Part shown: piece after piece, positions 1 through 64,000 of the stretch | Position numbering within the stretch: position 1 is the stretch's first letter | How the letters are laid out: every line of letters starts with the position of its first letter | Assembly (NCBI GenBank): GCA_025454925.1 | Contig: JALONM010000002.1 | Location: 1-64,000 of the forward strand | Length of the DNA stretch: 64,000 nt | Origin: Cytophagaceae bacterium | GTDB lineage: Bacteria > Bacteroidota > Bacteroidia > Cytophagales > Cytophagaceae | Direction: 5' to 3' | Program-made: the position numbers and the translations under genes | Notes under the pieces: generated by a model | What the model was told of the DNA's origin: nothing | What the model saw: the letters and a program-made list of their open reading frames with translations, nothing else | Database searches by the model: none

Positions 1-570
1 GACTTTGTAAGATCGTTGATGGACCTGGATGGTAAGTGTACATCGTTGGAAGTGTGTATTCGGGAGGAAGCTTCCTTGTATCGGGTAAAAGAATCGCTGC
101 AGGAACGTTTGGGCCCAAACTACAAAGTTATGGATATTGATGAGCAGCATGCCACCATGATCAGAGCTTTGAAAATTGAAAAGCTGGCCGTTTCAATTAT
201 TCTATGCAGTGTGTTGGCTATAGCCTCCGTGGGTATCTATTTCTGTTTGTCGATTTTGGCTCTTCGAAAAAAACACGACATGCACATCTTTGCTGCGGTA
301 GGGGCGAGTCCTTCCCAGATTCGATCGGTATTTCTGATGGAAGGTCAGTTAATTGCGTTATCCGGTGCCGTATTGGGCTTGTCCATTGGATTTATTGTTT
401 GCTATTTGCAGCAAACCTATGGATTTGTTGGCTTGGGAATGAGCACCTCCGTTGTTGATTCGTATCCTGTAGCCATGCAATTCATGGATTTTGTAGCGAT
501 CTTTCCTGTGGTAGTGATCCTTACCTTTCTGGCATCCTTGCAGCCTGCGGCAAGTGTTTTAAAAAAATAA
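1..570 (+). CDS. FtsX/LolC-type ABC transporter permease, C-terminal part (5' truncated by window edge)
   Basis: The reading frame is open from base 1, so the start lies outside the window; 189 residues are visible. Three hydrophobic segments are seen: one starting LAVSIILCSVLAIASVGIY, one at LIALSGAVLGLSIGFIVCY and a last one at VAIFPVVVILTFL. The RKKHDMHIFAAVGASPSQIRSVF stretch between the first two is the typical FtsX-domain loop, where the transporter reports a change of 'gear' near the membrane. In LolC/E and related MacB-like permeases this domain closes the protein, as here (ending near LASLQPAASVLKK). The ATPase partner is not in the window. A LolCE-like lipoprotein-release role is possible, but the substrate is unknown. 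Confidence 0.8.
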   Translation, partial: DFVRSLMDLDGKCTSLEVCIREEASLYRVKESLQERLGPNYKVMDIDEQHATMIRALKIEKLAVSIILCSVLAIASVGIYFCLSILALRKKHDMHIFAAVGASPSQIRSVFLMEGQLIALSGAVLGLSIGFIVCYLQQTYGFVGLGMSTSVVDSYPVAMQFMDFVAIFPVVVILTFLASLQPAASVLKK

Positions 571-574
571 CACC

Positions 575-793
575 ATGCTGAATCGGTGTGTTTTTATAAA
601 AAATTCATTTCCTCTACTCGTCCCATTTCTATTTATTTCGCTCGCTGTAGCGCAGACCAAGGGCTTGGTGCGCGTTCAGGTGAACAAAGTTGTTCAACCG
701 GTTATTCAAATAGACACAAAAAGTACGGTTGAAAAAATCTTCAATTGGAGACTGGTGATATTTGCGGCCTGGATAGAGAGGAAAGCGCCATGA
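575..793 (+). CDS. small predicted exported protein, unknown function
   Basis: This 72-residue frame starts 4 bases after the permease stop, which suggests cotranscription. The first 27 residues look like a signal peptide: basic Arg/Lys near the N-terminus, a hydrophobic core (FPLLVPFLFISLAVA) and an AVA-Q type cleavage site. The remaining ~45 residues match no family I know, and the frame ends inside a short inverted repeat (788-814). The length and abrupt end are compatible with a 3'-truncated remnant of a longer secreted protein. It may also be non-coding; the signal peptide and operon spacing are the only support. Confidence 0.4.
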   Translation: MLNRCVFIKNSFPLLVPFLFISLAVAQTKGLVRVQVNKVVQPVIQIDTKSTVEKIFNWRLVIFAAWIERKAP

Positions 794-921
794 GGTGCGC
801 AAGCCGCCTCATGGCCTTGAAGCGATAGCCAGATAAGCCGCCCAAAATGGTATTCTTAAACTGCAATTAGACAGTAGTAAATCGAAAAACCAAACATTGC
901 TCTATCGTTTGATCATCTGGC

Positions 922-955
922 ATCAATTTGTCTGACCCTGGTCAGGTAAATTGAT
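922..955 (+). terminator. 34-base near-perfect palindrome, probable terminator hairpin for the plus-strand unit
   Basis: ATCAATTT, two bases, CTGACC, two bases, GGTCAG, two bases, AAATTGAT: the outer 8-base and inner 6-base arms are perfect complements. The intervening GT/GT positions form G-U wobbles in plus-strand RNA but A-C mismatches in minus-strand RNA, so the fold is favoured in plus-strand transcripts. It sits between convergent genes. The U-rich tail (ATAATTTTAA) is weak. Confidence 0.5.
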
Positions 956-1004
956 ATAATTTTAACCGGAAATTCTCCATAGAAGCGAACGATAGCGAAT
1001 ATAT

Positions 1005-1553
1005 TCAAAAATCTATTTCGCAACGTTCACCGCCCAGCAGATCAATATTTCCTTCAATTTCCAAATTTAATTTCTGCAGGGAAAGTTCTTCTTTGTAATG
1101 ATTCTTGAGTTCTTTTCTTTTGATACATTCCAAAAACCTGCGCACTTCTTCTTTCGTTTCCAGGCGCAAGGGAGGAACTTCTTTAGGCTGATTGGAAGCA
1201 TCTTTGGCCACCATGGTAAAATAGGAAGTATTGGTATGTCGCACATGTCCGGTAACCACATTTTCCGATTCCACGCGGATACCGACAATTAAAGATGTTC
1301 GGCCGACATAGTTAACACTCGCTTTCAACGAAACCAGTTCTCCTACTTCAATAGGTTCTCTGAAATCCACCGTTTCTACCGATACCGTTACACAATAACC
1401 ACCCGCATGTTTCGACGCGCAGGCATAGGCAACTTTATCCATAAGCGAAAGCAAAATGCCCCCGTGTATTTTCCCACCGAAATTGGCATAGGAAGGAATC
1501 ATGAGTTCTGTTATGGTGGTTTGTGAATATTTCACAGGTCTACTGGTGTTCAT
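1005..1553 (-). CDS. acyl-CoA thioesterase, hot-dog fold (YciA/ACOT-like)
   Basis: This 182-residue protein has the hot-dog acyl-CoA hydrolase core: the NFGGKIHGGILLSLMDKVAYACASKHAGG region (approximately residues 24-53) matches the 'N..G..hGG.ll..mD..a...a..ha' pattern of YciA/BACH-type enzymes. The following TVSVETVDFREPIEVGELVSL is the second strand-rich block. Family members hydrolyse acyl-CoA thioesters in the cytoplasm. The C-terminal ~60 residues are charged and not part of the fold. The start codon overlaps the stop of the WbpB-like dehydrogenase gene by 4 bases (ATGA), making it the last gene of the wbpE-wbpD-wbpB-like operon. Whether it works with that pathway is unknown. Confidence 0.85.
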   Translation of the reverse strand: MNTSRPVKYSQTTITELMIPSYANFGGKIHGGILLSLMDKVAYACASKHAGGYCVTVSVETVDFREPIEVGELVSLKASVNYVGRTSLIVGIRVESENVVTGHVRHTNTSYFTMVAKDASNQPKEVPPLRLETKEEVRRFLECIKRKELKNHYKEELSLQKLNLEIEGNIDLLGGERCEIDF

Positions 1554-2584
1554 GATTGTTTTTGAAATTTAGCGGACTGGTAAATGCGTTCTATTATTTC
1601 AACGACCTTTAATCCTTCTAGTGCATTCGTTGTAGCGGTAGAATTTCCGAGTAAAGTGGAAACTACGTTTTCAATAATATAATGATGATTGGCAGCAGAT
1701 CCTTTGTACGCTCCATAATCGTTGGGAGGATTGCTGGGCGCCAGGGTAGGCATGGTGTAATCCTTTACATGACAGTATTCCACTTCGTTCATGTATTGCC
1801 CACCTACTTTGATACTTCCATTTTCCGCAATTATCGTGAGGCTGCTCTCCAGATTGCTGTCGTACACGGAAGTGGAAAAATTAAGACTTCCCATGCCTCC
1901 ATTGGTGAATTCAAACGATACTAGCCCGGAGTCTTCAAACTCAGTAACTCCTTTATGGTTGAAATCAAACATTCGTGCTTTTATGTTTTGTATATCTCCG
2001 AAAAGCCAATACATAATGTCGATGAAATGCGAAAATTGTGTAAACAAAGTTCCGCCGTCCAGTTGTTTATTGCCATGCCAGTTGCCTGGCTTATAATAGC
2101 GATGATCGCGGTTCCAGTAGCAATTAATCTGGACCAGATAAATTTTCCCCAATTTTCCACTGCTTACAATGGACTTCAGCCATTCCGAAGGAGGGGAATA
2201 CCGGTTTTGCATCACGCAAAATACCTGACGAGATACTTGCAGTGCTTTGTAAATAAGCTCTTCACACGAAGCCTTGGTGAGCCCCATGGGCTTTTCGCAT
2301 ACGACATGACGTTTTGAGTCGAGAGCCTTTAACGAATGCTCCACATGGTATCCATTCGGAGAACAAACATTTACCACATCAATGTCCAAGGAAGAAGCCA
2401 GCAATGCTTCTGCTGAATTAAAGAATGCAACCTCGCCAAAACTTTCTAATCCAAGTTCTTCCTTGGGCCTTATATCAGCCAGTGCTACCAATTCGGAATC
2501 CGGATTTTGTTTTACCATCGAAGCATGGCGTTTCCCAATATGTCCGCAACCTATAACCGCAAATTTAATTTTCTTCTTTTCCAT
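1550..2584 (-). CDS. Gfo/Idh/MocA sugar-nucleotide dehydrogenase, WbpB/WlbA-like
   Basis: A 344-residue NAD-dependent oxidoreductase. The N-terminal Rossmann motif is VIGCGHIGKRHA, followed by ALADIRP, and the family's EKP motif appears as CEKPMG. The C-terminal half has NRYSPPSEWLK and GGTLFTQFSHFIDIMYWLFG, as in WbpB/WlbA, which oxidise C3 of UDP-GlcNAc-uronic acid. The start at 2584 (MEKKKIKFAVIG) is chosen because the Rossmann fold begins there; the frame is open 24 codons further upstream but that part overlaps the preceding gene. One base separates it from the acetyltransferase gene. Neighbouring aminotransferase and acetyltransferase genes support a role in UDP-2,3-diacetamido-2,3-dideoxy-glucuronate synthesis. 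WbpA (UDP-GlcNAc 6-dehydrogenase), needed upstream, is not in the window. Confidence 0.85.
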   Translation of the reverse strand: MEKKKIKFAVIGCGHIGKRHASMVKQNPDSELVALADIRPKEELGLESFGEVAFFNSAEALLASSLDIDVVNVCSPNGYHVEHSLKALDSKRHVVCEKPMGLTKASCEELIYKALQVSRQVFCVMQNRYSPPSEWLKSIVSSGKLGKIYLVQINCYWNRDHRYYKPGNWHGNKQLDGGTLFTQFSHFIDIMYWLFGDIQNIKARMFDFNHKGVTEFEDSGLVSFEFTNGGMGSLNFSTSVYDSNLESSLTIIAENGSIKVGGQYMNEVEYCHVKDYTMPTLAPSNPPNDYGAYKGSAANHHYIIENVVSTLLGNSTATTNALEGLKVVEIIERIYQSAKFQKQS

Positions 2585-2585
2585 A

Positions 2586-3167
2586 CTATTCGATTCTTCT
2601 AACGATAGTGCCCTCTTTTTTATAACGTTGTCCGGAAGCTGCGCAAATAGCCTCACCTTCGGTATTGAACGTTAGCTTTTCACCGAACTCACTCATCCAA
2701 CCAATTTGTTTGGCGGGGTTCCCTACCACCAATGCATACGCGGGTACAGGTTTGGTAACCACGCTCCCTGCTCCTATAAATGCAAATTTTCCAATTTCAT
2801 TTCCACAAACGATGGTGGCATTGGCTCCAATACTAGCCCCTTCGCGCACCCATGTTTGCATGTATTCATTCTTGCGGTTCACAGCACTCCTGGGGTTATA
2901 CACGTTTGTAAACACCATGGAAGGTCCCAGAAATACATTGTCTTCACATATCACCCCGGTGTACACCGAAACATTATTCTGGATTTTAACATTATTTCCT
3001 AATTGTACTTGCGGAGAGATTACTACATTCTGGCCTATGTTACAATGATTGCCAATCACACAACCTGACATGATGTGGCTGAAATGCCAGATCTTGGTTC
3101 CGCTGCCGATGCTGCAACCTTCATCAACATACGAGGATTCATGTACAAAATAATCGGTATTCATCAT
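2586..3167 (-). CDS. hexapeptide-repeat N-acetyltransferase, WbpD-like
   Basis: 193 residues made almost entirely of left-handed beta-helix hexapeptide repeats ([43 protein letters not shown] and so on), followed by [17 protein letters not shown] and a short C-terminal tail. WbpD and relatives transfer acetyl from acetyl-CoA to the 3-amino group of UDP-GlcNAc3N-uronate. The gene begins at an ATGATGA junction with the aminotransferase stop, indicating translational coupling; either ATG (3167 or 3164) could be used. Position between the WbpE-like and WbpB-like genes makes the substrate assignment likely. The specific sugar is inferred. Confidence 0.85.
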
Positions 3168-4288
3168 GCAAAAAATTCTCGGATAGATTGGCAAATGTAA
3201 GATTGTTGACTTTCTTCCAGTTCGGTGTGCATCGGCAAGGAAAGCACTTGGCGAGCCAGCAATTCCGCTACTGGCAAGGACCCTGGGGGATACTCGACAC
3301 TGGCGTATGCTTTTTGAAAATGTACCGGTTCCGGATAGTACACCATGGTAGGAATGCCTTTTTTTTCCAGGAAAGACTTCAACGCATCGCGCTTACCATC
3401 GGCTACCTTTAATGTGTACTGATGAAAAACGTGAGAGGAAGCTGGGTCGCGGTAAGGAATCTGAATTCCTCCGATACCCGATAACTGGGCATCGTAAAAA
3501 TCAGCAGCTTTTTGCCGTGCTGCAATGTAGGCATCCAGGTGTTTCAGTTTCACCAACAAAATGGAGGCCTGCAAGGTATCTAAGCGAGAATTTACCCCGA
3601 TGATGTCATGGTAATATTTTCGTTCCTGTCCATGGTTACAGATCATCCGTATTTGCTTTGCCAGAGTAGCATCCTGGCTGAATAGGGCGCCCCCGTCTCC
3701 ATAGCATCCCAGGTTTTTGGAAGGGAAGAAAGAGGTAGTACCAATGGCACCGATGGTGCCGGCGTGTTTACGCATGCCTTCCACTTGGCAGAAAGCCCCT
3801 ATCGCCTGTGCATTATCTTCTATCAATGGAATTCCATATTGGTTTGATATTTTCATCAGGGCCTCCATGGCGCAACATTGACCAAACAAATGCACCACCA
3901 CAATGGCTTTGGTACGTTCAGTAATGGAGGCCTCTACCGATGCGGGTGAAATATTAAATGTATGAGGGTCTGATTCGGCAAGTATTAGTTTCAGGCCTAA
4001 CAATGCAGCCGTTTCAACTGTGGCAATGTAGGTAAAGGCTGGCACTATGATTTCATCGCCAGGCTTTAGGGCCAGGGCCATCATGGCTACCTGGAGGGCA
4101 TCGGTACCATTGGCACAACCAATAACAGACGCTGAGTTAAGATAAGATGCCAATTGAGCCTCCAATTCTTTTACCGGAGGCCCTTGAATAAACGCAGAGG
4201 ATTCAATAGAATGAATCAATGCAGCATCTATTTCATTTTTTATGCGTTTATACTGACCTAATAGGTCAACCATTTGAATGGTGTTCAT
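3164..4288 (-). CDS. DegT/DnrJ/EryC1 sugar aminotransferase, WbpE-like
   Basis: 374 residues of PLP-dependent sugar aminotransferase. [16 protein letters not shown] (near residues 58-73) is the cofactor phosphate region, [13 protein letters not shown] carries the PLP-stacking Asp, and [17 protein letters not shown] contains the Schiff-base Lys. WbpE-type enzymes aminate the 3-keto sugar nucleotide made by WbpB. It is the first gene of the minus-strand operon that continues with acetyltransferase, dehydrogenase and thioesterase. It diverges from the asparagine-synthase-like gene at 4509, with 220 bases between them. A different DegT enzyme serves the legionaminic arm (12188-13330). Confidence 0.88.
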
Positions 4289-4409
4289 TTGGTAATAATA
4301 CGGAAAAGTTTAGAAAAATAGTTGAAATCAAAAATTCCCTGAATAGAAGTAATGACGATACATAAGAATTTAAGTAAATAAAATAGTCTCATTTGAAGTC
4401 AAAAAATTA

Positions 4410-4439
4410 TTGGAAACGGATATTTTTATGTAATATTTG
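4410..4439 (+). promoter_or_regulatory. candidate Bacteroidota promoter for the asparagine-synthase-like gene
   Basis: A TTG (4410-4412) lies 18 bases before TAATATTTG (4431-4439), which differs from the TAnnTTTG -7 consensus by one extra base. The start codon is 70 bases downstream. Spacing is one base under the usual 19-21, so this is a moderate candidate only. Confidence 0.4.
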
Positions 4440-4508
4440 CAGAAGGGATTCGCGACATTTAATTAAAATTGAATGTAATTCAATTAAGGGATACAGGAGG
4501 AAATTTTA

Positions 4509-6308
4509 ATGTGTGGTATCAGTGGCATAATCTCGTTCGGTCCACCCGTCGAGCATATGTTAATTCAGTCGATGAATGACAATCTTTTGCATCGCGGTCC
4601 AAACCATTCTGCAATTTGGTTTAATCCAGAAGCAACTGTAGCCTTAGGGAATACCAGGTTGGCTATTATCGATATGCATTCTTCTGGAAATCAGCCTATG
4701 ATTTCTCAAGATGGGAGATTTGTAATTGTGTATAACGGAGAAGTATACAATTATCCGGAACTCCGAAAACAATTGATCAATAAAGGATACACATTTCGAT
4801 CGCATTCCGATACTGAAGTAATTTTGGTTGCTTACCAGGAATGGGGAAAACATTGCCTTGAACGATTTAACGGAATGTTTGCTTTTGGTATTTGGGATAA
4901 TCAGCAACAAGAACTTTTTCTAGGTCGGGATCGAATAGGGGAGAAACCACTGTTTATTTATCAGGATGAACATCGTTTTGTATTTGCCTCAGAACTAAAA
5001 TCCCTTTGGGCAGGAAGGGTGCCTAAAAAATTAAATTTTGATTTCCTTAGAAATTATATCGTAAACGGAAGGACGTATAATTACTTCGATCTTTCTGAAA
5101 CTTTTTATCACGGTGTTAAAAAGTTGAAGGCGGCTCATTATTTAGTTGTAAATAAATCAAAGGATCCACAGCAACTGAAGTACTGGAATTTGTCTATAAA
5201 ACAACCAAGGAATGTTTCCCTGCAGGAAAGTGTAGAGACTTATAAGGCATTGTTTACAGAATCGTTGAGAATGCGCTTGAATGCGGATACAGAAGTTGCA
5301 TCTTGCCTTTCCGGCGGATTGGATAGTTCTTCTATTGTTTGTTTAAGTCGAGCCTTAGGACATGATATTCAAACGTTTTCCGCCCGTTTTAACGATCCGG
5401 ATCTTGACGAAGGAAGATATTTAAGGGCCGTCATTCCAGACGAGAGTAAGCATACCGATATCTTAATGTCGGAAGATAAAATGGCCGAAGTTTTGGATGA
5501 GATGTTTTTTCACCAGGAAACACCATTTCATGGAGCAAGCTATCTCAGTGAATTTCTGGTCATGAAAGAAGTTAATCGAAAAGGCATTAAAGTACTTTTG
5601 GATGGGCAGGGGGCTGATGAAACCTTGATCGGTTACGAGGCTTACTTTGAAACCTTGCTTAGACAAATATTAGTGAATGCTCCTGCCACTTTCCGTCATC
5701 AACTTCAACTACTCAGGAATAATACTCAGCACAAAGGCCAATATGGATTAAAATTTTTTATTAAATCAATTTGGCCAAACTTGTTCAGGAAATTAAAAGA
5801 TACCTATTATACATTTCAATACAATTCCTTTTTGCATCCTGAATTCCTGCAGAATGCTTCGTCTATTCATACTCCCGATTATATTTATCATAATATTTCC
5901 GAACATCTGCACCGCAATTGTGTAGGAGGCGATCTGGAGTTTCTTCTAACTTGCAGCGACCGGAGCTCTATGGCTTTTGGGGTAGAGGCCAGAATGCCAT
6001 TTTTGGATCATACCCTGATTGAATACTTGAATGAAACGCCCGTTGAGTACCGAATTCATAATTTTCAAACCAAATACCTGCACCGACAGGCCATGAAAGG
6101 AATTGTTCCGGAATTAATTTTGAACAGAAAAGATAAAAACGGATATGCGGCGCCTCAACAAGCGTTTATGAATCATCCTATTATGCAGTCGGAATATCAG
6201 AAAAGTTTACAAATACTTACAAAAGAAAAAATTACAAAGCCTCAGATACAATTGAGTAATATGGATTTGAAATGGAGAATTATTATGGCGGCCAAATTGC
6301 TCAAGTAA
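4509..6308 (+). CDS. asparagine-synthase-like glutamine-dependent amidotransferase (copy 1)
   Basis: 599 residues with the AsnB layout. MCGISGII at the N-terminus puts Cys2 as the Ntn glutaminase nucleophile; RLAIID and YNGEVYNYPELR are class II GATase motifs. The PP-loop SGGLDSSS lies near residue 267 in the synthetase half, with DGQGADETLIGY further on. AsnB amidates aspartate, but homologues in glycan clusters (for example WbpS of Pseudomonas aeruginosa O6) are linked to uronamide formation. Placement between two sugar operons favours carbohydrate amidation. AGGAGG lies 10-15 bases before the ATG, an unusually good Shine-Dalgarno site for this phylum. Copy 2 is at 23572. Confidence 0.85.
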   Translation: MCGISGIISFGPPVEHMLIQSMNDNLLHRGPNHSAIWFNPEATVALGNTRLAIIDMHSSGNQPMISQDGRFVIVYNGEVYNYPELRKQLINKGYTFRSHSDTEVILVAYQEWGKHCLERFNGMFAFGIWDNQQQELFLGRDRIGEKPLFIYQDEHRFVFASELKSLWAGRVPKKLNFDFLRNYIVNGRTYNYFDLSETFYHGVKKLKAAHYLVVNKSKDPQQLKYWNLSIKQPRNVSLQESVETYKALFTESLRMRLNADTEVASCLSGGLDSSSIVCLSRALGHDIQTFSARFNDPDLDEGRYLRAVIPDESKHTDILMSEDKMAEVLDEMFFHQETPFHGASYLSEFLVMKEVNRKGIKVLLDGQGADETLIGYEAYFETLLRQILVNAPATFRHQLQLLRNNTQHKGQYGLKFFIKSIWPNLFRKLKDTYYTFQYNSFLHPEFLQNASSIHTPDYIYHNISEHLHRNCVGGDLEFLLTCSDRSSMAFGVEARMPFLDHTLIEYLNETPVEYRIHNFQTKYLHRQAMKGIVPELILNRKDKNGYAAPQQAFMNHPIMQSEYQKSLQILTKEKITKPQIQLSNMDLKWRIIMAAKLLK

Positions 6309-6340
6309 TATTTTTCGCTGTTTATTTTTGACCAATTTCA

Positions 6341-7558
6341 TTAATCATCCGTTCCGTCTTTGTTTACGGTATGACGTAATTTCCAGGTTCCATTGTCTAA
6401 CTTCCATAAATGAGGAGATCTGAATTCCGCACATAATTCATGGAATCGCTCGGGTTTCATATCAATATATTCCATGATTTCGTTGAAATATTTGTCAGGA
6501 AATTCACCATCAAATTTTTTTACCAAGGCACATGCCTCTTCTCTGGTAATATGATTGTTTCTTATTTCTTGCGAAGCATCGTAGGTGGCCCGTCCAATGC
6601 CGAATTTGATAAATGTAGTGTAGTAATGTAGGTCATCAATCTTGTCATCAATACTATTGTATTTACTATATGTGCCTTGAGTACGGAAGGGGCGTGCTTT
6701 GAATCCTGTATTTTCAACAGCGTAGTAATAAACTTCTTGAGGAGTCCATCTCAGGTAATATCCGAGGTAATGGACTTGTATACTGGAATTACTAAGTTCG
6801 GAGGCTGGTGCGGGTAAAAAGGACATGAGATCCGAGTTTGTTACCTGGTATTTTTCGCGAAGCTCTCTAACCGAAACACCACCCAGGTAGATTTCATCCA
6901 GGTTGTTAAAGCTATAATACGATTTATCGCGCAGTGAACTGGCATTGTCGGCGATAGGGTTGCCATATTCAGCTTCATTCTCACCATAAAAGATTAATGG
7001 AATGCCATATTTAAGCGCGATTTTGGGTGCCAGATTTTTTTGCCCCAGCATAAATGTTTGAAACGGATGGAGTAAATTTTCAATAGACAAGCGAGTTAGC
7101 AATTTCATCACTTTGCCATTTCTATTGAAACTGATATTATCGAATCCGCTATCGATCCAGTTCTTCCAGTTTTTGTAGCCATAATCAGTATACAAAATGG
7201 GAGGCCAGGTAACGGTTAATGGATTCATGCCATATTTATACTTAAGAACATGTGCCTGAAAAGCACTGTCTTTGCCTCCGCTGCCCGGGACTAAACAATC
7301 GTAGGATCCATCTTTACTTCTATATTGGTCGAGAAGCTTTAGTAATTCTTCTTCTCTCTTTTTCCAGTCAATTTGATCTTTTTGCTCGTTGGCTCTGCAT
7401 GCATCACAAATGCCTTCTTCATCAAAAGCCATAGTGCGCTTTTTCGTACCAATGGTGTGCTTAAATTCAACTTCCGAAACAGGTCGCTGATTCGACATTA
7501 CACACTTTTTGCAAAAAACTACATTCGAGGGTAGTCCATATTTAGTCTCCAGCGCCAT
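6341..7558 (-). CDS. N-acetyl sugar amidotransferase, WbpG/PseA-like (set A, legionaminic arm)
   Basis: 405 residues. Near the N-terminus are two CxxC pairs (VFCKKCVMS and GICDACRAN), a probable zinc-binding module. The PP-loop ATPase motif follows as PGSGGKDSAFQ (near residue 92), with FYGENEAEYGN further on. WbpG and PseA use ammonia from a HisH-type glutaminase to convert an acetamido group into acetamidino on a sugar. It is the last gene of the leftward arm, separated from the Wzx gene by 232 bases. The matching HisH-like and HisF-like genes lie at 10712-12201. Its position behind the legionaminic operon suggests a nonulosonate or its precursor as substrate, which is inferred. Confidence 0.85.
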   Translation of the reverse strand: MALETKYGLPSNVVFCKKCVMSNQRPVSEVEFKHTIGTKKRTMAFDEEGICDACRANEQKDQIDWKKREEELLKLLDQYRSKDGSYDCLVPGSGGKDSAFQAHVLKYKYGMNPLTVTWPPILYTDYGYKNWKNWIDSGFDNISFNRNGKVMKLLTRLSIENLLHPFQTFMLGQKNLAPKIALKYGIPLIFYGENEAEYGNPIADNASSLRDKSYYSFNNLDEIYLGGVSVRELREKYQVTNSDLMSFLPAPASELSNSSIQVHYLGYYLRWTPQEVYYYAVENTGFKARPFRTQGTYSKYNSIDDKIDDLHYYTTFIKFGIGRATYDASQEIRNNHITREEACALVKKFDGEFPDKYFNEIMEYIDMKPERFHELCAEFRSPHLWKLDNGTWKLRHTVNKDGTDD

Positions 7559-7790
7559 ATAGGGTATATTCTAGTAAATGCTACAACATGTGAAAAAATG
7601 AATTTCATCTGCAAGTGAACAGCGTTTCATTTTTTTGTAAGTATATAAAAATCGTGGAACTTTAAAAAGTCAATTTCTACATTCTGTCTGCTTACAGCAG
7701 AAACGCTTCCATCCCCAAGCTTACGTAATTTCAATGATATGGTTTTCATAAAGGCAGCGGCATTGTGAAACAAGCATGAAAGAAAATGAC

Positions 7791-9215
7791 TTATTGTTGC
7801 TTGGCAATAGAACGTTTTAATCTCCAGGCGAAAGCCCCCATGGAGAGCACTGCGGAAAAACTTAGGACAAGTTTCATGAGGATACTGCTTTCAGAAAAGT
7901 AAAGCGCAGTGCCGGTTAAAATAACCGTTAGGCTTAGCCAACCAAACGGATAATAGGATATGGGGTGTCTGGATTTGAAATCCTTTAAATGAAAGCCGGC
8001 ATATCCGTTATACATCAAAGAAATAAATGTGGCAATGACTGAGGCTAGCACTCCGAAAAAGGGAACAAAGATTAAATTAAGAACTATATTCAAAATGCCC
8101 CCTGCAAACGAAATCTTCCATAGCTCGCCAGTTCTTTCATGATAAAACAGAAAATTAACACAGGCGTAGTACATTGGCAAATAGCAATATCCCATGATGA
8201 TGATGATGGCAATATAAAAACTCGAATGAAGTACAGGGTCACTCACTAACACGTAAAATATTTCTTTTAGCCAGAGGCAACCCACAAAAGCAAGCAGTAA
8301 AAAGAGTACTTGAAATAAGAAGGTGTAATCTCTGATTAATAGTAAATTTTTATCTTCTCGCGTGGCCAGCATCCTTAGTTGGGTAGGACTAATAGCCAGT
8401 CCCAAAGCAGAAGCTAAGAGTTCTACATAATTCCCAAACATATAAGCGAAGTTATATTTTCCTATTTCCTGAATGGGTTGGTTCATTCGATCCAGAATTA
8501 TTCGATCGGCAGTGTTATTTAAAAAACTAGAATAATTATGAGGAATGGTTGGCAATCCTATGCGCAAGTATCTTTTGATGAATCGAATATTTATTCTGAA
8601 ATCAGGATAAAATTTTTGTTTAACGATTAAAGGAAGTCCGTACATGGAGCCTTGAATAAGGGTGCTGGCAAAAATAGCGTAGAACCAACTCATATAGCCC
8701 AGTTGGAGTTGAACGATTCCTAGGTAATTAATCAATACACCTGCAAGTCCTGAAATTGCTGTAACCACTGATATAAAGAGTGCATTTTCGTTGAGTTGAA
8801 AATACCGGTAACCAAACAATAAAGGCAATTCAAAGAATAAAGAAGAAACAGAGTAAAGAGTTATGATTATGAGTTTTCGTTCGTCGGGGATTTCAGGCAT
8901 GGTAGCATACAAAACCAAGGCCTGAAGCAGTACAAAGAATAAAGACCAAATCATCAGAAAACCAAATAAGCGTTTCCAGATCCCAATCCATTTGATAGGA
9001 TGATTAACAAAAAGATTTACCACACAAATCGTTAATCCCAGGTCTTTCAGCGCCGCGAGTCCACCTACATATCCAAGAATAATTCCATACACTCCAAAAT
9101 CATGTGGGCTTAAAAAACTAGTAAGTACAGGTAACAATAAAAAATTAAGAGCCTTAGGTAGTTGGGGGGCTATGGCATATAACAACGCATTTATGGCAAT
9201 TCTATTCGCAGGCAT
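7791..9215 (-). CDS. Wzx-type oligosaccharide flippase (MOP superfamily)
   Basis: 474 residues with about 12-14 hydrophobic segments. The beginning (LPKALNFLLLPVLTSFLSPHDFGVYGI) is typical of Wzx/RfbX proteins, which move lipid-linked repeat units across the inner membrane. The ATG at 9215 overlaps the TGA of the preceding gene by one base; a GTG one codon upstream is the alternative. The presence of Wzx and a Wzy-like protein (25437) implies a Wzx/Wzy-dependent pathway. No Wzz, Wza, Wzc or O-antigen ligase is visible, so O-antigen and capsule cannot be told apart. Confidence 0.88.
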   Translation of the reverse strand: MPANRIAINALLYAIAPQLPKALNFLLLPVLTSFLSPHDFGVYGIILGYVGGLAALKDLGLTICVVNLFVNHPIKWIGIWKRLFGFLMIWSLFFVLLQALVLYATMPEIPDERKLIIITLYSVSSLFFELPLLFGYRYFQLNENALFISVVTAISGLAGVLINYLGIVQLQLGYMSWFYAIFASTLIQGSMYGLPLIVKQKFYPDFRINIRFIKRYLRIGLPTIPHNYSSFLNNTADRIILDRMNQPIQEIGKYNFAYMFGNYVELLASALGLAISPTQLRMLATREDKNLLLIRDYTFLFQVLFLLLAFVGCLWLKEIFYVLVSDPVLHSSFYIAIIIIMGYCYLPMYYACVNFLFYHERTGELWKISFAGGILNIVLNLIFVPFFGVLASVIATFISLMYNGYAGFHLKDFKSRHPISYYPFGWLSLTVILTGTALYFSESSILMKLVLSFSAVLSMGAFAWRLKRSIAKQQ

Positions 9216-10699
9216 CACCTTTTTAGTTCATGGATCATGGTAGTTACTTTTTCTAAGTAATTTTTTTGATATACATAATCTCCCAGCTTTTCGCACTCTG
9301 CTTTCCAGGCATTTCTAAAATCTTCGTTGGTGGCAAGCTGCAGTGTATAAGAAAAGATTTCATCCAAGTTTTTGGCAGGTTTTATGGCCTCCATCAATGA
9401 AGTGGTATTAAGGAATGAGTTAAGCCCATCCGGAAAATCTTTGGTAGCAATAGTAATAACAGGGATGCCCAGCGATATTGCTTCCAGTAGCACGGTAGAA
9501 TCAAATCCGATAACCAAGTCGGCCGTGTACATGCATTCGTAAATATCCGACCGAAGACTTTTAAATTCGAAACCTGAATTACTAACGGCATGCTCATACC
9601 CTGTCAAATGATGAGAAGGCTCCAACGGATGTGGTTTTATAATAAACTCGAATGAGAGTTCCTTGGTTTTTGTTTTAAGAAATTCTATCAGTTGAAGCGA
9701 TTCTGTATAGGTAGTCCATTGTGTAGGAAAAAGAATTCGTAAAGGTTCTGCAAAGGTTCTGTTATATAATTTTCTTTTTAACTCCATTCTGTAATATCCT
9801 ATGGCTACAATCTGGTCCTGGTTCCACACCGGACATTTAAGAAGAAAGTCTTTGTAAAAATTCCCGAATACACCAATTTTAGTGGGAAGGACCAGTTCCT
9901 TTCGATAGTTGGCAAGTATTGGGTGATAATCATAGTAGGGATGATTATCTTCAACCAAGCCATGTTGCAATTCAATCATTGGAATGCCGCGGTTCAACGC
10001 TGCTGCCATTTTTCCGGTAGCTACCTGCTCTGATCCCACGATGAACCGTGGCCTGATGATTAAGTAAAAACAATTATAAAATAAGTATTCAGCATAAAAG
10101 GCACAAAGGAAATGCTGAATGATGCATGAGTAATCTGGAATCGTCTCTCCCTTTTTAGAAAAGTAGTCTTGTAAAGACGAATGCAAGGTATGGGAGACTT
10201 TACTTTTATAACCAGTTTTTATTAAAATCCGGGTTAAGCCTCCAATTAAAATACGAAAAGCATCTTCGTCAAAATCCCTGCGCATTAAAGGTGCTGAGGT
10301 GTTAGTTGTCCGGTCTTTCTCAATATAAATATAATCGGTAATTGCTTTTTCAATGATCAATGGGTCGATCAGGGCATTTACCCGTTTACCTTCCTCGTTC
10401 TGAAATAGTCGATCTACACCATTGGTAAACAGTAAAACTTTTCGTTTCCAGAGGGAAGAAATAATAACCATTCCAATAGCCGGAATATTTTTTAGGAATA
10501 AGAGCAATAAGTCCATCATTCCGTCTTTTTTGCCCGGTTCATCTTCTCCCTCACCTTGAAACAAAGTGTGAAAAAAGGGAGACTTAATAATATGCCAAGC
10601 AAGCCAATTTCGAACTTTGTGTTTTTTGATCTCCTCGATTTGGTCGCCCTCAAACCCAACAAGAAGTGTTGCAATCTTATAGTAATATTCTCTATCCAT
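9215..10699 (-). CDS. putative GT-B glycosyltransferase of unassigned family (candidate nonulosonic acid transferase)
   Basis: 494 residues without a family I can name. A C-terminal half with IELQHG (near residue 245), FIIKPHP (near 356) and GFDSTVLLEAISLGIPVI (near 398-415) resembles the nucleotide-binding half of CDP-glycerol/KpsC/polysialyltransferase-type GT-B enzymes, where the HP dipeptide and the small-residue/Glu motif contact the CMP moiety. The N-terminal ~200 residues look like no domain I recognise. It lies between HisH and Wzx in the legionaminic operon, so a transferase using CMP-legionaminic acid is a reasonable inference. No hydrophobic anchor is obvious beyond a weak stretch near residues 63-80. 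Confidence 0.55.
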   Translation of the reverse strand: MDREYYYKIATLLVGFEGDQIEEIKKHKVRNWLAWHIIKSPFFHTLFQGEGEDEPGKKDGMMDLLLLFLKNIPAIGMVIISSLWKRKVLLFTNGVDRLFQNEEGKRVNALIDPLIIEKAITDYIYIEKDRTTNTSAPLMRRDFDEDAFRILIGGLTRILIKTGYKSKVSHTLHSSLQDYFSKKGETIPDYSCIIQHFLCAFYAEYLFYNCFYLIIRPRFIVGSEQVATGKMAAALNRGIPMIELQHGLVEDNHPYYDYHPILANYRKELVLPTKIGVFGNFYKDFLLKCPVWNQDQIVAIGYYRMELKRKLYNRTFAEPLRILFPTQWTTYTESLQLIEFLKTKTKELSFEFIIKPHPLEPSHHLTGYEHAVSNSGFEFKSLRSDIYECMYTADLVIGFDSTVLLEAISLGIPVITIATKDFPDGLNSFLNTTSLMEAIKPAKNLDEIFSYTLQLATNEDFRNAWKAECEKLGDYVYQKNYLEKVTTMIHELKR

Positions 10700-10711
10700 T
10701 CTGGTATGTAA

Positions 10712-11350
10712 CTAGCCCTTTAGTCGCCTGAACCAATTTTCATAGATTTGTAATCCTTTAGGACCACTTTTCTCCGGATGAAATTGACATGCAAAAACAT
10801 GTCCAACTTGAACGCTTGAACAATATGTTTGATGGTATTCGGTGGTTGAGAGTATATCTTCCGCGCGGTCAGGGAGTGCATAAAAGGAGTGCACAAAGTA
10901 CATGAATTCTCCCGCTTTGCAATTTTCCAATGGGCTGGTTTTCCATTGTCCTGGCTCTGCTTCATTAATTTTATTCCATTGAATTTGTGGTACTCGGAGT
11001 TTTTCGGTCGAAAACTTTACGATCTTTCCAGGAATAATTCCCAATCCCTTATGATCTCCAAATTCCTCGCTGCTACTGAATAACAATTGCATGCCGAGGC
11101 ATATTCCCATTAATGGTATGCCCGCGTTTACACGTTCCAGTAATGCCTGGTTGGCTCCTGTACGTTCCAGATTTTGCATCGCCGCACCAAATGCACCTAC
11201 TCCTGGAAAAATTAGTCCATCGTACTTAGTGAATTGATCTGGATCTGAAACAATTTCAGCATTCATACCTACATACTTGCAAGCCTGCATAACACTAAAC
11301 AAATTGCTCAGGTCATAGTCGATTATTCCAATCTTGGCTCTTGTACTCAT
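10712..11350 (-). CDS. HisH-like class I glutaminase (set A)
   Basis: 212 residues from the ATG at 11350, which overlaps the HisF-like stop as ATGA; a TTG three codons upstream is less likely. GICLGMQLL carries the nucleophile Cys84 and CQFHPEKSG the His191-Glu193 pair, so the catalytic triad is complete. In glycan loci, HisH homologues hydrolyse glutamine and pass ammonia through a HisF-like barrel to a WbpG-type amidotransferase. No histidine biosynthesis genes are nearby and a second HisH/HisF pair exists at 18642, so a sugar-modifying role is favoured. Its likely partner amidotransferase is at 6341. Confidence 0.85.
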   Translation of the reverse strand: MSTRAKIGIIDYDLSNLFSVMQACKYVGMNAEIVSDPDQFTKYDGLIFPGVGAFGAAMQNLERTGANQALLERVNAGIPLMGICLGMQLLFSSSEEFGDHKGLGIIPGKIVKFSTEKLRVPQIQWNKINEAEPGQWKTSPLENCKAGEFMYFVHSFYALPDRAEDILSTTEYHQTYCSSVQVGHVFACQFHPEKSGPKGLQIYENWFRRLKG

Positions 11351-12201
11351 ATTCTGCAATATATAGATTGATCGTTTAGAAAAGATTTTAATTCTGAAAT
11401 GGAGATCATTTCGGTTTTATTAAAGGCCTTTCCTTTTTTTATAAAATCAAAATTTCCTTCTTGCTTGGAATGGTCTGCTGGGGCAGTAGTAACTTTAGTA
11501 AGGCTTGAGTAATGCAGCATAGAGGCTATGCAGGTTGCAGCGGCTGTAGTTTGTTTGAATAACTCTCCTACCTGTTGCTTATTTCCGGCTCCACCGTGTG
11601 CAATCACCGGTATGGACACCGACGCGGCTACTTGGCGGATCAGTTCCAGGTCATACCCTTCGCCAGTACCTTCTTTATCGACCGACGTAATTAATAACTC
11701 TCCCGCACCCAGTTCCTGTATTTGTTGAGCCCATTCCAAAACATTCACTCCTGTGTATTCGCGGCCGTTGTCAACAAATGCCAGGTACTTCCCATCGGCT
11801 TGTTTGATGGCTTCAATGGCAACTACAATAGTTGAGCTGCCAAATCTTTCAGAGGCCTCTCGGATCAGATTAGGATTGCGGATCGCAGCGGTGTTTAAGG
11901 AAATCTTGTCGGCTCCTGCCCGCAGGGTGGTTTTTATATCTTCAATAGTACGAATTCCACCGCCTACTGTAATAGGAATAAAAATATTCGTGGAGGTGCG
12001 CCGGATGATGTCTTGCAATCCATTGCGTTCATACAAACTTGCTACTACATCCTGGTACATGATTTCATCTGCTCCTTCCTGGTAGTAGAACTGAGCGAAT
12101 TCCTCCGGATTTCCCAATACGCGCAAGCCTTCCAGATGGATGCCTTTCACCAGATTGGGTCCTTTTATATCAATGCGAGGAATAATTCTAACAGTATTCA
12201 T
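11347..12201 (-). CDS. HisF-like ammonia-channel barrel protein (set A)
   Basis: 284 residues, (beta/alpha)8 HisF family. The N-terminus IIPRIDIKGPNLVKG keeps Asp11 and Lys19 of the cyclase active site. At the position of the second catalytic Asp (Asp130 in Thermotoga HisF, 'RDWV') it has Glu in VLEWAQQ. GAGELLITSVDKEG and VIAHGGAG are conserved phosphate-binding loops. It is about 30 residues longer than copy B, with a charged C-terminal extension (GNFDFIKKGKAFNK and beyond). It overlaps the LegC-like gene by 14 bases and the HisH-like gene by 4. The role is probably ammonia delivery for acetamidino formation rather than histidine synthesis. Confidence 0.85.
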   Translation of the reverse strand: MNTVRIIPRIDIKGPNLVKGIHLEGLRVLGNPEEFAQFYYQEGADEIMYQDVVASLYERNGLQDIIRRTSTNIFIPITVGGGIRTIEDIKTTLRAGADKISLNTAAIRNPNLIREASERFGSSTIVVAIEAIKQADGKYLAFVDNGREYTGVNVLEWAQQIQELGAGELLITSVDKEGTGEGYDLELIRQVAASVSIPVIAHGGAGNKQQVGELFKQTTAAATCIASMLHYSSLTKVTTAPADHSKQEGNFDFIKKGKAFNKTEMISISELKSFLNDQSIYCRI

Positions 12202-13330
12202 GATGAAATCTAAGTATGGCAGATTTTACTTGTTCTAATTGAGACATGGAAATAGAGGTTGAGCAAGGTAAGCTAATACCCTTGCTGTATACCTGGAAAG
12301 AGAAATCGGATTCGGAGACATACGTAAACGATTGCAGATAGGGCAATCGATTCATGGGCACCCAAAACGGGCGCACTTGAATCGATTGTTGAATTAAATA
12401 CCCCATCAAATCTTGTTGACGTGGATGAAGAATTGTAAACAACCAATCGTTGGGTTCAGCTCCAGGAATTACTTCCTGGAATTGCACTCCATCTAGAGTG
12501 CGTAAGAAATCTCTGTAAAATGCGTTAACCTGATGCTTATGTTGGATAAAAGCATCCAACTGTTCCATCTGAGCCAGGCCCATAGCTGCCAGAATATTTA
12601 CCAATCGGTAATTGTAGCCAGCATCATCGTGCATGTATTCAAATGGATCCGATTTAGCCTGTGTGGTTAAATGTTTCGCTTTTTTTGCCACTTGTTCATT
12701 ATCGGTTACCAGCATACCACCTCCGCCTGTGGTAATAATTTTATTTCCGTTAAAACTGAAACATCCGGCGAGCCCGAATCTGCCGGCGTGTGTTCCCTGG
12801 TATCGAGTTCCCAGGGCTTCGGTCGAATCTTCGATGATAGTAAGATGATAACGATTCGCAAGGTCCAGCAATTGCTGCATATTCCCAATGTTGCCAAGAA
12901 CATGAACCGGCATAATTGCCCGGATGCGCTGCTTCGTTTCTTTATGTTGGCAAACCCCGTTGTTTAGACGTGTATGCTGGTGTAGATATTGCTCTAGCAA
13001 ACTCAAATCCATTTGCCAGGTTCGTGGATCGATATCTACCAATACAGGTTCTGCGCCTGTGTATAATATGCTATTGACGGAAGCTACAAAGGTAATGTTG
13101 GGGACCAATACGAGGTCACCACGCTCAACTCCTGCCATCAACAATGCAATATGAAGCGCAGAGGTCCCATTCACAGTGGATACAGCGTACCGTGCTCCCG
13201 TATATTCGGCTACTGCTTTCTCAAAACGGTCAACATAACTGCCCACGGAAGAAACCCAATTAGTATCCAGGCAGTCTTTGATGTACTCCCATTCCTTTCC
13301 AGATAAATTCGGCACCGATAGCGGTATCAT
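12188..13330 (-). CDS. legC: LegC-like PLP-dependent sugar aminotransferase
   Basis: 380 residues of the DegT/DnrJ family. The start MIPLSVPNLSGKEWEYIKDCLDTNWVSS matches the LegC subgroup, which aminates C4 of the nucleotide-linked 4-keto-6-deoxy sugar produced by LegB. STVNGTSALHIALLMAG is the cofactor region, TIIEDSTEALG carries the PLP-contacting Asp, and FNGNKIITTGGGGML the Schiff-base Lys. It lies 1 base downstream of legB and overlaps the HisF-like gene. The subgroup assignment rests on the N-terminus and the LegB neighbour. Nucleotide identity (GDP or UDP) depends on the PtmE-like enzyme at 15013 and cannot be seen directly. Confidence 0.87.
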   Translation of the reverse strand: MIPLSVPNLSGKEWEYIKDCLDTNWVSSVGSYVDRFEKAVAEYTGARYAVSTVNGTSALHIALLMAGVERGDLVLVPNITFVASVNSILYTGAEPVLVDIDPRTWQMDLSLLEQYLHQHTRLNNGVCQHKETKQRIRAIMPVHVLGNIGNMQQLLDLANRYHLTIIEDSTEALGTRYQGTHAGRFGLAGCFSFNGNKIITTGGGGMLVTDNEQVAKKAKHLTTQAKSDPFEYMHDDAGYNYRLVNILAAMGLAQMEQLDAFIQHKHQVNAFYRDFLRTLDGVQFQEVIPGAEPNDWLFTILHPRQQDLMGYLIQQSIQVRPFWVPMNRLPYLQSFTYVSESDFSFQVYSKGISLPCSTSISMSQLEQVKSAILRFHHEYC

Positions 13331-13331
13331 A

Positions 13332-14321
13332 CTAAATATTGTAAATATTGTGTTTGTAAGTACTTAAATTTTGTTGCTCAGAAAACCAGGCAATCGTCTC
13401 TGCCAGCCCTACTTCTAAATCGTATTGAGGAATCCAGTCAGTGAGATTTTTGATTTTTTCGTTGGAGCCTAAAAGTCTTTTCACTTCGCTTTTTTCAGGC
13501 CTCAGTCGAACTTCGTCGCAAATGATTTTTGCTTCCGGCCGTATTTTGTCGATTAGTTTTTGGGCAAGATCTCCTACGGAAATTTCCTGTTGAGTTGCGA
13601 TGTTAATTTCTTCTCCAATGGTGCGCTCGGATAGCGCAATCTTTAAAAAACCATTCACGGTGTCTTTAACAAATAGTAAATCTCTCGTAGGGGAAATATC
13701 TCCCAATTTCACCTCATTTACACCGTTTAGAAGTTGTGTTATAATAGTAGGAATGACAGCTCTTGCAGATTGGCGGGGGCCATATGTATTGAATGGCCGC
13801 ACAATGGTGATAGGCATTTCAAAAGATCTGAAAAAAGATTCAGCCATACGGTCTGCTCCAATTTTGGAAGCACTGTATGGCGATTGCCCCTGGTAAGGAT
13901 GCTTTTCATCGATGGGCACGTATTGAGCTGTTCCGTACACTTCAGAAGTGGAAGTTACCAAAACCCTCTTGGTTTTTAACAGACGAGCGGCTTGCAATAC
14001 GTTTAAAGTTCCTTTGATATTTACGTCGACGTAGCTGTCTGGTGAGTGATAGCTGTATGGAATTGCGATCAAGGCCGCCAAATGAAATACGGTATCGATT
14101 CCTTCCATGGCAACCCGTGTACCATTGGGATCACGGATGTCCCCTGAAAAGATTTCTATCGCTTTTAGCTTTTCTGGGGCCAAGGTGTCGAGCCAGCCAT
14201 AGGAATTAAATGAATTATACAGAACAAATGCTTTAACATCGTATCCATGGTCCAGCAGATGTTCTACCAAATGGCTGCCAATAAAGCCATCAGCACCAGT
14301 TACTAGTACTTTTCTACTCAT
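13332..14321 (-). CDS. legB: LegB-like NAD-dependent sugar-nucleotide 4,6-dehydratase
   Basis: 329 residues, extended SDR. VLVTGADGFIGSHLVEHLL is the NAD-binding glycine motif. The AFVLYNSFNSYGWLDTL signature near residues 32-48 is characteristic of LegB. TSTSEVYGTA and YSASKIGADR give the catalytic Ser/Thr-Glu and the YxxxK motif. The enzyme dehydrates GDP- or UDP-GlcNAc to the 4-keto-6-deoxy sugar, the first committed step towards legionaminic acid. It is coupled to legF by a 4-base ATGA overlap and followed after 1 base by legC. Confidence 0.9.
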   Translation of the reverse strand: MSRKVLVTGADGFIGSHLVEHLLDHGYDVKAFVLYNSFNSYGWLDTLAPEKLKAIEIFSGDIRDPNGTRVAMEGIDTVFHLAALIAIPYSYHSPDSYVDVNIKGTLNVLQAARLLKTKRVLVTSTSEVYGTAQYVPIDEKHPYQGQSPYSASKIGADRMAESFFRSFEMPITIVRPFNTYGPRQSARAVIPTIITQLLNGVNEVKLGDISPTRDLLFVKDTVNGFLKIALSERTIGEEINIATQQEISVGDLAQKLIDKIRPEAKIICDEVRLRPEKSEVKRLLGSNEKIKNLTDWIPQYDLEVGLAETIAWFSEQQNLSTYKHNIYNI

Positions 14322-15016
14322 ACAATATATTTACGATGAATTAAAAATTCTGCGAAATCCCAATCAAGCAAGGTGTCCAGATCCAGGGAAGAAACAGGAT
14401 CCATCAATACTTTCGTGATCTTTTCAAAGTTAGAAAAAGCCCCGTATTTTTCAAATGCAGCAATCCGGAAGGCGTATACGGCGCCATTCAATTCAAATAC
14501 CACTGGCGCATCTTGCCTTCTGTTTATCGAAGGGGCTTGCAATAATTTTTCCAAATGACCACTTGGGTTTTCCAGGTAATGCAAATAATACGGATTTGCT
14601 TCCGCCACTTTTACAGAGGTAGATAAATCACAGCCTGTGTTTAGATTTTCTAACGCTTGCCGCACATGTTCTTCTTTTCTGAAAGGTGACGTTGGCTGCA
14701 GTAATACAGCTTCAGAATATTGTTTGCCATTCTGCCTGCACCATTGGAAGAGATGGCTTAATACCTCGGTCATGCCGGAGGTATCGCTGGCTAATTCCGG
14801 TGGACGATGATAGGGTACCGGCAATCCGTAGCGTAAAACGGTTTCTTCAATTGTGGCATCGTCGGTTGAAATATAAATGTGCTCGTCCGCAACAAATCGT
14901 CTGGCCATGTCAATGCTATGGCAGATCAATGGTTTTTCATTCAATAATTTAATATTCTTCCCAGGTATACCTTTAGATCCACCGCGGGCAGGTATGATAA
15001 ACATGGGGGAACTCAT
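14318..15016 (-). CDS. legF: CMP-nonulosonic acid cytidylyltransferase (LegF/NeuA-like)
   Basis: 232 residues. FIIPARGGSKGIPGKNIK at the N-terminus is the CTP-binding motif of NeuA/LegF/PseF enzymes, and LLQPTSPFRKEEHV is the second conserved block. It activates the free nonulosonic acid to its CMP form. Legionaminic rather than sialic specificity is inferred from LegB, LegC and PtmE next door. It overlaps the upstream PtmE-like gene and the downstream legB gene by 4 bases each, consistent with tight translational coupling. Confidence 0.88.
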   Translation of the reverse strand: MSSPMFIIPARGGSKGIPGKNIKLLNEKPLICHSIDMARRFVADEHIYISTDDATIEETVLRYGLPVPYHRPPELASDTSGMTEVLSHLFQWCRQNGKQYSEAVLLQPTSPFRKEEHVRQALENLNTGCDLSTSVKVAEANPYYLHYLENPSGHLEKLLQAPSINRRQDAPVVFELNGAVYAFRIAAFEKYGAFSNFEKITKVLMDPVSSLDLDTLLDWDFAEFLIHRKYIV

Positions 15017-16068
15017 TTTAATTTCAGATGTTTAATATCCTCTTGTGCTTTTTTAAAATCTTCATGCTTCCCAATATCCAACCAATATCCTAAAATAGGA
15101 AAGGAAGTAACCTTTACACCTTCCGAAAGCAAAACATCAATTAAATCGGTAGCATTAAAAAATTGGGACTTAGGGATTCGGTTTAAAAATTCACGCCGGA
15201 TCAGATAGATCCCTGCATTGGAATAATGGGTGTAGGTTGGCTTTTCAACAAACGATTTTACTTGTCCATTCGTCGTTTCCAACACAGCATAGGGGACATT
15301 CACGGTATAAGGAATGCTGGCAATTGACATGCCAGCGCCTGAGTTGATAAATTCCAGATAAAATTCTTCAAAGTTGATATTGGAGAGGATATCGGAATTC
15401 ATCAATAATATAACTTCTTCTTGGAAGTCATCAATCAGTGATAGTGCGCCTATAGTACCTAATGGGTTGTTTTCATAAACGTATGAAATGTCGCAATTAA
15501 AATGTTCGCCACCTTTGAAATAAGAGGTAATCGAATCAGGTAAATAGCCTAAAGATACATGAATGCGTTCCAATCCGTAATGCACCAGCCTGTCTATATT
15601 ATGTTCCAGGATAGGTTTATCACCTACATACAACATAGGTTTTGGTACTTTTTCGGTGAGCGGACGCAGTCGTTCTCCTTTCCCTCCGGCCATGAGCACA
15701 GCTTCCAGGGGCAAGCAGGAGGCTTGCTCGGAAAAGTCAATGATTCTTACCAAGTTCCTGTTGGTGTCGAGCAGGGGAATGAGTTCATATTTTTCTTCAC
15801 GAAACCTGATCAATTCCGAAATATTGATATTTCCTTTTTGCAAGAATTTAAAATTCTTGTTCATGGCTTCCGAGATAGGATGAGATACCTCACTGCCTCT
15901 AATTAAGCTTCTACGGATATCGCCATCAGTAACGGTTCCTATCAACTGGAATTCTTCATTGAGGACGAATAGAACCCGCACCGAGAAATCTACCATGTCA
16001 TTCAATCGAATCAATGCTTCTCGAATGGTGTGCGTTTCTTTAATAAAATGTTGCTGATACTTTTCCAT
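15013..16068 (-). CDS. ptmE: PtmE-like nucleotidyltransferase with N-terminal CBS domains
   Basis: 351 residues. The first ~120 form a CBS-domain pair (VRVLFVLNEEFQLIGTVTDGDIRR and EKYELIPLLDTNRNLVRIIDF); the rest is a sugar-phosphate nucleotidyltransferase with MAGGKGERLRPLTEKVPKPM. This CBS-NTP_transferase fusion is the architecture of Campylobacter PtmE, which makes GDP-glucosamine from GlcN-1-P and GTP for legionaminic acid synthesis. The ATG at 16068 overlaps the LegG-like TGA by one base; the TTG a codon upstream is disfavoured. A GDP-linked pathway is therefore likely. The CBS pair may sense adenine nucleotides, which is an inference from the domain. Confidence 0.85.
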   Translation of the reverse strand: MEKYQQHFIKETHTIREALIRLNDMVDFSVRVLFVLNEEFQLIGTVTDGDIRRSLIRGSEVSHPISEAMNKNFKFLQKGNINISELIRFREEKYELIPLLDTNRNLVRIIDFSEQASCLPLEAVLMAGGKGERLRPLTEKVPKPMLYVGDKPILEHNIDRLVHYGLERIHVSLGYLPDSITSYFKGGEHFNCDISYVYENNPLGTIGALSLIDDFQEEVILLMNSDILSNINFEEFYLEFINSGAGMSIASIPYTVNVPYAVLETTNGQVKSFVEKPTYTHYSNAGIYLIRREFLNRIPKSQFFNATDLIDVLLSEGVKVTSFPILGYWLDIGKHEDFKKAQEDIKHLKLK

Positions 16069-17189
16069 CAAACCACTTTCAAAAAATCAATTATATGGCT
16101 TACAATCCTGCTAGTCGCATTTCCATCGCCGTAAATATTGTTGGAATCCAAGGCAGGTAAGGTAGATATGGCCTTTATCCGGGCTTGAATGGCCGTCTTT
16201 TCAATGGGTGTATGCAATACGTTGGCACCCGACTCCCGTCCCTTTTGGCGGTCGCCCACATTTATAGCATACTTGCCGAATGAGGCTGCTTCAATAATCC
16301 CTGAAGATGAATTTCCCATTACAAAGGCACAATGCTTCATCGCTGAATAATATCCAACTACTCCCATCGATTCAAACAAAAAAAACGGAGCTTCTCTATT
16401 TTTACAAAAATCAAAAATAGAATCCCTAATAGAAGTTCCATACGTATCAGCATTCGGTAAGGTTATGATTACTTGGTATTTCGTTTCCGATACAACTTCC
16501 AATAAGGTTTTAATATGATTTACATTTTCCTCCATGGATAGGGTGGTTTCTGGATGAAAAGTAAATAAAATGCTAGGGGTCAATAGATCTATACCAAACT
16601 GCTCCCGTAGTTGAGAGATTGATAACAGCGACACCGACTGAATGCTGTCAATAGCCAATGCTCCTGTAGCGAAAATTCCTTTTTCCTCACCCAGCAATTC
16701 CTTAAGTCGTTGACTGGCCGTGTGGGTGGCTGTAAAATGCAAGGTTGCACACAAACTAATAGCGTGGCGATAAATATTGTCAATAGCGCCCAAGGTGGTT
16801 TCTCCTCCGTGTAAATGCGCGATAGGTAAACGAAAAGGCACGGCAGATGCCACCGCGGCAAACATTTCAAACCGGTCGCCCAAGGCTATAAGTAAGTCTA
16901 CCTGATTCTTTTCTTGTTCCCAAAATCCAGCAAACAGACTCATTACGTCTGCTACATTGTTACTGATGCCCAGTGGGCTGTCATCCGGAGAATAGGTTTT
17001 AAAAGTTTGGTAAACCTCAATATTGTCTTCCTTGAATTTATTTAGAGTGCATCCAAATGCCTTTTCCGGATGTGTGCCGAACGCCACTACCCGCAGGTTT
17101 AGTTTATTTTCCCTGAGTAAGGCTTTCATGAGCGGCAAATAAATGCTGTAGTCTGCTCGTGTACTGCTTAGTAGATATATATTTTTCAT
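16068..17189 (-). CDS. legG: hydrolysing 2-epimerase, LegG/NeuC-like
   Basis: 373 residues from the ATG at 17189 (MKNIYLLSSTRADYSIY), which overlaps the legI stop as ATGA; an upstream in-frame ATG at 17204 is less likely. Motifs are SSTRADYS, ALGDRFEMFAAV, HLHGGETT and MGNSSSGIIEAASFGK, all diagnostic of NeuC/LegG GT-B-fold epimerases. The enzyme releases the nucleotide and inverts C2, giving 2,4-diacetamido-2,4,6-trideoxymannose. The product is then condensed with phosphoenolpyruvate by LegI. It is the second gene of the leftward operon. Confidence 0.9.
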   Translation of the reverse strand: MKNIYLLSSTRADYSIYLPLMKALLRENKLNLRVVAFGTHPEKAFGCTLNKFKEDNIEVYQTFKTYSPDDSPLGISNNVADVMSLFAGFWEQEKNQVDLLIALGDRFEMFAAVASAVPFRLPIAHLHGGETTLGAIDNIYRHAISLCATLHFTATHTASQRLKELLGEEKGIFATGALAIDSIQSVSLLSISQLREQFGIDLLTPSILFTFHPETTLSMEENVNHIKTLLEVVSETKYQVIITLPNADTYGTSIRDSIFDFCKNREAPFFLFESMGVVGYYSAMKHCAFVMGNSSSGIIEAASFGKYAINVGDRQKGRESGANVLHTPIEKTAIQARIKAISTLPALDSNNIYGDGNATSRIVSHIIDFLKVV

Positions 17190-18202
17190 TCCAGGTCTTC
17201 CCATAAAAGTTTTTCATCGGCTTGTTTTGGATTTTTGAGAGTCCTGCCAATTACTTGCTCTATTTCCATGGGGGAAATGCCATCTCCTGGTCGCTTCATC
17301 TCTAAATCTTTCATAGACAGAATAGAACCGGCGGGAAGCTCATGGCACAGATGTATGCTTTTGCGGGCAATAATTTTGTTTTTACTTTCCGACTCCGAAG
17401 GGATTTTTATTCCATGTCCTAATGCAAGTTCTATATTCCGGATAGCTTGAACCATTTCTTTGAGTTCTCCGGGTTCCAGCGATGCTTTATGGTCAGGCCC
17501 CGACATCGTTCTATCCAAGGTAAAGTGTTTCTCAATGCACACCGCACCCATGGCCACGGCGGCAATTGGTACTTCTATGCCGAGGGTATGGTCGGAATAT
17601 CCTATTCGGACTCCAAACGTTTGATGAATGTCTTCTAAGGCACGCAAATTTACATCTTTCATGGGAGTAGGATACTCCGTATTGCAGTGGAGCACAATCA
17701 CTTTTTCTAGGGGAAGGCCCGAAGTGGTAAGCACTTTCAAAGCATTTGCAATTTCCTCTTTATCCGACATACCTGTGGAGAGAATAACCTCTTTGCCGAA
17801 CGATGCCATCTGTTGTAAATACGGCTTATTGGTGATTTCACCCGAAGGTACTTTGTAATGATTGAAATTCAAGGAATGCAAAAATGCTAAACTTTCCATG
17901 TCGAAAGCCGTTGACAAAAATTGAATACCTTTTTGATTGCAATACTCCATGAGCGCATAATGCTGATCTTTAGAAAGCTCTAATTGCTTGAGCATTTCCC
18001 ATTGTGAAGATTCCGATTGCATATTGTCGATCTGGTACTGGGCCATTTTGGCTTGCTTACTTACCAGTTTGGATGCCTGGAACGTTTGAAATTTGACGTA
18101 ATCTGCTCCAGCGGCGGCGGCAGCGTCTACCAGCTTAAAGGCCAGATCCATCTTTCCATTGTGATTAACTCCAGCTTCTGCTATAATTAATGTCTTACCC
18201 AT
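17186..18202 (-). CDS. legI: N,N'-diacetyllegionaminic acid synthase, NeuB/LegI-like
   Basis: 338 residues. It begins MGKTLIIAEAGVNHNGKMDLA, where the family always starts; the frame stays open 67 codons further upstream but that part has no homology. KFQTFQASKLVSK, LSTGMSDKEEI, HCNTEYPTP and DHTLG are NeuB barrel motifs, and the last ~60 residues form the SAF (antifreeze-like) domain. It condenses the diacetamido-trideoxymannose with PEP. It is the first gene of the leftward operon and diverges from the HisH-like gene at 18642. LegH, the N-acetyltransferase of the same pathway, is missing from this operon. Confidence 0.9.
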   Translation of the reverse strand: MGKTLIIAEAGVNHNGKMDLAFKLVDAAAAAGADYVKFQTFQASKLVSKQAKMAQYQIDNMQSESSQWEMLKQLELSKDQHYALMEYCNQKGIQFLSTAFDMESLAFLHSLNFNHYKVPSGEITNKPYLQQMASFGKEVILSTGMSDKEEIANALKVLTTSGLPLEKVIVLHCNTEYPTPMKDVNLRALEDIHQTFGVRIGYSDHTLGIEVPIAAVAMGAVCIEKHFTLDRTMSGPDHKASLEPGELKEMVQAIRNIELALGHGIKIPSESESKNKIIARKSIHLCHELPAGSILSMKDLEMKRPGDGISPMEIEQVIGRTLKNPKQADEKLLWEDLE

Positions 18203-18641
18203 AGAATTCTCAACGAAGTTCTTAAGTAAGTGAAAATTAAATACTTTAAAAAATGAAATCTTCCAGGAACCATCAAACAATTCGGTAAGGCTTTTAGATT
18301 CAGGAGAACAAAATGAAATGCACAGAGAATTAAATTCATCTAATAGGGTCTTTAAACGGAGACTAGGCAGAGGTGCGGAATGAAGGGAGTTATAATGGAT
18401 CATGCATGTCCGAATGCTGCTAGTCGTTAAGTAAGTTCCAAGAGCTGGAAGATGTCTCCGTGTTTCTTAATTCAACTAAGCCTTTTTGTAAATTATTGGT
18501 TTTTTAAGTACTTTTTGACAATATTTAAATCGACATCAAGAAGGGGATTAAACTTTTTAAACTTACAGTAAAGAACCAAATTTCATTCGGACTTAATATC
18601 ACATACTGTAACAATCGGATTGTATTTACATTAGTTTCACT
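18203..18641. other. 439-base divergent control region between the two arms of the glycan locus
   Basis: It lies between the legI start (minus) and the HisH-like start (plus), so promoters for both arms should be here. It is AT-rich, most so at 18480-18560. I found no exact TTG-N19-21-TAnnTTTG on either strand, no strong hairpin and no convincing coding sequence; the upstream extension of the legI frame covers half of it but shows no homology. Confidence 0.55.
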
Positions 18642-19262
18642 ATGGTTGTAATTATTGACTATGGGGTAGGCAATTCTACTTCCATAAAAAATATGTTGAG
18701 GAAGGCTGGTTGTGCCCAATCTGTCATAAGTTCCAATCCCGATGAAATTTCCAAGGCAACCAAACTTATTTTGCCCGGTGTTGGAGCTTTTGATATGGGA
18801 ATGGAAAATCTACATAAAAGTGGTTTAGTAGAACTGTTGAACCGCCGGGTGTTGGAAGAAAAAATTCCGATACTGGGTATCTGTTTGGGGGCGCAATTGT
18901 TGACCAAGTCAAGCGAAGAAGGCACGATGCCTGGCTTAGGTTGGGTAGATGCTACCACGCTGCGCTTTCAGGTGGATGATGAGAATAAGAATTTGAAAAT
19001 ACCCAATATGGGATGGTGTGATGTAAGCATGCAAAAAGAAAGCAGGTTTATTTTAGATTTGCCGGCCGATTCCAGATTCTATTTCGTTCATTCGTATCAT
19101 ATTGTTTGTCGCGACAAAGCCGATGTATTGCTCACCGCAAAGCATGGTATCACTTTTACCGCAGCCATCGAAAAAGAGAATATTATAGGTGCTCAATTTC
19201 ACCCTGAAAAAAGCCATAAATTTGGACTGACGCTTTTTAAAAATTTCATATCAAACTATTAA
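18642..19262 (+). CDS. HisH-like class I glutaminase (set B)
   Basis: 206 residues. VVIIDYGVGNSTSIKNML is the N-terminal HisH strand-helix, GICLGAQLL holds Cys81, and GAQFHPEKSH holds His187 and Glu189, so the triad is complete. It is the first gene of the rightward arm, 5 bases before a HisF-like gene and followed by a WbpG-like amidotransferase. This is the gene trio known from P. aeruginosa O5, where it builds the acetamidino group of a ManNAc3NAcA derivative. The downstream WbpI-like epimerase (21170) supports that sugar as the substrate here. Confidence 0.88.
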   Translation: MVVIIDYGVGNSTSIKNMLRKAGCAQSVISSNPDEISKATKLILPGVGAFDMGMENLHKSGLVELLNRRVLEEKIPILGICLGAQLLTKSSEEGTMPGLGWVDATTLRFQVDDENKNLKIPNMGWCDVSMQKESRFILDLPADSRFYFVHSYHIVCRDKADVLLTAKHGITFTAAIEKENIIGAQFHPEKSHKFGLTLFKNFISNY

Positions 19263-19267
19263 ATCGG

Positions 19268-20032
19268 ATGGGAAGAATTAGAGTTATTCCTGTATTATTA
19301 GTGAAGGGCAGCGGACTTTATAAAGGAGTAAAATTTAAAAATCATACGTATATCGGAGATCCGATCAACGCAGTAAAAATTTTTAATGACAAAGAGGTAG
19401 ATGAGCTTATCGTTATTGACATAGGGGCTACCCTTGGCAACAAAGTGCCCGATTTTTCCCTTATCTCAAGGATTGCAGGAGAAGCCTTTATGCCCCTAGG
19501 TTATGGAGGAGGTATTAAGAGTCTGGACCAGATCAAACGTATTTTTTACGAGGGGGTAGAAAAGGTTGTTATTAACACCTCCGCGCATAATAGCACCGCC
19601 TTAATCGAATCTGCCGCTAAAACCTTTGGCAGCCAGAGCGTGGTTGTTTCCATTGATATAAAAAAGAACCTTTTTGGTAAAATTGAAGTATATACCCATA
19701 GTGGGACAATAAACACACATAAAGATCCGGTCCAATTTGCCAAGGAAATGGAATCTGCTGGAGCAGGAGAGCTTTTTTTTCAATCTATTGACAAAGACGG
19801 TACTTTTGCCGGATACGATTTGCCAACCCTTAAAAAGATTACCGACAAGGTTTCCATTCCGGTAATTGCAGGGTGCGGGGCTTCCGGTTTAGAAGATTTT
19901 AAAATGGCTATTTCGGAGGGAGGAGCCTCTGCTGTAGCAGCTGGAAGTTTATTTGTGTTTGTGGGAAAAACGAAAGGGGTGTTGATTAATTACCTCTCAA
20001 ATAATGAAATAAACCAATTGAATAATGGCTAG
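19268..20032 (+). CDS. HisF-like ammonia-channel barrel protein (set B)
   Basis: 254 residues, HisF fold. The N-terminus VIPVLLVKGSGLYKG has Leu at position 11 where the cyclase has its catalytic Asp (IPCLDV); Lys19 is kept. The second catalytic Asp is kept (HKDPVQFAKEME). GAGELFFQSIDKDGT and VIAGCGASG are phosphate-binding loops. Loss of Asp11 argues against imidazole glycerol phosphate synthesis and for ammonia channelling to the adjacent WbpG-like enzyme, whose gene it overlaps by 8 bases. It is therefore not the histidine-pathway HisF. Confidence 0.87.
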   Translation: MGRIRVIPVLLVKGSGLYKGVKFKNHTYIGDPINAVKIFNDKEVDELIVIDIGATLGNKVPDFSLISRIAGEAFMPLGYGGGIKSLDQIKRIFYEGVEKVVINTSAHNSTALIESAAKTFGSQSVVVSIDIKKNLFGKIEVYTHSGTINTHKDPVQFAKEMESAGAGELFFQSIDKDGTFAGYDLPTLKKITDKVSIPVIAGCGASGLEDFKMAISEGGASAVAAGSLFVFVGKTKGVLINYLSNNEINQLNNG

Positions 20033-21173
20033 CCTAGATAGACCGTACCAGATGTGTACCAAAACGGTAATGGATACTACCGATCCGGATATTACATTTG
20101 ACCGGGAAGGTGTTTGCAATCACTGGCACGAATATTTTGATAAATTAAAACAACGACCTTCGCAAGATGCTCTCTTAAACTATCACGAAGAAACAGTTAA
20201 AAGAATCAAAGAGTCGGGCAAAGGTAAAGCGTACGACTGTATCATTGGACTCAGTGGTGGAGCAGATAGCAGCTATCTTGCCTATATAGCAAAACAATGG
20301 GGCTTGCGTGCCTTGCTGGTACATTTCGATAATGGCTTTAACTCCGAGAGTGCCGTTTCTAATATTGAAAATATCGTACGAAAGTTAGAATACGACTACC
20401 ACGCATTCGTCATGGATTGGGATGAATTCAAGGATTTGCAACGATCCTATTTTTACGCTTCCGTTTTGGATTTGGAAATTCCCAATGACCATATGATTTT
20501 TGCCGCACTCTATAAACTGGCAAGTCAACACCAGGTGCAATACATCATCACCGGTTTTAACAACGCTACGGAATCTATACTTCCAGAAAAATGGAGGTAT
20601 ACTGGGAAAAAAGATTTAGTTAACCTCAATAATATTCAGAAGAAATTTGGGACCGTTCCGCTGGTCCACATGCCTAAGCTGGGAATATGGCAGTTCGCCT
20701 GGTATATGACCGTAAAGGGTATACAGCAATACGCGCCACTTCATTTCATTGGGTATGATAAGCCTAAAGCCAAAGAAATTCTTACAAGAGAATTGGGGTG
20801 GAAAGATTATGGTGGCAAACACCATGAGTCTGTTTTTACTCGCTTTTATCAGGGCTACATTCTTCCAAGAAAATTTAATATCGATAAACGGAAGGCTCAT
20901 TTGTCGACCATGATTTGCTCAGGACTCATTTCCCGAGAAGACGCCTTGCATGAATTGTCTTTGCCTACCTATGATGTCAATATGCAAGAGGAGGATAAAA
21001 TTTACATTGCCAAAAAGTTGGATTTCACGGAAGAAGAATTTGAGAAACTTCTTTCTCTGCCGAATGTTCCACATGAATTTTATGGCACCGATCAATGGCA
21101 ACAAAATCTCGTTTTTGGATTGAATCGATTGGTGAAGCGGGTATACAATTTCAATAAAATAAAGCATTTGTGA
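20025..21173 (+). CDS. N-acetyl sugar amidotransferase, WbpG/WbuX-like (set B)
   Basis: 382 residues. The PP-loop is IIGLSGGADSSYLAY (near residues 73-87). The N-terminus reads QMCTKTVMDTTDPDITFDREGVCNHW: the expected CxxC pairs of the zinc-binding module appear as CTKT and CNHW, so one Cys of each is lost compared with set A at 6341. It should use ammonia from the adjacent HisH/HisF pair to turn acetamido into acetamidino. It overlaps the HisF-like gene by 8 bases and the epimerase gene by 4 (GTGA). Overall length is close to copy A (405). Confidence 0.87.
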   Translation: MASLDRPYQMCTKTVMDTTDPDITFDREGVCNHWHEYFDKLKQRPSQDALLNYHEETVKRIKESGKGKAYDCIIGLSGGADSSYLAYIAKQWGLRALLVHFDNGFNSESAVSNIENIVRKLEYDYHAFVMDWDEFKDLQRSYFYASVLDLEIPNDHMIFAALYKLASQHQVQYIITGFNNATESILPEKWRYTGKKDLVNLNNIQKKFGTVPLVHMPKLGIWQFAWYMTVKGIQQYAPLHFIGYDKPKAKEILTRELGWKDYGGKHHESVFTRFYQGYILPRKFNIDKRKAHLSTMICSGLISREDALHELSLPTYDVNMQEEDKIYIAKKLDFTEEEFEKLLSLPNVPHEFYGTDQWQQNLVFGLNRLVKRVYNFNKIKHL

Positions 21174-22222
21174 TTCCAAGAAAAAAAATTCTGGCAGTGG
21201 TAGGTGCCAGGCCTCAGTTTATCAAACATGCTCCTTTATCCAAAGCTCTGGAAAAGGATTTTTTACTTAAATCGGTCCATACAGGTCAGCATTATGATGA
21301 TAATATGAGCCGGATTTTTTTTGATGAATTGAAAATTCAAAAACCAGATTTTCAATTGAAAGATATCGGAAAATCGCATGCTGAGCAAACGGGTAACATG
21401 TTGATTAGCCTGGAACGTATTTTCCAACAGGAACAGCCAGATGCGGTGTTGGTTTATGGCGACACCAACTCTACGTTAAGCGCGGCTTTGGCGGCAGTAA
21501 AATTACACATACAGGTAATACATATTGAAGCAGGTTTGAGAAGTTTTAATATTCAGATGCCCGAGGAAGTAAATAGAATCATGACGGATCATGTGTCTTC
21601 TATTCTTTTTTGTCCTAGTGAGGTAGCCCAACAAAATTTATTCGCAGAAAATATCCGCAGGAATGTGTTTATATGTGGAGATGTAATGAAAGATATGTTG
21701 CGTCTCACTTTGCCTTATACTCGCAGGCTGTTCCAGGAAAAAAAATATTATTTTGCCACTATACACCGTCCATACAATACAGATGCCAAAGATCGCATGC
21801 TGGAGATACTCAATACTTTTAATGCCTTACCATACCCTGTATTATTCCCCATTCATCCTCGCACTACCAAACTGCTTGCAGGATTTGGGGTTCAGCTGGA
21901 ACAGTTTAAAAACATTTCATTCATAGAACCAGTCGGGTATTTTGAATCCTTGTCATACCAATACTATTGTGAGGCAATCATTACTGATTCCGGTGGAGTT
22001 CAAAAAGAAGCCTATTGGTTAGAAAAAAAGTGCATTACCATACGTCCTGAAACAGAATGGGTGGAAACGCTAACCAACCATTGCAATACATTACTGTTCG
22101 ACTCATTGTCTGAGTTGGCGTCTAAATTGCAGGAAATACCTACCTACTTTGATCCTGGCTTGTATGGCACAGGCGATGCCTCTAATGAAATTTCCGAACA
22201 ACTTAAAAATTGTCTTTGTTAA
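21170..22222 (+). CDS. UDP-N-acetylglucosamine 2-epimerase family, WbpI-like
   Basis: 350 residues with a GTG start overlapping the previous stop (GTGA). VVGARPQFIKHAPLSKAL, VYGDTNSTLSAALAA, HIEAGLRSFNIQMPEEVNR and TDSGGVQKEAYWL are the motifs of non-hydrolysing WecB/WbpI epimerases. WbpI converts UDP-GlcNAc3NAcA to UDP-ManNAc3NAcA, the substrate that the WbpE/D/B-like genes at 1550-4288 would feed. WecB itself would act on UDP-GlcNAc, so the exact substrate is inferred from context. It is followed by a glycosyltransferase in the same frame register (TAATG overlap). Confidence 0.87.
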   Translation: MIPRKKILAVVGARPQFIKHAPLSKALEKDFLLKSVHTGQHYDDNMSRIFFDELKIQKPDFQLKDIGKSHAEQTGNMLISLERIFQQEQPDAVLVYGDTNSTLSAALAAVKLHIQVIHIEAGLRSFNIQMPEEVNRIMTDHVSSILFCPSEVAQQNLFAENIRRNVFICGDVMKDMLRLTLPYTRRLFQEKKYYFATIHRPYNTDAKDRMLEILNTFNALPYPVLFPIHPRTTKLLAGFGVQLEQFKNISFIEPVGYFESLSYQYYCEAIITDSGGVQKEAYWLEKKCITIRPETEWVETLTNHCNTLLFDSLSELASKLQEIPTYFDPGLYGTGDASNEISEQLKNCLC

Positions 22223-23490
22223 TGAAACTAATTCAACAGAAATGGGAAATACTTAAAAAGGAAAGCCATCGAACAGGTAAACCTGTTTTTGTATTATTGG
22301 CTACAAAAATATTTCTGGTAGTTTTTAGCACACCATTTAAATTGCTGGATTTATTGCTAACGGTTTTACTTTTCCCTGTTCTTATTCTTGCTGTTTTTCC
22401 GTTTCGCTTTGCAACAAAGAAGAGGAATATTTTTTTTATAGGCTTAGAGCATGTCATCAACAAAACGGCCGAAAGAGGAATAGGCTATTTGGAGAAAGGA
22501 TTAGATTCGTATTTTTTCTCCTATGAATGGACCGGAATGAAACATACACTTCCGTTTACAGCGCGCATACACAGGTATAGCCGTTCTGTTGCATTCGATT
22601 CCGCAGTATATGCAATTCAATTGCTGATAAGGAGACCTTGCTATGTAGAAGTGTATTTTGAAGGCTCTCCTTACCGGATCCTGGCAGCTGTACTTCTTTC
22701 CAGATTTTTCGGTTGTGCAGTGGTTTCTATTGAACGGGGTGTATGGTATGGCTTCAACGAGCATGGATACTTTTTTACAGAGGCCTTTACATACGCAACC
22801 ATTTTGAAGAATTCGGATAAAATATTTTACAGGGAATTGGGCTTATTTGAGGTTTATGATAAATATAAAATTCCACGCTCTAAATATTATTTTGATTATA
22901 ATAAAGTGCGAGTAAAAGAGGAGCCTGTTATTGCCGACAAACCGACACCCAGAAATATTTTATATTTGAATAGCTTTAAAAATTTGAGGCGCCTCGATTT
23001 ATTTCTGAAAGCGATTCCCATAATTCATAATCGTTTTCCTGATGTCCGGTTTACTATTGTGGGTGCTCGCAATGAAGAAGATCTTCAATTTGTTGAACGG
23101 GAAACAACACAGTTGGAAATAGCCTCCCTCACAGAAGTGTATTCCTGGACTACCGACCCGCAGCCGTATTATGAAAAATCATGGATATTTGTGCTGCCAG
23201 CAGAATTGGTGTTTTGTAATTTCAGCCTCATTGAAGCCATGGAAAGAGGAGTGCCCTGCGTCGTTACTAAAGTGAAAGACGCTGACCGGATAATAGATCA
23301 TGGAATAAATGGACTGTTATGCGATATGGATGAGGCGGGTATTGCCCATGCTTGCATACAGCTCTTGAGCGATGAAGAGGAACGCGTTAGAGTAGGTACA
23401 ATGGCCAGAGAAAAAATCAAAACCACTTTTAACAGTGCCACGAGACTTGATCCGATAGTGGAAGTGATAAATGAAAAGATGCGTTGGTAG
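22222..23490 (+). CDS. glycosyltransferase family 4-like (GT-B)
   Basis: 422 residues from the ATG at 22222, which overlaps the epimerase stop as TAATG. A hydrophobic stretch (residues ~25-60, VLLATKIFLVVF to LILAVFPF) suggests membrane association. The C-terminal GT4 half has NILYLNSFKNLRRLDLFLKA, FTIVGARNEEDL and the EX7E-like FSLIEAMERGVPCVV followed by HGINGLLCD. It may transfer the ManNAc3NAcA-derived sugar whose genes precede it; that link is positional only. Confidence 0.85.
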   Translation: MKLIQQKWEILKKESHRTGKPVFVLLATKIFLVVFSTPFKLLDLLLTVLLFPVLILAVFPFRFATKKRNIFFIGLEHVINKTAERGIGYLEKGLDSYFFSYEWTGMKHTLPFTARIHRYSRSVAFDSAVYAIQLLIRRPCYVEVYFEGSPYRILAAVLLSRFFGCAVVSIERGVWYGFNEHGYFFTEAFTYATILKNSDKIFYRELGLFEVYDKYKIPRSKYYFDYNKVRVKEEPVIADKPTPRNILYLNSFKNLRRLDLFLKAIPIIHNRFPDVRFTIVGARNEEDLQFVERETTQLEIASLTEVYSWTTDPQPYYEKSWIFVLPAELVFCNFSLIEAMERGVPCVVTKVKDADRIIDHGINGLLCDMDEAGIAHACIQLLSDEEERVRVGTMAREKIKTTFNSATRLDPIVEVINEKMRW

Positions 23491-23571
23491 ACAAGTGTTT
23501 TTTTCTGTTAGCAGACGCCCTCAAGTCGATCATAGCAATGCAAGTTGTGTTATTGGTTTTATTTGTGCAAT

Positions 23572-25440
23572 ATGTGTGGAATAGCAGGTTTTTATTCAAC
23601 AGAGAATTCCTTTAGTAAGGAGGACCTGGTAAAAATGACCAATGCACTTGCCCATCGAGGGCCTGATGCAGCAGGCTATTATTTCACGGAATCGCCCCAC
23701 ATCGGACTTGGTCATCGAAGACTATCCATTTTGGATTTATCGGAATCTGCCAACCAGCCATTTTATTCTTCGTGCGGCAACTATGTAATCGTATTTAATG
23801 GCGAAATTTATAATTACCGTGAACTGTATCCACTTCTCAGGAAGCCATTAAAAACTACCGGCGATACAGAGGTTATTATTGAACTTTTTATTCAGGAAGG
23901 ACCGGCATTTGTTGAACGCTTGAATGGAATGTTTGCTTTTGTTATTTTAGACATCGTACAGCAAAAGCTCTACCTTTTTCGAGACCGCTTGGGGGTTAAA
24001 CCACTCTTCATGGCCAACGTGCCATCCGGAATAGCATTCTCTTCTGAAATAAAATCCTTTGTGCAATGTCCAGCCGTATGCAAAGGATTGGCCTTGAATA
24101 GAAGGGCTGTCAGTAAATTTTTACATCTAGGCTACATACCGGAGCCAGAAACGATATATGCATCGGTTTCCAAATTCCCTGCAGGCTCATATGCGGTGTT
24201 TGACGGGAATGTTATTTCTTATACCACCTATTGGGATATTGCATCCGTCGGCACCAGGCGTTATGCTGGAACATACGAGGAAGCAAAAAAAACTGTACAT
24301 GAATTGTTGGTCAGTTCAGTTATGTATAGAACAATCAGTGATGTTCCGATTGGAACCTTCCTGAGTGGTGGTATTGACTCAAGTATCGTAACGGCCATAG
24401 CCCAAAGGAACAGTAGCCATCCCATCAATACATTTTCAATAGGGTTTGAATCGTCCTCGTTTAATGAATCGGGTTATGCAAAAAAAATAGCCGGATACTT
24501 GGGTACGAATCATCATGAATATACAGTAACACAAACCGATGCAATCAACAACCTGCAACAGGTGATGTCGAATTTTGATGAACCGTTTACCGATACATCT
24601 GCATTACCAGTATACCTGGTGTCTTCGTTGGCTCGTCAATCGGTTAAAGTTGTATTGACCGGGGATGGAGGAGATGAAGGCTTTTTAGGCTATGGCGCCT
24701 ACCAATGGGCAAATCGATTAAATCAACCTCTTCTGAAGGCATTCAGAAAACCATTAGGAGTTTCGATGAAGCTATTGGGGAATGACAGAATAAAAAGAGC
24801 TTCGGAGCTATTTTTATATCCATCGGTGAATAAGCAGTCTCATATATTTTCTCAGGAACAATATTTATTTTCTGAAAAGGAATTGTCTCGTTTGATTTGC
24901 TCCGGGTATCAATATAGAACGGAGTTCACACGAATGGATTGGTCTGCCCTGAGCCCTGCTGAAAATCAAGCATTATTTGATTTGAAATATTATTTGAAAG
25001 ATGATCTTTTGGTTAAAGTAGATCGTGCCAGTATGCTATGTTCCATAGAAGCTCGGGATCCGTTATTGGATTATCGTTTGTTGGAATTGGCATTTTCGCT
25101 GCCCGAAACGTTTAAGCTGCAAGGCACTACTTCGAAGAAAATAGTAAAGGAGATTCTGTTTCAATATGTACCTAAAGAGTTTTTTGAAAGGCCGAAATGG
25201 GGGTTTGCAATACCACTTCATGATTGGCTGCAAGGTCGTCTGAGTTTTTTAATTTCAGAATATTTATCAGAGGAATCGATTCGGAGGGTCGGCTTGCTAG
25301 ATCCGCAAGTCGTATCCTTGTACAGGAAACAGTACCAGGCGGGTGCGCATTATTTATACAATCGCATTTGGGCCATGATTGTGCTTCAAAAATGGGCCAT
25401 TGAACATCTTTCTAGTGTTCATTCTTCCTCACAAGACTAG
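23572..25440 (+). CDS. asparagine-synthase-like glutamine-dependent amidotransferase (copy 2)
   Basis: 622 residues from the ATG at 23572, chosen because Cys must be residue 2 (MCGIAGFYS); nine upstream in-frame codons are excluded for that reason. RRLSILDLS and FNGEIYNYRELY are class II GATase motifs, GTFLSGGIDSSIV (near residue 260) is the PP-loop and LTGDGGDEGFLGY the second synthetase motif. It is only loosely like copy 1, so this is not a recent duplication. Placed among glycosyltransferases, it probably amidates a sugar carboxylate; housekeeping AsnB activity cannot be excluded. It ends 4 bases inside the convergent Wzy-like gene. Confidence 0.85.
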   Translation: MCGIAGFYSTENSFSKEDLVKMTNALAHRGPDAAGYYFTESPHIGLGHRRLSILDLSESANQPFYSSCGNYVIVFNGEIYNYRELYPLLRKPLKTTGDTEVIIELFIQEGPAFVERLNGMFAFVILDIVQQKLYLFRDRLGVKPLFMANVPSGIAFSSEIKSFVQCPAVCKGLALNRRAVSKFLHLGYIPEPETIYASVSKFPAGSYAVFDGNVISYTTYWDIASVGTRRYAGTYEEAKKTVHELLVSSVMYRTISDVPIGTFLSGGIDSSIVTAIAQRNSSHPINTFSIGFESSSFNESGYAKKIAGYLGTNHHEYTVTQTDAINNLQQVMSNFDEPFTDTSALPVYLVSSLARQSVKVVLTGDGGDEGFLGYGAYQWANRLNQPLLKAFRKPLGVSMKLLGNDRIKRASELFLYPSVNKQSHIFSQEQYLFSEKELSRLICSGYQYRTEFTRMDWSALSPAENQALFDLKYYLKDDLLVKVDRASMLCSIEARDPLLDYRLLELAFSLPETFKLQGTTSKKIVKEILFQYVPKEFFERPKWGFAIPLHDWLQGRLSFLISEYLSEESIRRVGLLDPQVVSLYRKQYQAGAHYLYNRIWAMIVLQKWAIEHLSSVHSSSQD

Positions 25441-26783
25441 CTTGGTTTTGTTGCACTCGTCTTAGCCAAATTACGAATCATGTACAACGACGAAACAAAG
25501 AATGGGATAAGTGGGGTTTTATAGCGAGCCAGCGTGCCAAAATTGGAAGTCGATACTCCAACGGCAAAAGCAAACGTAAGCGAGAAGATGATTGCACTAA
25601 GTATAAACGCATTGCCATTAACAATCGAAATAAATTTAAATATCCCCACTTTGTACAATGTGGAAATCACAAGAATCATTACAAATAAAGACTCAAGGGA
25701 TGAAAGTGTCATTAATAAGTTTTTAATTTCCCAGAGGAATGGCCGGAAAAGGGAAACAACAATAGCGCTAGGAAATATGCTTATGATTCCGCCTGGGGTC
25801 ATTTCCAATTGTCCGATATTGTAATAAGACCCATTTTCCATTTTGCTCACCGAACCGATGTAGTTCGCTGTTACTTTGGCTGTTTCACTTATGTTTTTGA
25901 AATTATATTTGGTATCTGTTTCCACAATAATGGAAGAGCCAATCAGTCCAATAAGGATGGCGATGCTCAACATTAAAGGTTTTAAAAATCCCCGGGTAGA
26001 ACGGCTTTTGATGTGATTGATGTAATTGATGAAAAACCAAATACAAAGTGCTGGCAGAAGACAAATCAGGATATACACTTTAATGACAATAACCAGGTAC
26101 ATCGCAATCGACATGGCTATTACATATTTCAATCGAACGTCTTTACTAACAAATAATTTATACGAAGTGTACATGATAAAGCCTATGGCACTCATGGTTA
26201 AGGTGTCTTTTATTAATCCTGAACCCCAGATGATGATGGATGGCATGAATAAGGTGGCAAACGCAAACTGTTTGTTCAGGTGTTTATTCAATAAGCGTAA
26301 CGTTTTAAAAAAATACCAGCCTCCGCAAAAGCCCAGTACTCCAAACAGCATGGAGGTGCAAACGAAAGATGAGAAGGTCAGGATATTTAAGAACGAAGCA
26401 ATTTTTACAATGATCAGAGAGTTAGGGTCCCAGTAGAAATAAATCTGAAAGGTGTAAAAGCTAATTTCAGGAATTTGCTCACCGGGGCTAGAGAGCAGGA
26501 ATTGAAGGTACCCAAAGGGAGAATCAAAGAAAAGTGTTGTAGCAATTTGACTGTCAAAAAAAAATGCGGTCGTATCTCCGCCCTTATAATAAAATTGATA
26601 AATTAAAACTAAGACTACGGCACCTACAATCTTGGATAAAAATGCAGGAATGAAATACTTCTGCTCTACCGGATCTTTGATTTTATATATTTTTATAACA
26701 CGGAAAATCGCAAATAGAAATATAAAATAGAATGGAGGCAAAAATATATCAACCCAAGTAAGGACATCAAATGCCGATTTCAT
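25437..26783 (-). CDS. polytopic membrane protein, candidate Wzy-type O-antigen/capsule polymerase
   Basis: 448 residues with roughly ten or more hydrophobic helices and a large hydrophilic loop (~residues 285-335, TDTKYNFKNISETAKVTAN and beyond), the usual topology of Wzy polymerases. Sequence motifs are too weak to assign a family. It is the only minus-strand gene between 18642 and 32120, overlaps the AsnB-like gene by 4 bases at its 3' end, and diverges from the next glycosyltransferase gene. The Wzy role is inferred from topology and the presence of Wzx. Confidence 0.6.
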   Translation of the reverse strand: MKSAFDVLTWVDIFLPPFYFIFLFAIFRVIKIYKIKDPVEQKYFIPAFLSKIVGAVVLVLIYQFYYKGGDTTAFFFDSQIATTLFFDSPFGYLQFLLSSPGEQIPEISFYTFQIYFYWDPNSLIIVKIASFLNILTFSSFVCTSMLFGVLGFCGGWYFFKTLRLLNKHLNKQFAFATLFMPSIIIWGSGLIKDTLTMSAIGFIMYTSYKLFVSKDVRLKYVIAMSIAMYLVIVIKVYILICLLPALCIWFFINYINHIKSRSTRGFLKPLMLSIAILIGLIGSSIIVETDTKYNFKNISETAKVTANYIGSVSKMENGSYYNIGQLEMTPGGIISIFPSAIVVSLFRPFLWEIKNLLMTLSSLESLFVMILVISTLYKVGIFKFISIVNGNAFILSAIIFSLTFAFAVGVSTSNFGTLARYKTPLIPFFVSSLYMIRNLAKTSATKPS

Positions 26784-26839
26784 TTTTCACTTTTTTTAAC
26801 CACATTAATCTAGCTTTTTTTCTATACATTTACATATAT

Positions 26840-28072
26840 ATGCAAAATAAAATAGCAAAGGTATTATTCCTCTCTTACGATGGCATGACGGACCCATTGG
26901 GTCAATCGCAAGTGCTGCCCTATATTGTAGGACTGGCCAAGCGAGGAATTTCGTTTAGTTTAATTTCCTTTGAGAAGAAAGATCGTTTTGAAGCGAATAA
27001 AAAAATTATTGAGTCTATTTGTGAACAATATTCCATAAAGTGGCATCCTCTGCCATTTCATTCCTTTCCACCCATTGCTTCTAAATTGTATGATAATTAT
27101 ACGATGAAGTCTTTGGCCGAGAAGTTGCATAAACAGGAACGGTTTGATTTGATCCATTGCAGAAGTTATATCAGCGCCGGAGTAGGAGAGTATTTAAAGA
27201 AAAAATATCATGTCAAATTTTTGTTTGACATGAGAGGTTTTTGGGTTGATGAAAGAATTGAGGGGGGAATCTGGCCTCAACATAATCCTTTGTTCAAGCT
27301 GATTTATGCATGGTACAAGAGAAAGGAAGCCTCGCTGATCAAAAATTCCGACGGCATCATTTCGCTGACGGAGGCGGCCAAAAAGGAAATCAGCGGGTGG
27401 AAGTCCTATTTGGGAGCACCCATTACTGTAATTCCTTGTTGTGCAGATTTCGATCATTTTACCCTTATCAGCAAGGAAGAAAAGAGAGAAGCTAAATTAA
27501 AATTGGGTTTGTCGGAGTCTACGATGGTTGTTACCTATTTGGGCTCTATTGGAACTTGGTATTTGCTGGATGAGATGCTGGAGTTTTTTTACGTTTTACT
27601 TCAGCAGAAATCCGATTCTGTGTTTCAATTCATAACCCCAGACCCTGCCGAATATATACTCGAACGTGCCAAGCATTTTCAAATTCCTACCGGGAAAATA
27701 ACCATTCAGTTTGCTCAACGTAAAGATCTTAAACGCGCTATTGCGCCTACCGATATCGGTCTTTTGTTTATTAAAGAAACCTATTCAAAGATTGCTAGTT
27801 CTCCAACCAAATTGGGAGAGTTGCTCGCAATGGGAATACCGGTTGTATGCAATGCCAAGGTTGGTGATGTGGCATCCATTGTAGAAACCACCCAAGGTGG
27901 AATCTCGTTACGCAATTTAAATGTCACTGAATATGTGCAAACCGTAGCGCAGTTGGATGAATTGATTGCACTGGATAGAAATACCATCCGGGAGAATTCT
28001 TTTGCCTATTATGACCTCAATGTTGCAATTTCCAGGTATTCAGAAGTGTATGCTGCTCTGTTTTTAAAATGA
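26840..28072 (+). CDS. glycosyltransferase family 4-like (GT-B)
   Basis: 410 residues from the ATG at 26840 (MQNKIAKVLFLSYDGMTD); the frame is open 23 codons upstream but that part crosses the divergent start of the Wzy-like gene. FLFDMRGFWVDERIEGG and the EX7E-like SSPTKLGELLAMGIPVV are typical of GT4 donors, with PCCADFDHF for the nucleotide site. The gene overlaps the HAD gene by 4 bases (ATGA). The donor and acceptor are unknown. Confidence 0.85.
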   Translation: MQNKIAKVLFLSYDGMTDPLGQSQVLPYIVGLAKRGISFSLISFEKKDRFEANKKIIESICEQYSIKWHPLPFHSFPPIASKLYDNYTMKSLAEKLHKQERFDLIHCRSYISAGVGEYLKKKYHVKFLFDMRGFWVDERIEGGIWPQHNPLFKLIYAWYKRKEASLIKNSDGIISLTEAAKKEISGWKSYLGAPITVIPCCADFDHFTLISKEEKREAKLKLGLSESTMVVTYLGSIGTWYLLDEMLEFFYVLLQQKSDSVFQFITPDPAEYILERAKHFQIPTGKITIQFAQRKDLKRAIAPTDIGLLFIKETYSKIASSPTKLGELLAMGIPVVCNAKVGDVASIVETTQGGISLRNLNVTEYVQTVAQLDELIALDRNTIRENSFAYYDLNVAISRYSEVYAALFLK

Positions 28073-28725
28073 CATATTTTTTTGACATATGCGATACCTT
28101 GTACAGGTCAAACACTACCATGGATTTTATTCGTTATTATCTTCCGGATCAAAAGCGCTATTACTCCTGGGTATTTTTCCTCTTGGTTGTTTCTAAAAAG
28201 TCTCCGATATTTTATTTACTAATTTTACTTACCAAACTTACCTCGGTTGATTGCCATAAAAAATTGGCACTATGGTTATTGAAGGGCGAATCTAAACAAC
28301 AACTGGAGCAGGTGGCTCGGGAGTATTATGGAGTCTATCTTTCTGAACGGAAAAATTCAGAAGTGATGTCGCTGTTAGAGGAAATAAAGATGACGGGAGC
28401 CGAAGTTCATTTATTGTCGGCTACTATTGATCCTGTTGCCAAAGCCATTGCAGAAGCGTTGAATCTTACTTATTTTAGCTCACAGTTGGCGTTTGATGCA
28501 GAGGGGATTTGTGAGGGAAAACTTCAATGGGACGCCAGTGGAAAAAAAGACAAGTTTGTGTCGGAAGCATTGCTGACTTCCGGAGATTTTACCATAACAA
28601 CGGACAATTATACTGATTTGACGTTGGTAAAAAGGGCCAGGAAGGCAAACGTAATTGTTTATTCGGAACTCGAAAAACGCAAATGGCCAGATCAGGCATC
28701 TATTACTTTCATAAGGATTAATTAA
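28069..28725 (+). CDS. HAD-superfamily phosphatase (subfamily IB)
   Basis: 218 residues. Motif I is FFDICDTLY (Asp6 nucleophile, Asp9 acid), motif II LLSATIDP, and motif III TTDNYTDLTLV with its paired acidic residues. Two hydrophobic helices lie in the cap region (YSWVFFLLVVSKK and IFYLLILLTKL). HAD-IB domains of this kind are often fused to UbiA-type prenyltransferases, as in decaprenyl-phosphoribose systems; here a UbiA-like protein is encoded separately at 31320. The gene overlaps the upstream GT4 gene by 4 bases. The substrate is unknown. Confidence 0.8.
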   Translation: MTYFFDICDTLYRSNTTMDFIRYYLPDQKRYYSWVFFLLVVSKKSPIFYLLILLTKLTSVDCHKKLALWLLKGESKQQLEQVAREYYGVYLSERKNSEVMSLLEEIKMTGAEVHLLSATIDPVAKAIAEALNLTYFSSQLAFDAEGICEGKLQWDASGKKDKFVSEALLTSGDFTITTDNYTDLTLVKRARKANVIVYSELEKRKWPDQASITFIRIN

Positions 28726-28736
28726 ATTAATAAAAA

Positions 28737-30152
28737 ATGCTTTTTAATAGCGTTGCGTTTATTCTGTTTTTTCCTGCGGTGGTGATTTTTTATTTTTTAC
28801 TCCCGCACAAGTATCGCTGGCTATGGCTGCTGCTTGCCAGCTGCTACTTCTACATGTTTTTTATTCCAGCATACATACTGATTTTATTTCTCACTATTGT
28901 GATCGATTATTATGCAGGTATCTATATAGAAGCGGCAAAGGATTCCCGGAAAAAGCTACTCTTGTTCATAAGTATATTTGCTAACGTAGGGATTTTGTGT
29001 GTTTTTAAATATTATAATTTCCTGGCAGATAATATTACCTATTTAGGTGCTCTTTTTTCAGCTCCGGTCAACGTGCCACATTGGGATATTATATTACCAA
29101 TCGGATTATCATTCCATACCTTTCAAGCAATGAGTTATACCATAGAGGTGTACCGAGGAAATCAGAAGGCTGAGCGTCACCTTGGGATTTACGCATTGTA
29201 TGTGTTGTTTTTCCCGCAGTTGGTAGCTGGTCCCATTGAGCGCCCCATGAATATTTTGCATCAATTTTATCAGAACGTACACTTTGATTATACCCGGATC
29301 GTAAGCGGATTACGCATCATGTTGTTGGGGTTTTTTATGAAGTTGGTCGTAGCCGACAGGCTAGCATTGGTGGTAGATTCAGTGTATAACAATCTGAGCC
29401 AATATCAGGGGGCAACTATCTTTGTCGCGACTACTTTTTTTTCCATCCAGATCTATTGTGATTTCGCAGGGTATTCGCTGATTGCGTTGGGCAGTGCCAG
29501 AGTTCTGGGCTTTGAGTTGATGGTGAATTTCAAAAAGCCATATTTCTCCGCTTCGATCTCAGATTTTTGGAAACGTTGGCATATTTCGCTCTCAGGCTGG
29601 TTTAGAGATTATGTTTATATTCCTTTAGGCGGAAATAAGGTTTCGTTTAGCAGATGGCAGTTTAATATTTTTGTGGTTTTTGTCATTAGCGGATTGTGGC
29701 ATGGTGCCAGTTGGAATTTTGTTATTTGGGGCTTACTTCATGGCGTATTTCAGTTGTCTGAAAATGTATACAAAAAATATTTTCCCCGTTGGCATGAAAA
29801 GAAATGGTTAGGAAAACGATTCATGGGAGTCGTGTTTACATTTCTTTTGGTAAGTTTTGCCTGGATTTTTTTTAGAGCAGATACATTTGATAATGCCCTT
29901 ATGGCTGTTACAAAAATGATTACCAATTGGGGTGTCCTACAAATAGGAGTAGATCCAACGCATTTTTATTATTCTATCATTGCTATTCTATCACTGATTT
30001 GTATCGAGATGATGCAGGAATATTTCCCCGACACTACTGCCAAGCTCCAAAAGAATACCGCTCTGCTTTATGCCAAAGACGCAAGCATGCTTGTAGCGAT
30101 TTTACTTTTGGGGGTATTTGATTCCAGTCAATTTATTTATTTTCAGTTTTAA
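28737..30152 (+). CDS. MBOAT-family O-acyltransferase (AlgI/DltB-like)
   Basis: 471 residues with about eleven membrane segments. The catalytic region shows SDFWKRWHISLSGWFRDYVYIPLGG, GLWHGASWNFVIWG (near residue 320) and LLHGVF with the second conserved His (near 335). AlgI-type MBOATs pass an acyl group, usually acetyl, across the inner membrane for polysaccharide O-acetylation. The gene overlaps the SGNH-like gene by one base (TAATG), consistent with the AlgI/AlgJ-type partnership. The acylated polymer is presumably the one made by this locus. Confidence 0.9.
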   Translation: MLFNSVAFILFFPAVVIFYFLLPHKYRWLWLLLASCYFYMFFIPAYILILFLTIVIDYYAGIYIEAAKDSRKKLLLFISIFANVGILCVFKYYNFLADNITYLGALFSAPVNVPHWDIILPIGLSFHTFQAMSYTIEVYRGNQKAERHLGIYALYVLFFPQLVAGPIERPMNILHQFYQNVHFDYTRIVSGLRIMLLGFFMKLVVADRLALVVDSVYNNLSQYQGATIFVATTFFSIQIYCDFAGYSLIALGSARVLGFELMVNFKKPYFSASISDFWKRWHISLSGWFRDYVYIPLGGNKVSFSRWQFNIFVVFVISGLWHGASWNFVIWGLLHGVFQLSENVYKKYFPRWHEKKWLGKRFMGVVFTFLLVSFAWIFFRADTFDNALMAVTKMITNWGVLQIGVDPTHFYYSIIAILSLICIEMMQEYFPDTTAKLQKNTALLYAKDASMLVAILLLGVFDSSQFIYFQF

Positions 30153-31072
30153 TGGATATGGGAGTTCGAACGTTTATTAAAAATGGATTTATATTTTTAG
30201 GACTGCTACTGGTGCTCGATGTTTCCTTAGGGTATTTGTTAGAATACTTTTATATGGAAATGAAAACAGGAGAGGCGGCACGAACAACCTTCAGTCTTCA
30301 TCATACCCATGCTTCTACAATAGTGGTAGGCTCTTCGAGGGCTACACATCATTACATCCCCTCTATTATAGAAAAGGAGCTTGGTGTCACTTGTTATAAT
30401 ACCGGTAGAAATGGCCAAGGAGTATTGTATTATCATGGACTTATTCATGCCATCTCTTCACGGTATATACCCAAGATGATAATTCTGGATTTGAATCCGT
30501 ATGATTTTGATGTTGACAATCGCCATTATTCAAAGATATCCTGCCTGGCTCCATACTATAATACGAATCCTGAAATACGTCCTATCCTTGAAGAAAGAGG
30601 TCCGGCGGAGAAATTGAAGCTTCTAAGTAATTTGTATCGCTACAACTCCTTTCCAGTACAAATATTGGCGAATACACTCATAAAAAGAAATCAACCGGAG
30701 TGGCAGGGATATGTTCCTTTGTCTGGTTCAATGAGATCTGACACTCTTATTGCATCCAGCTATATGTCACCCTTGGATTCAAATCTGATTGGACATTTGA
30801 ATGCTATGATTGCATGGTGCAAAGGAAAAAAGATTCAGTTGGTAGTGGCGATTTCTCCATGCAACAATCGAATGGATATTTCAAGATGTAATGGATTAAC
30901 ACTAGTCAAAAGAAGTTGTTTGAAAAATAAAATTCCATGCCTGGATTACAGTCAATCAGAATTGTTTCTTGCAAAAAATAATTGGTTTCGCGACGATATG
31001 CATTTAAATCATGATGGAGCAGAATACTATACCAAACAGATATGTCAAGATTTAAAGTTGATGCCGTTTTAA
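30152..31072 (+). CDS. SGNH-like acyltransferase partner of the MBOAT protein (AlgJ/DltD-like)
   Basis: 306 residues with an N-terminal signal anchor (FIKNGFIFLGLLLVLDVSLGY). The motif VVGSSRATHHY near residue 57 provides the block I Ser, and RDDMHLNHDGAEYY near residue 285 the Asp-x-x-His pair. Such proteins receive the acyl group from an MBOAT and transfer it to a glycan on the periplasmic side. The start overlaps the MBOAT stop. About 250 bases follow before the next convincing gene. Confidence 0.85.
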   Translation: MDMGVRTFIKNGFIFLGLLLVLDVSLGYLLEYFYMEMKTGEAARTTFSLHHTHASTIVVGSSRATHHYIPSIIEKELGVTCYNTGRNGQGVLYYHGLIHAISSRYIPKMIILDLNPYDFDVDNRHYSKISCLAPYYNTNPEIRPILEERGPAEKLKLLSNLYRYNSFPVQILANTLIKRNQPEWQGYVPLSGSMRSDTLIASSYMSPLDSNLIGHLNAMIAWCKGKKIQLVVAISPCNNRMDISRCNGLTLVKRSCLKNKIPCLDYSQSELFLAKNNWFRDDMHLNHDGAEYYTKQICQDLKLMPF

Positions 31073-31319
31073 ACCGTCTATCAAAAAGAATTCGTATTCA
31101 ACTGATATGGTAAATTTGGCTTCTCACATGGCAAATAGTTTCAGTGTTTCAGGGAAGGTCCTGCTATTCTATGATTTCGTGCATGCAATCATTCTGTTGC
31201 TTGTAATCAAAACTGTAGTCGCTTTAATTATAATGGCCGACAGTTGTTTAATTTTGTTGTGTGAAGAAATTGTATCTGGCCTCGGAAGAAATGTTAGATT
31301 GCTTAAATTGTAAAGGTGT

Positions 31320-32120
31320 ATGAATGCAAGTTCTATAGTGACATTACTTCCGTCTTTATATTTTATAAAAACGAGACTGCGTAAAGTACATGAGATTGTT
31401 TTTCATTTCTACTATGAGTTTCTTTCTTCCTTCTTGTTATTATATTTTTTTAACTCATTCGATTTAATTCTCACGCTAAAGCAATGTTTTACAGGGTATC
31501 TGATGTTTATTTCCTTATATGAATTCGGATATTTGTTCAACGATGTGTATTCAATTAAATACGAGGATAAACCCAATAAAAGGTTAGGAGATAATCAACT
31601 CAACCCCATTTTTATTTTATTGTTTGTGTTGATCCGGTTGGTGGTCTTCTTTTTCTTATTATTCTATTGTAGTCTGAACAATCTATCTGTTTTGGTATTT
31701 TTTGTATGTATGTCTATTAGCTTTTTGTTGCACAATGTAATTCAGGATATTGAGCTTAAATACATGACCTTTATTTCATTGGCATTTTTTAGAGCGCTAG
31801 CCATTGTGTTTCCATTCCTGACTAAAGATTATATAATGGCTTTGTTGCCAGCTATTATTTTGCACTATGTTGTATACAGAGGATTGAATTATTTAGACAG
31901 TAAATCGATATTAAGTATGAAATCAAAAAAGGAATTGCCCTTTAAGATATACTATTATCTTCTTTTGTTACCCATTTCGATAGTAGTTTGGGCTTTAACC
32001 GATCACGTTTTTCTGATGATTTCTAATGCATATTTCTTATTGTTTTGGTGCATTATGGCAGTGGCTGGAGTACTTCTGAAGCGAATACGTCCAGGGATAG
32101 ACATAAAAAAAGGCAGTTGA
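31320..32120 (+). CDS. UbiA-like polytopic membrane protein with a degenerate aspartate motif
   Basis: 266 residues with about eight hydrophobic helices. LFNDVYSIKYEDKPNKR (residues 72-88) resembles the UbiA motif NDxxDxxxD: Asn74-Asp75 and Arg88 are present, but the second Asp is Ser78 and the third Glu82. A second loop reads GLNYLDSKSIL. UbiA proteins transfer a sugar or aromatic group with a polyprenyl phosphate; a phosphoribosyl-polyprenyl role would fit the separate HAD-IB protein at 28069. The stop codon lies in the loop of the terminator at 32107. Function is uncertain. Confidence 0.6.
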   Translation: MNASSIVTLLPSLYFIKTRLRKVHEIVFHFYYEFLSSFLLLYFFNSFDLILTLKQCFTGYLMFISLYEFGYLFNDVYSIKYEDKPNKRLGDNQLNPIFILLFVLIRLVVFFFLLFYCSLNNLSVLVFFVCMSISFLLHNVIQDIELKYMTFISLAFFRALAIVFPFLTKDYIMALLPAIILHYVVYRGLNYLDSKSILSMKSKKELPFKIYYYLLLLPISIVVWALTDHVFLMISNAYFLLFWCIMAVAGVLLKRIRPGIDIKKGS

Positions 32121-32133
32121 CCACTGCCTTTTT
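32107..32133. terminator. bidirectional intrinsic terminator
   Basis: An 11-base-pair stem (AAAAAGGCAGT / ACTGCCTTTTT) with a TGACC loop at 32118-32122. Flanking A and T runs make it work on both strands, closing the rightward glycan arm and the convergent zinc-peptidase operon. Confidence 0.85.
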
Positions 32134-32151
32134 AAAATGGATAAAGTTCAA

Positions 32152-32850
32152 TTAATCTCTTTTCCCAAAGAGTAGAAACAGGTAATAAGCCAGGTTGGAG
32201 ATGGCTCCCAGTGCAGCCACCACATAGGTCATGGCAGCCCACCATAAGGCATCTTTCGACATGGCATGTTCAGCGCTTGTTACTACCCGTTTGTTTTCAA
32301 TCCATGCCAACGCCCTGCGGCTTGCGTCAAATTCTACTGGCAAGGTTACGAGTGCGAATAATGTGATGACTACATTGCACAAAACCAAAATGGGAAGAAT
32401 AATACTCAAGCCCATACCTTTTGTAAGTATAATGCCACCGAACATGGAAATCATAATGATCCAGTTGAGCACGGTAGCGCTTATTGTTTGAACAGGTACC
32501 ATGGCGGAGCGGAATTTCAGCATGCTGTAGGCAGTAGCATGTTGCACGGCATGGCCGCATTCGTGCGCCGATACCGCTGCTGCCGCCGCATTTCTCCCGT
32601 AAAATACATCGTGACTCAGGTTCACCGTTTTGTTTACAGGATTATAGTGGTCGCTCAATTCGCCTTCCACACATACCACCGATACATCATTAATGCCGTG
32701 GTCCCGGAGCATTTGCACCGCAATCTCTTGCCCTGACATATTGGACGCTAGCGGCGTCTGAGAGTACTCTTTGAATTTACTTTTAAGTCTGGCTCCCACC
32801 ATCCAACTGATAGCGAAGAAAATCAAGCCAATAAACATTCCTCCAATCAT
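32152..32850 (-). CDS. membrane zinc metallopeptidase, YugP-like (Zn_peptidase_2)
   Basis: 232 residues. An N-terminal transmembrane helix ([19 protein letters not shown]) is followed by the zinc motif HECGH (His96, Glu97, His100) and three to four further helices. The sequence up to residue 90 ([23 protein letters not shown]) matches the conserved YugP region. The family is membrane-bound and its substrates are unknown. It overlaps the rfaE2-like gene by 4 bases (ATGA) and is closed by the terminator at 32107. Confidence 0.9.
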
Positions 32851-33332
32851 AGCTCATTTAATTTTATTTTTTCAACTAAACGTGAGGTTGAAAAACCTTC
32901 CACCAAGGGGATGGTTTTTACTTCTCCTCCATTCCTTATAACAACATCTGCACCAACGATGTTGTGAATTTGATAGTCATTTCCTTTTACTAAAATATCT
33001 GGCTTTATGGCAGATATTAATTGCAACGGCGTGTCTTCGTCGAACAAAATGACAGCATCCACAAACTCAAAGGCTGCCATGACCCTGGTGCGAGAAGATT
33101 CAGGACTAACAGGCCGGTTGGGTCCTTTAAGTCGTTGCACCGATTGGTCGGTATTGAGACCTACCACGAGAAAATCACCCAATTGACGGGCTTTTTCCAA
33201 ATAATCAACATGCCCGATGTGCACCAGATCGAAACAGCCATTGGTGAAAACAATTTTTTTGTTTTGACGAAGTTCCGGAAGTTTCTTAAGGAAATCCGGA
33301 AGCGGGAATACTTTTGAGGCGCTGGGATACAT
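32847..33332 (-). CDS. rfaE2: D-glycero-beta-D-manno-heptose 1-phosphate adenylyltransferase (RfaE2/HldE C-terminal domain type)
   Basis: 161 residues. [21 protein letters not shown] contains the HxGH nucleotidyltransferase motif (His38, His41), and the [23 protein letters not shown] block is typical of RfaE domain II. It activates heptose-1-phosphate to ADP-heptose for LPS core synthesis. The kinase domain (RfaE1) is absent, so it must be encoded elsewhere or a separate protein. A TATTTTTG box (33357-33350, minus strand) matches the -7 consensus, but no -33 TTG was found. Confidence 0.88.
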
Positions 33333-33422
33333 AGTGCTTTTGATTAAATCAAAAATACAGGCTTGCTTTACTTTTTAATAGAAGTTTATCGGATAAATTC
33401 CTGATCCGGACGGAAATGCTTA

Positions 33423-34325
33423 CTAGTGGTGAGCACTGGAAGCTTTGGGTAATTCCACTTTAAGCAATTGATGCACATGTTTCTTGAGTGAATAACAAAT
33501 GTCTTCCAGGGGGATGTCGAATTTGTCGGTGCCAAAGGGTTCGTCGATTTCTTCACTTACCACGCTGGTGCCCGCATAGGCTCCGTAAATAACCATCATC
33601 ACCAAAATAATCAATGCATTATGATCATGCACAAAACCGAATGGCAAGGTTAATGTAAATAGGAAAAGAAATGTTTTTAGGTGAAAGGTATACGAAGAGG
33701 GGGACGGTACCTTCCGTATGCCTCGGCATTGTTCGTCGATATCTATGGCCTCATCCACGTACTTATGCATATTCAGATACAGGTAATCACTGATGATACC
33801 TTGTTTATACAGCTCGGTAATTCGATTTAAGATCTGAGATATTAGATGCGTTGGAATGTCTTTAACTTCTGCCAGGCTTTCTTTAAAACCAGGATAGACT
33901 TCATAAATTTCTTCCAAAGACCTAGTTCTGCGAAGATTTGCCTTTAATGCATAGGCATGGTTGGTAATCATTTTGGCAAAAAAATTCCGGGTCTCGTGAT
34001 CGTCGGGAGGTAAAACAGCGTTTAGTTTTCCCGCCAGGTTTTTGCCGTGAGTACCCAGGTAGCTCCAGTATTTTCGTCCATCGTACCATCGATAGTAGGC
34101 GGTATTTACTTTAAAATAAAAAAGCATTACTAATACATAGCCTAACAGATAGAAGATATAGCCCGGAATGTAAAAGTCAATGAGGAAGTAATGGGATTCA
34201 ATGTATTCAATGAAGTAAAAGTAGGTACCCGCCAGCAGCGTAAGTATGGTAGTTTTTTTGATGGACTTCAGTGACCAGACATCAAATACTACTTTATAAG
34301 ACATGGAAAGGCGTTCGCGAAGCAT
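33423..34325 (-). CDS. bestrophin-family membrane channel protein
   Basis: 300 residues. VFDVWSLKSIKKTTILTLL, FKVNTAYYRWYDGRKYWSYLG and the long helical domain LSQILNRITELYKQGIISD are the bacterial bestrophin hallmarks. The transmembrane helices lie near residues 23-70 and 225-255. Bacterial bestrophins form pentameric anion or cation channels. The true start may be residue 7 (MSYKVVFDV, position 34307), which begins in the usual place. It stands alone, downstream of the ABC exporter gene. Confidence 0.88.
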   Translation of the reverse strand: MLRERLSMSYKVVFDVWSLKSIKKTTILTLLAGTYFYFIEYIESHYFLIDFYIPGYIFYLLGYVLVMLFYFKVNTAYYRWYDGRKYWSYLGTHGKNLAGKLNAVLPPDDHETRNFFAKMITNHAYALKANLRRTRSLEEIYEVYPGFKESLAEVKDIPTHLISQILNRITELYKQGIISDYLYLNMHKYVDEAIDIDEQCRGIRKVPSPSSYTFHLKTFLFLFTLTLPFGFVHDHNALIILVMMVIYGAYAGTSVVSEEIDEPFGTDKFDIPLEDICYSLKKHVHQLLKVELPKASSAHH

Positions 34326-34383
34326 ATCGATCTATTCCAACTAAATGTTACTTATTAAAGTATCCAAGATACCTTAAATAAGC

Positions 34384-36159
34384 TTAACGGGCAAGCAAGT
34401 ATTGCATTTTGCATAATTCTGCGTAGCCACCCTGCAGGTGCAGCAGTTCTTCGTGGGTGCCGCTTTCTGTGATTTTTCCATGCTCCAGGTAATGAATACA
34501 ACTTGCTTTTTGAATGGTGCTTAATCGATGGGCAATCAGAATGCAGGTTCGACCTTTCAGCAATACATCTAAGGCTTTTTGCAATAACAGTTCCGTTTCG
34601 CTGTCGATAGAAGCGGTGGCTTCATCGAGGATGACAATGTCTGGATGGCTGCAAAGCACGCGCAGGAATGAAATTAACTGACGCTGCCCTACGGAAAGCG
34701 TAGCTCCTCGTTCCATTACCTGAAAATCAAGTCCGCCGGGCAACTGTTGAATGAATCCAGCCGCACCCACTAAGGCAATTGCTTCATTTATTTTTTCGTC
34801 ACTAATCGATGGATTGTGCAATGTAATGTTGTTCCGGATGGTGTCTGAAAAAAGAAAAACATCCTGCATCACAATGCCAATCCGACTTCGCAGCCAGGGT
34901 AAATCATATTCCTGAATGGGAACCCCATCGATTCGGATGTCTCCCTGTTGCTGAGAGTAAAATCCATTTAATAAAGAAGTAATGGTAGATTTGCCCGCTC
35001 CGGTAGAGCCAACAAAAGCAATACGCTCTCCAGGTTGTATGCTAAAGGAAATGGATTTCAATACCGGTACTACTTCGTCGTAAGAAAAACTTACTTGATC
35101 GAACTCTATTGCACCGCGCAATGAATCCTTTTTATAGTTGCCATGACGAGTGGTTTCATGTTCCTCCTCCAGAAGTTTAAATACTCTGTCACAGCTCACA
35201 ATGGCCATCTGAATCGTATTGAATCGATCGGCAATCATTCGGATTGGTCTGAAGAACATAGTTAAGTACATCAGGAAGGCCGTCATTACGCCTGGACTTA
35301 TGGAATGATTTAGCCCTGCAGCCCTGGAAGCGTACCAAATTAACAGGGCAGTACTCACTGCGCTGATGAATTCGGCTACCGGGAAATACACGGAGTAGTA
35401 CAACACAGATTTAAGATTGGCATCCCGGTGTTCCTGATTAATGCGTTCAAATTTTTTGTATTCCCTTTCTTCGCTATTGAAAAGTTGAACGATAGACATG
35501 CCTGAAATATGCTCTTGTACAAACGAATTAAGTTGTGCGACGGCATTTCGCACTTCGTTAAAGGTCTTTTTGATTTTTTCTTTAAAGATGTACGTGCTGA
35601 TCAGTAGCAAGGGCAGAGCTCCCAGGCTGCAAAGCGTCATGAGCCAATCGGTATACAACATCACCGCCAGAATAGCAACAATCAGCAGGATGTCTGATAC
35701 GATTCCTGCCAGGCCTTCGCTAAATAGATTGGCCAGGCTTTCAATGTCAGAAACTACTCTGGTGACAATGCGGCCATTGGGTGTTTTGTCGAAAAAGGAG
35801 AGTCGGAAGTTTATGATTTTTTCAAATAATTCATTTCGTAAATCCCGAATGACCGATTGCCCCAGTTTGCCAGCGAGCCAGGTATTCAGGTAACTCACAA
35901 TGCCATGAGCAAGCAGTAGTAGCACCAATAACAAGCAAGCGAGCCACAGGCCACGCGCATCGTTGCGTACCACATATACATCGAGAGCGTGCTTTACCAC
36001 CAGGGGTTTGGCAATGGCAAAAAGGGAAACAGAAATAGTAAAGGTAATTACCAGAAAAAAAATCAGCCGGTAAGGATTTACATACCTCATCAGCTTCAAT
36101 AATATCTGAAAATCGAAGAGGCTTCCGCTTACCGTTTCCGATGCTTCTTTCTTAGCCAT
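34384..36159 (-). CDS. ABC exporter with fused permease and ATPase domains (MsbA-like)
   Basis: 591 residues. An N-terminal six-helix permease domain (residues ~20-320) is followed by the ATPase with Walker A GSTGAGKST, the signature LSVGQRQ, Walker B DIVILDEATAS and the H-loop IAHRLST. This is the homodimeric lipid or drug exporter type; the substrate cannot be predicted. Gene start overlaps the 118-residue membrane protein gene by 8 bases, indicating coupling. Position near lipA-type genes does not point to MsbA specifically. Confidence 0.9.
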   Translation of the reverse strand: MAKKEASETVSGSLFDFQILLKLMRYVNPYRLIFFLVITFTISVSLFAIAKPLVVKHALDVYVVRNDARGLWLACLLLVLLLLAHGIVSYLNTWLAGKLGQSVIRDLRNELFEKIINFRLSFFDKTPNGRIVTRVVSDIESLANLFSEGLAGIVSDILLIVAILAVMLYTDWLMTLCSLGALPLLLISTYIFKEKIKKTFNEVRNAVAQLNSFVQEHISGMSIVQLFNSEEREYKKFERINQEHRDANLKSVLYYSVYFPVAEFISAVSTALLIWYASRAAGLNHSISPGVMTAFLMYLTMFFRPIRMIADRFNTIQMAIVSCDRVFKLLEEEHETTRHGNYKKDSLRGAIEFDQVSFSYDEVVPVLKSISFSIQPGERIAFVGSTGAGKSTITSLLNGFYSQQQGDIRIDGVPIQEYDLPWLRSRIGIVMQDVFLFSDTIRNNITLHNPSISDEKINEAIALVGAAGFIQQLPGGLDFQVMERGATLSVGQRQLISFLRVLCSHPDIVILDEATASIDSETELLLQKALDVLLKGRTCILIAHRLSTIQKASCIHYLEHGKITESGTHEELLHLQGGYAELCKMQYLLAR

Positions 36160-36508
36160 TTTTCTGAAACATGCGGTATAGATTAAAGGAGCTTACCACA
36201 AAAAAGACCGTAATAAGACCAATAAGTATTGCTCCCATCGATTGATAGGGGGACGGGTGTTTCGGATCCATCAGACTAAGAGTAAGGGCAAGTGCTACCA
36301 GCCAAAGAATCAGATTAAACATGATCGATGATACTTTGAGTGCATTGGCCGGTTGGGCTTCATCCTCGTCAGAATGCTGGTTATTCCGGAAGTGGAAAAA
36401 GGAAAGCAAACAAGTGAGCAATGGAATGCACATGTATAACCAGAGATCACTAAAGCAGAAAAGAGCCGAAATAATAAAGAGTGCTGCGTTTACAAATTTA
36501 CCAATCAT
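36152..36508 (-). CDS. small membrane protein of unknown function
   Basis: 118 residues with about four hydrophobic helices (VNAALFIISALFCFSDLWLYM, CIPLLTCLLSFF, VSSIMFNLILWLVALALT, GAILIGLITVFFVVSSF). It overlaps the ABC exporter gene by 8 bases and probably shares its transcript. Not recognised as a known family; a coupling or accessory role with the exporter is a positional inference. Confidence 0.65.
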   Translation of the reverse strand: MIGKFVNAALFIISALFCFSDLWLYMCIPLLTCLLSFFHFRNNQHSDEDEAQPANALKVSSIMFNLILWLVALALTLSLMDPKHPSPYQSMGAILIGLITVFFVVSSFNLYRMFQKNG

Positions 36509-36564
36509 GATCGTTCAGGCCTTATAGCCGTCTCCTGTAAAGGTAGATTAAAATGCGATAATTT

Positions 36565-37320
36565 TCATTTTATTTTAATGGAGATGCGATCGGGGTCAAT
36601 TACCGGAGCATTATTCATTTTTAAATAGAGTTGTGCCGTTACCACGACGTCTGCTGCGCAGTATTCTGAAATTCGGTGAAAGGTACGATCTTGATAAAAG
36701 GCATCGTGTACCTGACTTCCATCCAAATCCGATTTGCTGCTGGGTATGTCAAAAAGGGTGGCAAGCAATTCCAGGGAGGTATAGTTTTTCCAATCGCCGA
36801 ATTTCCATAGTTCCATGGTGTCGCGCAGGTTGTTTTCCCAGGGCTTTCGGTTAGGCATAAAAAGTGCCGCCGGAATTTCCAGTCCATTTACCAGATATCG
36901 CCTGCAAAGAAAGGGAAAGTCAAATTCTTTTCCATTATGGGCAACCAGCAAAGGGAAGACCGGTTCGTGGCTATTGGATTCCCTTGTATGACGCTCGGTT
37001 TCCCGCTGCAAAATGGAAGCGAGTTCGGTGAGCAGCTCTTTTTCGTCTTCAAGTGTTTGCGCTTGCACACGCAAGCCAATGCCTTGTTTGTCTGCCTGCA
37101 ATACACCTAGTCCTATAGTAATGACTTTCGCAAATTCTGCAAAAATACCAGCGCGTTTGGCATATAAATCCTCCGGGTTCTCTTCGCTGCTAATATGCGA
37201 AGCTTTTTTCATCCACAATGGTTTGAATCGATCGGGTAAATCGCTGAAGTTTGCCCGTATGCCCGCTGTTTCTATATCGATGATCAGCAGTCGTTTTATT
37301 TCTTGTAAGGGTAGCGGCAT
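36565..37320 (-). CDS. 3'-5' exonuclease of the DNA polymerase B exonuclease type (PF10108-like)
   Basis: 251 residues. LLIIDIETAG holds the first two catalytic acidic residues (DxE), LVAHNGKEFDFPFL the third block and EYCAADVVVTAQLY the fourth, a DEDD-type nuclease set. The long insert with KASHISSEENPEDLY is typical of the predicted exonuclease family found beside metabolic genes in Bacteroidota. It is followed 6 bases later by a conserved small protein gene. The biological substrate is not known. Confidence 0.85.
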   Translation of the reverse strand: MPLPLQEIKRLLIIDIETAGIRANFSDLPDRFKPLWMKKASHISSEENPEDLYAKRAGIFAEFAKVITIGLGVLQADKQGIGLRVQAQTLEDEKELLTELASILQRETERHTRESNSHEPVFPLLVAHNGKEFDFPFLCRRYLVNGLEIPAALFMPNRKPWENNLRDTMELWKFGDWKNYTSLELLATLFDIPSSKSDLDGSQVHDAFYQDRTFHRISEYCAADVVVTAQLYLKMNNAPVIDPDRISIKIK

Positions 37321-37326
37321 CAGGAT

Positions 37327-37731
37327 TTAATTGTGCAAAACACCAAAAGTTTTTAACTGAGGAATGGTAGTAAAATTAGATTCGTGGATACTATCCGGAA
37401 CGAAAATAAATTTTTTATCGAAGATCTGATTGTTTACAAAATAGCTTACCCAGAATTCATTGTTCAGTACAAATACTTTAGGGTCCAGCAATTCAATGAA
37501 GACATGCTGTCCGGAAGGGATTTCTGTAAAATGGTAGCGCAAGGTACTGGTTTGGATTTTTTCGCCGTTTTCATCAAAGCCGTATCCGGTTGTCCGTATG
37601 AATACATTGCTTAAGGCAAAATCATTTTGATTCAGCAAGTAAACACTCCAGGTAGTTTCATTAACTTCTTCGGTGCGGGTCACGGCGATCGATACGCCTT
37701 TGACCGGAGGAAAGGAGATGTCTTTTTTCAT
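37327..37731 (-). CDS. conserved hypothetical beta-rich protein
   Basis: 134 residues with alternating hydrophobic strands (VSIAVTRTE, WSVYLLNQ, VFIRTTGYGFD, VFIELLDPKVFVL, FWVSYFVNNQIF), suggesting an all-beta fold. It lies 5 bases after lipB and 6 before the exonuclease gene, so it is part of that operon. No signal peptide is visible. No function can be given. Confidence 0.7.
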   Translation of the reverse strand: MKKDISFPPVKGVSIAVTRTEEVNETTWSVYLLNQNDFALSNVFIRTTGYGFDENGEKIQTSTLRYHFTEIPSGQHVFIELLDPKVFVLNNEFWVSYFVNNQIFDKKFIFVPDSIHESNFTTIPQLKTFGVLHN

Positions 37732-37736
37732 CTTCT

Positions 37737-38498
37737 TTATGTTTTATATGCATCAGTGGTTAAGGACAAAAGCCGTTTGGATACATCCTCGTGGTCGGGA
37801 GGAACCAGCAGACAGTGAAAAACCGACTGAAAATTTTTCAGCAGATCTTCCTTCACTTTTTCTATGTCTACATGCGGAATCTCCAGGTGCAGCGAGGTTA
37901 CGTCTTTGTCTTTAATTCCGCAGGGTACAATATGTTGAAAGTACGAAAGATTGGTAGTTAAGTTCAGGGCCAGTCCGTGCATGGTTACCCATCGGCTTGT
38001 TTTTACACCCATGGCGCAAATTTTCCGGGCTTTGCCAGGTATCTCCGGATCCAGCCAGACACCGGTCATTCCCGAAAGCCTGCCTGCGGTTACACCGGAA
38101 TCTGCCAGGGTACGAATCACTACTTCTTCCAATTCGCGCATGTAGCGGTGAATGTCGGTATAGAAATTTTCCAGGTCCATAACTGGGTATAGCACCAGTT
38201 GACCAGGTCCGTGATAAGTAATATCACCACCACGATTGATTTCATAAAATTGAGCTTGTTCTCTCTCCAAGCCTTCGCTTTCTAGCAGTAAATGTTCTTT
38301 ATGACCGTTTCGTCCCAAGGTATACACATGGGGATGCTCGCATACAATCAAAAAGTTTTCGGTAGGCACAGGTGTCGTAAGGTGGCGGTTTTCAAGTTTC
38401 CTGGACACGATAGAGTCAAATAGACTGGTTTGAAAATCCCATGCTATTTTATAATCAATAAGACCAAGGGGAATACATGTAACTACCTGTTCCGGCAT
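37737..38498 (-). CDS. lipB: lipoyl(octanoyl) transferase LipB
   Basis: 253 residues. INRGGDITYHGPGQLVLYP (near residues 87-105) is the LipB signature, Lys159 in RKICAMGVK and Cys193 in VPCGIKDKDVTSL complete the active site. It moves octanoyl from acyl carrier protein to lipoyl domains. A TATCTTTG box (38510-38503, minus strand) fits the -7 promoter consensus and would give a nearly leaderless mRNA, but no -33 TTG was found. Confidence 0.93.
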   Translation of the reverse strand: MPEQVVTCIPLGLIDYKIAWDFQTSLFDSIVSRKLENRHLTTPVPTENFLIVCEHPHVYTLGRNGHKEHLLLESEGLEREQAQFYEINRGGDITYHGPGQLVLYPVMDLENFYTDIHRYMRELEEVVIRTLADSGVTAGRLSGMTGVWLDPEIPGKARKICAMGVKTSRWVTMHGLALNLTTNLSYFQHIVPCGIKDKDVTSLHLEIPHVDIEKVKEDLLKNFQSVFHCLLVPPDHEDVSKRLLSLTTDAYKT

Positions 38499-38565
38499 GC
38501 TTCAAAGATACAAATTATCTGGTAAATGAAGCTAGTGTTATTTAATGGAAAAGGGACTAAAAATT

Positions 38566-38595
38566 AAAAGCGAATCCGCAGTGGAATTCGCTTTT
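38566..38595 (-). terminator. intrinsic terminator of gnd
   Basis: An inverted repeat (AAAAGCGAATCC and GGAATTCGCTTTT, with one bulged base) lies 26 bases after the gnd stop. On the minus strand it is followed by a U-rich stretch. Confidence 0.75.
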
Positions 38596-38620
38596 AATAT
38601 CAAGTTGTTAAAGGATGCTA

Positions 38621-40030
38621 TTATTCCCACTCTGTGTGGAATGTACCTTCTTTATCTATACGCTCGTAGGTATGAGAACCGAAGAAATCACGTTGTGCCT
38701 GAACCAGATTTAAGGCAAGTCTTCCAGTTCTCATGGCATCAAAATAAGAGATGGAAGCTTGAAGGCAAGCAGCTGGAATTCCATTTTGTATGGAAAGGGC
38801 AGCAATAGATCTGGCGGCAGCCTGAACACCATTTATTTTTTGCGCAAAGTTAGCATCCAGCAATAGGTTTTTAAGTCCTGCATTGGCTTTGAACGCTTGT
38901 GTGATGTCTTCCAATAAAACCGCACGGATGATGCAACCGCCTCTCCAGATTTTCGCGATTTCAGCCAGATTCAGGTTGTATTTGTATTCAACAGATGCCT
39001 GAGCCAACATGGACATGCCTTGCGCGTAGGAAATGATAAATGAGAAATATAACGCATCTTCCAGTTGGCGCAACAGTTCTGCCTTTTCAGCCTGTACCTT
39101 AGTGGTTACCGGATAAAGTTTTTCTGCCTGCACACGATCGTCTTTGTAAGCACTGATGACGCGCATACTTACCGAGGCATCCACCGTTAACAGGGGCACA
39201 CCCAAATCCATGGCATTCTGAGAAGTCCATTTTCCAGTTCCCTTTTGCTTTCCTTTATCCTGAATAAAATCTACGAGGTCTTTTCCTGTCAGTTCATCTT
39301 TTTTGAGGAAAATTTGGGAAGTAATTTCCACCAGGAAGGATTGTAACTTTCCTTTATTCCACTGAGTAAAGGTAGATTGAATTTCCTCATTGGACATCCC
39401 CAGCAATCGTTTCATGATGTCGTAGGCTTCGGAAAGGAGTTGCATGAGTCCATACTCAATTCCGTTATGTACCATCTTCACATAGTTCCCTGCAGAGCCA
39501 GGCCCAATGTAGGTAACACAAGGTTCGCCGTTTACTTTGGCAGCGCAGGCCTCAAACATAGGCTTAACCATGGCATAGGCTTCAGGCGAACCGCCTGGCA
39601 TGATGGATGGGCCCAGGCGAGCTCCTTTGGCGCCGCCGGATACTCCCGCTCCAATAAACCGGAATCCTTTTTCCTGACAGAATTTTTCGCGTCGGTCTGT
39701 ATCGGTGTAAAAAGAATTGCCACCGTCAATGAGCAGGTCCCCCGGGCTCATGTGAGGCATCAAATCGTTGATCACAGCATCTACCGGTGCTCCGGCAGGT
39801 ACTAACATCATGATGACTCTTGGCGCTTTTAATGAGTTTACAAAGTCTTTGGCCGTAGCATATCCCTTTGCTTTATAACCCGCTGCAGCAGCTTCTTTAT
39901 CCAAGGCATTACATTTTTCCATGTCGCGATCGAGGCCAGAAGTGCTGAAGCCATGGCTAGCGACATTAAGGATGAAGTTGCGTCCCATGACGCCTAAGCC
40001 TACCAGGCCGAAATCTGCAGATGTACTCAT
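38621..40030 (-). CDS. gnd: 6-phosphogluconate dehydrogenase, decarboxylating
   Basis: 469 residues, the usual length. GLVGLGVMGRNFILNVA is the NADP-binding motif, MLVPAGAPVD and GGNSFYTDTDRR the substrate region, and VKMVHNGIEYGLMQ the catalytic Lys/His/Asn/Glu block near residues 183-195. It oxidises and decarboxylates 6-phosphogluconate to ribulose 5-phosphate. It diverges from zwf-pgl with 223 bases between, so all three oxidative pentose phosphate genes sit together. Confidence 0.95.
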   Translation of the reverse strand: MSTSADFGLVGLGVMGRNFILNVASHGFSTSGLDRDMEKCNALDKEAAAAGYKAKGYATAKDFVNSLKAPRVIMMLVPAGAPVDAVINDLMPHMSPGDLLIDGGNSFYTDTDRREKFCQEKGFRFIGAGVSGGAKGARLGPSIMPGGSPEAYAMVKPMFEACAAKVNGEPCVTYIGPGSAGNYVKMVHNGIEYGLMQLLSEAYDIMKRLLGMSNEEIQSTFTQWNKGKLQSFLVEITSQIFLKKDELTGKDLVDFIQDKGKQKGTGKWTSQNAMDLGVPLLTVDASVSMRVISAYKDDRVQAEKLYPVTTKVQAEKAELLRQLEDALYFSFIISYAQGMSMLAQASVEYKYNLNLAEIAKIWRGGCIIRAVLLEDITQAFKANAGLKNLLLDANFAQKINGVQAAARSIAALSIQNGIPAACLQASISYFDAMRTGRLALNLVQAQRDFFGSHTYERIDKEGTFHTEWE

Positions 40031-40253
40031 AGATTACTGTATAAATCGAAGTTTAACGAATGTTAGTCGGTTTTAAAAAAACACCAATGGGTCCATACGG
40101 AAACGCAAGGCCTGAGGTTAGGGCCTCGAGTAATTCCCGTTATCGCCCGGTAAGTTAGGAATATTGATTAAAAAATAACAATAAACTTTTTTGTGTGTTA
40201 TAGATAAAATTCCTATTCTTACTTTTAACTAAATAGCTTAATGTGACACTTTT

Positions 40254-41786
40254 ATGAAGAAGACGAACAATTGTGTGCTCGTAATCTTCGGCGCATCCGG
40301 TGACCTTACTTTTAGAAAGCTCATTCCTGCCGTATTTGACTTGTATCTCGGTAAATTTTTACCTGAGAATTTTGCTGTATTGGGTGTAAGCCGCACAGCC
40401 ATGTCCGACGACGAATTCCGCAGCAAAGTAGTTTTTGACAACAAGGAAGTAAAGAGGGCTCATGCTACCGAGGAACAATACCACACGTATTCCCGCAAAA
40501 TTTTCTACCAGGCCATCGATACGCAAAAGCCGGAAGATTATGCCAAGCTAAAAACCCGTCTTCAGGAAATTGATAGCCTGTGCAATACAGAAGGCAATTA
40601 CGTGTATTACATGTCTACGCCACCGAGTTTGTACGAAGTAATTCCTGCCTCCCTCAAAGCTCAGGATCTTACCCATGAAAATAATGGCTGGAGACGCTTG
40701 ATCGTGGAAAAACCGTTTGGATACGACCTGGCGACTGCCAAAGACCTGAATAAAAAATTACTTAACTGTTTCGATGAAGATCAGATTTATCGTATCGATC
40801 ATTATTTAGGAAAAGAGACCGTACAAAATTTATTGGTGACTCGTTTCTCCAATTCTATTTTCGAACCACTCTGGAATCGAAATTATATTCAGCATATAGA
40901 AATTACCGCTGCCGAAACCGTGGGCGTGGAAAAGCGCGGTGGATATTACGATACTTCCGGAGCCACACGCGATATGGTGCAAAATCATTTGCTTCAGGTA
41001 GCTTCCATTGTAGCCATGGAGCCGCCTGTGGTCGCAAATTCCAGATTTATCCGAAGTGAGCAGGTGAAAGTATTTCAATCGCTCAGGCCTATGAGTAAAA
41101 AGGACATTGAAGAAAATGTCATTCGTGGTCAGTATACTCAGTCTACGATCAAAGGACAAACGGTAAAAGGATATCGGCAGGAAGAAGGAGTTCCTGCAGA
41201 ATCCCGCACAGAAACCTATGTGGCTATGAAGTTCTTTATAGACAACTGGCGTTGGGCAGGTGTGCCGTTTTACATCAGGACTGGCAAAAAATTACCTACT
41301 CGTGCAACTGAGGTTGTTATTCAATTTAAGAATTCACCACATCACTTATTCGCCTACAACGAAGATATTCAAAATCAAAATAATCAGTTGATTATACGTA
41401 TTCAACCCGATGAAGGTATTTTATTGAAGTTTGGAATGAAAGTTCCGGGGGCTGGGTTTAAGGTGAAAACGGTGAATATGGATTTCCGGTATTCTGATTT
41501 GTCTGACCACTACGTACCTGGCGCTTACGAACGATTGCTACTGGATTGTGTGCAAGGAGATTCCACGTTATATGCCCGCGGCGATGCTGTGGAAAGTGCC
41601 TGGGAGTTTATTGATCCGATATTAAAGGAGTGGGAGGAAAACCGAGACCTTAAAATCTACGGATACCCGGCAGGCACCTGGGGGCCTACTGCGGCCGATC
41701 GTCTTATGGAAGATGAAGGCATGGGCTCGTGTTGGAGATTTCCGGCGCCTTCCCTAACGGATGATGCTACCTATTGTGAATTATAA
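40254..41786 (+). CDS. zwf: glucose-6-phosphate 1-dehydrogenase
   Basis: 510 residues. VIFGASGDLTFRKLIPAV is the NADP-binding motif and YRIDHYLGKETVQN (near residue 180) the substrate-binding signature with catalytic His. It makes 6-phosphogluconolactone. The gene is followed after 5 bases by pgl. The upstream region is AT-rich, but no exact TAnnTTTG box was found. Confidence 0.95.
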   Translation: MKKTNNCVLVIFGASGDLTFRKLIPAVFDLYLGKFLPENFAVLGVSRTAMSDDEFRSKVVFDNKEVKRAHATEEQYHTYSRKIFYQAIDTQKPEDYAKLKTRLQEIDSLCNTEGNYVYYMSTPPSLYEVIPASLKAQDLTHENNGWRRLIVEKPFGYDLATAKDLNKKLLNCFDEDQIYRIDHYLGKETVQNLLVTRFSNSIFEPLWNRNYIQHIEITAAETVGVEKRGGYYDTSGATRDMVQNHLLQVASIVAMEPPVVANSRFIRSEQVKVFQSLRPMSKKDIEENVIRGQYTQSTIKGQTVKGYRQEEGVPAESRTETYVAMKFFIDNWRWAGVPFYIRTGKKLPTRATEVVIQFKNSPHHLFAYNEDIQNQNNQLIIRIQPDEGILLKFGMKVPGAGFKVKTVNMDFRYSDLSDHYVPGAYERLLLDCVQGDSTLYARGDAVESAWEFIDPILKEWEENRDLKIYGYPAGTWGPTAADRLMEDEGMGSCWRFPAPSLTDDATYCEL

Positions 41787-41791
41787 AAACT

Positions 41792-42499
41792 ATGGAAGTT
41801 AAAGTATATAATAACCCGATAGAAGTAGCCGAAAAATTTGCGGAGTTCCTTTCAGCTCTTATAGCCGAAAAAGAACACACGTATATCGCGCTTTCGGGAG
41901 GAAGTACACCTAAACTTTTGTTTAGTTACCTTTCCACCAATTATAAAAAAATTGATTGGAAAAAAGTGCACCTATATTGGGGCGACGAACGATGTGTGCC
42001 ACCAGACCACAAGGATAGTAACTATAAAATGACCTTCGAAACCTTGTTGCAGCATATCGAAATTCCTTCGCATAATGTACATCGTGTGTTGGGGGAAAAA
42101 GATCCAACCACCGAAGCAAAGCGATATGCGGAAGAAATAGAATCGACTGTTCCGATGAAAAATGGCTTGCCACAGTTTGATTTGGTCATGCTGGGCATGG
42201 GGGATGATGGACATACGCTTTCCATTTTCCCTCATGAACAATCGTTGTTTAATGCTGCTCAAACCTGCGTGGTGGCTACTCATCCGGAATCCGGACAGAA
42301 GCGGGTTTCAATTACAGGTAAAGTTGCCAATAACGCACTGCACATCGTGTTCCTGGTAACAGGAAGTTCTAAAGCAGCGAAGGTAGAGCAAATTCATAAA
42401 AAGAAAGATGCCTACCTCGAATATCCGGCTGCTCATATTGAGCCTTCCGATGGAAATTTGTATTGGTACATGGATAAAGATGCAACCAAGCTTTTGTAA
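41792..42499 (+). CDS. pgl: 6-phosphogluconolactonase
   Basis: 235 residues. YIALSGGSTPKLLFSYL and WKKVHLYWGDERCVPPDHKDSN are the DevB/SOL family motifs, and LVMLGMGDDGHTLSIFP the third. It hydrolyses the lactone made by Zwf. The gene sits 5 bases after zwf and ends before the terminator at 42522, so zwf-pgl is a two-gene operon. Confidence 0.93.
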   Translation: MEVKVYNNPIEVAEKFAEFLSALIAEKEHTYIALSGGSTPKLLFSYLSTNYKKIDWKKVHLYWGDERCVPPDHKDSNYKMTFETLLQHIEIPSHNVHRVLGEKDPTTEAKRYAEEIESTVPMKNGLPQFDLVMLGMGDDGHTLSIFPHEQSLFNAAQTCVVATHPESGQKRVSITGKVANNALHIVFLVTGSSKAAKVEQIHKKKDAYLEYPAAHIEPSDGNLYWYMDKDATKLL

Positions 42500-42521
42500 G
42501 AAAAAGTAACGCCAATGGTAT

Positions 42522-42554
42522 AAACGTGACTCTGCAAAGAGTCACGTTTTTTTG
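42522..42554 (+). terminator. intrinsic terminator of zwf-pgl
   Basis: ACGTGACTCT and AGAGTCACGT form a perfect 10-base-pair stem with a GCAA tetraloop, followed by seven or more T residues. Confidence 0.9.
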
Positions 42555-42710
42555 TCTTATGTCGTAAAGAGATAGTGGTTAAGCCCGGAATTTGGCAGGA
42601 TAGGCCCTTGCAGGACCATCCTTCCTCAGGCAATCCCGAATGGGAAATTGGTAGGTTATAAATACAATCCCAATCAGACTTGATTTTTGTAGTTTGTAAA
42701 TAGGGATAAA

Positions 42711-42744
42711 AAAAGAGAGGCCCTTTACTAAGGGCCTCTCTTTT
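42711..42744. terminator. intrinsic terminator of the 42762-43325 gene, possibly bidirectional
   Basis: AAAAGAGAGGCCCT and its perfect complement AGGGCCTCTCTTTT enclose a TTACTA loop. It lies 17 bases after the minus-strand gene's stop. The A and T runs on both sides would serve either strand. Confidence 0.88.
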
Positions 42745-42761
42745 ATAACATTTGGCTACAA

Positions 42762-43325
42762 TTAGATAGCTAGAGCTACAAGGGATGCAAGAAGAAGGAA
42801 TATCAACCAGAACAGCAATACTAGCAAGATACCTAAGATAAGACCAGCAATGGCGAAGCCTTTACCTTTTTTGTCTTTGTTGTTACCACCCAAACCGATG
42901 GCACTCACGATCAGACCAGCCAAGCCCATCAGGAATGGGAATCCAACTGCAAATAGAAGGATAATACCTAACATACTTAAGCTGAAACCAACGATACCAA
43001 GTGTGTTCCAGTCACCGCCTTGCTTAGCATCAGAAACCGTTGCCTTGCTGATTTTTTTCATCTGACGGTATAAGGCTACAGCAGGAATTACAGAAGTAGC
43101 TTTGTGAAGCGCTTTCTTTACCTTACTGGTTTCGCGGCCAGTATTCACTTCAGGTGCTTTTACAGTTGATTCAGCGCTGGTGATAACCGGATTAGGGCTG
43201 AGATTGGAAGGGTAAGCATAGCGCTCATTAGAATTGCCACCTAGAGGGCTTGCAAAAAGTTTTCCGATGGAAAGGAACAATAACATCATTGTGCCTACCA
43301 GTGAGTTTGAGTACGAAATTTTCAT
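42762..43325 (-). CDS. membrane protein with signal peptide and C-terminal hydrophobic repeat, DUF4190-like
   Basis: 187 residues from the ATG at 43325 (MKISYSNSLVGTMMLLFLSIGKLFASP, a signal peptide). A polar middle region (residues ~30-105, with KVKKALHKATSVIPAVALYRQMKK) precedes two or three transmembrane helices (IVGFSLSMLGIILLFAVGFPF, LAGLIVSAIGLGG, FAIAGLILGILLVLLFWLIF). The C-terminal half resembles the small DUF4190-type domain common in Bacteroidota. The frame is open 17 codons upstream but the signal peptide decides the start. A role is not known. Confidence 0.7.
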   Translation of the reverse strand: MKISYSNSLVGTMMLLFLSIGKLFASPLGGNSNERYAYPSNLSPNPVITSAESTVKAPEVNTGRETSKVKKALHKATSVIPAVALYRQMKKISKATVSDAKQGGDWNTLGIVGFSLSMLGIILLFAVGFPFLMGLAGLIVSAIGLGGNNKDKKGKGFAIAGLILGILLVLLFWLIFLLLASLVALAI

Positions 43326-43624
43326 AACGTGTTGTTTTAAATAGTTAAAAATGATTGAATAGTTTGCCTTTTTCAATAATCAGACCAATTAATAAAAGTC
43401 GAAAAAAACAGGTATTGTCGGTATAACTTTTTGAGTATTCGATAAAAAGCCCAAAAATATTTCAAACTTTTGATAGATAAATTAAGACATTGATTATTGA
43501 ATTAGGTTTACAAATTAAGGTTATTATACCACAATTAGAAAATAAGGTTTCATGCCTGAAACAAAAAAATGTATAAAAAATTCTTTGTTAAAGATTTTCA
43601 ATTGGATTGATAATTAGAGTAATA
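43326..43624. other. AT-rich intergenic region, 299 bases
   Basis: No coding sequence or strong hairpin seen. A TATTTTTG box on the minus strand (43459-43452) matches the TAnnTTTG -7 consensus and would give a leader of about 120 bases to the 42762-43325 gene, but no correctly spaced -33 TTG was found. Confidence 0.4.
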
Positions 43625-44728
43625 CTATTGCCACCATTCAGTAAAGGTCTGGGAAGAATCCAACCACAAAGGATCACCGATGCGAGGATGTGCTAGCTCA
43701 ATTCTATTTTGTGAGGCAGTTTTCACCCGTTGGATGGGCTCGTACCAGGAATGATTGGCCAGGGAGAATTTTCCAAAATGAACCGGCAATAATTTTTTTG
43801 CATTTAAATCCAAAGCAGCCTCTACTACTTCTTCCGGCATCATGTGTATGTACTTCCAACTTTTATTGTACTGCCCACATTCCAGAATAGCCATGTCGAA
43901 AGGACCGTAATTTTTTCCAATTTCTTTGAAGTGTGAGTCGTAACCACTATCTCCACCCAGGTACAACCGATGTTGAGGACTTAGCACAACAAAGGAAACC
44001 CATAAAGCCTGATTTCTTTGTAAGCCTCTGCCCGAAAAGTGCCTGGCTGGCTGTAAAATTACTTGAATAGAATCGTCTAGTTTTAATTGATCTCCCCAAT
44101 CACCTTCCCAAATGATTGATTTGTCAAAGCCCCAGTACTCCAGATGCTCTCCGGTACCAAGTCCCGTAACTACTTTTTTGACTTTATCTTTTAAATATTG
44201 CATGGTAGGATAATCGAGGTGATCCCAATGGTCATGTGAAATAAATAAATAGTCTATTTCAGGAAGGTCCTCGAGAGAAAAGGCGTCAGTACCAGCAAAG
44301 CTTTTTACAGAACCAGGAATGGGAGACGCGGAGCCTCCTAGCACGGGGTCTACAAGTATTTTCTTTCCATGTATTTGAAGAAGATAGGAAGAATGCCCCA
44401 TCCAAATAAGGAGTGGTTGGGCAATTGGCAAGGACTTTAGATTGGTCTTGACAGATGGAATGGTATCGGTTGGGGTATTATCTTTACTCTTTTTGAAAAG
44501 AAACTCCCACATCACTGAGAAATAGTTAGCATCCTCTGCTATATCTGGTGTATGGCTAAGGTTCTGGAAGGAACCGTTTTTGAAATTAGCCGACTGTTGT
44601 ACGCGTTTCAAGCGTTCTCCGGAAGGTAATTTCCCGAAAGGAGCCGTGGAAAGAAATGCATACGAGCCAATCGAAATGATTAATACCAGGAACAATAGGA
44701 ATATGAACATCTTTTTTCTTTTTTTCAT
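43625..44728 (-). CDS. MBL-fold metallohydrolase with N-terminal membrane anchor (UlaG/NAPE-PLD-like)
   Basis: 367 residues from MKKRKKMFIFLLFLVL, whose hydrophobic stretch is a signal anchor. The zinc motif SHDHWDH (His165, His167, Asp169, His170) identifies the MBL fold, with WMGHSSYLLQIHGKKILVDP before it and GDSGYDSHFKEIG after. This arrangement is typical of the NAPE-PLD/RomA-like lipid- or lactone-hydrolase group. An in-frame ATG exists at 44770. The substrate is unknown. Confidence 0.85.
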   Translation of the reverse strand: MKKRKKMFIFLLFLVLIISIGSYAFLSTAPFGKLPSGERLKRVQQSANFKNGSFQNLSHTPDIAEDANYFSVMWEFLFKKSKDNTPTDTIPSVKTNLKSLPIAQPLLIWMGHSSYLLQIHGKKILVDPVLGGSASPIPGSVKSFAGTDAFSLEDLPEIDYLFISHDHWDHLDYPTMQYLKDKVKKVVTGLGTGEHLEYWGFDKSIIWEGDWGDQLKLDDSIQVILQPARHFSGRGLQRNQALWVSFVVLSPQHRLYLGGDSGYDSHFKEIGKNYGPFDMAILECGQYNKSWKYIHMMPEEVVEAALDLNAKKLLPVHFGKFSLANHSWYEPIQRVKTASQNRIELAHPRIGDPLWLDSSQTFTEWWQ

Positions 44729-44877
44729 AAAACTAGATAATTCTTTATTATGCCGCTTATTGTTGGGCAAGGGAAAATGAATTCAGGTACAAGATCAGTA
44801 ATCCCAGGGAAAGCAACTAATCTAAATCTGATTAATTAACGATTTAGTAGGGTGGGTGCAGGAAATAGTTTTTACTT

Positions 44878-46017
44878 TTATTTTTTACCTTGTTTAAAGA
44901 ACAGGGACATGCAGACTTCTCCAGTTCGGATTCCGGAGGCTACCTCATCGGTGGGGAAAAATGTTGCAAGTATTCGAAATCGTTTTTGCTGGAAGCCAAC
45001 ATTAATTCCATATATCCCCATAGTGTTGTAGCGAGTATATGAGAAGCCTCCTAGTATGGATTTTAATCGGATAATTACCGCCCCATTCAAAAATAACATC
45101 GTATTCATTGAACTGCGACGTAATAAGGATAAACTTGGACTACGTTCATTTCCAATGTAGTTGTTTGCACCAATATACTTTTTCCACGCCATTACAGAAT
45201 GGAATGTAACATTCCAGATTTTATTGTTTTCGTTGATGGCATAGGATGCGCCAATACGCTGCGTCCAGAAAGATACCCTATTGTACAAATGCTTTTCTAA
45301 CATTTGTAAATTATCCCTGTTGATGCTGTTGGCATATCGGAAATAATATTCACTGAGCCCTTCCTGCCCATAGGTAAAAAGATAATGAAGAATCCAGTTT
45401 CGGGAGTTTAACTTCATACCAAGTCCTGCGTGCCAATGAAGTCCGGAGACATTGCTGGCAGCGCCATATAAGGTATCGGGTGCTTGAACGACTGTGTCAG
45501 GATAAATATAATTTCCTATGTTATAATCGAAATTCCCGATATCGTTTTCTCTCTGATGCCCCATGGCTATTTCTAATGAAGGAGAAAAGTTTCTGCTAAA
45601 TGCCCCTCGTGCATTGATGGTTCCCAAATTAAATTTAGGCGCCAAAGACAATCCAAACGTATGTGAACGCAATCCGGATGGATAAGCAGCCGTAAATTCG
45701 TCCGTATTCAATGCCGATTGATAAAATGCTAGTGAATCATAGGGTAAAGTGTTGGATTGCTGATGGTATAAATAGTGCAGCGCTATTCCTAGTTTAAGTC
45801 TTGGGAAAAAATCATCGTAGGAAGCAAACAGTCCGCTGCAGGAATAGTCATTCGTTTGAGAAGTAGTTCCTGCCAGACTAATACGTTTTTGATTTTTACT
45901 TCCGGCAAAGGAAGGGTTTTGAAGGACCGGTAATTGTGAAAAACTGGCAAAAGGCACCTGGGCATGCAGAATAGCATGGGAGAAAACTGTTAGTATGAGC
46001 AATACGCGTAAACGCAC
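44878..46017 (-). CDS. PorP/SprF-family outer membrane protein (type IX secretion)
   Basis: 379 residues with a signal peptide (MRLRVLLILTVFSHAILHAQ). QLPVLQNPSFAGSKNQKR is the family's N-terminal 'NPayAG' signature, and the rest is a string of amphipathic strands ending FRILATFFPTDEVASGIRTGEV, as in a beta-barrel. PorP/SprF proteins anchor or export T9SS substrates and gliding adhesins. It lies 1 base after the anti-sigma gene and shares an operon with an ECF sigma factor. Paralogues usually sit next to a large secreted protein, none of which is seen here. Confidence 0.85.
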   Translation of the reverse strand: MRLRVLLILTVFSHAILHAQVPFASFSQLPVLQNPSFAGSKNQKRISLAGTTSQTNDYSCSGLFASYDDFFPRLKLGIALHYLYHQQSNTLPYDSLAFYQSALNTDEFTAAYPSGLRSHTFGLSLAPKFNLGTINARGAFSRNFSPSLEIAMGHQRENDIGNFDYNIGNYIYPDTVVQAPDTLYGAASNVSGLHWHAGLGMKLNSRNWILHYLFTYGQEGLSEYYFRYANSINRDNLQMLEKHLYNRVSFWTQRIGASYAINENNKIWNVTFHSVMAWKKYIGANNYIGNERSPSLSLLRRSSMNTMLFLNGAVIIRLKSILGGFSYTRYNTMGIYGINVGFQQKRFRILATFFPTDEVASGIRTGEVCMSLFFKQGKK

Positions 46018-46018
46018 G

Positions 46019-46804
46019 TTACAGGTCTGGGTTGTCTTTTAGGAATTCATCCGTAGGTCGTAAATCCAATTTTGTTTTTTGTTTTACCTTAGGATATTTC
46101 ATTTTTTTTTGTTTTTGATTTTTGAGGCTACCTGCCTTGGCATCGGATTTTTTGGAAACCTGCTGATTTGAAAAGGTTAGGGAAGATGGAACGGTGGCAT
46201 CTTCTGCAGAAGGTTTGGAAGCGACTGGATTTTCATCCACGGAATTGTCGTTCGAAACATTCATTTTAGTATCAAGGGTAGTTCCGCTTTCTGGGGTGGA
46301 TGCGGAAGGAGAATGGTTTTCTAAACTCGACCCTTCAAGTTCGTTGAAATTAGTATGTTCCTCTATTTGAGCAGCAGAAAGGTTTTTCCAGACGTGTCTC
46401 AATGCGTTTTCCTTCGTTGAATTCGAAGACACTAAAATAGGCTCCACGGTTTTGATTTTTGCATTTTTCAACGCCTTGGCCAATCCTTGTTCAGAAGAAT
46501 CCTTTGGCCAAAGCAAAACGGCACCTATCAGTATTAGGAGTGCAGATGAAAATCCAATAAATTGTTTCCAGGTGATAGAAGGCCATGAGAAACCTCTTTG
46601 TCTAAGGATGGATTTTTCCAGTTGGGTTGTATCTTCCGCAACATCATCGATTAATTTGGTGTTAGCCCATAAAACAAAATCTTCATTATATTCCGGATGT
46701 TCATATAGATAATTCATGAGCTGAGCCTTCTCACTTTCAGAAAGCAAGCCTTCGTGGTACTGGAAGAACCAGAATTCGATATTGGCTTTTGAAATGACGC
46801 TCAT
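46019..46804 (-). CDS. putative transmembrane anti-sigma factor
   Basis: 261 residues. An N-terminal cytoplasmic part (residues 1-80, FWFFQYHEGLLSESEKAQLMNYL) resembles the short helical anti-sigma module, then a single transmembrane helix (FIGFSSALLILIGAVLLWP, ~82-100), then a Ser/Thr/Lys-rich periplasmic tail with a basic C-terminus. It overlaps the ECF sigma gene by 4 bases (ATGA), the usual sigma/anti-sigma arrangement. The tail has no FecR domain that I can recognise. Function is inferred from context and topology. Confidence 0.65.
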   Translation of the reverse strand: MSVISKANIEFWFFQYHEGLLSESEKAQLMNYLYEHPEYNEDFVLWANTKLIDDVAEDTTQLEKSILRQRGFSWPSITWKQFIGFSSALLILIGAVLLWPKDSSEQGLAKALKNAKIKTVEPILVSSNSTKENALRHVWKNLSAAQIEEHTNFNELEGSSLENHSPSASTPESGTTLDTKMNVSNDNSVDENPVASKPSAEDATVPSSLTFSNQQVSKKSDAKAGSLKNQKQKKMKYPKVKQKTKLDLRPTDEFLKDNPDL

Positions 46805-47283
46805 AAAACGAATTTAAGATCTTTTAAATGATTCTTAATTTTTTGTCTTGCTCTGAATAACTGAACCTTTACACTTTCTTCGCTTATTTCAAGGATGTCG
46901 GCAATTTCTTTATATTGAAATCCTTCATAATCGCGCAGCATTAAAATAGACTTTTGTGCTTCTGAAAGGAGTAATAAACTTTCCTGAATGATGGATTTCA
47001 AATCGGGATTGTCGATTGCTTGAGTTTGAAAGTCGCTTAAGAATTCTTCAGATACAAACTTTTTACTCTTTTCTATATGTGCCAGGGATAATCGGTAACC
47101 TGTTGTAAATAACCACGATTTTATTTGTTCAGGTTGAAGGCCTTTCCCCTTCTCCCACAAACGCACAAACGATTCCTGCACCAAATCTTTGGCCTCGTCT
47201 TTATCACGCACCATCTTCAGCACAAACCTGTATAGGCAGCTTGTGTAAGCTTTTACGTATTGATTATATTCAGAAGCATTCAA
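46801..47283 (-). CDS. ECF-type RNA polymerase sigma factor
   Basis: 160 residues. DEAKDLVQESFVRLWEKGKGL is region 2 (-10 recognition and core binding) and MLRDYEGFQYKEIADILEISEESVKVQLFRARQKIKNHL is region 4 with its helix-turn-helix. It is the first gene of an operon with the anti-sigma gene and a PorP/SprF gene, which suggests that it controls this T9SS unit or cell-envelope functions. The nearest upstream gene is 137 bases away. Confidence 0.92.
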   Translation of the reverse strand: MNASEYNQYVKAYTSCLYRFVLKMVRDKDEAKDLVQESFVRLWEKGKGLQPEQIKSWLFTTGYRLSLAHIEKSKKFVSEEFLSDFQTQAIDNPDLKSIIQESLLLLSEAQKSILMLRDYEGFQYKEIADILEISEESVKVQLFRARQKIKNHLKDLKFVL

Positions 47284-47420
47284 ATGTTTGGGCAGTTTGT
47301 AGGTACTTGAATGGTGCCGTCAGGATTTTGGCCTGCAATACTTAGAGTAGCATCCGTATTTATTTGTTAACCAGCGTATTTGTTTTTTTTGTTTTATTCG
47401 TAAAAATTTGATTTTCAGTA

Positions 47421-48251
47421 TTAATAATATTCCAATGTGGCTATGAGCCACTGATTTATATACCTAATGTTGACTATTCTTTGATACTTATCTTTGGTAT
47501 ATTCCAATGGCCAGGAGGTGTTTTTTTCCTTTAATAAAAAATTTCGCCTTCTGGCAATAGGAGGCAATTGAAATTCAGGATAGAGTTGAATAAGGGCAGA
47601 AGGAAGTTTTTCTTTTATGTAAAATACAGAATCTTTATGTGTAATTTTTCCTGGAGGCTTGCAGTCGACGGTGAGTAACATATTTTTTTCGGGCCAATAA
47701 GAATATTCGCGCGTCGATACCACGGAGCCTTTATAGTAATACAAGAGTAAGGTAGAAGTAGGCTGATATTCATAAACAACGGAATCGGTGGTTTCGTCGG
47801 CGGAAGAGTAGTAAGTCCTGGGAAGATTTCCTCCTTCTCGGTATTCAAATAATTGAAAAGGATTCATCATGTTAACTAGTTTGCCTCCTTCATAGGTAAA
47901 AGAGTCTGTATAGTCAGTTCTAAACGATTCGGGAGAGAAGGTATGAGTTATGCTGTTTAGCAATGTATCATTCCAGCTGAATATGTTGGATTCAAAATAA
48001 ATTGGGTCTCCTAAGGAATCATTTATTTGGTGATTTACGGAATAAATGCGATTGCTAAAAGGATAATAGTTGAAGGTCCAGGATTCCCTGACAACATTAT
48101 TGATAGAATCTATCAACGAATATTTGAACAGCTTGTCTTTGTTAATGTTACTGCCATTTATTGGATCCGGAAGCTTGGGATGAACGATTTCTTTGGGGCG
48201 ACATCCGATAAAAAATACCCAAGCAAGAAAAAAAACTAGGGAGAATTTCAT
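47421..48251 (-). CDS. predicted lipoprotein, unknown function
   Basis: 276 residues. The signal peptide MKFSLVFFLAWVFFIGCRPK has a lipobox ending in Cys17. The rest is beta-rich with repeated YxxxG and DS patterns (YSYWPEKNMLLTVDC, LFEYREGGNLPRTYYSS), like the DUF4595/RHS-type beta-sheet lipoproteins of Bacteroidota. It stands alone between the sigma operon and the SDR gene. No function can be assigned. Confidence 0.7.
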   Translation of the reverse strand: MKFSLVFFLAWVFFIGCRPKEIVHPKLPDPINGSNINKDKLFKYSLIDSINNVVRESWTFNYYPFSNRIYSVNHQINDSLGDPIYFESNIFSWNDTLLNSITHTFSPESFRTDYTDSFTYEGGKLVNMMNPFQLFEYREGGNLPRTYYSSADETTDSVVYEYQPTSTLLLYYYKGSVVSTREYSYWPEKNMLLTVDCKPPGKITHKDSVFYIKEKLPSALIQLYPEFQLPPIARRRNFLLKEKNTSWPLEYTKDKYQRIVNIRYINQWLIATLEYY

Positions 48252-48360
48252 AGGGTTTGTGTAATAGGTGTCACAAATATCTGTATTAATACTTGCAATT
48301 AAAAATCATGCCAGCAGGCCTTCTTTAGAACTATTTGCTATTCATTGATGTTGAGAGGCC

Positions 48361-49176
48361 ATGAGCTCAAAAAAAAATACAGTTTTTATTACCGGAGCCT
48401 CTTCCGGTATTGGAAAAGCGACGGCTCGCTTTTTTTCAAGTCGGGGTTGGAATGTAGCCGCTACCATGCGCCAACCGGAAAAAGAAACCGAATTGCAGAA
48501 TTTGCCCGGAGTAAAACTTTTTGCCTTGGATGTATTGGATGAAAAATCCATAGAGAAATCAATTGAGGCAGCCCTGAACAGTTTTGGTTCCATAGAAGTG
48601 GTTGTAAATAACGCAGGGTATGCCTTGGTAGGAGCCTTCGAGGCTATGAGTAAAGAACAACTCACCCGGCAGTTCGATACCAATGTGATCGGATTGATGA
48701 TGGTGACACAGAAAATTCTTCCCCATTTCCGTTCTAAAAAATCAGGGTGCATCGTCAATGTTACCAGTATGGGAGGTCGTATCACCTTTCCATTATTCAG
48801 TGCTTACCATGGCACCAAATGGGCGGTGGAAGGCTTTGCAGAGTCTTTGCAATTTGAACTAAAGCCCTTGGGAATTCGAGTAAAAAACATTGAACCGGGT
48901 GCAATTAAAACAGACTTCTACGAACGCTCCCTGGATTTTGTCTCCAAATCGGATTACGATAAATACGTGCTGAAAGCGCGCGAAACCATGATGGAGTTTG
49001 GACGCAAGGCCATGGGGCCGGAAAAGGTAGCACAGCTCATTTTCAAAGCCGCTAACGATAAGTCGTACAAGCTTCGCTATCCTATCGGGAGCGGTGCACC
49101 CGTGCTGCTCTTTTTGCGTTGGCTTTTACCTCTTTCAGTATTTAATACATTAGTTGCCTGGCAGGTTGAAAAATAA
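48361..49176 (+). CDS. short-chain dehydrogenase/reductase
   Basis: 271 residues. VFITGASSGIGKATARFF is the cofactor motif, VVNNAGYALVG the NNAG motif, and YHGTKWAVEGFAES the catalytic YxxxK (S-x12-Y-x3-K with the Ser in VTSMGG). This is the classical SDR type often annotated as an oxidoreductase; the substrate is not predictable. Its stop codon is directly followed by the stop of the convergent M61 peptidase gene, with no terminator visible between. Confidence 0.9.
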   Translation: MSSKKNTVFITGASSGIGKATARFFSSRGWNVAATMRQPEKETELQNLPGVKLFALDVLDEKSIEKSIEAALNSFGSIEVVVNNAGYALVGAFEAMSKEQLTRQFDTNVIGLMMVTQKILPHFRSKKSGCIVNVTSMGGRITFPLFSAYHGTKWAVEGFAESLQFELKPLGIRVKNIEPGAIKTDFYERSLDFVSKSDYDKYVLKARETMMEFGRKAMGPEKVAQLIFKAANDKSYKLRYPIGSGAPVLLFLRWLLPLSVFNTLVAWQVEK

Positions 49177-50847
49177 TTATACCACGTGTTCTTCCAGCCA
49201 AAGACGCCTGTTGGCACGCTGACTAGCTTGTGCAGATTCCAGTTCCATGAGTTTGTAGCTGGGAAAATATCCGGATCCTTTTGGTAAATCAATCTGAAAT
49301 TCCTGATTTCTTCTCAGGACCACCAGAAACAGGTGGTCTTCTTTTTTCTCGTAATGTACCACCTCGTCTCCCCGCATCATCAGCCCACTCGCTGGGCTAT
49401 GAGGAGCCAGGTTGTCAATCCACATGCCCTCTGAAGCAGGTTTAAAACGTATGCCATATTCGCTTTCCAGGTAAGCCTGATTAGGATCCGGAACCATTTT
49501 GATGCCGACATACTCCCAGGCTTCCTCCAACTCGGCACGCAAATCGGTCCGGGTTGCCATCAATGTATGCAAGTATTGACTTAGGTCCATTCCTGCGGCT
49601 TCTGATACCAGCCATACGATATCCGAATAGGAATACCCTTTTTTTATCCGGCCAAAATCTTTCCAAAGTTTGCGCATCACACTGTCCAGGCTTCTTCGGT
49701 TGCTACTGCATCTTCGAATTTTTAAATCCAGGCACAAAGCAGCCAAACATCCTTTCGTATAAATCGAAACTTTTTTATGAGGAGCAGGTTGGCTGTACCC
49801 ATCCACCCACAGATCAAACGACGATTCCAATAAAGAGGCATGCTCGTAACCGTAATTTTCAAAATGTCTTTTCAAATGGGTTTCTATTTCAGCATACCAA
49901 GTTTCGTCGCTGATAAGAGAAGCTCTTCGTAAGAAAAGATCTCCATAGTAGGTGGTGAAACCTTCTGCTACGAAGCCGGTTTCAAAGTAATTCTCCTCCT
50001 GGTAGCGATAGGGTAGAAGTTCTGTAGGACGAATTTTTAAAATGTTCCAGGCATGAAAAAGCTCGTGCGAGCAAATGCCCAGCAATTCCTGATACAATTT
50101 CCCATGGATTACTTGCTCGGCTGGTCCCAGTGTAATCACTGTGGAATGACGGTGTTCAACGCCATGGTAATGAGGTCGTGGCAAGAGCAATAATAAATAA
50201 TGGTAGTGAGGCTCCGGAAAATCCTCCATAAGCTGCAGTTGACTTTCTGTAAACCGTTGAAAGTCTTGGACCATACTTTCAGGCAGCTGGCTAACTCCGT
50301 AGGCCCATAGATGATGCTGGCTATGACCGACCGTGTAACTGGCATGCGCTAGTTGCGGTGCTGCAAGAATGGGGCTGTCGGCTAATTCAAAAAATTGATG
50401 CCCATGGCACTGTCGGTTCTCAAACGATAAACCGCTTGCTATGGTAAAGTGATCTGGTAAATCAAGCTCCATGCTCCAGGGACTGTTTTCCTGACCTTCT
50501 TTATACATTAAACAATTTACAGGATTCAGGTAGAATAAGTCGTCATCTACCCACGATCCACCGGCATCCAATTGCCTGGCGTAATACTTCCATTCAATAT
50601 GCAAAAGCCTTGGAGAAGAGGTAAACACCTTCCATTGATTCCGGCCGATTTTTTTCCAGCGAAGCGCCGAACCATCCAATGGATCTAATGCTTGAAAATC
50701 ATAAATATAAGCGGCATATTGTTGTAATTCGTATCGGCCAGGTCTCCAGGCAGGCAGGTTTAAAACAAATTCGCCTTCCGCAAAGGTCTCTAAACGTATA
50801 TGGATAAAACCTTTAAGAGGCTCTTGGTAGCTAACTAAGTATTTCAT
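49177..50847 (-). CDS. M61 glycyl aminopeptidase family protein with a C-terminal PDZ domain
   Basis: 556 residues. The zinc motif HELFHAWN (His261, Glu262, His265) is preceded by HGVEHRHST (~228-236), the M61 substrate block. An N-terminal beta-domain (residues 1-170) and a C-terminal PDZ (residues ~460-530, SEYGIRFKPASEGMWIDNLAPHSPASG) complete the architecture. M61 enzymes cleave glycine- or alanine-ended peptides. No signal peptide is seen, so a cytoplasmic location is likely. Confidence 0.9.
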   Translation of the reverse strand: MKYLVSYQEPLKGFIHIRLETFAEGEFVLNLPAWRPGRYELQQYAAYIYDFQALDPLDGSALRWKKIGRNQWKVFTSSPRLLHIEWKYYARQLDAGGSWVDDDLFYLNPVNCLMYKEGQENSPWSMELDLPDHFTIASGLSFENRQCHGHQFFELADSPILAAPQLAHASYTVGHSQHHLWAYGVSQLPESMVQDFQRFTESQLQLMEDFPEPHYHYLLLLLPRPHYHGVEHRHSTVITLGPAEQVIHGKLYQELLGICSHELFHAWNILKIRPTELLPYRYQEENYFETGFVAEGFTTYYGDLFLRRASLISDETWYAEIETHLKRHFENYGYEHASLLESSFDLWVDGYSQPAPHKKVSIYTKGCLAALCLDLKIRRCSSNRRSLDSVMRKLWKDFGRIKKGYSYSDIVWLVSEAAGMDLSQYLHTLMATRTDLRAELEEAWEYVGIKMVPDPNQAYLESEYGIRFKPASEGMWIDNLAPHSPASGLMMRGDEVVHYEKKEDHLFLVVLRRNQEFQIDLPKGSGYFPSYKLMELESAQASQRANRRLWLEEHVV

Positions 50848-50925
50848 TGCCAGATTCTTCTGTAATTTTTCAGAAAGGTACTAGTATTGATTATCAGAAA
50901 CAAGGGCTAAATTACTGCTAAGAGT

Positions 50926-50956
50926 TTGTCCTTTTCAGCTGGGTTTCCTATATTTG
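50926..50956 (+). promoter_or_regulatory. Bacteroidota promoter of rpmH
   Basis: TTG (50926-50928), a 20-base spacer and TATATTTG (50949-50956) form an exact match to TTG-N19-21-TAnnTTTG. The transcript would start near 50963 and carry a leader of about 85 bases before the rpmH ATG. Confidence 0.85.
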
Positions 50957-51049
50957 CAACCCTGTAAATTGATATGGGAACTGCACACAGTCGGGAAAGA
51001 CGAGATCTTTGCAGACTGTAGGGTGGTTGAAACATAAAACGTTTGAAGT

Positions 51050-51205
51050 ATGAAAAGGACGTACCAACCTTCTAATCGTAAAAGAAGAAACAAACACGGC
51101 TTCCGTGAGCGCATGTCATCGGCCAACGGAAGAAGAGTGCTCGCTGCCCGCAGAAGAAGAGGTAGAAAAAAACTGACCGTTTCTGACGAAAGAGGTCATA
51201 AATAA
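51050..51205 (+). CDS. rpmH: ribosomal protein bL34 (51 residues)
   Basis: 51 codons: [18 protein letters not shown] followed by [26 protein letters not shown] and a short C-terminus. This is a perfect bL34 pattern, a component of the large ribosomal subunit. It lies about 310 bases before rnpA, the usual neighbour, and is followed by its own terminator (51225). The promoter at 50926 is the best in the window. Confidence 0.97.
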
Positions 51206-51224
51206 AAGGCATTCGAACAACATT

Positions 51225-51263
51225 AAAAACAGGTAAGCGTACGTCGTGTGCTTACCTGTTTTT
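51225..51263 (+). terminator. intrinsic terminator of rpmH
   Basis: A 14-base-pair stem (AAAAACAGGTAAGC / GCTTACCTGTTTTT) with an 11-base loop, ending in a T run. It separates rpmH from rnpA, although some readthrough is likely in this classical pair. Confidence 0.9.
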
Positions 51264-51513
51264 TATTTTTCTACGAACAGGTTGCCTGACCGGATCTTCC
51301 TGTGTCATAGAACTTCCATGGGGTTCTTTCCCACAATAAAACCAGGTATAATTCTTAGGCTTGGGCGAGTCTCAGGAAAACTTCTTCCTGATTTTTGAAA
51401 TTCTGAAAACTCAGGCTGTATGGCATTCTCCATGGAAGCGTTTATCTTGAGGTAAAATTTACATGAGCAGACTTCCTTTGGAAGCCAACTCCCACAAACA
51501 ATCTTCTCCGTAC

Positions 51514-51900
51514 ATGCCAAGATTTACATTTCATAAATCAGAAAGGCTTTGCAGTAAGGTGCAGATTGAAAAATTATTCCAGGAAGGTAAAGTCATCAAA
51601 CAATATCCCTTGCAAGTGATTTACCGGATTAATCACGACACTCCCGCTTGGCCCCAGCTTTTGATTACGGTTCCCAAAAAACGCTTCAAAAGAGCCAATA
51701 AACGGAATAGAGTAAAACGCCTGATCAGGGAATCGTACAGGCTTCAAAAGCACCTCTTTTTTTCCGGACAAGAAAAGCTACATATTGGTATTATTTACCT
51801 TAGTTCCGACCTTCCTGACTTTGATTTTCTTCAAAAAAAACTAAATTTAGCATTACAACGTTGTAAGAATGAACTGGATCAGACTGTTCAGGGCAGTTGA
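51514..51900 (+). CDS. rnpA: ribonuclease P protein component
   Basis: 128 residues from the ATG at 51514 (MPRFTFHKSERLCSKVQIEKLF); the frame is open 17 codons upstream, but RnpA begins with the F-x-K-x-E-R-L block. RANKRNRVKRLIRESYRL is the RNR signature that contacts RNase P RNA. It matures tRNA 5' ends. Its stop overlaps the open frame upstream of the S41 protease. YidD, often next, is absent. Confidence 0.93.
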   Translation: MPRFTFHKSERLCSKVQIEKLFQEGKVIKQYPLQVIYRINHDTPAWPQLLITVPKKRFKRANKRNRVKRLIRESYRLQKHLFFSGQEKLHIGIIYLSSDLPDFDFLQKKLNLALQRCKNELDQTVQGS

Positions 51901-51917
51901 GTATCCTATTTTTCTGT

Positions 51918-53576
51918 ATGCCTATGAAAAGATTTAGAATAGTATTGGTGTTGGCCAGTCTTCTGGTGGTGAGCCTCGGGCTTTTCTCCTACACCATGAC
52001 GGAGAAGTACTTCGAGATAGCCAAGAACCTGGATATTTTTGCTACGATGTACAAAGAAATCAATAATTCCTATGTCGATGATGTGGTGCCTTCCAAATTT
52101 ATGAAGGAGGGAATCGATGCCATGTTAGAAAACCTGGATCCGTATACCAATTACATTCCCGAAGATGAAATAGAAGACTATCGGACACACATGACCGGAC
52201 AGTATGGCGGAATTGGTGCCATTATCGGGAATCGCGATAATAAAGCCATTATCCTGATGCCCTATGAAAATTTCCCAGCCCACAAAAACGGATTGATGAT
52301 TGGTGATGAAATCGTTTCTGTAGATGGAATCGAATGCAAAGGGAAAAATACCAATGACATCAGCAAACTTCTCAAGGGGCAAGCAGGCACCAGCGTTAAG
52401 GTAACGGTAAGAAGATATGGAAAACCGGATACCTTTGATGTGCTGCTTACACGTGAAAAAATTAAAATAGATAATGTTCCCTATTCAGGAATGATCGATA
52501 AACAAACGGGTTATATCAAACTTTCGGAATTCACAGCCAATGCATCCAAAGATGTAAAAGACGCACTGGTACGGTTAAAAGAAGAAGGAGCTACCAGCAT
52601 CGTTTTTGATCTACGCGACAACCCAGGCGGGTTGCTCAACGAGGCGGTTAACATCTCCAATATTTTTATTTCAAAAGATCAGCCGATTGTGAGTACCAAG
52701 GGTAAAACTTCCGATTGGAACAAAGTGTATTATGCTACTTCTTCTGCCGTTGATACCGATATCCCGGTAGTAGTGCTTACCAGCAGCCGCAGTGCTTCTG
52801 CCAGTGAAATTGTTTCCGGGGTAATACAAGATTATGACCGCGGTGTAATCGTAGGGCAGCGTTCGTATGGAAAAGGATTGGTGCAGGCTACTAAACCCCT
52901 TTCCTATAATTCTCAGTTGAAAATTACTACAGCCAAGTATTACACTCCAAGCGGCAGATGCATTCAGGCGATCGATTACAGTCATCGCAACGAGGATGGA
53001 AGTGTAGGTAAAATTCCAGATTCTCTGAAACATCAGTTTTTGACAGCAAACAAGCGCGTTGTATACGATGGTGGGGGCATTACACCGGATATACCGGTAG
53101 AGAAAAAATCACAAGCTCCGATTATAGCCAGCTTACTTTCCAAACATTTATTGTTTGATTATGCTACTTTATATGCCTCTACACATAAGACCATTCCTGA
53201 GGCACGATCATTCGTACTTACCGATCAGGAGTATCAGGAATTCCTTGTTTGGTTAAATGGTAAGAATTATGACTATAGCTCTAAAGTAGAAACTGCATTG
53301 GATGAATTGGAAAAAACAGCCAAAGCAGAAAAAAATTACGAAGACCTCAAGCAACAGATCGAGCTTATGCGCAAAACGGCAGGTCATAACAAAGAAAAGG
53401 ACTTGTTGGCGTACAAGAAGCAAATAAAAGAGTTGCTCGAAACTGAAATTGCTTCCAGGTATTATTTACAACGCGGCATCATCGAATCGTCTTTTGATCA
53501 CGACGATGATATTCTTGAAGCCTTGAACGTGCTGAAAAATCCAAGCCGGTATAAAGAAATTCTTTCTAAGAAATAA
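51918..53576 (+). CDS. S41-family C-terminal processing protease (CtpA-like)
   Basis: 552 residues from the ATG at 51918; another ATG is two codons later. A signal anchor (RIVLVLASLLVVSLGLFSYTM) is followed by the PDZ domain (~residues 85-175) and the protease domain with SSRSASASEIVSG (catalytic Ser near 294) and GQRSYGKGLVQ (Lys319). The C-terminal 140 residues are charged helices. Ctp proteases trim periplasmic proteins. It follows rnpA by 17 bases and ends at a strong terminator. Confidence 0.93.
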   Translation: MPMKRFRIVLVLASLLVVSLGLFSYTMTEKYFEIAKNLDIFATMYKEINNSYVDDVVPSKFMKEGIDAMLENLDPYTNYIPEDEIEDYRTHMTGQYGGIGAIIGNRDNKAIILMPYENFPAHKNGLMIGDEIVSVDGIECKGKNTNDISKLLKGQAGTSVKVTVRRYGKPDTFDVLLTREKIKIDNVPYSGMIDKQTGYIKLSEFTANASKDVKDALVRLKEEGATSIVFDLRDNPGGLLNEAVNISNIFISKDQPIVSTKGKTSDWNKVYYATSSAVDTDIPVVVLTSSRSASASEIVSGVIQDYDRGVIVGQRSYGKGLVQATKPLSYNSQLKITTAKYYTPSGRCIQAIDYSHRNEDGSVGKIPDSLKHQFLTANKRVVYDGGGITPDIPVEKKSQAPIIASLLSKHLLFDYATLYASTHKTIPEARSFVLTDQEYQEFLVWLNGKNYDYSSKVETALDELEKTAKAEKNYEDLKQQIELMRKTAGHNKEKDLLAYKKQIKELLETEIASRYYLQRGIIESSFDHDDDILEALNVLKNPSRYKEILSKK

Positions 53577-53597
53577 GACTGCAAAAGTATACGCAGG

Positions 53598-53638
53598 AGG
53601 TATTCTGGTAATCCCGGAATACCTTTTTTATTTTTTTT
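53598..53638 (+). terminator. intrinsic terminator of the S41 protease gene
   Basis: AGGTATTCTGG pairs with CCGGAATACCT around a TAATC loop, with one G-U wobble on the plus strand, followed by a long T run that reaches into the 3' end of the convergent rbfA gene. Confidence 0.9.
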
Positions 53639-54017
53639 GGGGTTTATCCTTGCCCTCTTCCGCATCCTTGGGGATATCCAGCTTTGACATAATGGACTCA
53701 ATATGCATGGCATAATCAACACTATCGTCAAGGAAAAAGGCAAGTTCTGGAATGATACGGGCTTGCTTGCGGATTTTATCGCCTAGTAATTTCCGGAGAG
53801 GTTTGGTTTGTGATCGGATTAACTCCAGGGAGGCATCCTTGTCGTTGGTCATCATCAGACTCAGGTAAATTTTCGCCAATCCCAGATCTGGACTCACCCG
53901 CACTTGAGTAATGGTGATGAAAAGATTGCCGAACATATGCTTGGCATCTTTCAGAAAAATGTCGCTCATATCTTTTTGGATGAGCTTGGCATATTTCTGT
54001 TGGCGGGTACTGTCCAT
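53628..54017 (-). CDS. rbfA: 30S ribosome-binding factor A
   Basis: 129 residues from the ATG at 54017 (MDSTRQQKYAKLIQKDMSDIF); nine further in-frame codons lie upstream. VRVSPDLGLAKIYLS is the RbfA KH-like core, and PELAFFLDDSVDYAMHIESI the C-terminal helix pair. It matures the 30S subunit. A TAACTTTG -7 box (54049-54042, minus strand) lies upstream, without a clear -33. Confidence 0.93.
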   Translation of the reverse strand: MDSTRQQKYAKLIQKDMSDIFLKDAKHMFGNLFITITQVRVSPDLGLAKIYLSLMMTNDKDASLELIRSQTKPLRKLLGDKIRKQARIIPELAFFLDDSVDYAMHIESIMSKLDIPKDAEEGKDKPQKK

Positions 54018-54081
54018 GGTATTTCCTATTATTATTGGCAACAAAGTTACAAATAATTCGCCGGATTCTTTATTTTTGAAA

Positions 54082-55458
54082 ATGCTTACCCGATTATTAG
54101 CCAGACAACATGCTATTGCCCTGCTGATTATCCTGCTGCTGGCCCTGGGCTTGAAGCTGGCCGTAGCACTGATGCCTTTGCCCTGGATGAAGCCCGCTAT
54201 CTCCTGGAGTATGGCAGGTATGCGTTGGAGAGACGGGTATACCTTATATGCAGAATTGTATACCTCCCTTGACCCTCTGGCTGTTTTTTTTTATGGCCTC
54301 TTTGGTAGTCTGGTTCAACACCCTTTATTCCATCTGATTGGATCCTCCCTGGTAATCATTTTGCTGGCATTCTATTACAACTATACGCTAAATCGATTTA
54401 AAGTATTTCCCAAGAATAATTATTTCCCTGCCCTTTTGCTGGTAGTACTTACCTCCATTTATCCCGATCAATTGTTACTTTCTCCCTCCCTGCTGGGGGC
54501 TACCATGGTGTTGCCTGCCTTGGCCATGCTGATGGGCCACTTCAGACAAGAACAAAAGGAAGAGTTTTTTTTCAGAATGGGCTTGCTGCTGGGAATAGCT
54601 TCCCTTTTCTTTAGTGGGTATTGGTTAGTATTGCTTATGTCTGTATTGGCAACTGTATTGTTTTCAGTTAGTGTACCCCGCAAAATTGTGCTGATGTTGT
54701 TGGGTGCGTTTTTTCCTTTAATACTTATTTGTATTTACTATTTCTGGATCAATAATTTGGGAAATTGGTACCGTTGCAATCTTTCCTATTATTTTCATTG
54801 GCCAATGGAAAATGATTTTGCCTCTCTTAATCTGATAAAGATCAGCATTGTGCCAGGTATTTTATTGCTCTTTTCTTTTATTGCCATAGCAGGAGTGCGC
54901 TTTATTCATTTCCAATACCGCATTCTGCAGCTCCACATCATCTGGTTGCTGGTAGCTGTTTTGGTTTTTCTGTTGAATACTAAGTTTGGAATTTATAACT
55001 CCATTTTTTTCTGGCTTGCTTATTCTTATTTTGTAAGTCATCTTTTTTTATCCATACAAAACTCCTTTATTCGCGAAACTCTTTTTCTTAGTAGTGTAGC
55101 GGGAATCCTCATACTTAATTTCTATGTTTTAAAGAAAGGGGACGAATCTTCAGCCAAAATATTCCTCAAAGAGACAGACGTGCAACAGGCCAATGTGCTA
55201 TTGCTCAGCAGCGATATACGATACGCAATCGGAAATAAAGCTTGCGGCCCGTATTTAGATTGGAATTTATTTCATGAGGATTTTAATAGTCTCGATCGTT
55301 ATGCCAGTCTTTCTCATATTTATGGAACCATTCACAACGAAAGTCCCGATCTGATTGTCGATGGCAATGCCTATTTACCTTTGCTCATGAAGAGGATTCC
55401 TGAAATAGAGGAAAAATATACTTCCCAGGACGGAGTCTTATATTTTAAAAAGAAATAA
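54082..55458 (+). CDS. polytopic membrane protein of unknown function (DUF6427-like)
   Basis: 458 residues from the ATG at 54082; the frame is open 57 codons upstream but that part covers rbfA. About ten hydrophobic segments are seen (AIALLIILLLALGLKLAVAL, HLIGSSLVIILLAFYY, ALLLVVLTSIYPDQLLL and so on), then a soluble C-terminal ~90 residues (KGDESSAKIFLKETDVQQANVLL to the end). The WSMAGMRWRDGYTLYAE region near the N-terminus resembles Bacteroidota membrane proteins of the DUF6427 type and polyisoprenyl-linked glycosyltransferases, but no catalytic motif can be placed. It ends at the stem-loop at 55456. Confidence 0.65.
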   Translation: MLTRLLARQHAIALLIILLLALGLKLAVALMPLPWMKPAISWSMAGMRWRDGYTLYAELYTSLDPLAVFFYGLFGSLVQHPLFHLIGSSLVIILLAFYYNYTLNRFKVFPKNNYFPALLLVVLTSIYPDQLLLSPSLLGATMVLPALAMLMGHFRQEQKEEFFFRMGLLLGIASLFFSGYWLVLLMSVLATVLFSVSVPRKIVLMLLGAFFPLILICIYYFWINNLGNWYRCNLSYYFHWPMENDFASLNLIKISIVPGILLLFSFIAIAGVRFIHFQYRILQLHIIWLLVAVLVFLLNTKFGIYNSIFFWLAYSYFVSHLFLSIQNSFIRETLFLSSVAGILILNFYVLKKGDESSAKIFLKETDVQQANVLLLSSDIRYAIGNKACGPYLDWNLFHEDFNSLDRYASLSHIYGTIHNESPDLIVDGNAYLPLLMKRIPEIEEKYTSQDGVLYFKKK

Positions 55459-55480
55459 GATCGCAATGACTGCGATCTTA
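55456..55480. terminator. stem-loop at the end of the membrane protein gene
   Basis: TAAGATCGCA and TGCGATCTTA form a perfect 10-base-pair stem with a 5-base loop; its first three bases are the gene's stop codon. No T run follows, so it may be a weak or Rho-assisted terminator. Confidence 0.55.
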
Positions 55481-55513
55481 GCTTAGAGCTGGCTTTTCTC
55501 CTTCATGCATACG

Positions 55514-55804
55514 CTAATGAATCATAGCCCCCAAGGTATGTTCATGACTAAGTTTCAACTCTTTGATTTCGCTCAATCGAAGATAGCAATACACAAAATC
55601 ACGGTTCTCCCTTAACGCACAATAAGCTTCCTGTTTCGTTAATCCACAGATTAGATCTTCCTGCAAGCTTAGAATTCTAAATTCGAGTAAGGGGATGTTG
55701 CCATTTTTTAATATAATATCGACGGGGATTATTAGCTCGCCTGGCAATATACTTCGCTTCCCTTGCTTACGAAGCACGTCGTGCACGATGGCTATTGGAT
55801 CCAT
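55514..55804 (-). CDS. small conserved hypothetical protein
   Basis: 96 residues from the ATG at 55804 (MDPIAIVHDVLRKQGKRSILPG), overlapping the upstream glycosyltransferase gene by 38 bases. No signal peptide or membrane segment is visible; the sequence is hydrophilic with two likely helices. Not recognised as a known family, and the function is unknown. The long overlap suggests translational coupling with the upstream gene. Confidence 0.45.
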   Translation of the reverse strand: MDPIAIVHDVLRKQGKRSILPGELIIPVDIILKNGNIPLLEFRILSLQEDLICGLTKQEAYCALRENRDFVYCYLRLSEIKELKLSHEHTLGAMIH

Positions 55805-56903
55805 AAGACAATACGCTTTGTTCAATTTCCTGCACAATCAATTCCGAACCATGATGTACCCAATTCCTAAAGTGATCGGATTCGTTGTGGTGTTGTGGTA
55901 GGTATTTTAATAAAATGGAAAAATCAAAACGATGATGTGATATTCCAGCCTTCGATTCTATCGCATCAAGGGCATTACATTCCTGCTCAAACTGACCTTT
56001 GGTAGGAATCATCATCACAGGCTTTCCCAGAAACATAGCTTCACAAATTGATTCAAACCCTGCGGTACTTACATACGCCCTGCACCTCCTCATGAAATCT
56101 AAAAATTTCTGGTCGTCCAATTGGTGGAAGGTAATGCCTGACATGGGTGTATAGCTGGGGCCTAGGTCCTTTCTGTCCCAAAAACAATGGATGATATTTC
56201 CTGGGTTATTTTTATGCCATTCGATAATTTCATCCGCATAACCACTGTTTACCATATATGCTAAAATGAAATTTTCAGTTTGAGGATGCAAATCAAAAAG
56301 CTCGTTCCGTAATAATGGAGGTACTACTTTTATTTGAAGAGCCGATGCGTCTTTCATGGGCCTAAAGGAAAGTCCCAATTTCTTTACCGCTCCCATGGCG
56401 GTAACCTGCGTGTTTAGTTTCACCAGGGTTCTTTCCAGGAATTTCTTTCGGGGAAATTTAAAGTCTGGATGCAACAGCAGGTATTGGTGTCCTACACAGA
56501 TGCTGGGAATTGTAGGCTTGTAAAATGCCTGGTACAATCCGGCAAGCAAATCGTAGAAATTTATGATGATATCAGGTTGATGAATTTTAACCTGCTCGTC
56601 AATTTGTTTTAATGCTGCTAAGAACTTGGACATTTTTAGTGAGTTCTGCCATAAGGTAGCTCCCAAACGAATGCCTTTTCCCTGCTTGTCGGTAATGAAA
56701 TTCGGACTGTCAAAAGGGATTACGGGAGCTTGAATTTTGGTAGTAAAGAATTCTGGAATTTGTCTTCGCTCGCTTTTGCCTACAAGTACTGCGGCTACTT
56801 CATGCCCATGTTCAATCAGTAAATCACGCAAGCTGATGGCCTGTGTCATATGGCCTCGTCCTTCTCCCTGGACGATAAATAAAAATCGTAAGGACTCCTT
56901 CAT
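55767..56903 (-). CDS. glycosyltransferase of the GT28/MurG-like type
   Basis: 378 residues from the ATG at 56903 (MKESLRFLFIVQGEGRGHMTQA). GEGRGHMTQAISLRDLL is the N-terminal GT-B block of the MGT/MurG-type glycosyltransferases (PF13528-like), and RCRAYVSTAGFESICEAMFLGKPVMMIPTKGQFEQECNA the donor-binding half. The donor and product are unknown; a glycolipid role is plausible because a DagK-like lipid kinase lies across the divergent region. It overlaps the small hypothetical gene downstream. Confidence 0.85.
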   Translation of the reverse strand: MKESLRFLFIVQGEGRGHMTQAISLRDLLIEHGHEVAAVLVGKSERRQIPEFFTTKIQAPVIPFDSPNFITDKQGKGIRLGATLWQNSLKMSKFLAALKQIDEQVKIHQPDIIINFYDLLAGLYQAFYKPTIPSICVGHQYLLLHPDFKFPRKKFLERTLVKLNTQVTAMGAVKKLGLSFRPMKDASALQIKVVPPLLRNELFDLHPQTENFILAYMVNSGYADEIIEWHKNNPGNIIHCFWDRKDLGPSYTPMSGITFHQLDDQKFLDFMRRCRAYVSTAGFESICEAMFLGKPVMMIPTKGQFEQECNALDAIESKAGISHHRFDFSILLKYLPQHHNESDHFRNWVHHGSELIVQEIEQSVLSYGSNSHRARRAS

Positions 56904-57359
56904 TTTTTTTCTGCAAAGGACGGGCAATAGCATTAGCCCAGGGTTAACGGATTTTTATTTTGATATCAAGGATTTCAAAAGGTGTTAACACTCGGTTGAC
57001 GTAATAACCATGATTCAAGCCGGGTGTGTTTAGTAAGTCTTCCCAACACGCAGCATGATTTTTAGGAATACTTCATCGGTTATAGGATGTTGTTTTCAAT
57101 TCTAATAAAAGGCTTGTGTTATCATAATGTTATCGTTAAAAATCGAAAGCCCTTGCAAGCCCCGTTTTTACTGGGATTCAAGGAGGGGTGGGATTATTTT
57201 CTTAACATAAATTTATTCTGGCTTTCTTCGTTCTTAGCGATCATTTTTTTGTTGCTTTGTTTTGTAAAAAGAAGGTTGCTGATCCAGGAAAGCGGTGTTT
57301 TAATACTGGCAGATCTTTGTAGTCAAACTCAATTGATTTTATATATACAATCAGATTAC
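56904..57359. other. 456-base divergent region between the glycosyltransferase and the lipid kinase gene
   Basis: Both genes start here and point apart, so promoters are expected. No exact TAnnTTTG box with a spaced TTG was seen on either strand. The lipid-kinase frame is open from 57087 and encodes a hydrophobic helix, but the conserved part begins at 57360. Confidence 0.45.
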
Positions 57360-58232
57360 ATGAAAGAAGAAATAGTTTTTGTTATTAATCCCATTTCAGG
57401 AGGTAAGTCAAAGAATAAATTAAAACAATGGATACAGGAAGAGATTGACCTAGAACGTTACGATCCACATTGTGTATTCACCGAACGTCCCGGACATGCT
57501 TGCGAGTTAACTGCCGAAGCCATGCAACGTGGGGTGCGTAAAATTGTGGCAGTAGGAGGTGATGGGACGGTAAACGAAGTAGCACGTATGATGGTGGGTA
57601 CCACAGCCATTTTGGGTATTATACCGTTTGGTTCTGGCAATGGACTTGCCAGGCACATGGGGATTCCAGTGGATCCCAAGGAAGCTATCCAACGTTTGAA
57701 TGCATGTGAAATTAGAATCAATGATGCAGGAAAGGTAAATGGTAAATACTTCTTTTGTACCTCAGGTGTTGGCTTTGATGCACATATTGGTAAGATATTC
57801 GCCAGCTTGAAGGGCCGTGGATTTATGGGATATATCAAAGCGGTAGTGAAAGAATTTAGTACCTATCAATCACAAATGTATCAATTGGTGCAAGGCGATG
57901 CTCCTCATCAGCATCAGGCGTTTTTGATTACTTTTGCCAATGCCAATCAGTATGGCAATGATGCGCAAATTGCACCTTTGGCGAATATCCAGGATGGGAA
58001 ACTTGATGTTTGTATTGTACGCCCCTTTCCCATATATGCAGCACCCGGGCTGGCCTTAAGAATTTTTTCAAAATCAGCACACCGTTCCGGATACATGACA
58101 ACTTTCCAAACCTCAAAAATAGAATTGAAAAGATCTTCCGGAGGGCCTATTCATTTGGACGGAGAACCCTACGAAGCTGAAAATACCTTGGTAGTAGAAG
58201 TAGTGCCCAATGCCATTCAAATTATGGCATAA
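57360..58232 (+). CDS. diacylglycerol kinase family lipid kinase (DagK/YegS-like)
   Basis: 290 residues from the ATG at 57360 (MKEEIVFVINPISGGK). GGDGTVNEVARMM is the kinase motif and IPFGSGNGLARH the second block; FFCTSGVGFDAHIGK and the C-terminal HLDGEPYEAEN complete the family profile. It phosphorylates a lipid such as diacylglycerol or a related alcohol. The frame extends 91 codons upstream with a hydrophobic helix; this is probably not translated, but it cannot be excluded. It is followed by a strong bidirectional terminator. Confidence 0.9.
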   Translation: MKEEIVFVINPISGGKSKNKLKQWIQEEIDLERYDPHCVFTERPGHACELTAEAMQRGVRKIVAVGGDGTVNEVARMMVGTTAILGIIPFGSGNGLARHMGIPVDPKEAIQRLNACEIRINDAGKVNGKYFFCTSGVGFDAHIGKIFASLKGRGFMGYIKAVVKEFSTYQSQMYQLVQGDAPHQHQAFLITFANANQYGNDAQIAPLANIQDGKLDVCIVRPFPIYAAPGLALRIFSKSAHRSGYMTTFQTSKIELKRSSGGPIHLDGEPYEAENTLVVEVVPNAIQIMA

Positions 58233-58268
58233 AGAAATATCAGGACATTTTGCTATAGATTACACATT

Positions 58269-58312
58269 AAAAAACCTTTCGTTATTTGATTAAAAAAAAC
58301 GAAAGGTTTTTT
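58269..58312. terminator. bidirectional intrinsic terminator
   Basis: A 15-base-pair perfect stem (AAAAAACCTTTCGTT / AACGAAAGGTTTTTT) around a 14-base AT-rich loop, between convergent genes. A and T runs on both sides allow function on both strands. Confidence 0.9.
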
Positions 58313-58323
58313 AAAAACAACCA

Positions 58324-59181
58324 TTATAAGGCAGCCGAAGATTTTCGTTGCTTCAGTTCAGCACGTAATTCGAATAAATCTTTGATGTATTCAGAGGTGC
58401 TGCTTTCTTCTTCCTCCTCTTCCTGTTCATCTTGATCTTGTAACAGCTGTGAATCAAAGGGGATAATTTTCCATTCATGATCCTGAGTTTCTACCAAGGC
58501 TGTAAGCGATTCCACCCAATCCCCGGAATTCATGTAGACCACTCCATTGATGTTTTTTATGGCTGGCTGATGAATATGGCCACAAATAATTCCGTCGCAT
58601 CGCTTGATACGAGCCATAGTGCTCAGTTGTTCTTCGTAATCGTTTATGTAACTTACCGCTGATTTTACCTTCGATTTTACTGCCTGAGATAAGGAATAGT
58701 ACGGAAGCCCGCGACGTTCCCGGTATCGGTTGTATCGTTGGTTGAGCCAGAGTAAAAATGTATAACCGATGTCGCCGAGTTTGGCAATCCACTTAAGATT
58801 GGTGGTAATACTATCGAAAACATCTCCGTGAATGATATAATACTGTTTGGCACCCGAACTTAGAATCAGGTCTCGCTGAATTGAAATATTTCCCAGTTTC
58901 ATAGGGATCATCTGGTCAAGAAAATCATCATGGTTGCCACGTAAGTAGTATACTTTGGTGCCATGGTCATCGACTTGCTTGAGAACACGTTTGAAAAATT
59001 TTGTGTGCTTGTTTTTCCAACGTCCCGATTTTTTAAGCTGCCAACCATCTATGATGTCGCCATTCAGGATTAAGGTTTCGCACACATGGTATTTCAAAAA
59101 GCGGGTAACTTCCTTGGCCTTGCTTCCTTCTGTTCCCAAATGGATATCCGAAAGAACGATTGTCTTATAAAAATTCACCAT
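58324..59181 (-). CDS. calcineurin-like phosphoesterase, LpxH-like
   Basis: 285 residues. VLSDIHLGTEGSK (Asp12, His14), LNGDIIDGW (Asp42), RGNHDDF (Asn83-His84) and CGHIHQPA form the metallophosphoesterase metal site. Similar proteins act as UDP-2,3-diacylglucosamine diphosphatase (LpxH) or its homologue in lipid A synthesis. The C-terminal ~50 residues contain an acidic stretch (DQDEQEEEEEESSTSEY), unlike E. coli LpxH, so the exact substrate is not certain. It ends at the shared terminator at 58269. Confidence 0.85.
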   Translation of the reverse strand: MVNFYKTIVLSDIHLGTEGSKAKEVTRFLKYHVCETLILNGDIIDGWQLKKSGRWKNKHTKFFKRVLKQVDDHGTKVYYLRGNHDDFLDQMIPMKLGNISIQRDLILSSGAKQYYIIHGDVFDSITTNLKWIAKLGDIGYTFLLWLNQRYNRYRERRGLPYYSLSQAVKSKVKSAVSYINDYEEQLSTMARIKRCDGIICGHIHQPAIKNINGVVYMNSGDWVESLTALVETQDHEWKIIPFDSQLLQDQDEQEEEEEESSTSEYIKDLFELRAELKQRKSSAAL

Positions 59182-59348
59182 AGATCAGCGTTATTCTTCA
59201 AAGCTACACGTCAGGCATCAACAGAATGTTACTGATGAATTATCAGTTGGTAATATTATTATCTGTTTTATCTATAGTAGTATTAATTAAATTGATTTTT
59301 TCTATTCAATTCAATCTTCCATTTTTGTAGAAATAAATATGGTACGGT

Positions 59349-59828
59349 ATGAAAATGATAAGCTTAAGCCCAATTGGTCTGGATCATGAAAAGGGGCAAC
59401 AATTGGCCCTCCGGTTAAACGTATTGCTGGCAACCTATCAAGTGTTTTACAGCAACGTGCGAGGGTTTCATTGGAATATACAAGGTGAAAAGTTTTTTGA
59501 ATTGCATCTCAAATTCGAGGAACTGTATTCCAATCTTCAAATAAAGATTGATGAAATTGCTGAGAGAATATTAACCTTGGGCGAAACACCCTTGCATACC
59601 TTCTCCGATTACCTGGATCATAGCGCGGTGCACGAAGCCAAACACATTCAAGCAGGCCGGGAGGCCGTTGAGGTAATCTTGTTGTCATTTCAGGCCATTC
59701 TCAAGCAAGAACGCAAATTGTTGCAGCAAGCTTCAGAGGCAGGAGACGAAGGAACGAATGCCCTTATGAGTGATTACATCCGAGAGCAGGAAAAGTTGGT
59801 GTGGATGTATTCCGCGTACCTGAAATAA
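59349..59828 (+). CDS. dps: Dps-family ferritin-like DNA-binding protein
   Basis: 159 residues. SNVRGFHWNIQGEKFFELHLKFEELY is the Dps ferroxidase helix with its His, followed by KIDEIAERILTLGETPLHTFSDYL with the Asp/Glu ligands. The family stores iron and protects DNA in starvation. An ATG two codons later is the alternative start. It is monocistronic, between lpxH and mfd. Confidence 0.93.
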   Translation: MKMISLSPIGLDHEKGQQLALRLNVLLATYQVFYSNVRGFHWNIQGEKFFELHLKFEELYSNLQIKIDEIAERILTLGETPLHTFSDYLDHSAVHEAKHIQAGREAVEVILLSFQAILKQERKLLQQASEAGDEGTNALMSDYIREQEKLVWMYSAYLK

Positions 59829-59978
59829 TCGATTACATGGGAGTCTAAACGTATACTGTGTGTTCGTGGCAACGAAATTATAGTTCGGTTCAGTGCTGTT
59901 ATTGGATTCCTTTTTTTACTTTACTTATTCTATAAAGCATTTGATATTCAGATTGTTGTAATTCTAGTGTAAAGAAGA

Positions 59979-62900
59979 TTGGAACGGGTTAGGAAGTATC
60001 TTTCCCAATTCCAATCTTTGTGCGTATTAGATTCTGGTCAAGTGAAACACGAGGAGTTTTTAAGGTTTTTTAAAGAAGATGCATTGATTGCCACACTTGC
60101 TGAGGAATTGAAACAAGGCAGGTCTAACGTGTGGGCGAAGGGTCTGGTCGGTAGCCAGGATGCAATTGTGGCCGGATTAGTTTCGGAGTGGGTAGATCAG
60201 CACACTATTTTTGTATTGCACGATAAGGACGAGGCTGTTTACTTTGCCAACGACCTTCAATCCTTATGGCCCGACAAGCCGATTTTATTGTTTCCTAATT
60301 CTTATAAAAGGCCCTACCAATATGAAGAGGTAGAGAATGCCAACGTGCTGCAACGAGCAGAGGTATTGAATGCTTTGCAACAGGAAGGTGCAAAGCCTTG
60401 GTTGGTAACGTATCCTGAAGCCTTGTTGGAAAAGGTTATTAATAAAAAGTCGCTGGTAAACAATACATTCCGGATCAGCACCGGAGCCAAGCTGGATGTG
60501 CACTTTTTGTCGGAATGGCTTAGTTCTTATGATTTCGATAAAACGGATTTTGTTTTTGAAGCCGGACAATTTTCCATTCGTGGGGGTATCGTCGATATTT
60601 TTTCTTTTTCCAACGAGTATCCCTATCGGCTCGAACTCTTCGGAGATGAAGTAGAAAGTATCCGTGAATTTCATCCGGAGTCTCAACTTTCCATTCAAAA
60701 GAAAACGGAGATTGCTATCATTCCCGACGTACAATCCAAACTCTTGCAGGAAACCAGAGTATCCTTGTTTGAATTTATTCCCGAAGATACCTTGGTGTGG
60801 TTGAAAGATGTGGTCCATGCCTTGGATATGGTTGAAACTGGGTTTTTGAAAACACAACAAGAATTTGAAAGAATAAAGTCTAAAACAGGAAACTCAGCTT
60901 TAATCACCGACGCGGAGCATTTGTTTTGCACCCGAGCTTTGCTGGAAGAGCAATTATTGCAGCGCTCCACGGTAGAATTTGGAAATCAATTTTATTTTCC
61001 AGCCAAGCGCACACTGCAATTCGAAACCAAGCCTCAGCCATCGTTTAATAAAGAGTTCGCTATTTTAACCGAAGATCTTAAAGAAAAGCAGCTTGCGGGA
61101 TATGTAAATGTGTTGGCTACAGAATCGGTAAAACAAATGGAACGGTTGAATTCCATTTTTGACGAAGTCGACTCATCGCTGCAATACCATACATTACTGC
61201 TTCCGCTCAGGGAAGGATTTTGCGATGAACTGCAAAAAGTAGTATGCTATACCGACCACCAGATTTTTGAACGCTATTATCGTTTTAAATCAAAAGAGCG
61301 TTTTACGAAATCCAAGGCCATGACCTTGAAGGAGCTTCGCACTCTGCAGCCCGGAGATTTTGTAACACATTCTGAATACGGTGTTGCCCGGTTTGCCGGA
61401 TTGGAAAAGGTGGAAGTAAGTGGGCGACAACAAGAAGCCATTCGGCTAATCTTCAGAGATAATGATTTGATGTATATCAGCATACATGCCTTACACAAAA
61501 TCTCTAAATACAGCGGCAAAGATGGTGTTGCGCCGGTAGTCAGCAAATTGGGCTCAGGCGAATGGGAAGCTAAAAAATCCAAAGTTAAGAAGCAGGTAAA
61601 AGATATTGCCAAAGAATTAATCCGACTGTATGCCCTTCGTAAGGCAGCTCCGGGATTTGCATTCAGTGCCGATACATTTTTACAAGCCGAGTTGGAATCT
61701 TCATTTATTTATGAAGATACACCCGACCAGGCCAAGGCTACCAACGATGTGAAAAAGGATATGGAAGCCCCACATCCTATGGACCGGTTGGTTTGCGGAG
61801 ACGTAGGATTCGGAAAAACGGAAGTCGCGGTTCGCGCGGCGTTCAAAGCGGTGTGTGATAATAAACAGGTAGCCGTATTGGTGCCTACCACTGTGCTTGC
61901 AACACAGCATTACAAGACCTTTCGCGATCGGCTTAAAAATTTTCCTTGTACAGTGGAATATATCAACCGGTTTAAATCTGCGGCACAGGTAAAAGAAACG
62001 CTGCAGCGCGTTAAAGAAGGCAAAACAAGTATTTTGATAGGCACTCATAAACTCATCGGAAAAGAAGTTCAGTTTAAAGATTTAGGACTTTTAATTATTG
62101 ATGAAGAGCAAAAATTTGGTGTGAAAGTGAAAGAGAAGTTGCGCGAGTTCAAAGTAAATGTAGATACGCTCACATTAACCGCCACTCCCATTCCTAGAAC
62201 CTTGCATTTTTCCCTGATGGGTGCGCGCGACTTGTCCATTATTGCAACGCCGCCACCCAACAGGCAGCCTGTTACTACCGCTATCCATGTATTTGACGAA
62301 GTGCTGATCCGCGATGCTGTAGTGCAGGAACTCAAAAGAGGAGGCCAGGTTTTCTTTGTTCATAATCGTATTTCCGACATCGAAGAAGTAGCCGGTAAAA
62401 TCAAACGGCTCGTTCCGGATAGTAAAATTGCTGTTGGCCATGGTCAAATGGAAGGTGAAAAGTTAGAACGCATTATGCTTGGCTTTGTGGACGGAGATTA
62501 TGATGTACTGGTTTCTACCAACATTATTGAATCCGGGTTGGATATTCCCAATGCCAATACCATTATCATCAATCAGGCACAGAATTTCGGCTTGTCGGAT
62601 CTGCATCAAATGAGAGGGCGCGTAGGCCGCTCTAACAAGAAAGCCTATTGCTATTTGCTTACGCCGCCAATCTCTGTGCTGGCTTCCGATTCCCGCAAGC
62701 GACTAAGTGCCTTGGAAGAATTTTCGGATCTTGGAGACGGATTTAAGGTTGCCATGCGCGATATGGATATTCGGGGAGCTGGAAATTTGTTAGGTGCAGA
62801 ACAAAGCGGATTCATAAGCGATTTGGGTTTTGAGATGTATCACAAAATTCTAGATGAATCTATTCAGGAACTAAAAGAAACAGAGTTTAAAGAACTCTTT

Positions 62901-63416
62901 CAACATGAACTCGACATGCGCGAACTCAAGGCTCTTAGTCCTGATTGCACGATTGAAACCGATCTTTCCATCATCATCCCTGACGATTACGTTAGTAATA
63001 TCACCGAACGCTTAAGTCTATATTCTGCAATTGACAATATCAAAGAAGAAGGTGAACTACAAATGTTTGTACTTTCACTGGTGGATCGATTTGGAACCCT
63101 GCCCCAGGAGACGGAAGCCCTCATTGAAACCATACGCTTGCGTTGGAAAGCGGAAAAACTTGGTTTTGAAAAACTGATGCTTAAAAATGATACCTTGAAG
63201 GGATACTTTGTGCCGGCCAACAACGAATCCTATTACCGCTCTGAAGTGTTTGGTGCTATTTTAAATTACGTTCAGCAGAATCAAAAGCGGGCAAAGCTGA
63301 AAGAAGTTTCCAAAAAACTAATGTTGCAAGTAGAATTTGTGGGTAGTATAGAGTCCGCACATACCTTGCTGGATGGCATTTTAGAACTGATACCAGAAAA
63401 AAGTACTCAAGCTTAA
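59979..63416 (+). CDS. mfd: transcription-repair coupling factor Mfd
   Basis: 1145 residues, the usual length. The start is TTG at 59979, because a stop codon (59970-59972) lies just upstream and no ATG or GTG occurs before the conserved region. A UvrB-like N-terminal module (YKRPYQYEEVENANVLQRAEVL) is followed by the CarD-type RNAP interaction domain (LQPGDFVTHSEYGVARFAGL), the translocase domains with Walker A GDVGFGKTEVAV (near 605), DEEQ at residue ~707, TATPIPRTL, and the TRCF C-terminal domain. It removes stalled RNA polymerase. It is 13 bases before mgsA. Confidence 0.97.
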   Translation: MERVRKYLSQFQSLCVLDSGQVKHEEFLRFFKEDALIATLAEELKQGRSNVWAKGLVGSQDAIVAGLVSEWVDQHTIFVLHDKDEAVYFANDLQSLWPDKPILLFPNSYKRPYQYEEVENANVLQRAEVLNALQQEGAKPWLVTYPEALLEKVINKKSLVNNTFRISTGAKLDVHFLSEWLSSYDFDKTDFVFEAGQFSIRGGIVDIFSFSNEYPYRLELFGDEVESIREFHPESQLSIQKKTEIAIIPDVQSKLLQETRVSLFEFIPEDTLVWLKDVVHALDMVETGFLKTQQEFERIKSKTGNSALITDAEHLFCTRALLEEQLLQRSTVEFGNQFYFPAKRTLQFETKPQPSFNKEFAILTEDLKEKQLAGYVNVLATESVKQMERLNSIFDEVDSSLQYHTLLLPLREGFCDELQKVVCYTDHQIFERYYRFKSKERFTKSKAMTLKELRTLQPGDFVTHSEYGVARFAGLEKVEVSGRQQEAIRLIFRDNDLMYISIHALHKISKYSGKDGVAPVVSKLGSGEWEAKKSKVKKQVKDIAKELIRLYALRKAAPGFAFSADTFLQAELESSFIYEDTPDQAKATNDVKKDMEAPHPMDRLVCGDVGFGKTEVAVRAAFKAVCDNKQVAVLVPTTVLATQHYKTFRDRLKNFPCTVEYINRFKSAAQVKETLQRVKEGKTSILIGTHKLIGKEVQFKDLGLLIIDEEQKFGVKVKEKLREFKVNVDTLTLTATPIPRTLHFSLMGARDLSIIATPPPNRQPVTTAIHVFDEVLIRDAVVQELKRGGQVFFVHNRISDIEEVAGKIKRLVPDSKIAVGHGQMEGEKLERIMLGFVDGDYDVLVSTNIIESGLDIPNANTIIINQAQNFGLSDLHQMRGRVGRSNKKAYCYLLTPPISVLASDSRKRLSALEEFSDLGDGFKVAMRDMDIRGAGNLLGAEQSGFISDLGFEMYHKILDESIQELKETEFKELFQHELDMRELKALSPDCTIETDLSIIIPDDYVSNITERLSLYSAIDNIKEEGELQMFVLSLVDRFGTLPQETEALIETIRLRWKAEKLGFEKLMLKNDTLKGYFVPANNESYYRSEVFGAILNYVQQNQKRAKLKEVSKKLMLQVEFVGSIESAHTLLDGILELIPEKSTQA

Positions 63417-63429
63417 ATCGGAAAAAAGC

Positions 63430-63867
63430 ATGGAAGAAAAGAAACGTATCGCCCTGATTGCTCACGATCATAAGAAACAAGAACTGGTAGAATGGGTGTT
63501 GCAACATAAAGCCATTATTACGCAGCATGAATTATTTGCCACTGGCACCACTGGTCGATTGGTCGAAGAGGCACTGGGTGGATATCCAGTTCATAAATTT
63601 CAAAGTGGGCCTCTGGGGGGCGATCAACAAATTGGAGCCCTCATCGTCGAACGAAAACTGGATGTGCTTATTTTTTTCTGGGATCCCATGCAAGCTCAAC
63701 CCCACGATCCTGACGTAAAAGCCCTGTTAAGAATTGCCGCCGTGTGGAATATTGTAATGGCCTGCGATCGCACTACCGCCGATTTTGTGTTAAGTTCCCC
63801 CTTAATGACCAAATCGTACTCCCCCCTGGTACCTGATTTCTCTGCGCATTTAAATAGAAAGGTTTGA
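63430..63867 (+). CDS. mgsA: methylglyoxal synthase
   Basis: 145 residues. LIAHDHKKQELVEW, FATGTTGRLVEEALG, SGPLGGDQQIGALI and FFWDPMQAQPHDPDVKALLRIA are the MgsA motifs, the last two carrying the catalytic Asp residues and phosphate site. It converts dihydroxyacetone phosphate to methylglyoxal, a bypass of lower glycolysis. It follows mfd by 13 bases, an unusual pairing that suggests cotranscription. Confidence 0.95.
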   Translation: MEEKKRIALIAHDHKKQELVEWVLQHKAIITQHELFATGTTGRLVEEALGGYPVHKFQSGPLGGDQQIGALIVERKLDVLIFFWDPMQAQPHDPDVKALLRIAAVWNIVMACDRTTADFVLSSPLMTKSYSPLVPDFSAHLNRKV

Positions 63868-63883
63868 TTATCAGTGTTTTTGT

Positions 63884-63920
63884 CTTTTTTTATTTTTTTT
63901 ATAAAAAAAGATAAAAAAAG
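63884..63920 (+). terminator. A/T-only hairpin after mgsA, possible terminator
   Basis: Two runs of T (63885-63900, interrupted by one A) pair with two runs of A (63903-63919) around a short loop, closed by one C-G pair. One position is a U-G wobble on the plus strand. A stem of almost only A-U pairs would be weak. Confidence 0.45.
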
Positions 63921-63969
63921 TGGGAACGTTTTGGCCTTTCCATAGTCTGATAGGTATAGAGTTTATTAA

Positions 63970-64000
63970 ATGCTTTCTGAACAAGAAATAATAAAAGGTT
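63970..64000 (+). CDS. start of a further gene (first ten residues only)
   Basis: An ATG at 63970 opens the frame MLSEQEIIKG, which runs off the window end. The SEQEII beginning recalls bacterial lysyl-tRNA synthetase, but ten residues cannot establish identity. Confidence 0.35.
   Translation, partial: MLSEQEIIKG

Follow-up and report, generated by a model that had tools for sequence, protein, structure and literature searches.

A candidate CMP-legionaminic acid transferase with a GT-B fold, encoded within the legionaminic acid operon of a Cytophagaceae bacterium

The stretch of DNA analyzed here (64,000 nucleotides, hereafter the window) carries a surface polysaccharide locus in which an open reading frame of 494 codons with an ATG start is embedded among genes for legionaminic acid (Leg) biosynthesis. 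The frame begins 12 bases past the stop codon of a HisH-like gene, and its TGA stop overlaps the first codons of wzx. Its coordinates and the LQHG, KPHP, and GFDSTVLLEA blocks quoted in the original prediction were all present, the blocks at residues 244-247, 355-358, and 398-407, respectively. A search of 19 genomes of the same bacterial family recovered two further homologs, the better of which (29% identical, nearly full length) lies in another genus and adjoins the same Wzx, WbuX, and HisH genes as in the window; a chance open reading frame was thus ruled out, and the reality of the gene was confirmed. The arm of the locus reads LegI, LegG, PtmE-like, LegF, LegB, LegC, HisF, HisH, the 494-residue protein, Wzx, and WbuX, with a gap of ~230 bases separating Wzx from WbuX:

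17186-18403, minus strand: LegI/NeuB nonulosonic acid synthase (PF03102, E 8.9e-101; TIGR03569 above cut-off)
16068-17204, minus strand: LegG/NeuC hydrolyzing 2-epimerase (TIGR03568, 348.7 bits, above cut-off)
15013-16071, minus strand: PtmE-like protein, CBS plus sugar-1-phosphate nucleotidyltransferase (PF00483 and CBS)
14318-15016, minus strand: CMP-nonulosonic acid synthetase, LegF (PF02348, E 4.7e-21; PseF-like, below the cut-off of that equivalog)
13332-14321, minus strand: LegB dehydratase (TIGR04180, 501.3 bits, above cut-off)
12188-13330, minus strand: LegC aminotransferase (TIGR04181, 468.1 bits, above cut-off)
11347-12201, minus strand: HisF-like subunit of a sugar amidation set (PF00977, E 1.2e-62)
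10712-11359, minus strand: HisH-like glutaminase subunit (by sequence; 34-51% identity to HisH-like neighbors in related loci)
9215-10699, minus strand: candidate CMP-nonulosonic (legionaminic) acid transferase, GT-B fold, 494 residues (QHG 245-247, Q327, K355/H357/P358, S401/T402/E406)
7791-9218, minus strand: Wzx flippase, Polysacc_synt (PF01943, E 8.7e-13; start overlaps the stop of the transferase gene)
6341-7558, minus strand: WbuX-type N-acetyl sugar amidotransferase, partner of HisH/HisF (TIGR03573, 371.7 bits, above cut-off)

Curated NCBIfam cut-offs were passed by LegI, LegG, LegB, LegC, and WbuX, and the predicted placement of the gene among the CMP-Leg pathway, HisH, and Wzx was borne out by family models and, for HisH, by the identity values above. 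Of this amidation set, the original prediction had named HisH alone; HisF and WbuX are also present. It had further held that the arm contains no rival for the transfer of Leg, and the 494-residue protein was indeed the sole glycosyltransferase (GT)-like product found there in a scan with family models. A LegH-type N-acetyltransferase was not recognizable in the Leg arm (12188-18403); a hexapeptide acyltransferase at 2586-3194 may serve as a substitute, or a LegH gene may lie elsewhere.

Several further genes lie outside the Leg operon proper:

1550-2656: GFO
2586-3194: hexapeptide acyltransferase
3164-4288: DegT
18642-22222, plus strand: second HisH/HisF/WbuX-like set, followed by a WecB-like epimerase
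22210-23490 and 26771-28072: GT4 genes of the other arm

Taken together, the second amidotransferase set, the WecB-like and GT4 genes, and the DegT, GFO, and acyltransferase genes suggest that a second amidinated sugar of the ManNAc3N-uronic acid type may be made, through a putative ManNAc3NAmA-type pathway like that of Pseudomonas O5. The GT4 enzymes of the other arm could transfer this sugar.

The protein had been described as unassigned, and it gave no match above cut-off in Pfam or NCBIfam. The Pfam scan returned only DUF354 and Epimerase_2, both below cut-off (E 0.03-0.07), and none of its sialyltransferase families; the NCBIfam matches, to BFO_1060 (28.9 bits versus a cut-off of 200), surf_polysacc, and LA_1612, were all sub-threshold. 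Against the PDB, the single sequence retrieved chance matches only (ribosomal S2 and RfaG), and neither it nor a broad family profile (A3) matched a sialyltransferase. A scan of the genome contigs with the single sequence gave no match, a second family member was not found in the host genome, and searches of that genome for GT52 and GT42 were without a match, as were the control searches. Homologs were found in 10 other genomes when 395 Bacteroidota genomes were searched, and extra members were found with a profile of eight sequences (A2), A3 being the broader and more diverse of the two profiles. Only hits of about E 1e-11 or better were accepted into the family, because several of the weaker ones were short open reading frames, maybe NeuC- or PseG-like, that would inflate the linkage to NeuB reported below. 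By these sequence comparisons, the 494-residue protein heads a divergent, uncurated GT family found across Bacteroidota. In a subfamily of 580 residues (L062, L063, L025, and L021), the same QHG, HP, and S-T motifs are retained, and its genes are found away from nonulosonic acid clusters.

The GT-B architecture that had been proposed, with structure prediction as the suggested check, was recovered in a confident AlphaFold2 model built from 23 family sequences (pLDDT 86.8, pTM 0.87). The model comprises two Rossmann-like halves and an N-terminal helical extension, so that the first ~200 residues, previously thought to match nothing, are modeled as the second Rossmann-like half of a GT-B protein together with this extension. 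Residues 61-83 of the extension are hydrophobic, and in the model it could rest on the membrane. A fold search returned 252 PDB matches with E <= 0.001, the top ones GT-B proteins, including UDP-GlcNAc 2-epimerases, MurG, and the CDP-donor enzymes TagF and TarL; a search of a viral fold library gave generic GTs only. The leading matches were UDP-GlcNAc 2-epimerases and UDP-sugar GTs, with TM-scores below 0.5 on the query, and their high rmsd is probably explained by two-domain flexibility.

The prominence of epimerases among the best fold matches, together with the weak Epimerase_2 and DUF354 hits, raises the prospect that the protein is a relative of UDP-GlcNAc 2-epimerase or another GT-B protein that is not a transferase. 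We regard this as highly improbable, since the sequence match falls far under the Pfam cut-off, the operon already has an epimerase of its own (NeuC/LegG) with WecB on the other arm, and the conserved residues match CMP-sugar transferases. A polyol phosphate transferase of the TagF/TarL kind, using CDP-glycerol or CDP-ribitol, would likewise fit the fold matches, as TagF and TarL are GT-B enzymes with a CMP-containing donor, and the Glyphos_transf model gives a weak match to one member of the family. That model does not match the 494-residue protein, however, nor does any sequence match link the protein to TagF or TarL, and with no polyol pathway seen in the locus, no gene for CDP-polyol synthesis recognized among the locus genes scanned, and linkage to NeuB across the family, we give this reading hardly any credence at all.

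The residues held in common across the family bear on the identity of the donor. Among 17 core members, Q245, Y256, and K or R at 355 were invariant (17/17), H246, H357, S401, and E or D at 243 were conserved in 16, and Q327, P358, and E406 in 15. In the polysialyltransferase MhPST, K289, H291, S339, and T340 contact the cytidine nucleotide (PMC5517516), and the window protein has S401 and T402 alongside H357, with a spacing from His to Ser of 44 residues versus 48 in MhPST. The K/R-x-H-P and S-T elements thus match the CMP ligands of MhPST, which supports a CMP-linked donor. The (poly)sialyltransferases of GT38, GT52, and GT80 likewise have K-x-H-P and S-T ligands at similar spacing, but an overall sequence match to them was not detected, and their D/E-D/E-G base motif is not conserved in the family; the only such element in the window protein, EEG at 102-104, is not kept in the family alignment.

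The original prediction had also likened the donor half to KpsC-type transferases. Profile A3 matched KpsC chains over ~90 residues of the donor half (E 5e-4 to 3e-3), a link made by A3 alone, as the narrow profile A2 matched only a processive glucosyltransferase in the PDB. In the alignment of A3 to 6mgd (KpsC), Q327 falls on the Gln of QVESD, the HP of KPHP (355-358) on HP, and S...EA on S...EA. KpsC (GT107), WbbB (GT99), and KrkA (GT140) are retaining CMP-Kdo transferases that share the HP motif and the Gln of QXXXD with the 494-residue protein, and in enzymes of this kind the carboxylate of Kdo is bound by the Gln, with the Asp acting as nucleophile (PMC12887879, PMC10148158). These likenesses would accord with a double-displacement enzyme that, like KpsC, WbbB, and KrkA, transfers an ulosonic acid with retention. 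However, the Asp, which lies at +4 from the Gln, is found in only 1 of 23 family members and is replaced by Tyr331 in the window protein, and KpsC was absent from the 50 best fold matches, leaving this mechanism very unlikely in our estimation. The N-terminal half also differs from those of the three enzymes. The resemblance of the donor halves therefore stands, while the KpsC-type label is unfit because the nucleophile of KpsC is absent. Assignment to GT107 or to the classical families of sialyltransferases is not warranted; membership in an uncurated GT-B family describes the protein best.

Another relative by profile is the BFO_1060 family (NF046086), which gave a profile-profile match over residues 210-455 (E 6e-15) and is likewise found in or near NeuB clusters, all eight of its members over cut-off lying 0.2-15 kb from a NeuB gene. 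It differs in being without the QHG and Gln327 features, and the 494-residue protein falls far short of its cut-off, as noted above. A genome scan with the BFO_1060 alignment recovered mainly Ignavibacteria-type loci and no Tannerella. Transferases of pseudaminic acid (Pse) and Leg derivatives are, as a kind, known in Bacteroidota from Tannerella: in T. forsythia, GtfS (Tanf_01245) and TFUB4_00887 were assigned to Pse and Leg derivatives by knockout and mass spectrometry, the knockout removing the terminal NulO residue (PMC6388019, PMC6120980). By their description, these resemble the 494-residue protein in being ~440-residue enzymes of GT-B type with an HP motif, and their genes are clustered with CMP-Pse/Leg genes, Wzx, and AsnB in an arrangement similar to that of the window. 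GtfS, however, is reported to have D/E-D/E-G and DXD motifs, neither of which is conserved in the family described here.

Family members were picked by sequence alone. Of 22 genomes, one of them contributing the window's own gene, 15 had a family gene no more than 10 kb from NeuB, and in one other the distance was at most 12 kb. As a control, NeuB lay within 10 kb of 7 of the 150 best Glycos_transf_1 (GT4) genes listed for the same 22 genomes (odds ratio 44 for the family versus these 150, Fisher p 1.5e-11). NeuB paralogs with E above 1e-24 were left out for the family and the GT4 control alike, and two genomes whose family genes sit on contigs shorter than 10 kb (G403 and G385) were omitted. 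Four of the non-linked members belong to a subfamily of ~580 residues with unrelated surroundings (G069, G013, G034, and G131), and another sits on a 10-kb contig (G254). The remaining one (G019; L065, 9530-16870) adjoins a CMP-sugar synthetase (E 1e-48), an HpcH/HpaI aldolase, and a HAD phosphatase, possibly another, aldolase-based route to a CMP-ulosonic acid. In genome G187, the gene order of the window recurs as LegI-LegG-PtmE-LegF-HisF-HisH-WbuX-family gene-Wzx; WbuX is 79% identical there, and the transferase only 13-14%. The position of the transferase is thus preserved despite its divergence in sequence, a pattern that a difference in acceptor would lead one to expect. Another locus (L016, genome G124) has two overlapping GT genes near a Leg cluster, one BFO_1060-like (7773-9032) and one of the 494-residue protein's family (9022-10557), both of one wider superfamily.

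The linkage also weighs on the possibility that the protein is an ordinary UDP- or dTDP-sugar GT that builds the same repeat unit and lies in the Leg arm merely because the enzymes of one glycan are encoded jointly. The GT-B fold is common to UDP-sugar enzymes, and the locus appears to make another sugar (DegT, GFO, acyltransferase, and WecB-like genes) and would need several GTs. Those sugars, however, can be served by the two GT4 genes of the other arm, the control places NeuB near GT4 genes far less often than near family genes, and the conserved motifs match CMP-binding rather than UDP-binding families. We therefore hold an ordinary donor to be unlikely, if less so than the readings weighed above.

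We consider it likely that the 494-residue protein is a transferase of a CMP-legionaminic acid derivative that acts on a surface glycan. This candidacy, put forward in the original prediction, is supported by the complete CMP-Leg operon around the gene and the lack of any other GT-like gene in the arm, and it gains from the GT-B fold, the KpsC profile match, and the family-wide linkage to nonulosonic acid clusters relative to the GT control. Against it weigh the lead of UDP-GlcNAc 2-epimerases and UDP-sugar GTs among the fold matches, the weakness and short span of the KpsC match, the ~580-residue members away from NeuB, the poor conservation of D/E-D/E-G, and a precedent from B. subtilis, in which SpsB, a TagB-domain protein with HP motifs encoded next to Leg genes, turned out to be dispensable for Leg transfer (PMC7439481). 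As we envision it, a metal-independent GT-B enzyme would take the CMP-Leg derivative made by the products of the adjacent genes, the derivative being probably amidinated by WbuX, HisH, and HisF, and would transfer it to a lipid-linked glycan that is flipped afterwards by Wzx. The C-terminal Rossmann half would bind CMP through Lys355, His357 of the HP motif, Ser401, and Thr402, placed on the cytosine and phosphate, and His357 may stabilize the CMP leaving group. Gln327 probably holds the ulosonic acid by its C1 carboxylate, and activation of the acceptor hydroxyl would fall to the N-terminal half, in which His246 or Glu243 of E-x-Q-H-G is the most promising candidate residue. Because the protein has no counterpart to the nucleophilic Asp found in retaining Kdo transferases, the sugar is probably transferred directly, with inversion, and retention of the KpsC type is unlikely.

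More tentatively, and at somewhat less than even chances, the homologs could make up a family, widespread in Bacteroidota and as yet unclassified, of GT-B enzymes that transfer nonulosonic acids with inversion and that have the donor half and Gln of the retaining Kdo enzymes with the nucleophile absent. Such a family would form an evolutionary link between retaining Kdo enzymes and inverting enzymes of the sialic acid type. NeuB-family genes were present in 295 of the 395 Bacteroidota genomes sampled, all NeuB-type synthases being counted, and to our knowledge few transferases are known for legionaminic and pseudaminic acid. The 494-residue protein is recognized by none of the named families tested, and a family recoverable by sequence searches and located in nonulosonic acid clusters would open the missing transfer step to annotation and testing and would be a source of enzymes for synthesizing glycans that contain legionaminic or pseudaminic acid. 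Genome G000 carries a second NeuB-type synthase gene (G000:C95:1772-2833, L132) that, from its contig neighbors as judged by eye, lies away from recognizable polysaccharide genes.
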